Origin: a virus
Direction: 5' to 3' (one strand)
DNA: 40,779 bases
IMG/VR virus record: IMGVR_UViG_3300031569_000015
Coordinates: 1 to 40,779 of that record
In this document: positions 1-40,779 of the stretch, in pieces
Layout of the letters: each line of letters opens with the position of its first letter
Numbering within the stretch: position 1 is the stretch's first letter
The notes under the pieces: model-generated
Told to the model about the DNA's origin: nothing
What the model saw: the letters and a program-made list of their open reading frames with translations, nothing else
Databases searched by the model: none
Position numbers and translations under genes: made by a program

Positions 1-1181
1 GGGTTGACAAAGTGTTAGACTTTTTAAAAACACATAGTATACCGGTTAAAGATAACATGATCGACCAGATTGCCACTATATCAACTAACAACGATAAAGA
101 GTTAGGTAAACTAATTGGTAATGCTTTTAGAGAAGTTGGTGAAACAGGTGTTGTAACAATGCAGCCTTCAGAAGGAGGTGTTACAGAGGTTGAGATTGTC
201 GAAGGTGTAGAATATGGTAAAGGATATGCTCACCCTAACTTTGTAACTAACAAAGAGAAAAACACTGTAGAACTAGAAAATACTTTAGTTTTGATCATGG
301 ATTCAAAAATTGAATCGATTAGACAAGTGCAACCAGTTCTAGAGCATGTAATAAAAAATAATAAGCCCTTACTTATAATAGGTGAAGTAGAAGCAGGTGT
401 TCTGTCCGCTTTAGTTATGAATAGAATGAAAGGAAACATAAAGATTAATGTTATAGATCCACCATCCTATGGGTTAAGAAGAAAAGAAATATTAAGTGAT
501 TTAGCTTTATTAACTAATTCTAAGATTATTGATGAAGATCTAGGTGATGATTTAAATGTTATAAAAGTTGATTACTTAGGATCATGCATTAAAGCAACTT
601 CCACAGCAGATCAAACTATAATTCAAGTTGATGAACCTTCAGAAGAGATAGAAGATATAATCAAAAAGATTAAGAAAGATCTATTAAAGCAAAACAAAGC
701 ACATGTTGTTATTGGGCTGGAATTAAGACTAGCTAGGTTGTCAGCTAAAGTTGCAGTTGTAAAAGTAGGTGCAAATTCAGATATTGAATTAAAAGAAAAA
801 ACAGATAGAGTAGAAGACGCTATCTGCGCTACTAAAGCCGCTATAAAAGAAGGTATAGTTCCTGGAGGTGGAATTGCATTACTTGATGCTTCGCAAAATA
901 TAAAATCAAGCAATAAGTATGAAGATGTTCTTTTAAACGCTATTCAAGCGCCTTTTAAGACCATTTTAAGTAATGCTGGTATTGATCCATCCAAATTAAA
1001 AAACAAACAGAAGATCGGAATAGGATTAGATGTGGTTACAGGAAATATGGTAAATATGGTTGAGTCAGGAATTATTGATCCTTTATTAGTAACTAAAAGT
1101 GCATTAATAAATGCGGCTTCCGTAGCGACTACTATATTATCCACCGATTGTGTGATTAACAATTTAAGAGTTGAATCATGA
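1..1181 (+). CDS. groEL: Phage-encoded chaperonin GroEL (Hsp60), 5' end outside the window
   Basis: Group I chaperonin subunit, an ATP-driven folding chamber in the cytoplasm that works with GroES. The reading frame is open from base 3, so the N-terminal equatorial part with the nucleotide-binding DGTTT loop lies upstream; about 393 residues are visible. Seen: the GETGVVTM stretch, the apical domain (KGYAHPNFVTNK, KPLLIIGEVEAGVLSALV, GLRRKEIL), the intermediate-domain VEDA motif carrying the ATPase aspartate (Asp398 in E. coli), the PGGGIAL glycine loop, and the C-terminal SALINAASVATTIL helix. Compared with E. coli GroEL it lacks roughly 15 residues just before RLARLSAKVAVVKVG, and it has no Gly-Gly-Met tail, ending NNLRVES. 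Its stop overlaps the GroES start (ATGA), so the two are probably translationally coupled. It is divergent but shows no frameshift, so I read it as functional. A virion folding client is inferred. Confidence 0.95.
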   Translation, partial: VDKVLDFLKTHSIPVKDNMIDQIATISTNNDKELGKLIGNAFREVGETGVVTMQPSEGGVTEVEIVEGVEYGKGYAHPNFVTNKEKNTVELENTLVLIMDSKIESIRQVQPVLEHVIKNNKPLLIIGEVEAGVLSALVMNRMKGNIKINVIDPPSYGLRRKEILSDLALLTNSKIIDEDLGDDLNVIKVDYLGSCIKATSTADQTIIQVDEPSEEIEDIIKKIKKDLLKQNKAHVVIGLELRLARLSAKVAVVKVGANSDIELKEKTDRVEDAICATKAAIKEGIVPGGGIALLDASQNIKSSNKYEDVLLNAIQAPFKTILSNAGIDPSKLKNKQKIGIGLDVVTGNMVNMVESGIIDPLLVTKSALINAASVATTILSTDCVINNLRVES

Positions 1182-1438
1182 GAGCATTAGGTAGAAATTT
1201 AATTATACAAAAAATAGAAGAAGGTACAACTAAAACAGAAGGTGGCTTACTACTTGCTGAATTACATAAAGATGACATTAGGTATATAAAAGCTAATGTT
1301 ATAGATGTTGGTGAGGAAATAAAAGGTCTTAATAAAAAAGATATAATATTTTATGATCGTCACGCTGGTCACAAAATTGAAATACAAGAAGAAATTTATC
1401 ACGTTATAAAAGCTCAAGACGTGGTTGTTGTTTTATGA
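1178..1438 (+). CDS. groES: Co-chaperonin GroES (Cpn10)
   Basis: An 86-residue co-chaperonin that caps the GroEL chamber as a heptamer. Seen: an N-terminal strand (LGRNLIIQKIE), a mobile-loop region at about residues 16-33 with the hydrophobic GGLLLAE segment (LLL at 24-26, matching the IVL that binds GroEL apical domains), the K-A-N-V-I-D-V-G strand, a KKDIIFYDRHAG turn, and a C-terminal strand KAQDVVVVL matching the ESDILAIVE end of GroES. It is slightly shorter than bacterial GroES (about 97 residues), with a short roof hairpin. It overlaps groEL upstream and the next gene downstream by four bases each (ATGA), forming a tight cassette. T4 gp31 is the classic phage precedent for a capsid-folding co-chaperonin. 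Confidence 0.93.
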   Translation: MRALGRNLIIQKIEEGTTKTEGGLLLAELHKDDIRYIKANVIDVGEEIKGLNKKDIIFYDRHAGHKIEIQEEIYHVIKAQDVVVVL

Positions 1439-1878
1439 AAAAGCTAGAGGCAATAGAATTAAAAAACCTAAATGTTCTCAAACATTATCGTATAATACGT
1501 AAATGGGCTTCCAAAAACAATGACCTAAGAGAGGCAGATTTAGAATTATTAATATATTTAGATTGTATAGATTTATTTACAAAAAAAGATTTTGAATTAG
1601 GAGTTTATTCTTATAGTTGGGATAATAGAAGATGGAGTAGGTTAATAAAAGGGGATTGGATAAAAGTATGGAGAACCAGGAATAGAACCACTCAAAAATA
1701 TAATATTTATAAAGTATCTTTTAAAGGTAAACAACTTATAAGTAGAATATACAGAATTATGTTAGGGGAAGAAGATCTTCCTACTAGCCCAAGAAGAAAT
1801 TCAATAATAAAAAGAAAAACGTATATGGATAAAGTTTTAACTAAAGCTATATATGAAGTAAATAAAGATAATAATTAA
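1435..1878 (+). CDS. Winged-helix-like conserved phage protein
   Basis: 147 residues, basic, no signal or membrane segment. The middle (about residues 35-105) reads like a small winged helix: helices around LREADLELLIYLDCIDLF and FTKKDF, a helix around WDNRRWSRLIKGDW, then a wing-like pair of strands (IKVWRTRNRTTQKYNIYKVS) and a closing helix (FKGKQLISRIYRIML). This is the arrangement of MarR-type DNA-binding proteins, and I recall similar proteins from marine phages, but no homology search was possible. It overlaps groES by ATGA and so belongs to the chaperonin cassette. It could be a late-gene regulator; that role is inference. Confidence 0.6.
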   Translation: MKKLEAIELKNLNVLKHYRIIRKWASKNNDLREADLELLIYLDCIDLFTKKDFELGVYSYSWDNRRWSRLIKGDWIKVWRTRNRTTQKYNIYKVSFKGKQLISRIYRIMLGEEDLPTSPRRNSIIKRKTYMDKVLTKAIYEVNKDNN

Positions 1879-1888
1879 ACTAAAAATT

Positions 1889-2110
1889 ATGCACGATATG
1901 AAATACGATCCATCAATGGAAAAATTAAAACCAGGTAGTAAAGTTGGTATAGTAGGTGAATCTCATGTATGGGATGGGCCTCTAGATCAATCTGGAAGAC
2001 CTCACGGTATGGGCTCAAGCTCTGGAATAACAGGTATGCAAATACTAAAGGCACCAACCCCTTATAAACCACTTAACGCGGTTTTATGTGCTCAGGGTAA
2101 CAAATATTAA
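1889..2110 (+). CDS. Small hypothetical protein
   Basis: 73 residues from ATG at 1889; a second in-frame ATG at 1898 would give 70 residues. It is rich in Gly, Pro and Ser (KLKPGSKVGIVGESHVWDG, SGRPHGMGSSSGITGMQIL) and has no membrane segment or recognisable catalytic motif. It lies 10 bases after the winged-helix-like gene and 10 bases before the Gly-rich repeat protein, with an A/T-rich leader. I do not recognise it. The composition and position fit a small structural protein or a domain cut away from a virion protein, but this is only context. Confidence 0.55.
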   Translation: MHDMKYDPSMEKLKPGSKVGIVGESHVWDGPLDQSGRPHGMGSSSGITGMQILKAPTPYKPLNAVLCAQGNKY

Positions 2111-2120
2111 AATATAAAAA

Positions 2121-3788
2121 ATGGGATTATTTAGAACATCAGATGGTATTATAAGTCAAGCTATGCCTTTAACGGCAGCTATGATTGCCTCTATAGATCA
2201 AAGGCCAGCTTGGTTATTTGAAAACCAAAGCGGAACTTTAGGCACAAACTTAAACTCTTCAGTAATATATTGTGGAACAATGCCGGCAGATGGCACAGGA
2301 TCTATTTCTGTTATTTTACCAGGAGTATCTTCAACAGGTGTTTTTAGCCTTCAAGTAACAAATGGTGGAACAGAATATGTTACCGCTAATAACGTTGCTA
2401 CAACATCAGACACTGGTAATGGAAGTGGCTTAACTTTAGATATTGTGGCTACTCCAGCAACTTTTTCTGGACCCGTTGGTGGAGATGGTGATTACACAAT
2501 AGGAGCAATAGATACTTTTGTACCTGCTTTAGCCGGAGCATCTGGAACAATAGATAGTATAACGACAATTGGAGCACCCACTGCTTTAACCCTAATACAA
2601 GGTGGAATTGGTTATGATGAAACTCTTCCATATACTTACGCTACAACAGTGTCACCTACTGGTGGAACTGGCTTAACTATAAGTGTTACAGGAGCATCAG
2701 GTGCAGCTGCTTCATTTACTGGACCTACTGGTGGAAATGGAAGATATATAGATCCTTTAAATACTTACTTCACTCAAGTGACATCGTTTTCACCAGCTGG
2801 CGCGGTTGGAACAATTGATAGTGCCGGATTCCCTGGTGGTCCAGGTTTTGGCAACCCCACCTCAATAACTATCACTGGCGGATTAGATAGTTATGCTGAC
2901 GGTACAGTAGTTGAAATTCTGCAAGTTCTCGACGATGGTGGGTCAGGATCAATTTTTGGCAATTATTTGACCGATATAATGTATCCAACTTCACAACCCT
3001 CTGGTTCAAATATTTTATATGGGGTTCAAAACCCGATGAGTGGAGACATCCCACAGGTAGGAAACTTTCTTAAATCCGAATTCCAGGGTACTCCGGGATC
3101 TAGCAAATTCCCAGCTGGAACATATATAACAGCTGTTAGTGAAAGTGGTGGAGTTTATACGTTAACACTAAGCGCAAATACAACTGGTTCATTTTCAGGT
3201 TCGTTTGGTGATGATTCGTTGATAATTTATAAGAATGTTGGATATGGTTCTACGTTCACAGTGGTAGCTGGAACACCCGCTTCAATTACAACATTTGCTA
3301 TAGATAATCCTGGTTCTGGTTATGATGTTGGAGACGTTGTGTCACCAACGCTTATTGGAGCTGGAACACCCGCTTCATTCTCTGTTGCCACATTATCAAC
3401 TACCGGTAATCCAGCTACGGTAACACTAGCCGGAATAGGTGGTTACACTGTAGGCCAAGAAGTTGAAATTCAACAAACTGGTGCTACTGGCTCTAAAGTT
3501 ACAATAGTTGAAAGTGATAATCCTGTAGTTTCAGCTACAGTAGGTAATAATGCAGGTCTTAATTATAGCGTTGGAGATATTATAACAATTGCACAAGCTG
3601 GTAGCGATTTAAATGCTACGCTTGTTGTAAGCAAACGAGCGCTTAAACCGTTGGTTTCACAAGCTGTAACGTTTACTGGTTTACAATCTGGATCAATACT
3701 TCCAGTTTCTGTAGATTATGTAACAGCAGTAGGTGGAGGTACTGGTGCTGATCCTGTAACAGTAGCTAACTTTATAGTAGGTAGATAA
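2121..3788 (+). CDS. Gly/Thr-rich beta-repeat virion protein (fibre, decoration or tail appendage)
   Basis: 555 residues, almost all Gly, Thr, Ser, Val and Ala with very few Cys or Trp, typical of beta-rich phage appendage proteins. It contains degenerate repeats: two related blocks at about residues 90-175 and 175-265 (TGNGSGLTLDIV...FSGPVGGDGDYTIGAIDTF, then TGGTGLTISVTG...FTGPTGGNGRYIDPLNTYF), and later several copies of a short unit of the form G-x-x-Y-x-V-G-D/Q-x-V (PGSGYDVGDVV, GIGGYTVGQEVEI, GLNYSVGDIITI). The same kind of unit occurs twice in the 1,779-aa tail protein at 18,678. The C-terminal part (TGLQSGSILPVSVDYVTAV) resembles structural proteins that begin or end with such a strand domain. 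Exact role unknown. The stop overlaps the next start by one base. Confidence 0.6.
   Translation: MGLFRTSDGIISQAMPLTAAMIASIDQRPAWLFENQSGTLGTNLNSSVIYCGTMPADGTGSISVILPGVSSTGVFSLQVTNGGTEYVTANNVATTSDTGNGSGLTLDIVATPATFSGPVGGDGDYTIGAIDTFVPALAGASGTIDSITTIGAPTALTLIQGGIGYDETLPYTYATTVSPTGGTGLTISVTGASGAAASFTGPTGGNGRYIDPLNTYFTQVTSFSPAGAVGTIDSAGFPGGPGFGNPTSITITGGLDSYADGTVVEILQVLDDGGSGSIFGNYLTDIMYPTSQPSGSNILYGVQNPMSGDIPQVGNFLKSEFQGTPGSSKFPAGTYITAVSESGGVYTLTLSANTTGSFSGSFGDDSLIIYKNVGYGSTFTVVAGTPASITTFAIDNPGSGYDVGDVVSPTLIGAGTPASFSVATLSTTGNPATVTLAGIGGYTVGQEVEIQQTGATGSKVTIVESDNPVVSATVGNNAGLNYSVGDIITIAQAGSDLNATLVVSKRALKPLVSQAVTFTGLQSGSILPVSVDYVTAVGGGTGADPVTVANFIVGR
3266..3377 (+). repeat. 19-nt direct repeat inside the beta-repeat gene
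   Basis: The 19-base sequence agctggaacacccgcttca occurs at 3266-3284 and again at 3359-3377. The 93-base offset equals 31 codons, so both copies read in the same frame (AGTPAS). It marks a recent internal duplication of a beta-repeat unit. Confidence 0.85.
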
Positions 3789-3991
3789 TGAGCTACAATC
3801 AGCAAAGTAATCCATTTGGAGCTGCTCAATCAGCAACTGGTCAAGGATGTGCTGAAACTTCTCAGGGATGTATCAGAAAATCTTCTAACGGAAGCTTTTA
3901 TATTTTAAATAATAAAAAAGGTGGAACCTGGAGAAGTGGTTTTAAAACAAGAGACGAAGCTGTAAAACAATTAGCAGCGATACACGCTTAA
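3788..3991 (+). CDS. Small conserved phage protein with YILNNKKGGTWRSGFKTRDEA module
   Basis: 67 residues. The N-terminal 30 residues are polar with two Cys (QGCAETSQGCI). The C-terminal 38 residues form a compact strand-strand-strand-helix unit ending KTRDEAVKQLAAIHA. This matches a very common small phage pattern in which a strand pair (x-F-x-I-x-N) is followed by a helix beginning T-x-x-E-A-x-x-x-L. Function unknown; such modules are often suspected nucleic-acid or protein binders. The start overlaps the preceding stop (TAATG), so the two are probably translated in succession. Confidence 0.65.
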   Translation: MSYNQQSNPFGAAQSATGQGCAETSQGCIRKSSNGSFYILNNKKGGTWRSGFKTRDEAVKQLAAIHA

Positions 3992-4001
3992 AAAATATAT
4001 T

Positions 4002-4490
4002 ATGAAAAAAGGACATTACGGACATTATAGTGGAAATGCTGGGCACTCAAAACATGCAACTAATTCATGGGAGGAAGAAGATGTAAAAAGAGGTAAAAAA
4101 CAAATGGCTGAAGGCAACACAGGACATGCTGAAGCATTGTTTGATGATGCACACGGTAGTTATAACTATGGTGCTGCTCATCGAAAAAGTAGAGTACATA
4201 ATCACACTGGTGGTCCAGATAATGTAGGTGTGATAACAGAAACACAGCCATTTATTGACAAAAATAGAAAAGCTGCTAATCTGCCTCCAACGGGTCATAG
4301 TGAAAGAATCCTTGGAGTGAGAAACGCTGAGGCGCCATTCGTTCCACCTCTAAGAGAAACACCTGCGTTTAACGTTGAAAAAAAATCTATTGGTTCTCAT
4401 GTATTAGGTGGAATAAAAAGTGTTGCTGGATTTCTTATGGGATCTTCACCAACTAGAAGAGCGGGTAATAGCTTGCTTAACAAATTATAA
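4002..4490 (+). CDS. Hypothetical His/Gly-rich protein
   Basis: 162 residues. The N-terminal third is unusually rich in His and Gly (KKGHYGHYSGNAGHSKHATNS), with more His later (GHAEALFDDAHGSYNYG, HRKSRVHNHTGG). The C-terminal end carries a weakly hydrophobic stretch (IGSHVLGGIKSVAGFLMG) followed by a basic tail. No known domain is recognised. It sits in a run of small late genes and may be a minor virion component; the His pattern could bind metal, but no defined motif supports that. Confidence 0.6.
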   Translation: MKKGHYGHYSGNAGHSKHATNSWEEEDVKRGKKQMAEGNTGHAEALFDDAHGSYNYGAAHRKSRVHNHTGGPDNVGVITETQPFIDKNRKAANLPPTGHSERILGVRNAEAPFVPPLRETPAFNVEKKSIGSHVLGGIKSVAGFLMGSSPTRRAGNSLLNKL

Positions 4491-4528
4491 AAGTAAAACA
4501 AACAGAGTAAACTGAAAATCACATAAAA

Positions 4529-4570
4529 CAAACAACAAACAACAAACAACAAACAACAAACAACAAAAAA
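4529..4570 (+). repeat. 7-nt tandem repeat (caaacaa) in a 5' leader
   Basis: Five perfect copies of caaacaa lie at 4529-4563, followed by a degenerate sixth copy caaaaaa at 4564-4570. The array ends eight bases before the ATG at 4579 and fills most of the 88-base gap between genes. The leader is almost free of G and T on the + strand and so would be unstructured as mRNA, which fits Bacteroidota-type translation initiation without a Shine-Dalgarno sequence. Copy number could vary by slippage. Confidence 0.9.
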
Positions 4571-4578
4571 CAAAAATT

Positions 4579-5037
4579 ATGGCAAAATTCATTAAATTTA
4601 GAATTGACAACGCGGAAACATTAACAGGTGGAAACGGACAAAGAGACGTATTATTAGACGTTTCAAAAATTGAAAGCATTTCAGATGGTGCAGCTGCTGG
4701 ATCAGTGGTTATTACATTAAGCGAGTACGTAGGTTTAGACACTGCTGGCGCAGACACAGCTGGATCAGTAGGTGGAAGACTACTTACATTAACTACAGGA
4801 CTAAACACAGGTTCAAATCCAGTTTCTGGCGGTACCGATGCAGTAGCAATTGTTGTTCCAACGGTTCCTTCTGTATATCAAAACATGCCTTCACAAGCTG
4901 TAAACAAAGCGTTAACTGCTAATCCAGGTGGAGTTTCTTCACAGGTTCAATTAGCATTAGATGGTGGTGGTGTAAGAGGAACTGATAGCCAAATGTACTT
5001 TGTACAAGCTTCATTTGATTCAAGCAATACTATATAA
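4579..5037 (+). CDS. Putative small virion protein behind the caaacaa leader
   Basis: 152 residues, no membrane segment. The first half looks like a beta-sheet domain (AKFIKFRIDNAETLTG, RDVLLDVSKIESI, GSVVITLSEYVGLDTAG), and the second half is Gly/Ser/Ala rich (VNKALTANPGGVSSQVQLAL, GGGVRGTDSQMYFVQASFDS). A direct echo, DTAGADTAGSVGG, sits in the middle. The long unstructured A-rich leader with a tandem repeat suggests high expression, so a decoration or other abundant head protein is plausible. I do not recognise a family; function is inferred from context only. Confidence 0.6.
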   Translation: MAKFIKFRIDNAETLTGGNGQRDVLLDVSKIESISDGAAAGSVVITLSEYVGLDTAGADTAGSVGGRLLTLTTGLNTGSNPVSGGTDAVAIVVPTVPSVYQNMPSQAVNKALTANPGGVSSQVQLALDGGGVRGTDSQMYFVQASFDSSNTI

Positions 5038-5046
5038 TAAGTATTA

Positions 5047-5202
5047 ATGAAACCTCGAGGATTTGGCGATAGTATAGCAAAATTCACTGAAAAAACAGGA
5101 ATTAAGACCGTTGTAGATAGAATGTCTGACGGTCTTAACATTCCTTGTGGATGCGCTCAGCGCCAAGAGTGGTTCAATAAAAAAATTCCTTATAACAATT
5201 AA
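5047..5202 (+). CDS. 51-aa protein with CGCxxRxxWxN motif
   Basis: A short gene, ATG 5047 to TAA 5202, 51 residues, placed exactly between its neighbours. Residues 33-49 read PCGCAQRQEWFNKKIPY. This matches a pattern I recall from many small phage proteins (C-G-C-x-x-R-x-x-x-x-N-x-x-x-P-Y), with the paired Cys possibly part of a metal site or a disulfide. The N-terminal part (GFGDSIAKFTEKTGIKTVVD) looks like an amphipathic helix. Function unknown. The motif, the tight spacing (9 bases after the upstream stop, 1 base before the next ATG) and the lack of any other gene here support it being real. Confidence 0.72.
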   Translation: MKPRGFGDSIAKFTEKTGIKTVVDRMSDGLNIPCGCAQRQEWFNKKIPYNN

Positions 5203-5203
5203 T

Positions 5204-5551
5204 ATGGCTTTTAAAATGAAGTCCCCGTTTAGATTAGACCTTTTAACCACATCAATGTTTGAAAGAGATATGGAAGGTGATCCTGTTCACGCTAGAACAC
5301 CTAAAAATGGAGTTATCATTTTAAACAAAGATTCTAAAGATCCGCATGAAAAATTAAACACGGTGATTCATGAATTAGAACATGTTAGACAATATAAAGC
5401 TGGGGAATTAGATTATGGTACTAACGGTGCTGGAAAAGAAATTGTATTATGGAAAGGTAAAGAATATCCTTACTCTGATATGGCATCTGGCGATCCAACA
5501 AAACCTTGGGAAATCAAACCTTATAAATTAGAAAAAAAACTTAATACTTAA
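5204..5551 (+). CDS. Small HExxH zinc metallopeptidase-like phage protein
   Basis: 115 residues from the ATG at 5204. A longer frame exists from 5147 but would overlap the 51-aa gene by 56 bases, so the shorter start is preferred. Seen: a zinc-protease helix with H-E-L-E-H at residues 56-60 (NTVIHELEHVRQY), then KGKEYPYSDMASGDPTKPWE at 84-103, where Glu103 may be the third metal ligand. The same layout, a short HExxH helix followed by W-K-G-K-x-Y and P-W-E-x-x-P/A-Y, recurs in small marine phage proteins of unknown role. It might process a virion protein or act on the cell wall. The head maturation protease is otherwise missing from this window, so that role should be considered, without direct evidence. 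Confidence 0.7.
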   Translation: MAFKMKSPFRLDLLTTSMFERDMEGDPVHARTPKNGVIILNKDSKDPHEKLNTVIHELEHVRQYKAGELDYGTNGAGKEIVLWKGKEYPYSDMASGDPTKPWEIKPYKLEKKLNT

Positions 5552-5568
5552 TAAAAAAAAACAAAAAA

Positions 5569-6360
5569 ATGAATAAAAAATTAGACTACGAAGGAGCATC
5601 TAAAAGAAAAGGTGCTGCTGAATCAGAAGAGCTTACAGAAAAAGGACCAGTAGATGGAATGGATGAAAAAACGGGTGCTAGCAGAATGGGCTTTACACAA
5701 AACTTTGGTGCAGCTAGACAAAACAGTTATGCAAAAGGAGCTGCGAGAGTAGCTAGTATAATGAGCTTTGGTGCATCTAAAAAGAAAGGTGCAGCTGATG
5801 AAACTGGAAAACAACATTCACATGAGGCTTCAAGCACTTCGTCAAGTGCCCCTAGTTTAACTTCGGCTCCATCAACAACTTCATCAAGTGCAGTCATAAA
5901 GAGTCTTGGTGTTAAAGCTCCTACAGTAGAAGATTTTGGAGGTGAAGTGCCAAAATCACCTACGTTAACAGGAAATAGTTATACAGCACCTACGTCATCA
6001 CAAGACGTAGCTGATACTTCAGAAAGAGGTAGAGAATTTTATGGTGAACAGATGGATCTTGAAGGTGGTGTTAAAACTGGCATGAATTACAGTCAAAGAG
6101 ATGTAAATTTAGGTAGAAATGCGAGATTTCATTATGATTTAGAAGGAGGAGACAATGCGGGAGGTAATGCCACAAGATTGACTGCTGATAAGGAGGCAAG
6201 CTACGATAAATTTTTTGGAGGAACATCAGGACATACTAGTCCTGGAGGAAAATATACTAATGTTGGTACTGATCCTGATAATAATAAAGCAATTGTTGAG
6301 AATTATAAAAGTGGAACGCCATTTAAACCAAGTTTGAAAAATAAAAATATGGGATTCTAA
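5569..6360 (+). CDS. Hypothetical low-complexity protein with KGAA repeats
   Basis: 263 residues, polar, probably largely disordered. Short motifs recur: SKRKGAAESE (about residue 11), YAKGAARVAS (about 58) and SKKKGAADET (about 71), with two FGA(A/S) elements nearby. Residues 85-125 are Ser/Thr rich (EASSTSSSAPSLTSAPSTTSS). The C-terminal half holds Gly-rich segments (DLEGGDNAGGNAT, SGHTSPGGKYTN). No enzymatic motif or membrane segment. It starts after an A-rich leader and ends flush against the holin-like gene. A minor head or internal protein is possible, but I do not recognise it. Confidence 0.55.
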   Translation: MNKKLDYEGASKRKGAAESEELTEKGPVDGMDEKTGASRMGFTQNFGAARQNSYAKGAARVASIMSFGASKKKGAADETGKQHSHEASSTSSSAPSLTSAPSTTSSSAVIKSLGVKAPTVEDFGGEVPKSPTLTGNSYTAPTSSQDVADTSERGREFYGEQMDLEGGVKTGMNYSQRDVNLGRNARFHYDLEGGDNAGGNATRLTADKEASYDKFFGGTSGHTSPGGKYTNVGTDPDNNKAIVENYKSGTPFKPSLKNKNMGF

Positions 6361-6825
6361 GTGAGTAAAAAGAAATTCAAAGATACTAAGGTTGGGCAGT
6401 TTTTAAACAAAATTGCCCCTAGTATCCTTGGAACTGTAGGTGGTGTAATACCAAATGCTGGATTATTAGGATTAATAAAAAACTTAATAACAAAAGAATC
6501 TGATATTATAATATCTCCACAAGATAAAGAAACTGCTCTTATTCTATTAGAGCAAGATATGATAGAACTAAAAGAAGTATCAAAACGTTGGGAGAGTGAT
6601 ATGAAAAGCGATTCATGGCTTAGTAAAAACACACGACCAATGAGTTTAATATTTTTAACTATCATGACAATAGCTCTTATATGGGTTGACAGTCATCATT
6701 TAATATCTTTGACTGTAGAAGAAGAATGGATCAGTTTGTTAAAAACTTTAACAACAACTGTTTACGTAGCCTATTTTGGGTCACGAGGAGCGGAAAAATT
6801 CAAATCTATAAGTAATAATAACTAG
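6361..6825 (+). CDS. Holin-like three-helix membrane protein (GTA_holin_3TM type)
   Basis: 154 residues starting with GTG directly after the previous stop. Three hydrophobic segments: about 18-42 (APSILGTVGGVIPNAGLLGL), 93-109 (PMSLIFLTIMTIALIWV) and 123-140 (WISLLKTLTTTVYVAYFG), ending with a charged tail. Between the first two lies a charged helix and the sequence RWESDMKSDSWLSKNTRP. This is the signature layout of the 'holin of three transmembrane helices' family seen in gene transfer agents and marine phages (R-W-x-x-D, then S-W-L-S-x-x-x-R-P before the second helix). Expected role: membrane permeabilisation that lets the endolysin out. It is separated from the M15 endolysin gene by 31 kb, so the lysis genes are not clustered. 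Confidence 0.75.
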   Translation: MSKKKFKDTKVGQFLNKIAPSILGTVGGVIPNAGLLGLIKNLITKESDIIISPQDKETALILLEQDMIELKEVSKRWESDMKSDSWLSKNTRPMSLIFLTIMTIALIWVDSHHLISLTVEEEWISLLKTLTTTVYVAYFGSRGAEKFKSISNNN

Positions 6826-6856
6826 TAGGTTAACTAATCAAATTAAATTAAAAAAA

Positions 6857-7114
6857 ATGGCAGAACAAGAAACAGTAGCTAAAATTAGCGAAAAACAATT
6901 AAAAGACATTAAAAAAATCCAAGGGGATTTAAACCAAGTCTTAAACCAAATCGGTTATTTAGAAGTACAAAAATCTGGTCTTAAAACACAATTTGCAAAA
7001 ATCAATGAAGACAGCGAAAAGTTTAAAAAAGAACTTGAAGATGAGTATGGACCTATAAATATCGATCTTGCCACAGGGGAATACACTATTGTAGAACCAG
7101 AGGAAAAGAAATAA
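6857..7114 (+). CDS. Small coiled-coil protein
   Basis: 85 residues, highly charged. Residues 8-65 are a continuous heptad-like helix (KISEKQLKDIKKIQGDLNQV... ...LKTQFAKINEDSEKFKKELE), followed by a short tail with the beta-like segment GPINIDLATGEYTIVEPEE. No membrane segment. Similar small helical proteins with a G-x-I-N-I-D-L-x-T-G-E-Y/F end are widespread in marine phages, but I know of no function. It lies in a run of small genes leading to terL. Confidence 0.65.
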   Translation: MAEQETVAKISEKQLKDIKKIQGDLNQVLNQIGYLEVQKSGLKTQFAKINEDSEKFKKELEDEYGPINIDLATGEYTIVEPEEKK

Positions 7115-7115
7115 A

Positions 7116-7343
7116 GTGAGTAACGTTGTAAGAAAAATCAGTATTGGATCTGATTATAAAAATGATGCTATGCATTACTCTATTGGCCAACAGGTTTATG
7201 GAGGACACGAAATAGCTTATATCATACATGATCAAGAAGATAGCTCTTATAATATTCACATAAAAAAAGACAATGAGATACTGCCATGGAAGAAGTTTAA
7301 TTCTAACATGGCTATATCGATTGAATATGATTTAGAATATTAA
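7116..7343 (+). CDS. Small conserved phage protein (KISIGSDYKNDAMHY family)
   Basis: 75 residues with a GTG start one base after the preceding stop. The N-terminal motif RKISIGSDYKNDAMHYSIGQ is a pattern I recall as strongly conserved in marine tailed phages, followed by a strand-rich domain (IAYIIHDQEDSSYNIHIKKD, PWKKFNSNMAISIEYDLEY). It appears all-beta, with no catalytic or metal motif visible. Function unknown. It overlaps the next gene by one base (TAATG), linking it to the GroES-like protein. Confidence 0.7.
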   Translation: MSNVVRKISIGSDYKNDAMHYSIGQQVYGGHEIAYIIHDQEDSSYNIHIKKDNEILPWKKFNSNMAISIEYDLEY

Positions 7344-7948
7344 TGCGGAGTTTATATGATTTCATAGTAGAACCAGTTGGTGACACTTATGAGAATGAAA
7401 TAGAAATAGAGAATGTTAAGATAATATTAAATACTAAGATTGAAAGTTTTAAATTTGTAAACAATGTAGCTAAAGTAATTAAAACTCCTTTAGCGTTTAA
7501 AACCTCAATAAAAGTAGGTGATACTATTTTAATACACCATAATGTATTTAGAACTTTCTATGACATGAAAGGTGTTAAGAAAAAATCTAGGTCTTATTTT
7601 AAAAATAATCAGTATTTCTGTGCATTAGATCAAGTATACTTATATAAGTCAAATTCAAAGTGGACATCTATCAATGATAGATGTTTTATAAAACCTTTAA
7701 AAAGCGAAAGTAATTTTAAGGTTGATAAAGAACAAAGCCTTATTGGAATACTAAAAATAGGTAATAGCTCTTTAGAAGCGCTAGGAATACACGAGGGAGA
7801 CACTGTTGGTTACACGCCATACGGTGAGTACGATTTCGTAGTTGACAAGAAGCGTTTGTATTGTATGAAATCAAATGATATTGTAATTAAATATGGAAAT
7901 AAAGAAAACCAAACTGAGTATAATCCAAGCTGGGCAAATAGCAGTTGA
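7343..7948 (+). CDS. Tandem GroES-like protein (Cpn20-like co-chaperonin candidate)
   Basis: 201 residues. Two halves each follow the GroES strand order. Half 1 (about 1-107): YDFIVEPVGD, then VAKVIKTP, then SIKVGDTILIHH, then NNQYFCALDQVYLYK. Half 2 (about 111-185): DRCFIKPLK, then LIGILKIGN, then LGIHEGDTVGYTPYGEYDFVVD, then KRLYCMKSNDIVIKYG. The second half lines up well with the GroES core (G-x-V-L-A-V-G-N, V-K-V-G-D-x-V-x-F, E-x-x-L-I-M-x-E-S-D-I-L-A). The only well-known double GroES is chloroplast Cpn20. Neither half has an obvious GGIVL mobile loop, so GroEL binding is uncertain and a divergent role is possible. It lies 6 kb from groEL/groES and just before terL, and its 3' end overlaps the next gene by 56 bases. 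Confidence 0.68.
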   Translation: MRSLYDFIVEPVGDTYENEIEIENVKIILNTKIESFKFVNNVAKVIKTPLAFKTSIKVGDTILIHHNVFRTFYDMKGVKKKSRSYFKNNQYFCALDQVYLYKSNSKWTSINDRCFIKPLKSESNFKVDKEQSLIGILKIGNSSLEALGIHEGDTVGYTPYGEYDFVVDKKRLYCMKSNDIVIKYGNKENQTEYNPSWANSS

Positions 7949-8168
7949 GGAGCTTATTAAAGTTGCTAAAGAAGCTATCATAGATACTGGTGATGACATC
8001 ACTGCTGATAGATTAAAAAATGCAGCAGCTACAAAAAAATTAGCTATATTTGATGCTTTTGAAATATTACAAAGAATACAAGAAGAGGATGACATGCTTA
8101 ACGAAAAACCTAAAGAAATAAAAGAAGAGAAAGCGTTTAGAGGTTTTGCAGAAGGAAGATCTAAATAA
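7893..8168 (+). CDS. Small helical protein upstream of terL (possible TerS)
   Basis: 91 residues, predicted mostly helical: TKLSIIQAGQIAVEELIKVA, then DITADRLKNAAATKKLAIFDAFEILQRI, then an acidic/basic tail. The middle segment, T-A-D-x-L-K-N-A-A-A-x-K-K-L-A-I-F-D-A-F, is one I recall directly upstream of terminase genes in marine phages. By position and size it is the best candidate for the small terminase subunit or another packaging accessory, but no helix-turn-helix is evident. It begins 56 bases inside the GroES-like gene in another frame and its stop overlaps the terL start by one base (TAATG), arguing for coupled translation. Confidence 0.65.
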   Translation: MEIKKTKLSIIQAGQIAVEELIKVAKEAIIDTGDDITADRLKNAAATKKLAIFDAFEILQRIQEEDDMLNEKPKEIKEEKAFRGFAEGRSK

Positions 8169-10384
8169 TGTACAGTCAAACTTTACATAAAGTATTAAAA
8201 AACCATATTAAACTTAAAGTTTTAAATAGAAACAATAGGTATAAAAAATGGGAGTACGGTTACAACAAAGAATTTGATATGGTTGTAATTAGTAGAACTG
8301 GTGAAATAGGGGAAATATACGAGATACAAAATCTTAAAATAGCTTTACCTAAACAATCAGATAACATAGTTAAGTTTGAAAACAATAAATGGGCTCGAAC
8401 TGATTTACCTAAACCTTTAAAGAAAATCAAAACAATATTTGATTGGGAGGAATATCCATTAGATTTTAAAGAATTATGGTATGATTACATTGATAAAGAG
8501 TTTGAATCTAGAGAAAAAGGATTTTGGTTTGTTAATAAAACAAATCCTACTTATATTACTGGCACTCACTACATGTACCTGCAGTGGTCCAAAATTGATG
8601 TTGGGAAGCCAGATTTTAGGGAGTCAAACAGATTATTTTTTATATTCTGGGAAGCTTGCAAAGCCGATACAAGATCCTATGGTATTTGCTACCTCAAAAA
8701 CAGACGGTCTGGTTTTTCATTCATGGCATCAGGCGAAACTGTTAACAGTGCCACTATCTCTACAGATTCACGGTTTGGGATTTTATCAAAAACAGGTCCA
8801 GATGCTAAAACCATGTTTACCGACAAGGTTGTACCCATATCCGTTAACTATCCGTTTTTCTTTAAACCGATTCAAGATGGTATGGATAGACCGAAGACGG
8901 AATTGGCTTACAGAGTTCCAGCCTCTAAATTTACAAGAAGAAAGCTAGAGACTAACGAAACACTTAGAGAACTAACAGGTCTTGATACGACTATCGACTG
9001 GAAAAACACTGGAGACAACTCTTATGATGGTGAAAAACTAAAACTATTAGTTCATGATGAATCTGGTAAATGGGAGAGACCAAGTAATATTTTAAATAAC
9101 TGGAGAGTTACTAAAACAACACTGCGATTAGGTAGTAAGATTATTGGTAAATGTATGATGGGTTCAACGAGCAATGCTCTTGACAAAGGCGGGGAAAACT
9201 TCAAGAAGCTTTATTATGATTCAGACGTTACCAAAAGAAACGCCAATGGGCAGACTCGCTCAGGATTATATAGTTTGTTCATACCTATGGAATGGAACTA
9301 CGAAGGATATATCGATTCTTATGGCGTACCTGTCTTCGACACCCCAAAACAACCGGTTGAAGATCCGCATGGTACAAAGATAAATATAGGTGTTATAGAA
9401 TACTGGCAAAACGAAGTAGATGGCCTTAAGGGTGATCAAGATGGGCTTAATGAGTTTTATAGACAGTTTCCACGTACAGAAGAACACGCTTTTAGAGATG
9501 AAGCTAAATCTTCTTTATTTAATCTAACTAAAATCTACGAACAAATTGATTGGAACGCAGATTTAAGAAGTAGTGGTATAATAACCAGAGGAAATTTTCA
9601 ATGGTTTAATGGCATTAAAGATACTTCAGTGATATTTAGTCCAACTAATAATGGAAGATTTTATGTCTCATGGGTTCCACCTTCACATTTACAAAATAAT
9701 GTTATTTCTAAAAATGGTAGAAAACATCCTGGCAACGAACATATTGGTGCTTTTGGGTGTGATAGTTATGATATATCAGGAACAGTTGACGGTAGAGGTT
9801 CAAACGGATCTTTACACGGTTTAACTAAATTCTCAATGGACGACTGTCCAACTAATCATTTTTTCTTAGAATACATCGCAAGACCCTCTACTGCTGAAAT
9901 CTTCTTTGAAGATGTTCTTATGGCATGTATTTTTTATGGAATGCCGATACTTGCGGAAAACAACAAACCAAGGCTTTTATATTATTTTAAAAGAAGAGGT
10001 TATAGAGGCTATTCAATGAATAGACCAGATAAAATTTATACAAAATTATCAGTGACTGAAAGAGAAATAGGTGGAATACCTAACTCTAGTGAAGATATAA
10101 AACAATCTCACGCCGCAGCGATAGAATCTTATATTCAAGATTACATTGGTTTAAGACCTGATACTAATTACGGGGATTTTTATTTCCAAAGAACTTTAGA
10201 AGATTGGGCAAAATTTAATATAAACAATAGAACTTCACATGATGCATCGATAAGTTCTGGGTTAGCAATAATGGCTTGTAATAAAAATAAATATAGACCT
10301 AACCCTATAGTTGAAAAAAAGGTTTATGATTTAGGAATTAAACGATATAATAACAAGGGAGCAATGTCAAAAATAATCGAATAA
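8168..10384 (+). CDS. terL: Terminase large subunit (TerL)
   Basis: 738 residues, long for a TerL. It is the packaging motor ATPase and headful/end nuclease. Seen: a non-canonical Walker A at about 177-185 (KNRRSGFSF) with Arg-rich residues and no GK[ST]; Walker B at about 293-298 (LLVHDE, Asp297-Glu298), followed by GKW; a coupling-type segment (GKCMMGSTSNALDKGGENF); and an RNase H-like nuclease with D532-x-x-D535 (GAFGCDSYDISG) and a late Asp692 (SHDASISSG). N-terminal 150 residues contain GYNKEFDM and the THYMYLQWSKID segment typical of large terminases from Bacteroidota phages. The gene abuts the portal gene exactly. The nuclease acidic set and Walker B make the call firm; the atypical Walker A is also what I recall for crAss-like and related TerL proteins. 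Confidence 0.9.
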   Translation: MYSQTLHKVLKNHIKLKVLNRNNRYKKWEYGYNKEFDMVVISRTGEIGEIYEIQNLKIALPKQSDNIVKFENNKWARTDLPKPLKKIKTIFDWEEYPLDFKELWYDYIDKEFESREKGFWFVNKTNPTYITGTHYMYLQWSKIDVGKPDFRESNRLFFIFWEACKADTRSYGICYLKNRRSGFSFMASGETVNSATISTDSRFGILSKTGPDAKTMFTDKVVPISVNYPFFFKPIQDGMDRPKTELAYRVPASKFTRRKLETNETLRELTGLDTTIDWKNTGDNSYDGEKLKLLVHDESGKWERPSNILNNWRVTKTTLRLGSKIIGKCMMGSTSNALDKGGENFKKLYYDSDVTKRNANGQTRSGLYSLFIPMEWNYEGYIDSYGVPVFDTPKQPVEDPHGTKINIGVIEYWQNEVDGLKGDQDGLNEFYRQFPRTEEHAFRDEAKSSLFNLTKIYEQIDWNADLRSSGIITRGNFQWFNGIKDTSVIFSPTNNGRFYVSWVPPSHLQNNVISKNGRKHPGNEHIGAFGCDSYDISGTVDGRGSNGSLHGLTKFSMDDCPTNHFFLEYIARPSTAEIFFEDVLMACIFYGMPILAENNKPRLLYYFKRRGYRGYSMNRPDKIYTKLSVTEREIGGIPNSSEDIKQSHAAAIESYIQDYIGLRPDTNYGDFYFQRTLEDWAKFNINNRTSHDASISSGLAIMACNKNKYRPNPIVEKKVYDLGIKRYNNKGAMSKIIE

Positions 10385-12781
10385 ATGAAAATGTACACAA
10401 ATTCTAATAGCGCCTTTCCTAGTCAGGTAGTACCGGCAGCGGAAAAAAATTCGTTGGAATATGGCTCTCAAGTAGCTTCTGCTATTGAAACAGAATGGTT
10501 CAATGGAGGTAGTAATAGATATTTGACAAGTTTTAATAACTTTCATCATTTAAGACTTTACGCTAGAGGTGAACAACCTGTTCAAAAATATAAAGATGAA
10601 TTATCTATTAATGGTGATTTATCTTATTTAAATTTAGACTGGAAACCAGTTCCTGTTATATCAAAATTTGTTGATATAGTAGTTAATGGTATTTCTCAAA
10701 AAGAATTTGAAATAAAAGCTTATTCTCAAGATCCTGAGTCTGTTAAAAAAAGAACAGAATATGCCACAGCAGTTGCTCAAGATATGTTTGCAGCTGAAGA
10801 AATAGCTAGAGCTAAAGCAGCTTTAGGTTTAGATTTACAAAGATCTAATATTTCTCCTTTAGATCTACCTAGAACTAAAGAAGAATTAGAACTACACATG
10901 CAACTTAGTTATAAGCAATCGGTAGAAATTGCTGAAGAAGAAGCTATAAGTACAACTTTAGCTAAAAATAAATGGGAACTTACTAAGCGTAGATTAAATT
11001 ATGATTTAGTTACTTGCGGAATAGCTGCTACTAAAACAAATTTTAATAAATCAAATGGAATAACTATTGATTATGTAGATCCTGCTTATATGATTTATTC
11101 GTACACAGAAGATCCTAATTTTGAAGACATATATTATGTAGGAGAAGTAAAGTCTGTTACTATTCCAGAATTAAAAAAACAATTTCCATATATAAGTAAT
11201 GAAGAATTACAACGTATACAAGAAATGCCAGGAAATAGACAATACATTACTGGTTGGGGAAACTACGACGCTAACACGGTTCAAGTATTGTACTTTGAAT
11301 ATAAAACATATCATGATCAGGTTTTTAAACTAAAACAAACTGATAATGGTTTAGAGAAAATAATACAAAAAACTGATGATTTTAATCCTCCCCCTTCTGA
11401 CACTTACAATAAGGTTTCAAGAAGTATAGAGGTTTTATACAGTGGTGTAAAAGTTTTAGGAACTAACACTATGTTACAGTGGGAGTTGTCAGAGAACATG
11501 ACAAGACCTATGGCTGATACCACTAAGGTAGAAATGAATTACGCTATATGCGCACCTAGAATGTATAAAGGTAGAATAGAATCTTTAGTAAGTAAAATAA
11601 CTGGTTTTGCAGACATGATACAGTTAACGCATTTAAAAATGCAACAAGTGTTAGCTAGATTAGTACCTGATGGAGTGTTTTTAGATATGGATGGTTTAGC
11701 TGAGGTTGACCTAGGTAATGGTACAAATTATAACCCAGCAGAAGCATTGAATATGTATTTTCAAACTGGTAGTGTTGTTGGTAGATCATTAACTCAAGAT
11801 GGTGAAATGAATAGAGGTAAAGTTCCTATACAAGAACTTTCATCTTCTTCTGGTGGAGCTAAATTGCAAAGTTTAATACAAACTTATCAATACTATTTAC
11901 AAATGATAAGAGACGTGACCGGGCTTAATGAAGCAAGGGATGGTAGTTTACCTGATAAAGATGCTTTAGTCGGTTTAGCTAAAATGGCGGCCAATCAATC
12001 TAATATAGCTACTAAACACATTAATCAAGCAAGTTTATATTTATCTTTAAGAATATGTGAAAATATATCTTTAAAACTAGCTGATGTTCTTAATTTTCCT
12101 TTAACACGTAATTCTTTAATAGAAAGTATATCTTTATATAATGCCCAGACATTGCAAGAAGTAGGAAACTTAAACTTACATGACTTTGGAATATTTTTAG
12201 AACTTGAACCTGATGATGAAGAAAAAGCAGCATTAGAACAAAATATTCAAATAGCTTTACAATCTGGTGGTATAGATTTAGAAGACGCTATAGATATAAG
12301 GCAAATAAAAAATCTAAAACTAGCAAATCAATTACTAAAGTTAAAACGTAAAAAGAAATTAGAAAGAGATCAAGCAAATCAACAACAAATGGTACAAGCT
12401 CAAGCTCAAGCTCAAGCTGAAACTGCTGAAAAAACAGCTATGGCTGAGGTTCAAAAGCAACAAGCTTTAACTGAACAAAAGGTTAATGTTGAGCAAGCTA
12501 AATCTCAATTTGAGATACAAAGAATGCAAACTGAATTGCAAATTAAATCTCAATTATTATCTCAAGAGTTTGAGTATAACAAGCAGTTAGCTCAAATAAA
12601 AATAGGAACTGAAGGTTCTAAGGAAACAAAAATAGAAGATCGTAAAGATAAACGAGTTAAATTACAAGGAACTCAACAAAGTCAGTTGATTAATCAACGA
12701 CAAAATGATTCACCACCAGTTGATTTCGAAAGCAGTGGTAGTGGAGCGGGGGCATTTGATCTAGATGGATTTATGTCTTAA
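10385..12781 (+). CDS. Portal protein
   Basis: 798 residues, starting at the base after the terL stop. The portal forms the dodecameric DNA gate at one capsid vertex and docks TerL. Seen: an N-terminal segment with WFNGGSNRYL and VVNGISQKEFEIKAYSQDP, a wing or clip region with repeated beta segments, and the hallmark stem-to-crown helices (TGFADMIQLTHLKMQQVLAR, YQYYLQMIRDVTGLNEARDG, KDALVGLAKMAANQ). The I-R-D-V-T-G-L-N-E-A-R stretch parallels I-R-x-x-T-G-x-N-x-x-R in long portals of Bacteroidota phages. Residues about 640-760 form a Gln/Ala-rich coiled coil including a QAQAQAQA run, an unusually long barrel-like tail. Position between TerL and the scaffold/MCP genes supports the assignment. 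Confidence 0.88.
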   Translation: MKMYTNSNSAFPSQVVPAAEKNSLEYGSQVASAIETEWFNGGSNRYLTSFNNFHHLRLYARGEQPVQKYKDELSINGDLSYLNLDWKPVPVISKFVDIVVNGISQKEFEIKAYSQDPESVKKRTEYATAVAQDMFAAEEIARAKAALGLDLQRSNISPLDLPRTKEELELHMQLSYKQSVEIAEEEAISTTLAKNKWELTKRRLNYDLVTCGIAATKTNFNKSNGITIDYVDPAYMIYSYTEDPNFEDIYYVGEVKSVTIPELKKQFPYISNEELQRIQEMPGNRQYITGWGNYDANTVQVLYFEYKTYHDQVFKLKQTDNGLEKIIQKTDDFNPPPSDTYNKVSRSIEVLYSGVKVLGTNTMLQWELSENMTRPMADTTKVEMNYAICAPRMYKGRIESLVSKITGFADMIQLTHLKMQQVLARLVPDGVFLDMDGLAEVDLGNGTNYNPAEALNMYFQTGSVVGRSLTQDGEMNRGKVPIQELSSSSGGAKLQSLIQTYQYYLQMIRDVTGLNEARDGSLPDKDALVGLAKMAANQSNIATKHINQASLYLSLRICENISLKLADVLNFPLTRNSLIESISLYNAQTLQEVGNLNLHDFGIFLELEPDDEEKAALEQNIQIALQSGGIDLEDAIDIRQIKNLKLANQLLKLKRKKKLERDQANQQQMVQAQAQAQAETAEKTAMAEVQKQQALTEQKVNVEQAKSQFEIQRMQTELQIKSQLLSQEFEYNKQLAQIKIGTEGSKETKIEDRKDKRVKLQGTQQSQLINQRQNDSPPVDFESSGSGAGAFDLDGFMS

Positions 12782-12811
12782 TAAAAAATAACAATTATAT
12801 AATATTTTATC

Positions 12812-14053
12812 ATGTCAGAAGAAACAAAAACAAATGAACCTGTTAAACAGGAGGGTGACTTTAAGTTAAAGTCAAAAAAAAGAATACCTAAAAATTTAGG
12901 AAGTCTTAGTGAAAATGATCCAATAAAAGTGGATTTAACTAAACCAGAAGCTACAGGAGAAATTGTTCCTGAAGTTATTAAAGTAACCATACCTAAAGAA
13001 CAAAGCGATGCCATTCAAGTCGGAGAAACAAAAGAGATACCTGTGGGCGAATCTTCCGAAGATAGCGGCAGCGTGGGAACTGGAGGAGAAAAACAATTAC
13101 AAGAGCCCAGCACGGCTGTTGAAGAAATTTCCCCCATCCAAGAAATAACTGAAGAAGAAAAAACAGAGGTTAAAGAAATTAAACAAGAAGTTGCAGAAGC
13201 TAAAAGAGATGAGCTAGTTCTTGGAAAACCTTTACCTGAAAATATTGAAAAACTAGTTTCATTTATGGAAGAAACTGGTGGAAGTGTAGAAGATTACGTA
13301 GCACTTAATAAAGATTACTCTAAACTCAACAGTGGGCAACTACTAAAAGAGTACTATATAAAAACAAAACCGCATTTAGATTTAGAAGAAATTGCTTTCC
13401 TTATGGAAGACAATTTTGACTTTGACGAAGATGTAGACGAAGCAAGGGACGTTCGTAAAAAGAAACTTGCTTACAAAGAAGAGGTTGCAAAAGCTACACA
13501 GCATCTAGAAGGTTCAAAAAGTAAATACTACGACGAGATCAAGTTGAGACCGGGCGTTACTAAAGAACAGCAAGAAGCTATGAGTTTTTACGACAACTAT
13601 AAGGCGCAGCAAGAAACTGTACAACAATTACATGGAGATTTTAGAGATAACACTAAAAAGCTTTTTTCTCAAGAATTCAAAGGTTTTGATTTCAACGTGG
13701 GGGAAAAGAAATTTAGATATGGTATAAAAGATCCGGTTAAAGTTGGTGAAACACAAGCAGATGTACAAAACTTTGTCAATAAATATTCAAATGACAAAGG
13801 TGAAATTGTAGATCCAGCAGGGTATCACAAAGCAATGTATGCTGCCATGAATGCTGATAAAATTGCTCATCACTTTTATGAACAAGGAAAAGCAGATGGC
13901 GTTAAAAACGTTATCGAAAGTTCTAAGAATCCTTCGACAGACAAACCTAGGCAAGTTGCCGATGGAAATGTTTTCATAAACGGATTAAAAGTAAAATCGA
14001 TTAGTGGATTAGATTCATCAAAATTACGAATAAAAACTAAGAAATTTAACTAA
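12812..14053 (+). CDS. Putative capsid scaffolding protein
   Basis: 413 residues, strongly acidic and Lys/Glu rich, lying between portal and MCP where scaffolds normally sit. Residues 1-130 look disordered and charged (EETKTNEPVKQEGDFKLKSK, EEISPIQEITEEEKTEVKEI), the central part is helical (AYKEEVAKATQHLEGSKSKY, QQEAMSFYDNYKAQQETVQQ), and the C-terminus is short and basic (LDSSKLRIKTKKFN), as in scaffolds that bind capsid through a basic helix-loop-helix. There is no Ser-His or other head-protease motif, so a fused maturation protease is not apparent. A long polar helical protein in this slot could also be an internal core protein. Confidence 0.7.
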   Translation: MSEETKTNEPVKQEGDFKLKSKKRIPKNLGSLSENDPIKVDLTKPEATGEIVPEVIKVTIPKEQSDAIQVGETKEIPVGESSEDSGSVGTGGEKQLQEPSTAVEEISPIQEITEEEKTEVKEIKQEVAEAKRDELVLGKPLPENIEKLVSFMEETGGSVEDYVALNKDYSKLNSGQLLKEYYIKTKPHLDLEEIAFLMEDNFDFDEDVDEARDVRKKKLAYKEEVAKATQHLEGSKSKYYDEIKLRPGVTKEQQEAMSFYDNYKAQQETVQQLHGDFRDNTKKLFSQEFKGFDFNVGEKKFRYGIKDPVKVGETQADVQNFVNKYSNDKGEIVDPAGYHKAMYAAMNADKIAHHFYEQGKADGVKNVIESSKNPSTDKPRQVADGNVFINGLKVKSISGLDSSKLRIKTKKFN

Positions 14054-14073
14054 TTAATTAAAAATTAAAAATT

Positions 14074-15528
14074 ATGGCTTTAAGTCCACAGTTTGGGAGT
14101 ATTATACCCTCTCAATCTCAACAAATTTTAAACAACAACTTTCTAACATTTGATGGTACCACAGGAGGTGCTGACAATAACTTTGCTCAACAATACCTAC
14201 CGGAATTGTATGAACAAGAAGTAGAAAGATACGGAAACAGAACTTTATCTGGTTTCTTACGCATGGTTGGCGCTGAAATGCCAATGACATCGGATCAAGT
14301 AATTTGGTCTGAACAAAATAGACTACACATCGCTTATAACAACTGTACATCTGCATCTGCTGCTGGAACAATTTCAATTCCTATTGCTGCTGGAATTGTA
14401 AATGTAATATCTCCAGGCGCAACAATTGTTGTAATGGATAACTTTGGAAACGAAGCGAAATGTTTTGTTAGAGTATCTCAAACAGCTACAGGTTTACTAA
14501 CTGTAGAGCCTTACGGTTTTGCAACTTTAGCTCTTGCTGGAATTGCTGATGGAGCTGGAAAAAAGATATTTGTATATGGTTCTGATTTTCAAAAAGGATC
14601 AGCAACTGGTAACGGTATCTCTGGTGCAAATCAATACAATGTTGCAAACAACCCTATGGTGACGGTTACTCCTTCATTTACTCAATTTTCTAATCAACCT
14701 ATCATAATTAGAAGTACTTATACTATCAATGGTTCTGACACTGCTCAGATCGGTTGGGTAGAAGTTGCTACTGAAGATGGTACTGGAGGTTATTTATGGT
14801 ACTTAAAAGCTGAGTCTGAAACTAGACTTAGATTTGAAGATTACTTAGAAATGGCTATGGTAGAAGGTGAATTATCTGCTGGTGGACCTGGTGCATTAAC
14901 TGCTCAAGGTGCAGGTACGCAAGGTCTTTTTGCTGCTATCACAGCAAGAGGTAATGTACAAGTAGGATTTAGCGCAGCTGCTGGTTTAGATTCATTTGAT
15001 GCAATTCTTAAAAATTTAGATACTCAAGGAGCTATCGAAGAAAACATGCTTTTCTTAAATAGATCTTCTAATCTTGATTTTGATGATATGCTAGGATCAA
15101 TCTCTGGTGGATTTGCTGGAGGAACTGCTTTCGGTTTATTTGAAAACTCTGAAGAAATGGCTTTAAATCTTGGTTTCTCAGGATTTAGAAGAGGTTCTTA
15201 CGATTTTTACAAAACAGACTGGAAATATTTAAATGATGCTTCTACAAGAGGTGCACAAGTTGGACCTGCTTCAATAGAAGGAGTTTTAATACCAGCTGGT
15301 ACATCAACTGTTTATGATCAGATTTTAGGTACTAACATTAGAAGACCATTCTTACACGTACGTTATAGAGCTTCACAAGCTGATGACAGACGAATGAAGT
15401 CTTGGTTAACTGGTTCAGTAGGTGGTGCTTTCACTTCATCTTTAGATGCGATGGAAGTTAACTTCTTATCTGAAAGATGTTTAGTAACTCAAGCTGCTAA
15501 TAACTTTGTATTATTCAAAGGAATCTAA
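14074..15528 (+). CDS. Major capsid protein (HK97-fold expected)
   Basis: 484 residues immediately downstream of the scaffold-like gene, preceded by a classic A/T-rich Bacteroidota-type leader (aattaaaaattATG). The N-terminal arm (QQILNNNFLTFDG, PELYEQEVERYGNRTLSGFL, MVGAEMPMTSDQVIWSE) matches the pattern of long N-arms in capsid proteins of Bacteroidota phages. Then come beta-rich and Gly-rich segments, an E-loop-like region, and a helix and beta core (EDYLEMAMVEGELSAGGPGA, FDAILKNLDTQGAIEENML), ending with FLSERCLVTQAANNFVLFKG. A hairpin follows the stop, fitting a transcript end after an abundant product. HK97 fold is inferred from position and size. Confidence 0.85.
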   Translation: MALSPQFGSIIPSQSQQILNNNFLTFDGTTGGADNNFAQQYLPELYEQEVERYGNRTLSGFLRMVGAEMPMTSDQVIWSEQNRLHIAYNNCTSASAAGTISIPIAAGIVNVISPGATIVVMDNFGNEAKCFVRVSQTATGLLTVEPYGFATLALAGIADGAGKKIFVYGSDFQKGSATGNGISGANQYNVANNPMVTVTPSFTQFSNQPIIIRSTYTINGSDTAQIGWVEVATEDGTGGYLWYLKAESETRLRFEDYLEMAMVEGELSAGGPGALTAQGAGTQGLFAAITARGNVQVGFSAAAGLDSFDAILKNLDTQGAIEENMLFLNRSSNLDFDDMLGSISGGFAGGTAFGLFENSEEMALNLGFSGFRRGSYDFYKTDWKYLNDASTRGAQVGPASIEGVLIPAGTSTVYDQILGTNIRRPFLHVRYRASQADDRRMKSWLTGSVGGAFTSSLDAMEVNFLSERCLVTQAANNFVLFKGI

Positions 15529-15549
15529 GGATTCAAAATTATGTAATTC

Positions 15550-15576
15550 TTACCCTCGTTGTAACTACGGGGGTAA
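15550..15576 (+). terminator. Hairpin after the capsid gene (partial terminator candidate)
   Basis: The arms ttaccctcgt (15550-15559) and acgggggtaa (15567-15576) pair over 10 base pairs with one G-T wobble around a 7-base loop. The downstream flank ctattactttt has a short T run. It starts 22 bases after the MCP stop and lies 34 bases before the next ATG. It may end or stabilise the capsid transcript so that capsid mRNA exceeds downstream mRNA. Confidence 0.7.
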
Positions 15577-15610
15577 CTATTACTTTTAAACTATTTAATT
15601 ATATTATATT

Positions 15611-16375
15611 ATGTCAAAACAAAAAATATCTCAACCAGAAGGTTGGGAAATCAAAGATAGAAACTATTATTTAACGGGAAGTGTTTCTCCAATAACTTTT
15701 ACAATTCCTAGTAAACACACAAGAAAACATCCTTTACTATGGTTTGATGAAGGTACGGGAACCCAAAGAGAATTAAGATATGCAACTAATCAGTCTTCTG
15801 TATTTGTAGATGAACAAAAAGGAGAGGCCACGATGGGTCACATAATGTTTACAGACGGAGTTTTAGCTGTAAAAAAAGAACAACAAGCTTTACAAAAGCT
15901 TTTATCTATTTATCATCCATTAAAAACACATAGGTTTAAAGAATTAGAACCTCAAAAAATTGCTATTACAGAATTGGATGAATTAGAATATGAAATAAAT
16001 GCAATGAATGCAGCTAGAGATATGGATATTGATCACGCTGAAGCTGTTTTAAGAGTAGAAGTTGGATCAGGTGTAAGTAAATTAAGCTCTAAAGAAATTA
16101 AAAGAGATTTACTTTTATTTGCTAAAAAGAATCCAACTCTATTTGTAGAACTTGCAAGTGATGAAAATGTTACATTAAGGAATTTTGGTATAAAAGCGAC
16201 TGAAGCTAATATTATAGCTTTGTCACAAGATCAAAGATCCATCACTTGGGTCACTAATGGTAAAAAATTAATGACTGTTCCATTTGATGAAAATCCTTAT
16301 TCAGCATTTGCTGCTTTTTTGAAGACAGACGAAGGTGTAGAAATATACAAGTCTATTCAGAAAAAACTTAAATAA
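15611..16375 (+). CDS. Head or connector-associated protein downstream of MCP
   Basis: 254 residues. N-terminal beta domain (EGWEIKDRNYYLTGSVSPIT, TIPSKHTRKHPLLWFDEGTG), then alternating helices (KEQQALQKLLSIYHPLKTHR, LDELEYEINAMNAARDMDID, EIKRDLLLFAKKNPTLFVEL), and a C-terminal beta-helix part (QDQRSITWVTNGKKLMTVPF). The C-terminal helix-rich portion reads like a conserved head-associated protein found after MCP in marine phages (the LLLFAKKNPTLFVELA segment looks familiar). No enzyme motif is visible. Location between MCP and the tail-adaptor genes suggests a head-completion or capsid-associated protein, by inference. Confidence 0.6.
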   Translation: MSKQKISQPEGWEIKDRNYYLTGSVSPITFTIPSKHTRKHPLLWFDEGTGTQRELRYATNQSSVFVDEQKGEATMGHIMFTDGVLAVKKEQQALQKLLSIYHPLKTHRFKELEPQKIAITELDELEYEINAMNAARDMDIDHAEAVLRVEVGSGVSKLSSKEIKRDLLLFAKKNPTLFVELASDENVTLRNFGIKATEANIIALSQDQRSITWVTNGKKLMTVPFDENPYSAFAAFLKTDEGVEIYKSIQKKLK

Positions 16376-16385
16376 CAGGTAATTA

Positions 16386-16423
16386 TAATAACAGGTGGTC
16401 ACTAGGTGGCTGCCTGATTATTA
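16386..16423 (+). promoter_or_regulatory. Long imperfect RNA hairpin in the intergenic region
   Basis: Bases 16392-16416 fold on themselves with up to 11 pairs, including three G-T wobbles (CAGGTGGTCAC against GGTGGCTGCCTG). The stem extends by six A-T pairs (16386-16391 with 16418-16423) around one bulged A at 16417. It sits 10 bases after one stop and 16 bases before the next ATG. No T tract follows, so an intrinsic terminator is doubtful; an mRNA processing or stability element fits better. Role is inferred. Confidence 0.6.
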
Positions 16424-16439
16424 ACATAATAAAATCAAC

Positions 16440-17420
16440 ATGGCAATAAACGTAGATCAGGTTTACAAAACCGTCTTATTAATAATAAACAAGGAGCAAA
16501 GAGGTTACTTAACTCCTGATGAGTTTAATAAGCTAGCAACTCAAGTTCAACTAGAGGTGTTAGATGGTTATTTTGAAACAATAAACCAACAAATGCGTGT
16601 GCCTCAAAACGAAAGCGAATATGGCGATCGTTATAAAAGTGTACAAGAACAACTAGATGTTTTTAAAACAATAGGTACTTGTACTTATAATGCCGCAGTT
16701 GGAACCCTTCCAGCTTTTTTTGATGTACCAAGCTCTTCAGGTGCAGCAAGCGGAACTCAAACATTTTTAACATCCACCACTGCAACTGGTTATCCCTTAA
16801 CTACGATAACTCAAGCTCAAGTAGAACAATCAACCGCAGTAGTATCATTACAAGCTGTAACCGGTGTTGGAGACTTTGTTACATACCCTGTAACTGATTG
16901 GAATATAACAGGTGGTGTATTAAATGCTTTTTCTGCTGCAACCCCTCCTGCTACACCATCACTTCCAATAGGTGCTGGTGGTACTTTAAGAATACTATTA
17001 TATCCTAATGATTTTTATAAATTAGGCACAGTACTATATAGAGACGATAGAGAAGTTGAGCAAATTCAAAGAAATCAATTAGCTCAATTAAACATGTCTC
17101 CTATAAGCAAACCTACAGATTACTTTCCTGTTTGTTTATATGAAAACAGAAATATAACTGTTTATCCACAAACTATAAATAATAGTTTACAAGCAACATA
17201 TGTAAGAAAACCTTCGGATGTTGTATGGAACTTTACTTCTGATCTTGGTTACTACGTTTACAACCCAGTAACTTCAATAAACTTTGAATTAGATGTTGTA
17301 GAGCAAACTAATGTAATATTACAAATATTATTATATGCGGGTATAGTTATTAAAGATCCTCAAATAATTCAAGCTGCTTCACAAGAAATAGCTATGGAAG
17401 AACAAAACGAAAGAATGTAA
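16440..17420 (+). CDS. Head-tail connector or ring protein (first after head module)
   Basis: 326 residues. The opening (INVDQVYKTVLLIINKEQRG, YLTPDEFNKLATQVQLEVLD, GYFETINQQMR) is a pattern I recognise from many marine and Bacteroidota phage genomes just after the head genes: a helical N-terminal domain followed by a beta-rich region (residues ~85-205) and a C-terminal NFELDVVEQTNVILQILLYA segment. No enzymatic motifs. Position directly before the two other connector/tail proteins suggests a tail-tubular or adaptor role (head-tail ring). Related proteins in crAss-like phages are described as ring proteins; I cannot verify the match here. Confidence 0.6.
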   Translation: MAINVDQVYKTVLLIINKEQRGYLTPDEFNKLATQVQLEVLDGYFETINQQMRVPQNESEYGDRYKSVQEQLDVFKTIGTCTYNAAVGTLPAFFDVPSSSGAASGTQTFLTSTTATGYPLTTITQAQVEQSTAVVSLQAVTGVGDFVTYPVTDWNITGGVLNAFSAATPPATPSLPIGAGGTLRILLYPNDFYKLGTVLYRDDREVEQIQRNQLAQLNMSPISKPTDYFPVCLYENRNITVYPQTINNSLQATYVRKPSDVVWNFTSDLGYYVYNPVTSINFELDVVEQTNVILQILLYAGIVIKDPQIIQAASQEIAMEEQNERM

Positions 17421-17426
17421 TAAATT

Positions 17427-18674
17427 ATGGCAATTCAACCTACAAACGACGGATTAGTAACTGAGACTGGACAACAATATTACCAGGGTGCTCAAGGTTT
17501 TAAATCAGACGGAGTTAATGCAACTGTAACAACAACTTTTGATACTAATTTGTTTTTAGGCGATTGGAATCCTGCAGGCACAGATTACGCTTTAAATAAT
17601 TTTAAGATATATACAAGTACAACTAGCATTCCTGGAACATGGGTGGAATATATAACCACTTTTACAATGTCTAGAAATGTTATTACTTTTCCTGCTCCTC
17701 TTGCAAACAATCTGTTTATAGTTGTTCAATTAACAACTCTAGATGGTGGTAAATATGGGACAACAGAAGCTGAAAAAGCGTATGGTCAAACTGTAGAAGA
17801 TAATTACGGAAGTTATCAATATATAAAGCTTAACGATATAGTAAGCAATTTTTTAGTAGGTTATGTAGGTCATAATAAATTATTACCAGACGCAAAAAGA
17901 ACAGACGTAATATTTCACGCTAAAAGAGCTTTGCAAGAATTTAGTTATGATACTTTAAAAAGTATTAAATCTTCTGAGCTTACCATACCACCTGGATTAA
18001 CTTTGGTATTGCCTCAAGATTATGTTAATTATGTTAAATGTTCTAGGGTTGATTCATTAGGAGTTTTACATCAAATATATCCTACAAACAACTTAACCAC
18101 TAGTCCTTATAATACTAACGTACAAGATTCAAAGGGCATCCCCACTCAAGATAGTTTTGGTAATGACTTAGAAGGTACTTCAATTACACAAGAAAGATGG
18201 CATACAGCTAGAGATCAATTTATAAACGGAAACTTTAACTCAAGTGATTTTACAAATGATGTGTGGGCTTACAACTGGGACATGTTTGGTTTTGGTGGGG
18301 CAAGTTGGGGGCAAAGATACGGGATAGATCCTCAGTTTGCTCAGGGCAATGGTTGGTTTAATTTAAATGAAAGAGAAGGTAAAATGTCTTTTTCTAGCAA
18401 TTTAGCAAATTCTTTAATAATTCTAGAATATGTATCAGATGGATTAGCTGCTGATATGGATACAAAAGTTCCTAAGCTAGCTGAAGAAGCAATGTATGCT
18501 TATATAATACACGCTTTGATTGCTACTAGGATTAATCAACCAGAATATATTGTCCAAAGATTACGTAGAGAAAAAAGTGCTAAATTAAGAAATGCAAAAA
18601 TAAGATTATCTAATATTAAACTGGAAGAAATAGTCCAAGTAATGAGAGGTAAATCTAAATGGATAAAATCATAA
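17427..18674 (+). CDS. Tail tubular or stabilisation-like structural protein
   Basis: 415 residues, six bases after the previous stop. The N-terminal part (about 1-110) is a beta domain with few charged residues (TVTTTFDTNLFLGDW, TTFTMSRNVITFPAPL). The middle has a helical core (YQYIKLNDIVSNFLVGYVGH, IFHAKRALQEFSYDTLKSIK) followed by SSELTIPPGLTLVLPQDYVN, then more beta and Trp-rich loops (NWDMFGFGGASWGQRYG), and ends with helices (KVPKLAEEAMYAYIIHALIA, RLRREKSAKLRNAKI). The F-H-A-K-R-A-L-Q-E-F-S-Y-D segment followed by P-P-x-L-x-x-x-x-P-Q-D-Y is familiar from large marine phage tail modules. I read it as a short-tail tube or ring component. Confidence 0.6.
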   Translation: MAIQPTNDGLVTETGQQYYQGAQGFKSDGVNATVTTTFDTNLFLGDWNPAGTDYALNNFKIYTSTTSIPGTWVEYITTFTMSRNVITFPAPLANNLFIVVQLTTLDGGKYGTTEAEKAYGQTVEDNYGSYQYIKLNDIVSNFLVGYVGHNKLLPDAKRTDVIFHAKRALQEFSYDTLKSIKSSELTIPPGLTLVLPQDYVNYVKCSRVDSLGVLHQIYPTNNLTTSPYNTNVQDSKGIPTQDSFGNDLEGTSITQERWHTARDQFINGNFNSSDFTNDVWAYNWDMFGFGGASWGQRYGIDPQFAQGNGWFNLNEREGKMSFSSNLANSLIILEYVSDGLAADMDTKVPKLAEEAMYAYIIHALIATRINQPEYIVQRLRREKSAKLRNAKIRLSNIKLEEIVQVMRGKSKWIKS

Positions 18675-18677
18675 TAC

Positions 18678-21600
18678 ATGGCAGAATCTAAAAATAGTTT
18701 CATTCAATCCAAGATGAATAAGGATTTGGATGAAAGACTAATTCCAAATAATGTATACAGAGACGCTTTAAATATAGCGGTGTCTAGATCTGAAGGAAGT
18801 GACGTGGGTGCCTTAGAAAGCGTCCTAGGTAACTCTGTGGTCTCTGCTGGTGGTGGTCATGTAAATCTTAAGATTATTGGTAAGTTTGTAGATGAAGCAA
18901 ATTCTTTAATTTATTTTTTTAAAACTAACTACACGGGTTCAGCAGATGTTTTACCTGCAGATCCAACTGTTTATGAAATGAGTATAGAGGTATATAATAC
19001 TTCTACTGGTCAAACCTCTGTTAAAGTACAGGGAAATTTTTTAAACTTCTCCACACTCAATCCTATATACGGGGTTAATCTAATAGAAAACTTATTATTC
19101 TGGACAGACAATAGAAATGCTCCAAGAAAAATCAATGTAGATAATCCCTCAACTTATTATACAAATGCAGATCAAATATCTGTATGTAAGTGGGCACCTT
19201 ATTTAGCCCCAAATTTTATAGATTTAAGAACTATTATAACTCCAACAAACGCTACACATCCTTCAACAATGTCTGATGCTTCAGACTTGCCTGTAGTTAC
19301 TATTGGGTTAGTTGAAGTAAGTTCTCAAAACTTAGCAGTTACTAAATATAGAAATGGAGACGTAATTACCCACGCACCAAGTCAAACTGATTGGAATACT
19401 TATGATTCAACTGGAGTTGGATGCTGGGCTTATTATGATAACAGTTTAGGTAATGGCGTAAGTTATGGAATTTTATATAATAAATGGGCTGTAAATGATC
19501 CTAGAAATATAGCACCAGTAGGGTATGAAGTAGCAAACTTAAATCAATTAAAAACTATAGCCGGTATTCCTCCAGGGACTGGAAAAGCTACTGAATTAAA
19601 GGCTGAAGGATTTGAATACTGGGAAAATGCTTTAATACTGTTAACTCCTGGTACGGGTTACACTGCAGGCACTCAAGCAACAACAAACTCTGGAAGTGGT
19701 AATGGTTTAACAGTTACAATAACAATCAGTGATGGTGGTATTACAAGTGGTGTGATCGCAGCTGCTGGAAGTGGGTACGTAGATGGAGATGTTATAACTA
19801 TATCGGGTGGTACAGGCGGAACGTTCACGTGGACAGGTTCAATAGAAGGTACAAACTTAAATCAATTTAATGCTAGAGGAGCTGGTGAAAGAACAAACAC
19901 TGCTTTTATTGAGTTAAAAGAATCAACAACTTTTTGGGCAAAAGATAGTGATGATTTTCTTAGATTAACTTCTGATTCTGCTGATGCCATTGTAGTAACA
20001 GCACCAGGAACAACACCAAAACTTGCTGGAAGATCTGTTCGTTTAATTAGAAATCTTGATTACAACGGTTGGAATGGTGATCCTGAATATTTAAAAGATA
20101 AATTTGCTAAATTTAGTTATAGATTTAAGTTTAATGATAACGAATATTCATTGGTTGCACCTTTTAGTCAAGATGTTTTTATACCAGAGCAACAAGGACA
20201 TTTTGTTAATGATGACGAAAATGAAGCTTTTATAACAACTGTTGTAGAGTTTATGCAAAATTCTATAAACAATGCTGTATTAAATATAACGCTACCTTCG
20301 TTAGATATAATTAATGATTATAAAATAAAAGCAATAGACATTATAGTTAAAGAATCTGATGCTCAAGCTTATTCAGTTGTTGAAACTATACCTGTTAATC
20401 CATCTTTTATTACTGCCTTAAACAACACTAATATTTATCAATACACATATCAATCTCTTTTGCCTGTTAAAACTTTAACATTACAACAAACTACTAGAGT
20501 TTTTGACAAAGTGCCTGTAAAAGCATTGTCTCAAGAAACAAGTGGAAACAGAGTTATGTATGGTAATTTTACTCAAGGGTACGGAACTCCTTTTGGCTTA
20601 AACTACTACATTGACAATAATGCTAAAACATTACAAAACGAAATAGAATACCCTAATCACTCTGTAAAACAAAATAGAAACTATCAAGTTGGTGTAATTT
20701 TAGCTGATAAATATGGTAGACAAACAGATATTATTTTATCCAACTATGATGACCAAATAGATTCGCTTGGAAACCCTATACCTGGTTCGAATCTTTTTAT
20801 AAATTATAAACCTTTGTCTTTTGCAGATGATGTAGCGGAATGGCCTGGTGATAATATTCAATTAAATTTTAATACACCTGGTATACCTGAAAACTCAACT
20901 TATGATTTAGCAACTGATAGTTATCCAGGTGCTTACGCTATAGGCAATTACTACGAAGTACCTTTTGCTAATATAACTGGAAAATATTTTTGGGATTTAA
21001 GTAATCAATCTTTAACAGCTGTGACTGGTGATGTTGTTTTTGATTTTAATACTTTAAGTTATGCCGATGCTACTGATGTGGCAAATAATTATGAATTATA
21101 CAAAAATGAAAGCGATGGTTGGATTAAATTAACTAAAACAATTGATTATTCTATTGCGGATAATGGTGGTGGGGTTCAAGCTACATTAGTAGTTGGAGCC
21201 GTGGCAGATGTTGTTTATAAATTTAGACTTCTTTATACTGCTTCTAGTTTAAATAAATATCAAACTGGACAAGAGCTTGCTATTCAAGAAGATTTATTTC
21301 CTAACTTTCCTACAGCATATTCCACTTATTTTGCTGTCAATAAAGAATTAAGAGGATTATATTGTGATTATTCTGCTATAAAAACAGTAACACCTTTACC
21401 CACCCCAATCATAAGAGCTGTATATATTTATACAACACAAGAAGTTGCAACAAAATACTTATTCAACAACACCACTGTTACAACTCGTCCTGAACCAGTT
21501 TTAACAGTTGCAACAACACCTGTGACTTTTGCAACTTATGATATAAACCCTAAAGGGTTTTATAGTTATAAACTAGGTATAAAACAACAACAACAAGATT

Positions 21601-24017
21601 ATTACAATGTATATTTACCTGGAATAATAAACGGTTATCCAATAGATGGAAATTTACTTGAAAGAAATGAAATTGCTTTTACAACTTTAATAGCTGATAA
21701 TATAAACAAAATACCAAGAAACCTTCAAGATGTTGGTCCTTTACAAAATCAGTTCACAAGTGATGAAAGAATGTGGGGTAGGGTTACTAACGTTAATCAA
21801 GTTGTCAGAAATGGAATTTATAAAACTTATAATAAACAATTTTTACCATTATCAAGTCCAGACTCCGCGGATCTAGTTGGAACCATTAAAGATATTTATC
21901 CTTCATTAGACACAGTGTTTAGTAAGCCACCGGCTGCACCAGTTAATGGTGAGGTAAACTCTTTTAGTATTTATGACCCAGAAACACGACCTTATGTTGC
22001 TAAGTTTTCAACTCAACAAGGTATTGGTTTAACTGAAAATAATTTTGTTATACCTAGTGGAACTACAAATGAACCTTATCCTGGAGGTATGTCACTAGCT
22101 GTTTACGAAACAGTACCGGTAACTGTACCTTTTGAATTGTTTTATGAAACATCAACAACAGGTTTAATATCGGATTTAAACGACCAGATACAAAGTGAAA
22201 ACACTGCTATAAATGGAATGACAACACCTACCGTATCGTTTAACGAAAATGATACAGTAGGAACTACAATAACTACGGATATTTACCCTACTATAAACGG
22301 CACTATATACACTGGTGCAACAGGTACTCTAGTTGAAATATTTAATTATAATTTAAATGGAACTGTTAACACTGCTTTTAATTTTGCGACTAATCCTAAT
22401 AAAAGATTTGACGAAGGAAGTAATACAGGTAGTACAAGTATTTTTATAAGAACAGCTGGCACCGACCCTGCGGCTGGTGGAACTTTTTATGCGGGATCTT
22501 CAACTGAACCAAATGACGTTCAGTTTGCAGGAAAATTTCTATACACAATTGAATGGAGTGATAACAACGTTTTAACAAGACAAAGTGGTACGCTTCAACT
22601 AACTAATAGTGCGCCTGTGATCACACTTCCATCAGGTACTATCGCGGTCACTACAGCCACTCAATGGGTATTTGGTGGTACTGGCACTATAGACGGTGGA
22701 GTAGGTGGAGGAACTTCTCCTTCTGGTAGAAATGGTAGTGCTAGAAATACTGATACTACAAATTACGGAAATCATGGTGAATTCAGGTTAGGAAGTGGAA
22801 GCAGTAATCAATGTTGGAGTATGACAGAGTTAAGAATCACTGATACTGCTAACGTCACAAACACATATACAGATAGTACTGCACAAACAATATCGGATTT
22901 TTTTATAATAGGTTTATCTGCTTTAACAGGTGTAAATGGTGATGCTGATAGAGATTGTAGATTTAATTTACAAGTTAATCCAAGCAATCCATTAGGCGCT
23001 GGATATATTTATTGTATTGATTTTAAATTAACAGACACGATAGGTGATAACGTTTCAACAACAGTATGTTTTGGTCCACCAGCTAATTCGTATGAAGCAG
23101 TGGAATATACAACTTATACTTCGGGGCCTGCATCAGCTCCTCCATCAACACAAGCAACAACGGTTTTAATAGGTGGTGGTGCTATACCTGATCCATTTTG
23201 GACTGGTCAAATACAAAACTGGTCAGGAACCGTAGGAGTCGGTCAAATTGTATATATGTTTATGAGATTTAAAGTTGATTCTGCAACTGATCAAGCTTTT
23301 ATAGTTGAGGTAAAAGATGTATTCGAACCATCTACCGGAGACATGGGATTTTATCCCGATGGGACAGCTATACAGAATGGGACAGCAACTCCAACTTTTC
23401 CTATTCAAAGCGCAGCTGCTGAAGGTTGGGGAATAATTGGTATAAGTATGGGTGCTTTTGGAGCGCAAAGTAATGCTATAGCAAACGGCGTAAGACCTGG
23501 TCAGAAATCAGATGTAACCCCTGGAACTTATGGCCCTTATAATTATAACACCTCTTCTTTTGTTAATTTAAAATATTCAATAGCTCAAGGTCCTTACATA
23601 AGTGGAATTGGTCCAGGTTGGGAAGCTGAGTTAATGTGGTCAACATTTAGTAGTCCTAGTTCTTTGTCTCAACTTAACTCACTAAATGCAAGGGTTGGAT
23701 TAGTTCCACCTTTTTATTCTAACACTACATCTTTATCTGCAGTAACAACTGGCGGTACTAATTATATTCCTCAAAACGCGGCATCAACAACTACAAATGG
23801 TTCAGGCACAGGTATGACAATTAAAATCACAACAAATGCTGGAGTTATTACAAGTGGTGTTATTGTTGAACCAGGTTTAAATTATGCAAATAATGACATA
23901 GTTACTATTACTGGTAACCCAGCTGGCGCGGGTGGAACATTTACGATTGGCACTGGTGGAGTAACTGGTTCTCAAATAGCTCCAACATTCACACCAATAC
24001 CACACGGACCAAGTTAA
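18678..24017 (+). CDS. Giant tail structural protein (muzzle, nozzle or tubular-B type)
   Basis: 1,779 residues, three bases after the previous stop. The start (FIQSKMNKDLDERLIPNNVY, RDALNIAVSRSEGSDVGALE) resembles the N-terminus of phage tail stabilisation or tubular-B proteins (K-M-N-K-D-x-D-x-R-x-x-x-x-x-x-Y-R-D-A-x-N). It then has long beta-rich stretches (NLLFWTDNRNAPRKINV, FAKFSYRFKFNDNEYSLVAP) consistent with a beta-propeller nozzle. About residues 320-390 hold a G-x-G-Y-x-x-G-D-V-I-T-I module (TGYTAGTQA..., AAGSGYVDGDVITISGG), and a second copy lies at about 1687-1765 (NYANNDIVTITG). The middle (~1200-1600) is Ig-like or adhesin-like, with Cys residues. A receptor-binding or tail-tip role for the C-terminal part is plausible. 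It is the largest tail gene of the window. Confidence 0.65.
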   Translation: MAESKNSFIQSKMNKDLDERLIPNNVYRDALNIAVSRSEGSDVGALESVLGNSVVSAGGGHVNLKIIGKFVDEANSLIYFFKTNYTGSADVLPADPTVYEMSIEVYNTSTGQTSVKVQGNFLNFSTLNPIYGVNLIENLLFWTDNRNAPRKINVDNPSTYYTNADQISVCKWAPYLAPNFIDLRTIITPTNATHPSTMSDASDLPVVTIGLVEVSSQNLAVTKYRNGDVITHAPSQTDWNTYDSTGVGCWAYYDNSLGNGVSYGILYNKWAVNDPRNIAPVGYEVANLNQLKTIAGIPPGTGKATELKAEGFEYWENALILLTPGTGYTAGTQATTNSGSGNGLTVTITISDGGITSGVIAAAGSGYVDGDVITISGGTGGTFTWTGSIEGTNLNQFNARGAGERTNTAFIELKESTTFWAKDSDDFLRLTSDSADAIVVTAPGTTPKLAGRSVRLIRNLDYNGWNGDPEYLKDKFAKFSYRFKFNDNEYSLVAPFSQDVFIPEQQGHFVNDDENEAFITTVVEFMQNSINNAVLNITLPSLDIINDYKIKAIDIIVKESDAQAYSVVETIPVNPSFITALNNTNIYQYTYQSLLPVKTLTLQQTTRVFDKVPVKALSQETSGNRVMYGNFTQGYGTPFGLNYYIDNNAKTLQNEIEYPNHSVKQNRNYQVGVILADKYGRQTDIILSNYDDQIDSLGNPIPGSNLFINYKPLSFADDVAEWPGDNIQLNFNTPGIPENSTYDLATDSYPGAYAIGNYYEVPFANITGKYFWDLSNQSLTAVTGDVVFDFNTLSYADATDVANNYELYKNESDGWIKLTKTIDYSIADNGGGVQATLVVGAVADVVYKFRLLYTASSLNKYQTGQELAIQEDLFPNFPTAYSTYFAVNKELRGLYCDYSAIKTVTPLPTPIIRAVYIYTTQEVATKYLFNNTTVTTRPEPVLTVATTPVTFATYDINPKGFYSYKLGIKQQQQDYYNVYLPGIINGYPIDGNLLERNEIAFTTLIADNINKIPRNLQDVGPLQNQFTSDERMWGRVTNVNQVVRNGIYKTYNKQFLPLSSPDSADLVGTIKDIYPSLDTVFSKPPAAPVNGEVNSFSIYDPETRPYVAKFSTQQGIGLTENNFVIPSGTTNEPYPGGMSLAVYETVPVTVPFELFYETSTTGLISDLNDQIQSENTAINGMTTPTVSFNENDTVGTTITTDIYPTINGTIYTGATGTLVEIFNYNLNGTVNTAFNFATNPNKRFDEGSNTGSTSIFIRTAGTDPAAGGTFYAGSSTEPNDVQFAGKFLYTIEWSDNNVLTRQSGTLQLTNSAPVITLPSGTIAVTTATQWVFGGTGTIDGGVGGGTSPSGRNGSARNTDTTNYGNHGEFRLGSGSSNQCWSMTELRITDTANVTNTYTDSTAQTISDFFIIGLSALTGVNGDADRDCRFNLQVNPSNPLGAGYIYCIDFKLTDTIGDNVSTTVCFGPPANSYEAVEYTTYTSGPASAPPSTQATTVLIGGGAIPDPFWTGQIQNWSGTVGVGQIVYMFMRFKVDSATDQAFIVEVKDVFEPSTGDMGFYPDGTAIQNGTATPTFPIQSAAAEGWGIIGISMGAFGAQSNAIANGVRPGQKSDVTPGTYGPYNYNTSSFVNLKYSIAQGPYISGIGPGWEAELMWSTFSSPSSLSQLNSLNARVGLVPPFYSNTTSLSAVTTGGTNYIPQNAASTTTNGSGTGMTIKITTNAGVITSGVIVEPGLNYANNDIVTITGNPAGAGGTFTIGTGGVTGSQIAPTFTPIPHGPS

Positions 24018-24049
24018 AAAACAATAAAAACAAGTAATAATAATTAAGT

Positions 24050-25405
24050 ATGGCCGCTATTATCCCTATAAAGTATTATAACACATATATTCTAAAAAAA
24101 GTAACTGGTGGAGTAAGTTCACCTTTACAAACTTACGATTGGTATGTAGAAGAAGCTAGGATAAGAGGTGGGTATAATAATGTGCAAACTGGTTTATCTC
24201 CAAGAGCTTTTTTAAAATCAGATAATAACTCTACTGAAATACTTAGTAATTCTATTATTTATTCTGGAGTAGTTAACTCTAGAACTGGTATTAATCAAAC
24301 AAATCAATTTGCTTCAGGCGAGGATATAACTAGAACTGTAGATCCTTCTAAAGGATCAATACAAAGATTACATGCAGAAGACACTAATTTAATTATATTT
24401 CAAGAAAGAAAAGTTAGTAAAGCTTTAATAGATAAAGACGCAATTTACACTCAAGAAGGTCAACCTGTTCAAACAGCTTCTAACGTAGTAATAGGTGCGA
24501 TTGTTGCTTATGCGGGTGAATTTGGTATAAGTCAAAATCCAGAAAGTTTTGCTGTATATGGTTTTAGAAAATACTTTACAGATAGAGATAAAGGATCAGT
24601 AATGAGGTTATCACAAGATGGACTTAGTGAAATATCTAATTTTGGAATGTATGATTATTTTAGAGATGCATTTTTAACTTTAGGCAGTGATAAAGCTATA
24701 GGTGGTTGGGATATTCACAACAAATGCTATACTTTATCCTTACAACCAACCGCACCTAACACGACTCCAGCAACTTTAAGTTTTGATGAAAACGTTAAAG
24801 GTTGGACTAGTAGATTTAGTTATTTACCAAATCAAATGTTTAGTGTGCAAAACGGTTTTTATTCTACTAAAAATGGTAGTATATACTTGCATTATTCAGT
24901 AGATGTTAATAGAGCAAATTTCTATGGAGATTTAACAGAAGATCTTCCCGCAGGTATAGGTCAATTCGATTCAACTGTAAAAACAATATTTAATACAAAC
25001 CCTTCTTTAATTAAAAGTTTTAAAACAATAAATTACGAAGGTGGAAGTAATTGGCAGATGACAAGTTTAGTAACCAATAGTGGTAGTTTAGACGTCCCTC
25101 CTTTAAAAGACCAATACACTGATTCAGATACTGCAAATCCAATAAATGTTTTTGAAATGCCAACAACATTAGCCGCACTAGAAAACAGTTTATTTAAAAA
25201 TAAGTTTAAACAAAAAGAGGATAAATATTTTGCTAATCTTGTAAACACTTCTTCGTTTACACAAGGTGAAGTTGTTTACGGTAAATCTATATCAGGCGTA
25301 AAAGGATTCTTTGCTACTGTAGATATGAAAGCAACTAACACAGCAACTTCAGGTACAAATGAATTGTTTTCTGTATCTTTAGATTATAACGAATCTTCGT
25401 ATTAA
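24050..25405 (+). CDS. Tail structural protein, likely beta-propeller partner of the 1,779-aa protein
   Basis: 451 residues. It opens IIPIKYYNTYILKKV and DWYVEEARIRGGYNNVQTGL. The centre has SGVVNSRTGINQTNQFASGE, DPSKGSIQRLHAEDTNLIIF and QERKVSKALIDKDAIYTQEG, then PESFAVYGFRKYFTDRDKGS and VMRLSQDGLSEISNFGMYDY. This strand-rich, repeat-like pattern (x-R-L-S-x-D-G-x-x-E-I-S) is what I recall from the C-terminal part of stabilisation/tubular-B proteins, so it may be a separated piece of the same nozzle structure as its upstream neighbour. There is a 32-base leader, A-rich, with no Shine-Dalgarno. No catalytic motif. Confidence 0.6.
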   Translation: MAAIIPIKYYNTYILKKVTGGVSSPLQTYDWYVEEARIRGGYNNVQTGLSPRAFLKSDNNSTEILSNSIIYSGVVNSRTGINQTNQFASGEDITRTVDPSKGSIQRLHAEDTNLIIFQERKVSKALIDKDAIYTQEGQPVQTASNVVIGAIVAYAGEFGISQNPESFAVYGFRKYFTDRDKGSVMRLSQDGLSEISNFGMYDYFRDAFLTLGSDKAIGGWDIHNKCYTLSLQPTAPNTTPATLSFDENVKGWTSRFSYLPNQMFSVQNGFYSTKNGSIYLHYSVDVNRANFYGDLTEDLPAGIGQFDSTVKTIFNTNPSLIKSFKTINYEGGSNWQMTSLVTNSGSLDVPPLKDQYTDSDTANPINVFEMPTTLAALENSLFKNKFKQKEDKYFANLVNTSSFTQGEVVYGKSISGVKGFFATVDMKATNTATSGTNELFSVSLDYNESSY

Positions 25406-25415
25406 ATTAAATTAA

Positions 25416-25841
25416 ATGGAATTAAAAATAAGGAAACTAACTGAGTCCGATTGGGATTTATTGGTTAGTTGGTGGGAGATGTATCCTGAATGGAAACAAG
25501 GTCCTTCAAAAAAAATGTTACCAGAAAATGGCACAGGAGGTTATATTGTAGAAAAAGGTGAAATACCTATAGTGGCTGGTTTTTTATATACCACTAATTC
25601 TAAAGTTGGTTGGATGGAATGGGTTATATCTAATAAAAAATATAAAAACAAAGATAAAAAAGATGCGGTAGAATTATTAATAACAGGTATAGAGCATGTG
25701 GCTCGTAAAAGTGGCTGTGACATTATATTAAGCATCGGTAGAAATAAAAGTTTAATAAAATCCCATGAAAATTTAGGGTATACAGTGGATCCGGATCCGT
25801 CGTATGAATTATCAAAAAATATTGAAGTATGGCAGCAATAG
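25416..25841 (+). CDS. GNAT-family N-acetyltransferase
   Basis: 141 residues, the size of a single GNAT domain. The opening MELKIRKLTESDWDLLVSWW is the typical beta1-alpha1 start. The middle strand pairs (GGYIVEKGEIPIVAGFLYTT, VGWMEWVISNKKYKNKDKKD) follow beta2-beta4, and the end (GCDIILSIGRNKSLIKSHEN, LGYTVDPDPSYEL) fits the last helix with the N-K-x-L-x-x-x-H-E-x-L-G-Y element, in which L-G-F/Y is a classic GNAT ending. The acetyl-CoA pyrophosphate loop (usually Q/R-x-x-G-x-G/A) is not obvious here, so cofactor binding could be degenerate. The gene lies inside the virion block and its end overlaps the next gene by 13 bases. Such GNATs recur next to internal virion genes in marine phages; substrate unknown. 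Confidence 0.78.
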   Translation: MELKIRKLTESDWDLLVSWWEMYPEWKQGPSKKMLPENGTGGYIVEKGEIPIVAGFLYTTNSKVGWMEWVISNKKYKNKDKKDAVELLITGIEHVARKSGCDIILSIGRNKSLIKSHENLGYTVDPDPSYELSKNIEVWQQ

Positions 25842-26620
25842 CATTAGGAGCAGGAGCATCTCTATTAAGTGGCGCAATAACATCTGCAGGCGCAAAAAAA
25901 GCAGCAAGGAAAGCTGGGGATGCGGCTAGAATAGCACAAGCAGAAGTAAATGCTATTAAAGCTAATAGAACTCCTATAACTAATCCTTATGCGAGCACTA
26001 AAGACTTGTCTGGTTTAGCATCTGATCTAAGTGGTATGATTAGTAATCCCTTTGCTAGTTTAGGTGTTGCAACACAAGCTGCGGAAATACAAGTGGAACA
26101 ATCTAACTTAGCATTATCTAATGCTTTAGAAACTTTAGCAACTACAGGTGCAAGTGCTGGTGGTGCAACTGCGTTAGCACAAGCCGCATTAGCTAGTAAA
26201 AAAGGTGTTAGTGCCAGTATAGAGCAACAAGAAGCAGCTAATCAAAAATTAAGAGCACAAGGTGAATCTCAACTAGAACAACTTAAAATGTCTGAAGCTC
26301 AAAGAATGCAAGGTATAGAAATATCTGAAGGACAAAGAGTTCAGCAAGCTGAAGGCGCTGGTAATCAATTTATGATGCAAATGAAAGAGGCTAGATCAAA
26401 TCAAGATTTAGGTTATTCTGCTGGAAAAGAATCAATGGCTCTCCAACAACAAGCTGCGGCTAGACAAGCTTCAACTGCTGCTTGGGGTAGTGCAATTGGT
26501 GGGGCTATAGGTTTTGCAGGTCAAATGGGTGCTGCTAATTTAGGCACGACTGGGTTTGATACTGCAGGTAATAAAACTAGCGGAACTTTTCTTAGAGCAG
26601 CAAAAGATTTATATAATTAA
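25829..26620 (+). CDS. Ala-rich internal virion (ejection-type) protein
   Basis: 263 residues, Ala/Gly/Gln rich. The N-terminus (AAIALGAGASLLSGAITSAGAKKAA) is a small-residue helix able to insert in membranes, the middle is a long helix (QEAANQKLRAQGESQLEQLK, SEAQRMQGIEISEGQRV), and residues about 205-235 are again Ala/Gly-rich (ASTAAWGSAIGGAIGFAGQM). This profile, a small Ala-rich protein with glycine-zipper-like ends, placed just before large internal proteins, is typical of podovirus ejection proteins such as T7 gp14 or P22 gp7. It starts 13 bases inside the GNAT gene. The role as part of the DNA-ejection conduit is inferred. Confidence 0.65.
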   Translation: MAAIALGAGASLLSGAITSAGAKKAARKAGDAARIAQAEVNAIKANRTPITNPYASTKDLSGLASDLSGMISNPFASLGVATQAAEIQVEQSNLALSNALETLATTGASAGGATALAQAALASKKGVSASIEQQEAANQKLRAQGESQLEQLKMSEAQRMQGIEISEGQRVQQAEGAGNQFMMQMKEARSNQDLGYSAGKESMALQQQAAARQASTAAWGSAIGGAIGFAGQMGAANLGTTGFDTAGNKTSGTFLRAAKDLYN

Positions 26621-26630
26621 ATATTAAAAT

Positions 26631-28433
26631 ATGAGTGGATATAGTAATTTTGGAAAATCAACAGGGGTTAAAGAAGGCTCAGGATATGCCTTAGCTTCTC
26701 AGTATATAGCACAAGGTATTGCTAGTGCTGGTAAATCTATAGCCGGAGCTAGGATCCAGCGTCAAAAAGTACAAGTTGCAAAACAAGATAGATATGATTT
26801 AACTTGGGCTAGTATTTCAGAAAATGAAAACAACGCGGTTGGTGCAGCTAGGCAAAAACTTATTGAACTAAATGCAAGCACAGAAATAACCGATCTACTT
26901 CAGGGTGAACAAAAAGATTTAATGAATGGTATAGGTGAAATTGGAGATGCAAATTATACAATGGGATCTATAGAGGCTAAAACTTTAATAAGAACAGAAA
27001 GTGGTGCGTCAAAACAAGACAAGGAAAAATGGCAGGAGATAGTTAATAAAGCTGATAAAAATTTACAAGATACTTTAACGTTTGGTGGAGTTCTTATGAA
27101 TGAAAGAGAAGAGATTATGGCGTTAAAAGGAAGCGTTGGACCTGGAAAAGAAAAATCTTGGTTAGGCAATTCTTTTTTAGAAAAAATGTCTAGTAGTTTT
27201 ACATCTTTTCGAATGAACAAACAAATTGTGCCTGGTGTAGACACTAAGGTAACTAAAGATAAAAATAGTGGTGGGTTATTATTTACTCACACTATAGATG
27301 CTAATAGCGGTTTATTAGCTGATATAAAAGAAGGCGGTGAAACTGCATGGGATAAAGCTAATGTAAAAAAAGTTGGTGATAAATATGTTATAACCCAGAC
27401 GTTAGATAAAGATTTTAATGGGGATTTATTAAGAGATGTAGCACAAGCTGCTGATTACAAAGCGGAAGGTGTTAAAAGCGATATTGGTGTAGTTGATTCA
27501 AAAGAAGCAAGTGGCGTTATACCATCTTTAAGTATAAGATTAAATAACACTTCTACAGATATAATCGATGCGAGTGGTAAAACTATAGATAGAGCCTTTG
27601 ATACAAGAGTTGATTACATTGACATGCCTCAATTAGTATCTAAATATGATGGTTTTTTAACTAGAAAAGTAGAATCTATATATCAATTAGATACGCAAGC
27701 TAAATTAGATTATTTTGCTAACAGAAGAGACATATCTTTACCTGTAGATTTTACAACAAAAACACCAGACCAACAAAGATTGTATATTAGAGAAGAAGAA
27801 AAACGCGCTTTAATTAAAGAAATTAGTTCTGGTTGGGTTGAAAGAAAACTAACTGATGCTGAATTAATTAATTTAGAAGCTGACGGTAGAGGAGTTCCTC
27901 AAAAATTTGTTACTGGATCTAACATCGAACTTACTCAAGAATATAAAGAGTTTAAAGATGGTAACCATTATTTCTCGGAAAAACAAGGGGCAGAGTATGA
28001 CACGGGTGAAGGAACAGTTAAAGGCGCTGCAAAATGGGAACAAATGCAAATAAATAATATATACAATCCTGAAAACAAAACAGAAACTCCAGTAATATAT
28101 GCTAGAAAAGGTAACACATCTATGCCAACAAGAGGTATAGAATATTTTGCGGCACAACCCGCAATAAAAGGCAATGGCGAGCCTGAATTTTTAGCAAATA
28201 AAGATAGAAACCCTAATTATAGACCTGGAACAAAAGCTAAACCAGCTGGATGGTATCCTATAATACAAAAAAGTTTGTCAAACACTCAGAATTTAGGTGG
28301 AGGGTTCCAACAATCATCATCTGAAAAACGATTTGTGATAGATACAGCTGCTTTAAAAAAATTAGAAGGTGGAAATCCATTTCCAACCGCTAAATCAGCT
28401 AGGAATTTCTTAGATTATCCAACCAAAAGATAA
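26631..28433 (+). CDS. Internal virion or ejection-apparatus protein
   Basis: 600 residues, mostly helical and polar, no catalytic motif noted. It opens YSNFGKSTGVKEGSGYALAS and QYIAQGIASAGKSIAGARIQ (a short Ala/Gly helix), then extended helices (NNAVGAARQKLIELNASTEI, NKADKNLQDTLTFGGVLM) and a mixed C-terminal half (ADYKAEGVKSDIGVVDSKEA, VDYIDMPQLVSKYDGFLTR, and a terminal SSSEKRFVIDTAALKKLEGG). It lies between the Ala-rich protein and the 3,362-aa protein, ten bases after the former, forming the classic three-protein order of an ejection block. Probable internal-core component; the exact function is unknown. Confidence 0.6.
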   Translation: MSGYSNFGKSTGVKEGSGYALASQYIAQGIASAGKSIAGARIQRQKVQVAKQDRYDLTWASISENENNAVGAARQKLIELNASTEITDLLQGEQKDLMNGIGEIGDANYTMGSIEAKTLIRTESGASKQDKEKWQEIVNKADKNLQDTLTFGGVLMNEREEIMALKGSVGPGKEKSWLGNSFLEKMSSSFTSFRMNKQIVPGVDTKVTKDKNSGGLLFTHTIDANSGLLADIKEGGETAWDKANVKKVGDKYVITQTLDKDFNGDLLRDVAQAADYKAEGVKSDIGVVDSKEASGVIPSLSIRLNNTSTDIIDASGKTIDRAFDTRVDYIDMPQLVSKYDGFLTRKVESIYQLDTQAKLDYFANRRDISLPVDFTTKTPDQQRLYIREEEKRALIKEISSGWVERKLTDAELINLEADGRGVPQKFVTGSNIELTQEYKEFKDGNHYFSEKQGAEYDTGEGTVKGAAKWEQMQINNIYNPENKTETPVIYARKGNTSMPTRGIEYFAAQPAIKGNGEPEFLANKDRNPNYRPGTKAKPAGWYPIIQKSLSNTQNLGGGFQQSSSEKRFVIDTAALKKLEGGNPFPTAKSARNFLDYPTKR

Positions 28434-28450
28434 CAATCAAATAAAATAAT

Positions 28451-31400
28451 ATGCCATATTTAAACGAAGCAACAGGGGAAACTCTAACTTACGCTCAAAT
28501 AGAAGAAAAAGCTTTATTAGAAGATACATCAGCCTTTGATTATATATCAAAACATGATCTACAAATGGTTAGTAATATGTCTTCTTTTGAAGAACCTCAA
28601 GATGTAAATTTTCAAACGGGCATTGCAAATCAAGGTGCAAATGCAATGTCCACAATGCCGGGAGCACCCGAGATTACGGATTTAGATTCAACAACTTCTT
28701 CTTTGGAATCTTATACGGAGCGACAAACGACTCTAGCAAACGCGCCTGTAACAAGTGCAATTGCAGATCGTGATAAATTTGTAAAAGACAATAAACTAGA
28801 CGAGTTTTTTAGTCTTAAAGGAGGAAAAATATCTGAGTTAGACGAGCTTAATAAAAAAATACAAGATAAAGAAAGAGAGTTAAGGAATGCTCCAGAAAAC
28901 CAATTTGCTCCAGCTACATTTTTAGACGAAGAACCTAAGTTTATTCAAGACTTTCTTCAACAAGAGTTTGGCACAACTGGCATTACTTTTAATTTAGACG
29001 AGTCTAATAATTTTATAACAGCTAATGTTGGCGGTGAAGAATTAAAACTACCTTTAACTGGAGATAGAATTCTTGGTTCAGGTGGAACAGACGAAGATAG
29101 CACTCCGTTTGCTAATTATTTGTATAAAAATTCAAGAAAAGAATTTAAAGAGAATTATGATAAAATCATAAAATATGATATAGATAGAAGAGCTGCAGCA
29201 CATGTAGAGAACTATAATGGTGTTATGATGGAAACCATCGAAAAAGACATTGTTTCTAACGCATTAAGTAATGCTCTTGAAAACGGTGACGTTAGTTTAA
29301 CTGAGTTTAATAATACTTTCAATGAAACAGGTTTAGAGTTAGTACCTGTAACAGAAGTAGAAGAATACACAGAAGGTGGATTTGGAGCAAAAGTTAAAGA
29401 AAGAACAGTTTTAACAGGTTATAATTTAGTTAAAAAATCTTCAAATGAACAAGGAGAGGAAGTTCAAGACATAGTTGCATTCCAAAAAATAAAAAAAGAT
29501 GAATTTGTTGATGGCAACGATCTTCAAGCTTGGTTATCTAGCAATTTAGACTCGGATCAAACTCTTAAAGTTAAAAAAAATATATTTAATTTTATATCCG
29601 CTTATACAACTGAAGAAGCTAAAATACAGACACAAACAATACAATCTATTAATCCTCAACAAATCGATGCTAAAGTATCTAAGGGAGAAGGAAATTGGAT
29701 AGAGAAATTGACTGGAGATGATGGTTTGTTAAACGCTATTAACGTAAAAACACAATCAGAAGTTTTTAATAAACAAGAAAGAAATACAATTCAATTACAT
29801 TTTGCTAATCAACTAAAACTAGCAAATCCTCTTAGAGCATTTACTACTCCTTCTAAAAACTCTTCAACTGGGTCTTTAACAGAAAAAATAGAATCAACTC
29901 AAACACCGTATGAAATTGCCACTAGTTTAGAAGGTCTTCCAGAAACTATAAAAAATAAATTAGAAGGAACTTATAAATTGTTAAACAATAATAGTCCTTT
30001 GAATGTTATTCTTGAAAACTCTAAAAACACAGTTAAACAAGGTTTATTAACTGAGAAAGAAAACAGTTTGATGGAAAATCTAATGGAAGCTAAAGAGATT
30101 CCTTTTACAGATTCAAATGGTAACGTTTCAATGATTCCATTTAATACTTTTATGACAGGACTAGGTGCTTTGTTAAAAGGTAAAAAAGACGAGATCATTG
30201 ATGATAATTTACAAGCTTTTAAAAATGGGTTTGAAGAAGTTGATGAAAAATTAAAACAAACTGTTAATTTAGGAGCTGAGATAGTTGCTGAAACATTTAA
30301 AAGTAACCCTAATTTACCTGTTGACTTTAATGTTACAATAGGCGATAATCAAGAGCTTTTCTATTCTTTAAAGCCAACTAAAAAATTAACTGAAAAAGAA
30401 CAAACTATTTATGATGAATTACAAGTTGATTTATTTAAATGGGAAACAACTGCTTTTAAATTAAATAAAGAAAGAAGTCAATCTGTTTCTAATTATTTAA
30501 ATACAATAATTTCTTTTAATAAAAATGTAAAAGAAAATAAAGAAGAAAAAGAAAGAAGTAAAGAAGGTCTTATAGAAAATTTGACACAATCTGTAAATCC
30601 TAAAACCAAAGAAAACTATACATTAAAAGAAGCTAAGGAGTTAGCTAATGACATTAGGTTTAGAGATTCTTCAATGATCCTTAAGTTAGCTAATAAAGAG
30701 TATGACGCTGGAGCTTTAATGGTTAACGATTTTTACCAAGCTAGTAAAGGTATATTGTTAGCAATACCAACTCTCTCAGGTAATGAATACGCTATAGATG
30801 AGCAAAGACAAATAAATAAAAACGCTGAATTATATCAAACTATGGGAACATACAATGATGGTTTAGGGAGTGGTTTTGAATTTGCTGGTAGAACTTTAGC
30901 TCAACAAATGCCTAATATTATTTTAGCGGTGGCTACTGGTGCAGCTGGTAATGCTACAGGGTTTTTAAGCACGACAGCGGTTAAAGCTGCTGTAGCAACT
31001 ACTTTTGGTACAACGGCAGGTGCAGATATATATAGAAATCTAACACTTGGCACAGAGTTAGTTGCTAAAGCTAAAGATCAAGTTAAATTCTTAAAAGATG
31101 CTTATAGTAAGGGGCTAGTCAGTGCTCTTGAGTATACAGAAGGTATGGCAGATGCTAATCAAACTATTGCCTACAATGATTTAACTCAAGCCCAAATTTT
31201 AGGAGCATCAGCTATGACTTTTGCTATTGAAGGTGGAATTACTTTTATGATTGGTAGCGGTAATAACACTTTAAAGTTTTTAGACGATGTAGCTGGAAAG
31301 TCTACAGGTTCCTTAGCTGTAACTAATCTTGTAAAAAACAGTGCTTGGAAAAATGCAGGTTTGTTTGGAATAGATTATACAAAAAGACTTGCTTCTGAAG

Positions 31401-34400
31401 TAGTAGAAGAAGAATTAATATATGGAGGTACTCAACTTTTTAGTGAAACATTAATATTAAACAGAAATTTTGATTTAAGTCAGTTAGATGATACAGCTAT
31501 TACAACTATTATAACCGCAGGTACATCAAACAGTTCGGTTGCGTATTCCGCTTTGACTAATATTAGCATGTCAGAAGACATTAGAAAAGCAGCTGGGGAA
31601 TATCATAATGGAAAAATAGTTAATGTTTTAAAATCTTTAAACTTAGCTAAAACCGATAAAGATAGAGCTCCTTTTCTTTTAACATTAGCAGAACATAACA
31701 TAGCTTTAAGTGATTTAAGTGGTGAAGCGGGAGTTGATGTAATGGCTTTAGGAGATAAAATGCAATCTTTATTAGCTTTAAAAATAATTAAAGATAATCT
31801 ATATACTCAAGCTGGGGTTAAAAGTGATGGTAAAAATGTTAACAGAGTTATAGGTCAATATAAATCAAAACTAAATGCTAATCAAAAAAAGGCTTTCGAA
31901 GATGATTTAGCTGCTGTAGAAAGTGAAATAAATTCTATAAGAAACTCAGAAAAGAATTACCAAGGCGTTATAAACCAAATAAATGGAAAGTCTAAAAATT
32001 ACAAACCTGAGTTTAAAGATGGGAAGCGCAAAAAATATAAAGGTATTTATGAGATAACTGCTGACCAATTAAAAGGGGATTCTAAATTTGACAAAGCTAG
32101 CGAAAGAGGTAAAATTGGATTAGTTTTAGAAAAAATAAGAAACAATATTAGTAATACATATACTGCTAAAGCTGAGCAAAATGAGTTTTTTATTAATGAA
32201 TGGAATAAAAAAATTAAAGAAAACCCAAAACTAAAAAATAAAAAACAACAATACTTTGAAATTAGAGGAAGGGAAATTGCTTTTAGTACTGTAAATTTAA
32301 CTACTATTCTAGGCGAAGCTGATAGTGCAAAAGAAATAGTTAAAAACTTTGATGATTTAAAACTTATAGAAGCTCCTGACGGAAACCTTCAAGAAGAGCT
32401 TAATAGAATGTTACAAGACAAAGAAATTACTGATGAAGATTATACAATTATTAACAAATCTTTACAAGACAAAGTAATAGATGGTAAGTCATTTAAAACA
32501 AACGGTTTTGTTACGCCAGATGGGAAATTTATTGTTAATAACGTTTCTAAAAAGTATTTTGAGGACACTGGCAATATTCAAGCTGGAACAGTTATAGTCC
32601 ATGAAATCAATCATATTATTGATGACAAATTTTTTGGTAATACTTTAGATAAAAGCGGTGATGCTGTCTTATCTAAAAGAGGGAAACAGTTTGTAGACAA
32701 TCTTCATAAACACATGAGTGAAACAGAAGATATTACTTTAAAAATGATTCAAGTAAAAGCTTTGAGAGCTGTTAAATTTATGGGCAAAGGGGAGTGGAAT
32801 ATTAATTCAGATAAATATAAAGACGAGTATGCTAGAGAAGTTCAAACTCTACTTTTTGCAGAAGAATCAAGGTTTGAAGGCGGTACTAATTATGAAAAAC
32901 AAGAAAAATTTAATTTATTAAACAAAACATTAAATACTTTATTTGGTAAAGGAGAAAATATGAGTTCTCCTCAAAAAGCTTTTGACTATATTGTGGCAAA
33001 CAATGCTGCTGCTCGTAAAGGTAAATTAAGAGAGATTGTACAAAGAGGTATTGATAAGTTTGGTGGAGAATCTGGTGGAAAAAGATCAGTGAGTCCACAG
33101 TCTGTTGTTGATAGAATAAACGAAAAAAATAAAAGTGTAGAAAACTTTACACCTATCACGGAAAAGCAAGTTCAAACGATGGTTGATAAAGTAGCTAACA
33201 GAACCTGGAGTAGATTTGGTAGACCAATACCTGCAAATATAAGAGAAAAGTTTATTGGCAGCAAAGGTGATGAAAGTGGTAGAAAAAAATGGGTTGACGA
33301 TGCTAAACAAATACTTAATACTATAGCGTTAGGTTTTGATGCTAGTAAAGCTTCTTTCGGTCAATATATGGCCAACACGGGTATGCAAAGAGCAAATGCT
33401 TGGGCTAAAAATGAATTTGGTATTCCAAGCGCAGAACAAGGTGCTAGAGTCAATGTAGAAACCTCTAAGGAAGCTCAAGGAACACTGGATAATACACAGG
33501 ACTTTACAGAAAGACAAGCAAAAGAATCTAGCGAAACTTTATCTAGTTTAAAAAACACTATTAAATCTAAGAACAAAAAATCTTTACTTAATAACATTGA
33601 AAAGGGAGTTGAAAAAGAGGTTAAATACAAACAACCTGCTATGAATAAAGCTTCCACAATAAAATCAAAATCTGAATTAATAAGTAATTTAAGTAAGGGT
33701 TTACAAAATGTAACTATTGATGGTAAAAACTTATACGCTAAAGTAATAGATGATATAGGTGGAAGAAATAAAACGATAAACGAATTTGAAACGTTTTTAT
33801 CAGAAAATTATACATCTTTGTTACAATCTGGTGGATTAACTACAAGTTATTTAAGTAAAGCTTTTCCACAAGCTATTGAAAAATATATTGTTGGTGAAGG
33901 TTGGGTTAAATATCCTGGATGGAAAGGTAAAAAGAAAGGTAAAGCTAAAGGAGATGTAGATATATGGAGCTCTACAGAAAGTGGTCCTTTTCAAGGATCA
34001 ACTTCTGGTTTACAAAAAATAAGAAGAATTCCTAATATTAAAAATGCAATACCTTTAGCTCAGTTTAAAGGTAAATATATAGATGGTATAAACAATAAAG
34101 TAAAAGTTGCACCAACAGAAGCTTTAGCTAAGCAGTTGGTTCAAGAAATAGGTTTAGATGTTTTTAATGAGGAAATTCAAAAAGAAACCAGTGTTATAAA
34201 AGAATTGTTTAAAGAAAGACAAGATCTTGTTGGAGCGCTAACAGATATAAGTAATTTTGAAGCTCAAATTAATTTAGATGTAGAAAGAAGAGGTATTAAA
34301 AATAGTCTAGCAACCTTAAGCCCACAACAATTTGAAAATTGGACAAATAAAAGATTTGAATTTTATGCAGCTATTGAAGATTTAAGAGCAAATGGTTTAA

Positions 34401-37400
34401 CATCTGCTAAAGTTTTAAGAGCTCACAAGAATATATATGGAGCATCGTATACAGAAGATGAACATAAAAATATATCTTTACAGTTTAGTAGATTATTGTC
34501 ACCAGTTGATAAAGCTGATATGGAAGTGTTTAGAAGCACTAAATCTCTTGTGCAGTACTTAGAAGATATTGTTGAAGCTAAAGATATTAACCAAACTATT
34601 GTAGAATTTAGTGGAGCAGATATGTCTATTGCCCAAATGTTAAGGGATTTAAATCTTGTTTTAAAGGGTAGAGAATTTGTCGTTAGAAATGTTGTTCAAG
34701 CTTTAAAGAAAAAATTCCCAGTTGAAAAGCATGGAAATAAAGCGTTAGAAATGCTAGTGGCTTTTGCCCCTGTGACATTTAGTCAAGGCTCTAGCTTTTT
34801 CGCTAGTTATATGATTGAACCCGGTACTGATTCAAAATTAATTAAGCATAACAAGGATAGTAATAGACCTTCTTTGTTTGGAAAAGCCAATGAAGATATT
34901 TTAAAAAATTTAATATTAGGTGAAAATGTAGATGGTGAAATAAACTTTCCTAATGTTAAAAGTATTAACAATAAAAAAATAACTTTTAAAGATGGAAAAA
35001 CTCCGCCTATTAAGGTTGATATAAACACAAGTGCTGTTGTTCAAGTAAAACATCTTAAAGGGCTTTCGGAAAAGCAAATAGCAAAAGACAAAGCGGATGC
35101 TAAATTAGCTAGGCAATTTGTTGAAGTAGTGATGGATGCTCTACCCTCTAAAGGTACAGACAATAATCTGACTGCTTTAATATTAGCCACAATGAATGCA
35201 AGTTCTGATAGCGCTCTTAGATTAGCGGCTCCGGTATGGGGTAAATCAACTGTTATGGGTTATAAAGATTTAAAAAAACCTAAGCTTGCTACAGCTAAAG
35301 ATGTAGAAAAAGATCTAACGGGTGATTTAAAAGTTGGCGACAAGATGTACACTAAAAAAGGAGTGCTTAGAACAGAAGCTAATTATAGGTACGAGCATGC
35401 TTTACCAGCTAGAGTTGTTTTATGGTATTTATATGACTCTAAGATTAATAAGAATAAAAAAATAAATTTAGATTTATTGTTTGACGACTATAGGGTTACT
35501 ATTATACCCATAATTGAAATGGATAATGTTTTAAGAGACACTGGTTTTAGTTCTATAATGTTAGCTAACTATATTCCAGGTGATCAAACTTGGTGGAAAA
35601 GATATTTTAATAGATTTACTAAAGGTAAAATTCCTTATGCATTAGAATCATACGAAATAGATGCTGAAACAGGTAAACCAGATATAAAGGGTCAAGATTT
35701 TCAAGACTATTATGAAGAGAAAATGTCTCCAGTATTTAAGCCAAACTCTCAAACAATAGTTGATCAAGAAAACAACGCTGACATAGCGATGGACAACGCT
35801 AGATCGGGTAAATACTCTTTAACTGTTAAAAAGATAAGAGTGTTTGATTTTGATGACACGCTAGCTAGAAGTAATTCAAAGGTTCTTTACACAATGCCTG
35901 ATGGTACAAAAGGTAAATTAACCGCAACAGAATTCGCTAAAGACGCTGCATCAATGGAAAACCAAGGAGTTGTTTGGGATTTCACAGAATTTAGTAAAGT
36001 CGTAGAAGGAAAAAAAGGACCGCTTTTTAATGTAGCTAAAAAAATACAAGAAACTAGAGGTTCTGAAGACATTTTCGTGTTAACAGCAAGACCTCAAAAT
36101 GCTGCTCAACCAATACAGCAATTTTTAGCATCGATTGGTTTAAATATTCCTATTGAAAATATAACTGGATTAGAAGATGGGACGGGAAAAGCTAAAGCAG
36201 ATTGGATGATTAATAAATTTGCTGAAGGTTATAATGATTTTTATTTCACTGATGATGCTATTAAAAATGTTAAAGCAGTTAAAGACGTTTTAGATGTGTT
36301 AGACGTTAAATCTAAAGTTCAACAAGCTAGAGCGAAGTTTTCTTTAAACTTAAGTGACGAGTTTAATCAAATGATTGAACGAAATAAAGGTGTTGCAGCG
36401 GAAAAAAGATATTCTCAAGTAGTCGCTCAAAGATTAGGTAAAAATAAAAAACGATGGAACTTTTTTATACCACCATCAGCTGAAGATTTTAGAGGACTAA
36501 CAATGTATATGTTTTCTGGATCTGGTAAAAAAGGAGAGGCTGACATGGAGTTTTTTAATAAAAGTTTAGTTCTACCCTATACTCGAGGTATTTCAGCTAT
36601 GGAAACAGCTAGACAACAAGTTTCAAACGATTATAGAGGCTTAGTAGCCGGTTTCCCAAAAATCAAAAGATTACTAAGAAAAAAAATAGAAGGAACAGAG
36701 TTTACACATGATGAAGCTGTAAGAGTTTATCTTTGGGATAAGGCGGGTTATCAAATACCTGGAATATCAAAAAGAGATCAAGCTGAATTAAGTAAAATAA
36801 TAAGAGAAGATTCTAATTTAGCCGCTTTTGCAGATGGTGTACAAGCTATAACAAAAAGTGAAACATATGTAGAGCCTAGTCAACACTGGAGTGGTGGAAC
36901 TATATTAGGTGACTTAGACTCTTTAACTAAATCGATTAATAGAAATAAATATCTTAATGAATTCAATGAAAATGTAGAGGTAATATTTAGTAATGAAAAT
37001 TTAACTAAAATTGAAGCTGTTTATGGTACTAGAGTAAGAGAGTCTTTAGAGAATATTATCTTTAGAATGAAAAATGGTACAAACAGAACTAGCGGTACAA
37101 ATGATAGAATTGTTAATAAATGGAATAATTGGGTCAACAACTCTATTGGTGCTATCATGTTCTTTAACAGAAGATCTGCACTGCTACAATTAATCTCTTC
37201 GGTAAACTTTATAAATTGGAGTGATAATAATCCTATGATGGCAGCTGCGGCATTTTCAAACCAACCTCAGTTTTGGAAAGATGTTGTTTATTTATTTAAT
37301 TCAGATAAATTAAAACAACGTAGATCGGGCTTAAAAGGTGATGTTAATGAAGCTGAGATCGCGGCAGCGGTTAAAGGTGCGACAAATAAAACACAAGCTT

Positions 37401-38539
37401 TTATAAGTATATTATTAAAATACGGTTTTACATTTACACAAATAGCAGATAGTGTTGCAATATCTACAGGTGGTGCTTCTATGTATAGAAATAGAACGAA
37501 CACTTATGTAAAACAAGGTTTTAGTAAAGCTGATGCTGAAGCAAAAGCTTTTGAAGATTTCTCTTTAATATCTGATGAGTCTCAGCAATCAGCAGATCCA
37601 ATGCTTATATCGTCTCAGCAAGCTGGTGTGCTTGGTAGATTTCTATTAGCTTTTCAAAACACACCTATGCAGTATACCCGATTAATGAAAAAAGCTGCGT
37701 TAGATTTAGTTAACAACAGAGGTGATGCCAAAACAAGCATGTCAAAAATAGTTTATTACGGGTTTATCCAAAATTTAATATTCTCTACACTACAAAATGC
37801 TTTATTTGCTTTAATACCAGGGTTTGAAGAGGATGATGATGAGTTAACAGAAAAAGAGCAAATGGATGCTTATGGAGTAATTATTAGCAAAAAACAAGAA
37901 AGAGTAATTCATGGTATGATAGATACCATCTTAAGAGGTTCAGGAATTGCTGGAGCAGCAATATCCACTGTAAAAAATGTAATAAGAAGGTATCAATATG
38001 AAGAAGCCAAGGGGTTTACAGCTGACCATGCTTATACAATTATTGAAGCAGCTAATTTATCACCGCCTTTAGGTTCAAAGCTTAGAAAAGTATATAGTGG
38101 TATAAAAACTAAAACTTTTGAAAGAGATGTAATAGCTGAAAGAGGTTTTGACGTAACTATAGATGGTAAATTTAATTTAAGTCCATCTTATCAAGTGATA
38201 GGAGATATTGCATCAGGAGTGGCAAACATCCCTTTAGATAGATTAGTTGCGGAAGTCAATGCAATTACAGAAGCTTTAGACGCAAGGAATACGATATACC
38301 AAAGAATAGCTTTAGCTATGGGTTATAGAACTTGGGATGTTAATGCTAAAAACGAAGAAGGTGACAAAATAAAAGTTGAAGGAAAAGCTAAAAGAAAAGA
38401 AGAAGGTAAAATAAAAGCTAAAGCCACTAGAGAAAGAAAAAAGAAAGAAAAATTTCAAAAATATTTAAACAGTCTAAGTGCTGACGAATACATAGAGTAT
38501 TTACAAAAAAAACAAGAATTTGAAGAAGCTTTTAAATAG
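28451..38539 (+). CDS. Giant multi-domain virion protein (polyvalent or ejected type)
   Basis: 3,362 residues, the largest gene. Order of what I can see: polar helical N-terminus; hydrophobic segments at about 818-862 (MPNIILAVATGAAGNA... VKAAVATTFGTTAGA) and about 915-940 (SAMTFAIEGGITFMIGSG) that could enter a membrane; a zinc-protease motif HEINH at 1384-1388 with a possible third ligand Glu1459 in DEYARE; a sigma-like stretch at about 1618-1655 (LGFDASKASFGQYMANTGMQ); a Y-R-Y-E-H-A-L-P-A-R-V-V module near 2315 and LLFDDYRVTIIPIIEMDNVL; a HAD phosphatase domain at about 2460-2610 with D2466-F-D2468-D-T, VLTARP (Thr2545) and DD at 2601-2602; then conserved phage module WNFFIPPSAEDFRGLTMYMF near 2670; a long helical end and a Lys-rich coil. 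It resembles the 'polyvalent' proteins ejected by phages and is placed last in the ejection block. Function as a co-injected effector is inference. Confidence 0.75.
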   Translation: MPYLNEATGETLTYAQIEEKALLEDTSAFDYISKHDLQMVSNMSSFEEPQDVNFQTGIANQGANAMSTMPGAPEITDLDSTTSSLESYTERQTTLANAPVTSAIADRDKFVKDNKLDEFFSLKGGKISELDELNKKIQDKERELRNAPENQFAPATFLDEEPKFIQDFLQQEFGTTGITFNLDESNNFITANVGGEELKLPLTGDRILGSGGTDEDSTPFANYLYKNSRKEFKENYDKIIKYDIDRRAAAHVENYNGVMMETIEKDIVSNALSNALENGDVSLTEFNNTFNETGLELVPVTEVEEYTEGGFGAKVKERTVLTGYNLVKKSSNEQGEEVQDIVAFQKIKKDEFVDGNDLQAWLSSNLDSDQTLKVKKNIFNFISAYTTEEAKIQTQTIQSINPQQIDAKVSKGEGNWIEKLTGDDGLLNAINVKTQSEVFNKQERNTIQLHFANQLKLANPLRAFTTPSKNSSTGSLTEKIESTQTPYEIATSLEGLPETIKNKLEGTYKLLNNNSPLNVILENSKNTVKQGLLTEKENSLMENLMEAKEIPFTDSNGNVSMIPFNTFMTGLGALLKGKKDEIIDDNLQAFKNGFEEVDEKLKQTVNLGAEIVAETFKSNPNLPVDFNVTIGDNQELFYSLKPTKKLTEKEQTIYDELQVDLFKWETTAFKLNKERSQSVSNYLNTIISFNKNVKENKEEKERSKEGLIENLTQSVNPKTKENYTLKEAKELANDIRFRDSSMILKLANKEYDAGALMVNDFYQASKGILLAIPTLSGNEYAIDEQRQINKNAELYQTMGTYNDGLGSGFEFAGRTLAQQMPNIILAVATGAAGNATGFLSTTAVKAAVATTFGTTAGADIYRNLTLGTELVAKAKDQVKFLKDAYSKGLVSALEYTEGMADANQTIAYNDLTQAQILGASAMTFAIEGGITFMIGSGNNTLKFLDDVAGKSTGSLAVTNLVKNSAWKNAGLFGIDYTKRLASEVVEEELIYGGTQLFSETLILNRNFDLSQLDDTAITTIITAGTSNSSVAYSALTNISMSEDIRKAAGEYHNGKIVNVLKSLNLAKTDKDRAPFLLTLAEHNIALSDLSGEAGVDVMALGDKMQSLLALKIIKDNLYTQAGVKSDGKNVNRVIGQYKSKLNANQKKAFEDDLAAVESEINSIRNSEKNYQGVINQINGKSKNYKPEFKDGKRKKYKGIYEITADQLKGDSKFDKASERGKIGLVLEKIRNNISNTYTAKAEQNEFFINEWNKKIKENPKLKNKKQQYFEIRGREIAFSTVNLTTILGEADSAKEIVKNFDDLKLIEAPDGNLQEELNRMLQDKEITDEDYTIINKSLQDKVIDGKSFKTNGFVTPDGKFIVNNVSKKYFEDTGNIQAGTVIVHEINHIIDDKFFGNTLDKSGDAVLSKRGKQFVDNLHKHMSETEDITLKMIQVKALRAVKFMGKGEWNINSDKYKDEYAREVQTLLFAEESRFEGGTNYEKQEKFNLLNKTLNTLFGKGENMSSPQKAFDYIVANNAAARKGKLREIVQRGIDKFGGESGGKRSVSPQSVVDRINEKNKSVENFTPITEKQVQTMVDKVANRTWSRFGRPIPANIREKFIGSKGDESGRKKWVDDAKQILNTIALGFDASKASFGQYMANTGMQRANAWAKNEFGIPSAEQGARVNVETSKEAQGTLDNTQDFTERQAKESSETLSSLKNTIKSKNKKSLLNNIEKGVEKEVKYKQPAMNKASTIKSKSELISNLSKGLQNVTIDGKNLYAKVIDDIGGRNKTINEFETFLSENYTSLLQSGGLTTSYLSKAFPQAIEKYIVGEGWVKYPGWKGKKKGKAKGDVDIWSSTESGPFQGSTSGLQKIRRIPNIKNAIPLAQFKGKYIDGINNKVKVAPTEALAKQLVQEIGLDVFNEEIQKETSVIKELFKERQDLVGALTDISNFEAQINLDVERRGIKNSLATLSPQQFENWTNKRFEFYAAIEDLRANGLTSAKVLRAHKNIYGASYTEDEHKNISLQFSRLLSPVDKADMEVFRSTKSLVQYLEDIVEAKDINQTIVEFSGADMSIAQMLRDLNLVLKGREFVVRNVVQALKKKFPVEKHGNKALEMLVAFAPVTFSQGSSFFASYMIEPGTDSKLIKHNKDSNRPSLFGKANEDILKNLILGENVDGEINFPNVKSINNKKITFKDGKTPPIKVDINTSAVVQVKHLKGLSEKQIAKDKADAKLARQFVEVVMDALPSKGTDNNLTALILATMNASSDSALRLAAPVWGKSTVMGYKDLKKPKLATAKDVEKDLTGDLKVGDKMYTKKGVLRTEANYRYEHALPARVVLWYLYDSKINKNKKINLDLLFDDYRVTIIPIIEMDNVLRDTGFSSIMLANYIPGDQTWWKRYFNRFTKGKIPYALESYEIDAETGKPDIKGQDFQDYYEEKMSPVFKPNSQTIVDQENNADIAMDNARSGKYSLTVKKIRVFDFDDTLARSNSKVLYTMPDGTKGKLTATEFAKDAASMENQGVVWDFTEFSKVVEGKKGPLFNVAKKIQETRGSEDIFVLTARPQNAAQPIQQFLASIGLNIPIENITGLEDGTGKAKADWMINKFAEGYNDFYFTDDAIKNVKAVKDVLDVLDVKSKVQQARAKFSLNLSDEFNQMIERNKGVAAEKRYSQVVAQRLGKNKKRWNFFIPPSAEDFRGLTMYMFSGSGKKGEADMEFFNKSLVLPYTRGISAMETARQQVSNDYRGLVAGFPKIKRLLRKKIEGTEFTHDEAVRVYLWDKAGYQIPGISKRDQAELSKIIREDSNLAAFADGVQAITKSETYVEPSQHWSGGTILGDLDSLTKSINRNKYLNEFNENVEVIFSNENLTKIEAVYGTRVRESLENIIFRMKNGTNRTSGTNDRIVNKWNNWVNNSIGAIMFFNRRSALLQLISSVNFINWSDNNPMMAAAAFSNQPQFWKDVVYLFNSDKLKQRRSGLKGDVNEAEIAAAVKGATNKTQAFISILLKYGFTFTQIADSVAISTGGASMYRNRTNTYVKQGFSKADAEAKAFEDFSLISDESQQSADPMLISSQQAGVLGRFLLAFQNTPMQYTRLMKKAALDLVNNRGDAKTSMSKIVYYGFIQNLIFSTLQNALFALIPGFEEDDDELTEKEQMDAYGVIISKKQERVIHGMIDTILRGSGIAGAAISTVKNVIRRYQYEEAKGFTADHAYTIIEAANLSPPLGSKLRKVYSGIKTKTFERDVIAERGFDVTIDGKFNLSPSYQVIGDIASGVANIPLDRLVAEVNAITEALDARNTIYQRIALAMGYRTWDVNAKNEEGDKIKVEGKAKRKEEGKIKAKATRERKKKEKFQKYLNSLSADEYIEYLQKKQEFEEAFK

Positions 38540-38546
38540 TAACTTT

Positions 38547-39008
38547 ATGGAAAACATAAGTAAAAACATAACCTATGCCGAAGGTATACATTCTAGCACA
38601 GCTAAGCGAGAGCGAATAGATAATACACCTAGCCCTTCACAAACAGAGTGTATGAAATTATTAGCTGAGAAAATATTTCAACCATTAAGAAAATGGGTTG
38701 ATGGACCTATAAAAATTAACTCATTTTTTAGATCAGCAGGGCTTAATGATAAAATAGGTGGAGCTTCGTCCAGTCAACACTGCAAGGGTCAAGCTATGGA
38801 TATTGATGATGTTTACGGTTGTAAAACAAATGCAGAAATGTACAATTGGATTAAAGAAAATTTAAACTTTGATCAGATGATATGGGAATTTGGAACTGAT
38901 ACACAACCTAATTGGATACATATAAGCTACGTGTCTGATGAAGACAATAGAAATAAATGTTTAAAAGCTTATAAAGAAAATAATCACACTAAATATAAAA
39001 TAATATGA
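38547..39008 (+). CDS. Peptidase M15 family endolysin (D-Ala-D-Ala-type)
   Basis: 153 residues from ATG at 38547. A longer frame from 38520 adds nine residues but overlaps the giant gene, so the downstream ATG, seven bases after its stop, is preferred. Seen: ITYAEGIHSSTAKR start, then KINSFFRS, the zinc triad segment SSQHCKGQAMDIDD (His78 and Asp85), Glu114 and the late His125 in NWIHISY. This is the M15_3 pattern (H...D...H) of cell-wall peptidases that cut peptidoglycan cross-links, the usual lysis enzyme of marine Bacteroidota phages. There is no signal peptide, so release depends on the holin-like protein. The stop overlaps the next tiny gene (ATGA). Confidence 0.88.
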   Translation: MENISKNITYAEGIHSSTAKRERIDNTPSPSQTECMKLLAEKIFQPLRKWVDGPIKINSFFRSAGLNDKIGGASSSQHCKGQAMDIDDVYGCKTNAEMYNWIKENLNFDQMIWEFGTDTQPNWIHISYVSDEDNRNKCLKAYKENNHTKYKII

Positions 39009-39130
39009 TTTTCGGAGCTGCAAAGAAAAAAACTACTTGCTGGAAAGGCTACAGTAACATTGTAAAAGGTAAGCCTACCTTTAAAAAGAAAGGTAAAAAA
39101 ATGGTACCTGATTGTAAACCTACAAAATAA
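39005..39130 (+). CDS. 41-aa Cys/Lys-rich small protein
   Basis: A small gene of 41 residues, ATG overlapping the endolysin stop (ATGA at 39005-39008). The sequence starts MIFGAAKKKTTCWKGYSNIV and ends KKKGKKMVPDCKPTK, with two Cys (residues 12 and 37), a Trp-Lys-Gly-Tyr element and a very high Lys content. A similar C-W-x-G-Y-x-x-x-x-x-K-P-G-x-K-x-K-x-G-K-x-V-x-x-C-x-K-x pattern is familiar from tiny marine phage proteins. It is a plausible nucleic-acid binder; function unknown. The tight coupling and coherent composition support a real gene. Confidence 0.7.
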   Translation: MIFGAAKKKTTCWKGYSNIVKGKPTFKKKGKKMVPDCKPTK

Positions 39131-39134
39131 AAAA

Positions 39135-39521
39135 ATGAAAAAATTATTAGTATTATTATTACTTGTAATAGGTTGTGGAACCTATACAAAGCAACCAGTT
39201 GCTAGTCATGTAGTTGCTGTAACAATGGAAGGAGATACAATATTAGTTGCTATCGATAAGATAAGACCTAATCAATATATTAATTTTTACCCTGTTTATA
39301 GTAGACCATACTATCAACCTTATTACAACCCATACTACGGTAATCAGTATATGTTTAGATACCCTGATAACAGGGGTGTATCTAGTTCTGTAGGCACTAG
39401 GTCAAGTAATGAAATAAAAGTACCACCACCAAAAGGAGGAGGAACTACATATAGCCCAGGTTCAGGAAAATCAATTTCAAGAATTGACTATGCTAAGCCT
39501 ATTAATAGAAGTAAAGATTAA
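39135..39521 (+). CDS. Lipoprotein, candidate outer-membrane spanin (Rz1-like)
   Basis: 128 residues. The N-terminus is a lipoprotein signal peptide: MKKLLVLLLLVIGCG, with lipobox V-I-G-C and lipidated Cys14 or so. The mature part is short and beta/loop-like, with a Tyr/Pro-rich run (YYQPYYNPYYGNQY) and a Gly/Ser-rich tail containing PPPKGGG. Proline-rich outer-membrane lipoproteins next to a membrane-anchored coiled-coil protein are the pattern of o-spanins, which with i-spanins fuse the two membranes at lysis. Location just after the endolysin supports this, but no Rz1 sequence signature can be claimed. It might instead be another outer-membrane protein, such as superinfection exclusion. 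Confidence 0.65.
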   Translation: MKKLLVLLLLVIGCGTYTKQPVASHVVAVTMEGDTILVAIDKIRPNQYINFYPVYSRPYYQPYYNPYYGNQYMFRYPDNRGVSSSVGTRSSNEIKVPPPKGGGTTYSPGSGKSISRIDYAKPINRSKD

Positions 39522-39539
39522 TTATTTAAAATAAGTAAA

Positions 39540-39827
39540 ATGAAAAAATCAGTTGGTATTGATCTTGATAATGATGGGAAGCCCGATTTACACTTTGATT
39601 TAAAAACGATGATACTTGTTATTGGTGGGATAATATCAATTACAATGACGTACTCTACTTTAACTAAGCAAATAGAGCTTAATAAACAAGAGATAGAGGT
39701 AGCTAAAAAACTGCCCCCTACTAAATCTCATGAATTAATAGATCAAAAGATTTTGTTTTTAGAAGATCACATTAAAGAGCAAAATATTCGTTTAGACAAA
39801 ATAGAAGATAAAGTATATAGAAGATAA
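39540..39827 (+). CDS. Membrane-anchored coiled-coil protein, candidate inner spanin
   Basis: 95 residues. A short N-terminal segment holds an EF-hand-like D-x-D-N-D-G-K-P-D-L loop (GIDLDNDGKPDLHFD), then a transmembrane segment (TMILVIGGIISITMTYSTL, about 23-41), followed by a coiled coil to the end (KQIELNKQEIEVAKK, LIDQKILFLEDHIKEQNIRL). The layout (short N-end, one TM, coiled coil into the periplasm) is that of an inner-membrane spanin, and it directly follows the lipoprotein gene. The D-x-D-x-D-G loop may bind calcium. Function is inferred from layout and neighbours. Confidence 0.65.
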   Translation: MKKSVGIDLDNDGKPDLHFDLKTMILVIGGIISITMTYSTLTKQIELNKQEIEVAKKLPPTKSHELIDQKILFLEDHIKEQNIRLDKIEDKVYRR

Positions 39828-39829
39828 TT

Positions 39830-40090
39830 ATGGCTATAGATAAAAAATCACTTAAATGTAACTCTCCTAAGAAAACTCCTAGTCATAAAACTAAATCACA
39901 TATAGTTAAAGCTTGTTCAGGTGGAACAGAAAAAATTATTAGGTTTGGTCAACAAGGTGTGAGTACTGCGGGTAAGAAAACAGACCCTAAGTCTAAAGCG
40001 AGAAGATCTAGCTTTAAGGCTAGGCATGCTAAAAACATTAAAAAAGGTAAAATGAGCGCAGCTTATTGGGCTGACAAAGTAAAATGGTAA
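39830..40090 (+). CDS. Small basic protein, DUF6321-like
   Basis: 86 residues, strongly basic, with a conserved C-terminal signature GQQGVSTAGKKTDPKSKARR, SSFKARHAKNIKKGKMSAAY and WADKVKW. This signature (F-K-A-R-H-x-K-N-I-x-K-G-K-x-S-x-A-Y-W-A-x-x-V-K-W) matches DUF6321 as I recall it, a family found in many tailed phages. The N-terminus is Lys/Ser/Cys rich. Likely a small DNA- or RNA-binding protein; no function is established. It is the last + strand gene and is followed by a hairpin at 40144. Confidence 0.8.
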   Translation: MAIDKKSLKCNSPKKTPSHKTKSHIVKACSGGTEKIIRFGQQGVSTAGKKTDPKSKARRSSFKARHAKNIKKGKMSAAYWADKVKW

Positions 40091-40143
40091 AATAAGGGAC
40101 AAATAAAAAATGGGCGTACCATACCCAAAAGTTCCTGTAACCC

Positions 40144-40171
40144 GAAGGGGATCTCGTTTGAGGTCCCCTTC
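40144..40171. terminator. Strong hairpin between convergent genes (bidirectional terminator)
   Basis: The arms gaaggggatctc (40144-40155) and gaggtccccttc (40160-40171) pair over 12 positions, including one T-G wobble, around the loop gttt. The + strand continues with tttgatt and the - strand flank is moderately T-rich. It lies 53 bases after the DUF6321-like stop and 8 bases beyond the stop of the - strand gene, the right place for a shared terminator. Confidence 0.85.
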
Positions 40172-40179
40172 TTTGATTA

Positions 40180-40779
40180 CTAGCCATCGCAACTAAGACA
40201 CGATTCATCCATTGCTTGTTCAGCAATATCACCTCTTAATACTGACTCAGTCCGGGTATAATATAAAGTTTTAATACCTTTTTTCCAAGCCTCAAAATGT
40301 ACTTTGTTAATCCACTTAGGTGTGGCAACATTAGGGAAAGCCAAGTTTAAACTTACGCTTTGATCTATGTACTGTTGTCGTATACCTGCTTGATTGATTA
40401 GCTCTAATTGATTAATCTCTTTAAACGTTTTAAATACGTTTTTAGCTGGTATATCATTGTACGGTCCTAACATTATCTTATCTAACTGTTTCAGTCCTTG
40501 AACAGATCCTCCATCTTTGAGAATTTTTCCCCACACTTCTTCAGTATTGAGTTTATGCTTTCGAAGAAGCTTAACCAGCGTCGGGTTTTTCCTGATAAAA
40601 GTACCTTTAGCGCTTTGCTCAGTAAATACATTAGCAGCCCAAGGCTCAATGCCAGGAGAGACATTTCCACTAAGTTTACTATTACTAACGGTAGGAGCAA
40701 TAGCACGAAGGTGAGTATTACGCATACCAGTACCAACGCACCAAAGAGGCTCGCCGAATTCTTCAGCCAAAGCCATAGA
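40180..40779 (-). CDS. nrdA: Ribonucleotide reductase alpha subunit, class I (C-terminal part, cut by window edge)
   Basis: The visible 199 residues are the C-terminal end of a large RNR subunit; the rest lies beyond base 40,779 (the frame stays open at the edge). Seen: GMRNTHLRAIAPTVSNSKLS followed by GNVSPGIEPW, the substrate-pocket and loop segment of NrdA; then GIKTLYYTRT, with the paired Tyr of the radical-transfer path (YY, Tyr730/731 in E. coli); and a C-terminal tail ending ESCLSCDG, with a Cys pair (CLSC) that passes electrons from thioredoxin or glutaredoxin to the active site. Class I makes dNDPs from NDPs with an NrdB partner, which should be upstream or downstream outside this window. 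Only gene on the - strand. Confidence 0.93.
   Translation of the reverse strand, partial: SMALAEEFGEPLWCVGTGMRNTHLRAIAPTVSNSKLSGNVSPGIEPWAANVFTEQSAKGTFIRKNPTLVKLLRKHKLNTEEVWGKILKDGGSVQGLKQLDKIMLGPYNDIPAKNVFKTFKEINQLELINQAGIRQQYIDQSVSLNLAFPNVATPKWINKVHFEAWKKGIKTLYYTRTESVLRGDIAEQAMDESCLSCDG

Follow-up and report, generated by a model that had tools for sequence, protein, structure and literature searches.

The window analysed here is the whole 40,779-base IMG/VR record IMGVR_UViG_3300031569_000015, a linear virus fragment whose source is a podovirus-like phage of marine Bacteroidota, the likely hosts of this marine phage lineage. On the plus strand, the fragment begins with the 392 C-terminal codons of groEL (Cpn60; 3..1181), identified by Pfam, PHROG and NCBIfam matches, by the relative L007 and by the tree, and continues with the adjoining groES gene, encoding an 86-aa single-domain Cpn10 (1178..1438; Pfam Cpn10, AF2 model). 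Further downstream, on the same strand, are the genes for a 201-aa, Cpn20-like tandem co-chaperonin (7343..7948; phrog_13932, hhalign and AF2 model), the terminase large subunit (terL; 8168..10384; phrog_6681, E 2e-164), the portal protein (10385..12781; phrog_6547, E 1e-144) and a 484-aa virion structural protein, the putative major capsid protein (MCP; 14074..15528; phrog_13704, E 2e-86). The putative MCP shares 38-47% identity with its homologues in Flavobacterium, Cellulophaga and Maribacter phages, and the Calle_1 homologue carries the MCP label in its record. A crAss-like identity of the virus is not supported, given that the capsid gene has its matches in the elemo/Calle/Panino group and that crAss-like GroELs are placed elsewhere in the tree, though on long branches. 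A scan for promoters and terminators gave a result at chance level.

Several other features of the window are worth recording. The 3' end of the tandem gene is overlapped by a 91-aa ORF (7893-8168, plus strand) that extends as far as terL; its location makes it a candidate small terminase, and no family match was detected for it. A 1779-aa virion protein (18678-24017, plus strand) contains a Fib_succ_major domain (residues 216-427, E 4e-10) after a conserved N-terminus, and the region 24050-25405 matches a later part of phrog_14478, the same PHROG as the 1779-aa protein, which suggests a split gene. A single 3362-aa frame (28451-38539, plus strand) includes a weak polynucleotide-kinase-like stretch at residues 2458-2629 (phrog_415, E 1e-4), and a giant protein of similar size is encoded by ctfjg026. 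On the minus strand, a fragment of the ribonucleotide reductase large subunit (40180-40779) runs off the contig end.

The visible part of GroEL contains a Cpn60 domain (Pfam Cpn60_TCP1, PF00118, E 4e-30, 105 bits against a cut-off of 34.3) and matches the PHROG groEL family (E 3e-95). The gene is 5'-truncated, with the N-terminal ~125 aa lying beyond the contig edge; the full-length gene, the recovery of which had been called for in a preliminary description of this DNA, was obtained through L007, a 97% identical relative that provides the missing N-terminus in a GroEL of 517 aa. The L007 protein scores 484 bits with NCBIfam PRK00013 (cut-off 397) and falls below the stricter equivalog cut-off of TIGR02348 (478 vs 582); the full-length relative shares 41% identity with E. 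coli GroEL. The nucleotide-site residues T30, G32, D52, DGTTT, D398, G415 and D495 are identical in L007, L012 and L038 (in L007, specifically, T30, G32, D52, D87, T89-T91, D398, G415 and D495 are kept), the window GroEL itself displaying only the C-terminal ones, from D398 onwards. A broken ATP site lacking DGTTT, which had been put forward as an argument against an active chaperonin, is ruled out, as the motif is kept in all relatives that cover the N-terminus. Among the groove residues, Y199, F204, L237, L259 and V263 are kept, and three positions are altered (Y203N, L234Q and V264M).

The groEL stop and the groES start share the sequence ATGA, and the visible parts of both genes are intact, with no stop in either frame, as stated in the preliminary description. 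Substitutions between the window and L007 are mostly synonymous (dN 0.012 and dS 0.134 for GroEL; dN 0 and dS 0.079 for GroES), and both genes are, in this comparison, under purifying selection. Split groEL genes, interrupted by stops or frame changes, were observed in two records, L287 (G017:C1:14706-16158) and L063 (G025:C1:2087-3529), the latter of which also contains an intact groEL near its other end, perhaps through assembly redundancy.

The trimming of GroEL differs from what was first reported. The supposed loss of ~15 residues between the apical and intermediate regions is ruled out by aligning the protein to E. coli GroEL: LGQ to VGA spans 60 aa, compared with 61 in E. coli. Instead, the deletions relative to E. 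coli are equatorial, at 427-433 (7 aa) and 468-470 (3 aa), with small additional ones at 108, 141, 253 and 340-341. The C-terminal tail (529-548 of E. coli GroEL) is missing as well, and the reported absence of a GGM tail holds for the window and for all the C-termini listed among its relatives; the GGM tail is present in 74 of 80 bacterial GroELs, and most of the bacterial GroELs compared have both this tail and the longer equatorial loop. The E. coli ring-ring contacts E434, R452, E461 and V464 vary in the phage protein, and the two equatorial deletions lie beside them.

In the phylogenetic tree, the marine phage GroELs group together in a single clade (100/100) with a long stem, separate from the GroELs of the Bacteroidota hosts. 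The GroELs of Panino and elemo join this clade at 94/97, a placement to be read with caution in view of long branches, and those of Bacteroides phage DAC19 and Vibrio phage Va1 are separate and host-like. A recent host origin of the phage GroEL is not supported by the tree, the deep placement being affected by long branches. Across 64 loci, the divergence of GroEL correlates with that of the tandem protein (r 0.88; none of 2000 permutations as high), which is consistent with long joint inheritance of the two but may merely mirror shared phage ancestry, for which whole-genome descent alone suffices.

The single-domain GroES shows a Cpn10 fold with a mobile loop and a hydrophobic triplet. It scores 39.8 bits with Pfam Cpn10 (cut-off 21.1), retains GGLLL, and yields an AF2 model (pLDDT 82.5) that matches GroES folds with Z of 10-12, with low confidence in the loop at 16-30, as expected of a mobile loop. 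In all relatives listed, groES lies directly downstream of groEL and overlaps it. The roof segment comprises 7-9 aa in the marine phage relatives, compared with 16 in E. coli; a roofless GroES unique to phages, considered at one stage, was dropped after a bacterial control. Indeed, because the segment is already 11 aa long in Bacteroidota (31 of 33) and 7 aa, as short as in the phages, in two Nitrospirae (L362 and L397), the phage roof is only mildly unusual. T4 gp31, which has no roof loops, gains an 8% larger chamber (PMC6318259); the modest shortening in the phage GroES therefore makes for a weaker comparison with gp31.

The groEL/groES cassette, then, is real and functional-looking but already known, because GroEL of this lineage has been in print since 2017, when it was reported from 36 environmental genomes belonging to the phi38:1-like group (Nishimura et al., PMC5332604). 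What is new here is the tandem co-chaperonin, although public records already call its gene a co-chaperonin. The preliminary description, restricted to positions 1-1438, missed this second co-chaperonin, which lies outside that interval. The 201-aa product matches phrog_13932 (co-chaperonin GroES) over almost its whole length (E 4e-24), and its length exceeds that of one Cpn10. It apparently consists of two Cpn10 domains in tandem, D1 (approximately 1-104) and D2 (approximately 107-185), and the model together with HMM comparison indicates a head-to-tail arrangement of the two. The GroES profile matches D2 in hhalign (96.4%, E 1e-9), and no significant profile similarity to GroES was obtained for D1 alone (10%). 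Searching the PDB with the tandem sequence gave no match; only the model matched. The AF2 model (pLDDT 78, pTM 0.71, with residues 21-40 at about 60) has its best match in the algal Cpn20 7ekq_R (Z 10.1, 156 residues aligned over 1-185); taken separately, D2 matches GroES with Z 8.4 and D1 matches T4 gp31 with Z 7.0. MDR dehydrogenases, whose structure includes a GroES-like domain, score Z 5.7 in the same list of D1 matches. The predicted Cpn10 identity of D1 thus draws mainly on structure, more than on sequence.

Homologues of the tandem protein in other families reinforce the two-domain assignment. A GroES HMM detects both domains in the homologues from phi18:3 (i-E 0.008 and 6e-12) and elemo (0.004 and 0.04), and Pfam Cpn10 exceeds its cut-off in those of phi18:3, phi38:1 and Calle. 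D1 has a conserved hydrophobic triplet in its flexible loop (residues 27-29), which resembles the IVL of GroES and is aliphatic (of the LIL, LVL or IIL type) in most of 88 homologue rows. The corresponding D2 loop of the window clade is short, with 17 aa between the anchors compared with 32 in D1, and for this reason D2 may not bind GroEL in this clade.

The tandem gene has a fixed place in the genome. It lies within the packaging region, 3-9 kb away from groEL, and precedes terL in all 210 loci with room for it. Among 27 long IMG/VR records, the tandem protein is encoded in 27, and GroEL and GroES in 26 each, the sole record devoid of both being a 38 kb fragment. Given that 10 of these records were chosen by GroEL and 17 by the capsid or tandem gene, only the latter 17 test the presence of GroEL without bias, and it is found in 16 of them; the tandem protein is likewise encoded in each of the 19 long records that were not selected by the tandem gene. 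GroEL, single-domain GroES and the tandem protein are all present in the cultured phages Panino, elemo, Calle and phi38:1 and in the uncultured ctfjg026, and the two co-chaperonins occur together in every cultured relative examined. In phi38:1 the three proteins are gp005, gp007 and gp089, respectively. In Maribacter phage Panino, CDS0109 (L083, 8767-9033), annotated as hypothetical, is a single-domain GroES (Cpn10 36.0 bits, cut-off 21.1). In phage phi18:3 both co-chaperonins are present, whereas neither annotation nor HMM reveals a GroEL; the tandem gene nevertheless lies upstream of terL here too.

Phage phi38:1 and related podoviruses of marine Bacteroidota likewise encode a group I chaperonin and co-chaperonin, together with the tandem protein and with capsid, portal and terminase genes related to those of the window. 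The GroELs of the cultured relatives are 38-40% identical to those of the window clade, which is itself separate and well supported and is further distinguished by the order groEL-groES with overlap; Calle and ctfjg026 lack the equatorial deletion 427-433 seen in the window clade. The giant-phage chaperonins of EL, OBP and AR9 are also GroEL homologues but are very divergent and work without a co-chaperonin, whereas the window GroEL resembles group I far more than it does those of EL and AR9 and is accompanied by cognate co-chaperonin genes. T4 gp31, the fold of which is matched by the D1 and GroES models, is a phage co-chaperonin with a short or absent roof, but it is a single-domain protein that works with the host GroEL, T4 having no GroEL of its own. 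Chloroplast Cpn20 (7ekq chain R) is likewise a head-to-tail pair of Cpn10-like domains, ~200 aa in length, that coexists with single-domain Cpn10. However, its identity to the phage protein in the structural match is only 14%, no significant sequence match between the two was found, the D2 loop is shortened in the window clade, and the phage protein is known from sequence and model. Independent fusion is more likely than common descent with the plastid protein.

The dedicated folding machine postulated in the preliminary description is well supported as a functional phage system by the ATP-site residues, purifying selection, the phage clade of GroEL, the co-chaperonins and the published detection, by mass spectrometry, of methylated phi38:1 GroEL in infected cells (PMC13288928). 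We consider it reasonably probable that this machine folds phage proteins, probably those of the virion, and that its lid is composed of both single and tandem subunits. On this view the phage brings a three-part group I chaperonin system of its own, in which GroEL forms the ATP-driven ring and is joined by the single-domain GroES and by the tandem co-chaperonin. During infection, the ring would capture phage proteins that need help, and the lid would close over the captured client. The tandem protein most likely supplies lid domains, alone or mixed with GroES, possibly in a seven-domain ring of, for example, three tandem subunits and one single subunit, as formed by Cpn20 and Cpn10 in chloroplasts. 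In phages without groEL, such as phi18:3, the two co-chaperonins would act on the host GroEL, as T4 gp31 does. A chamber tuned for a phage client, as initially suggested, is plausible. A very large tail or internal protein, one of the clients then named, is unlikely to be encapsulated because T4 gp23, at 56 kDa, is already slightly beyond GroEL-GroES capacity (PMC6318259). The other, the 484-aa MCP of about 53 kDa, would fit the chamber and appears to be the best candidate client.

Less probable, although the most serious of the competing explanations, is that GroEL and GroES carry out the folding and that the tandem protein has left chaperonin work and now functions in packaging or in assembling the head, for instance within the terminase complex or as an assembly factor, so that its adjacency to terL would be functional. 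The invariant position upstream of terL, maintained even in the groEL-less phi18:3, and the reduced D2 loop of the window clade fit such a role, but D1 retains the GroES-type triplet in most homologues, single-domain GroES always accompanies the tandem protein, and the phi18:3 record flags several virion proteins by MS/MS without the tandem protein being among them. We regard as improbable an ordinary GroEL/GroES pair in which the tandem protein is simply one more annotated GroES that carries an additional domain and has no particular role: the GroEL of the lineage is indeed published, and public records do name the tandem protein co-chaperonin GroES or cpn10, but the two-domain architecture appears in no annotation or paper that we found, and conservation of the gene at one locus across divergent families points to a distinct role. 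Finally, it is very improbable that the phage GroEL works without lid closure and that the co-chaperonins serve only the host GroEL, as might be suggested by the altered groove positions and by the chaperonins of EL, OBP and AR9, which act without a co-chaperonin (PMC7185714, PMC9598537), because groES directly follows and overlaps groEL in all relatives listed, five groove residues are kept, and the similarity to E. coli GroEL far exceeds that to the GroEL of phage EL (24% over part of the query).

Within the folding-machine explanation, we tentatively add an extension that we consider unlikely on present data, namely, that the mixed seven-domain lid is convergent with that of chloroplasts and that a smaller number of lid contacts would suit a ring whose ring-ring interface is weakened and which works as a single ring. 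Fewer contacts between the lid and GroEL would follow from the loss of most of the D2 loop in the window clade, and the single-ring idea from this short loop, the equatorial deletions and a report on single-ring GroEL which indicates that such a ring requires altered GroES binding to cycle (PMC5575113).

According to published work, Cpn20 belongs to chloroplasts and apicoplasts, is able to substitute for GroES, and can assemble together with Cpn10 into mixed rings of seven domains (PMC5780408, PMC3542282); existing descriptions restrict tandem Cpn10 proteins to chloroplasts, algae and apicoplasts. No paper describing a tandem phage co-chaperonin was found in the open-licence literature. Because phi38:1, with GroEL, and phi18:3, without it, are both cultured with Cellulophaga hosts, the roles of the two lids are directly testable. 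The occurrence of tandem Cpn10 throughout a marine phage lineage that is abundant, in phages that encode a GroEL as well as in those that do not, provides an independent example of how a seven-fold ring may be served by lid domains in even number.
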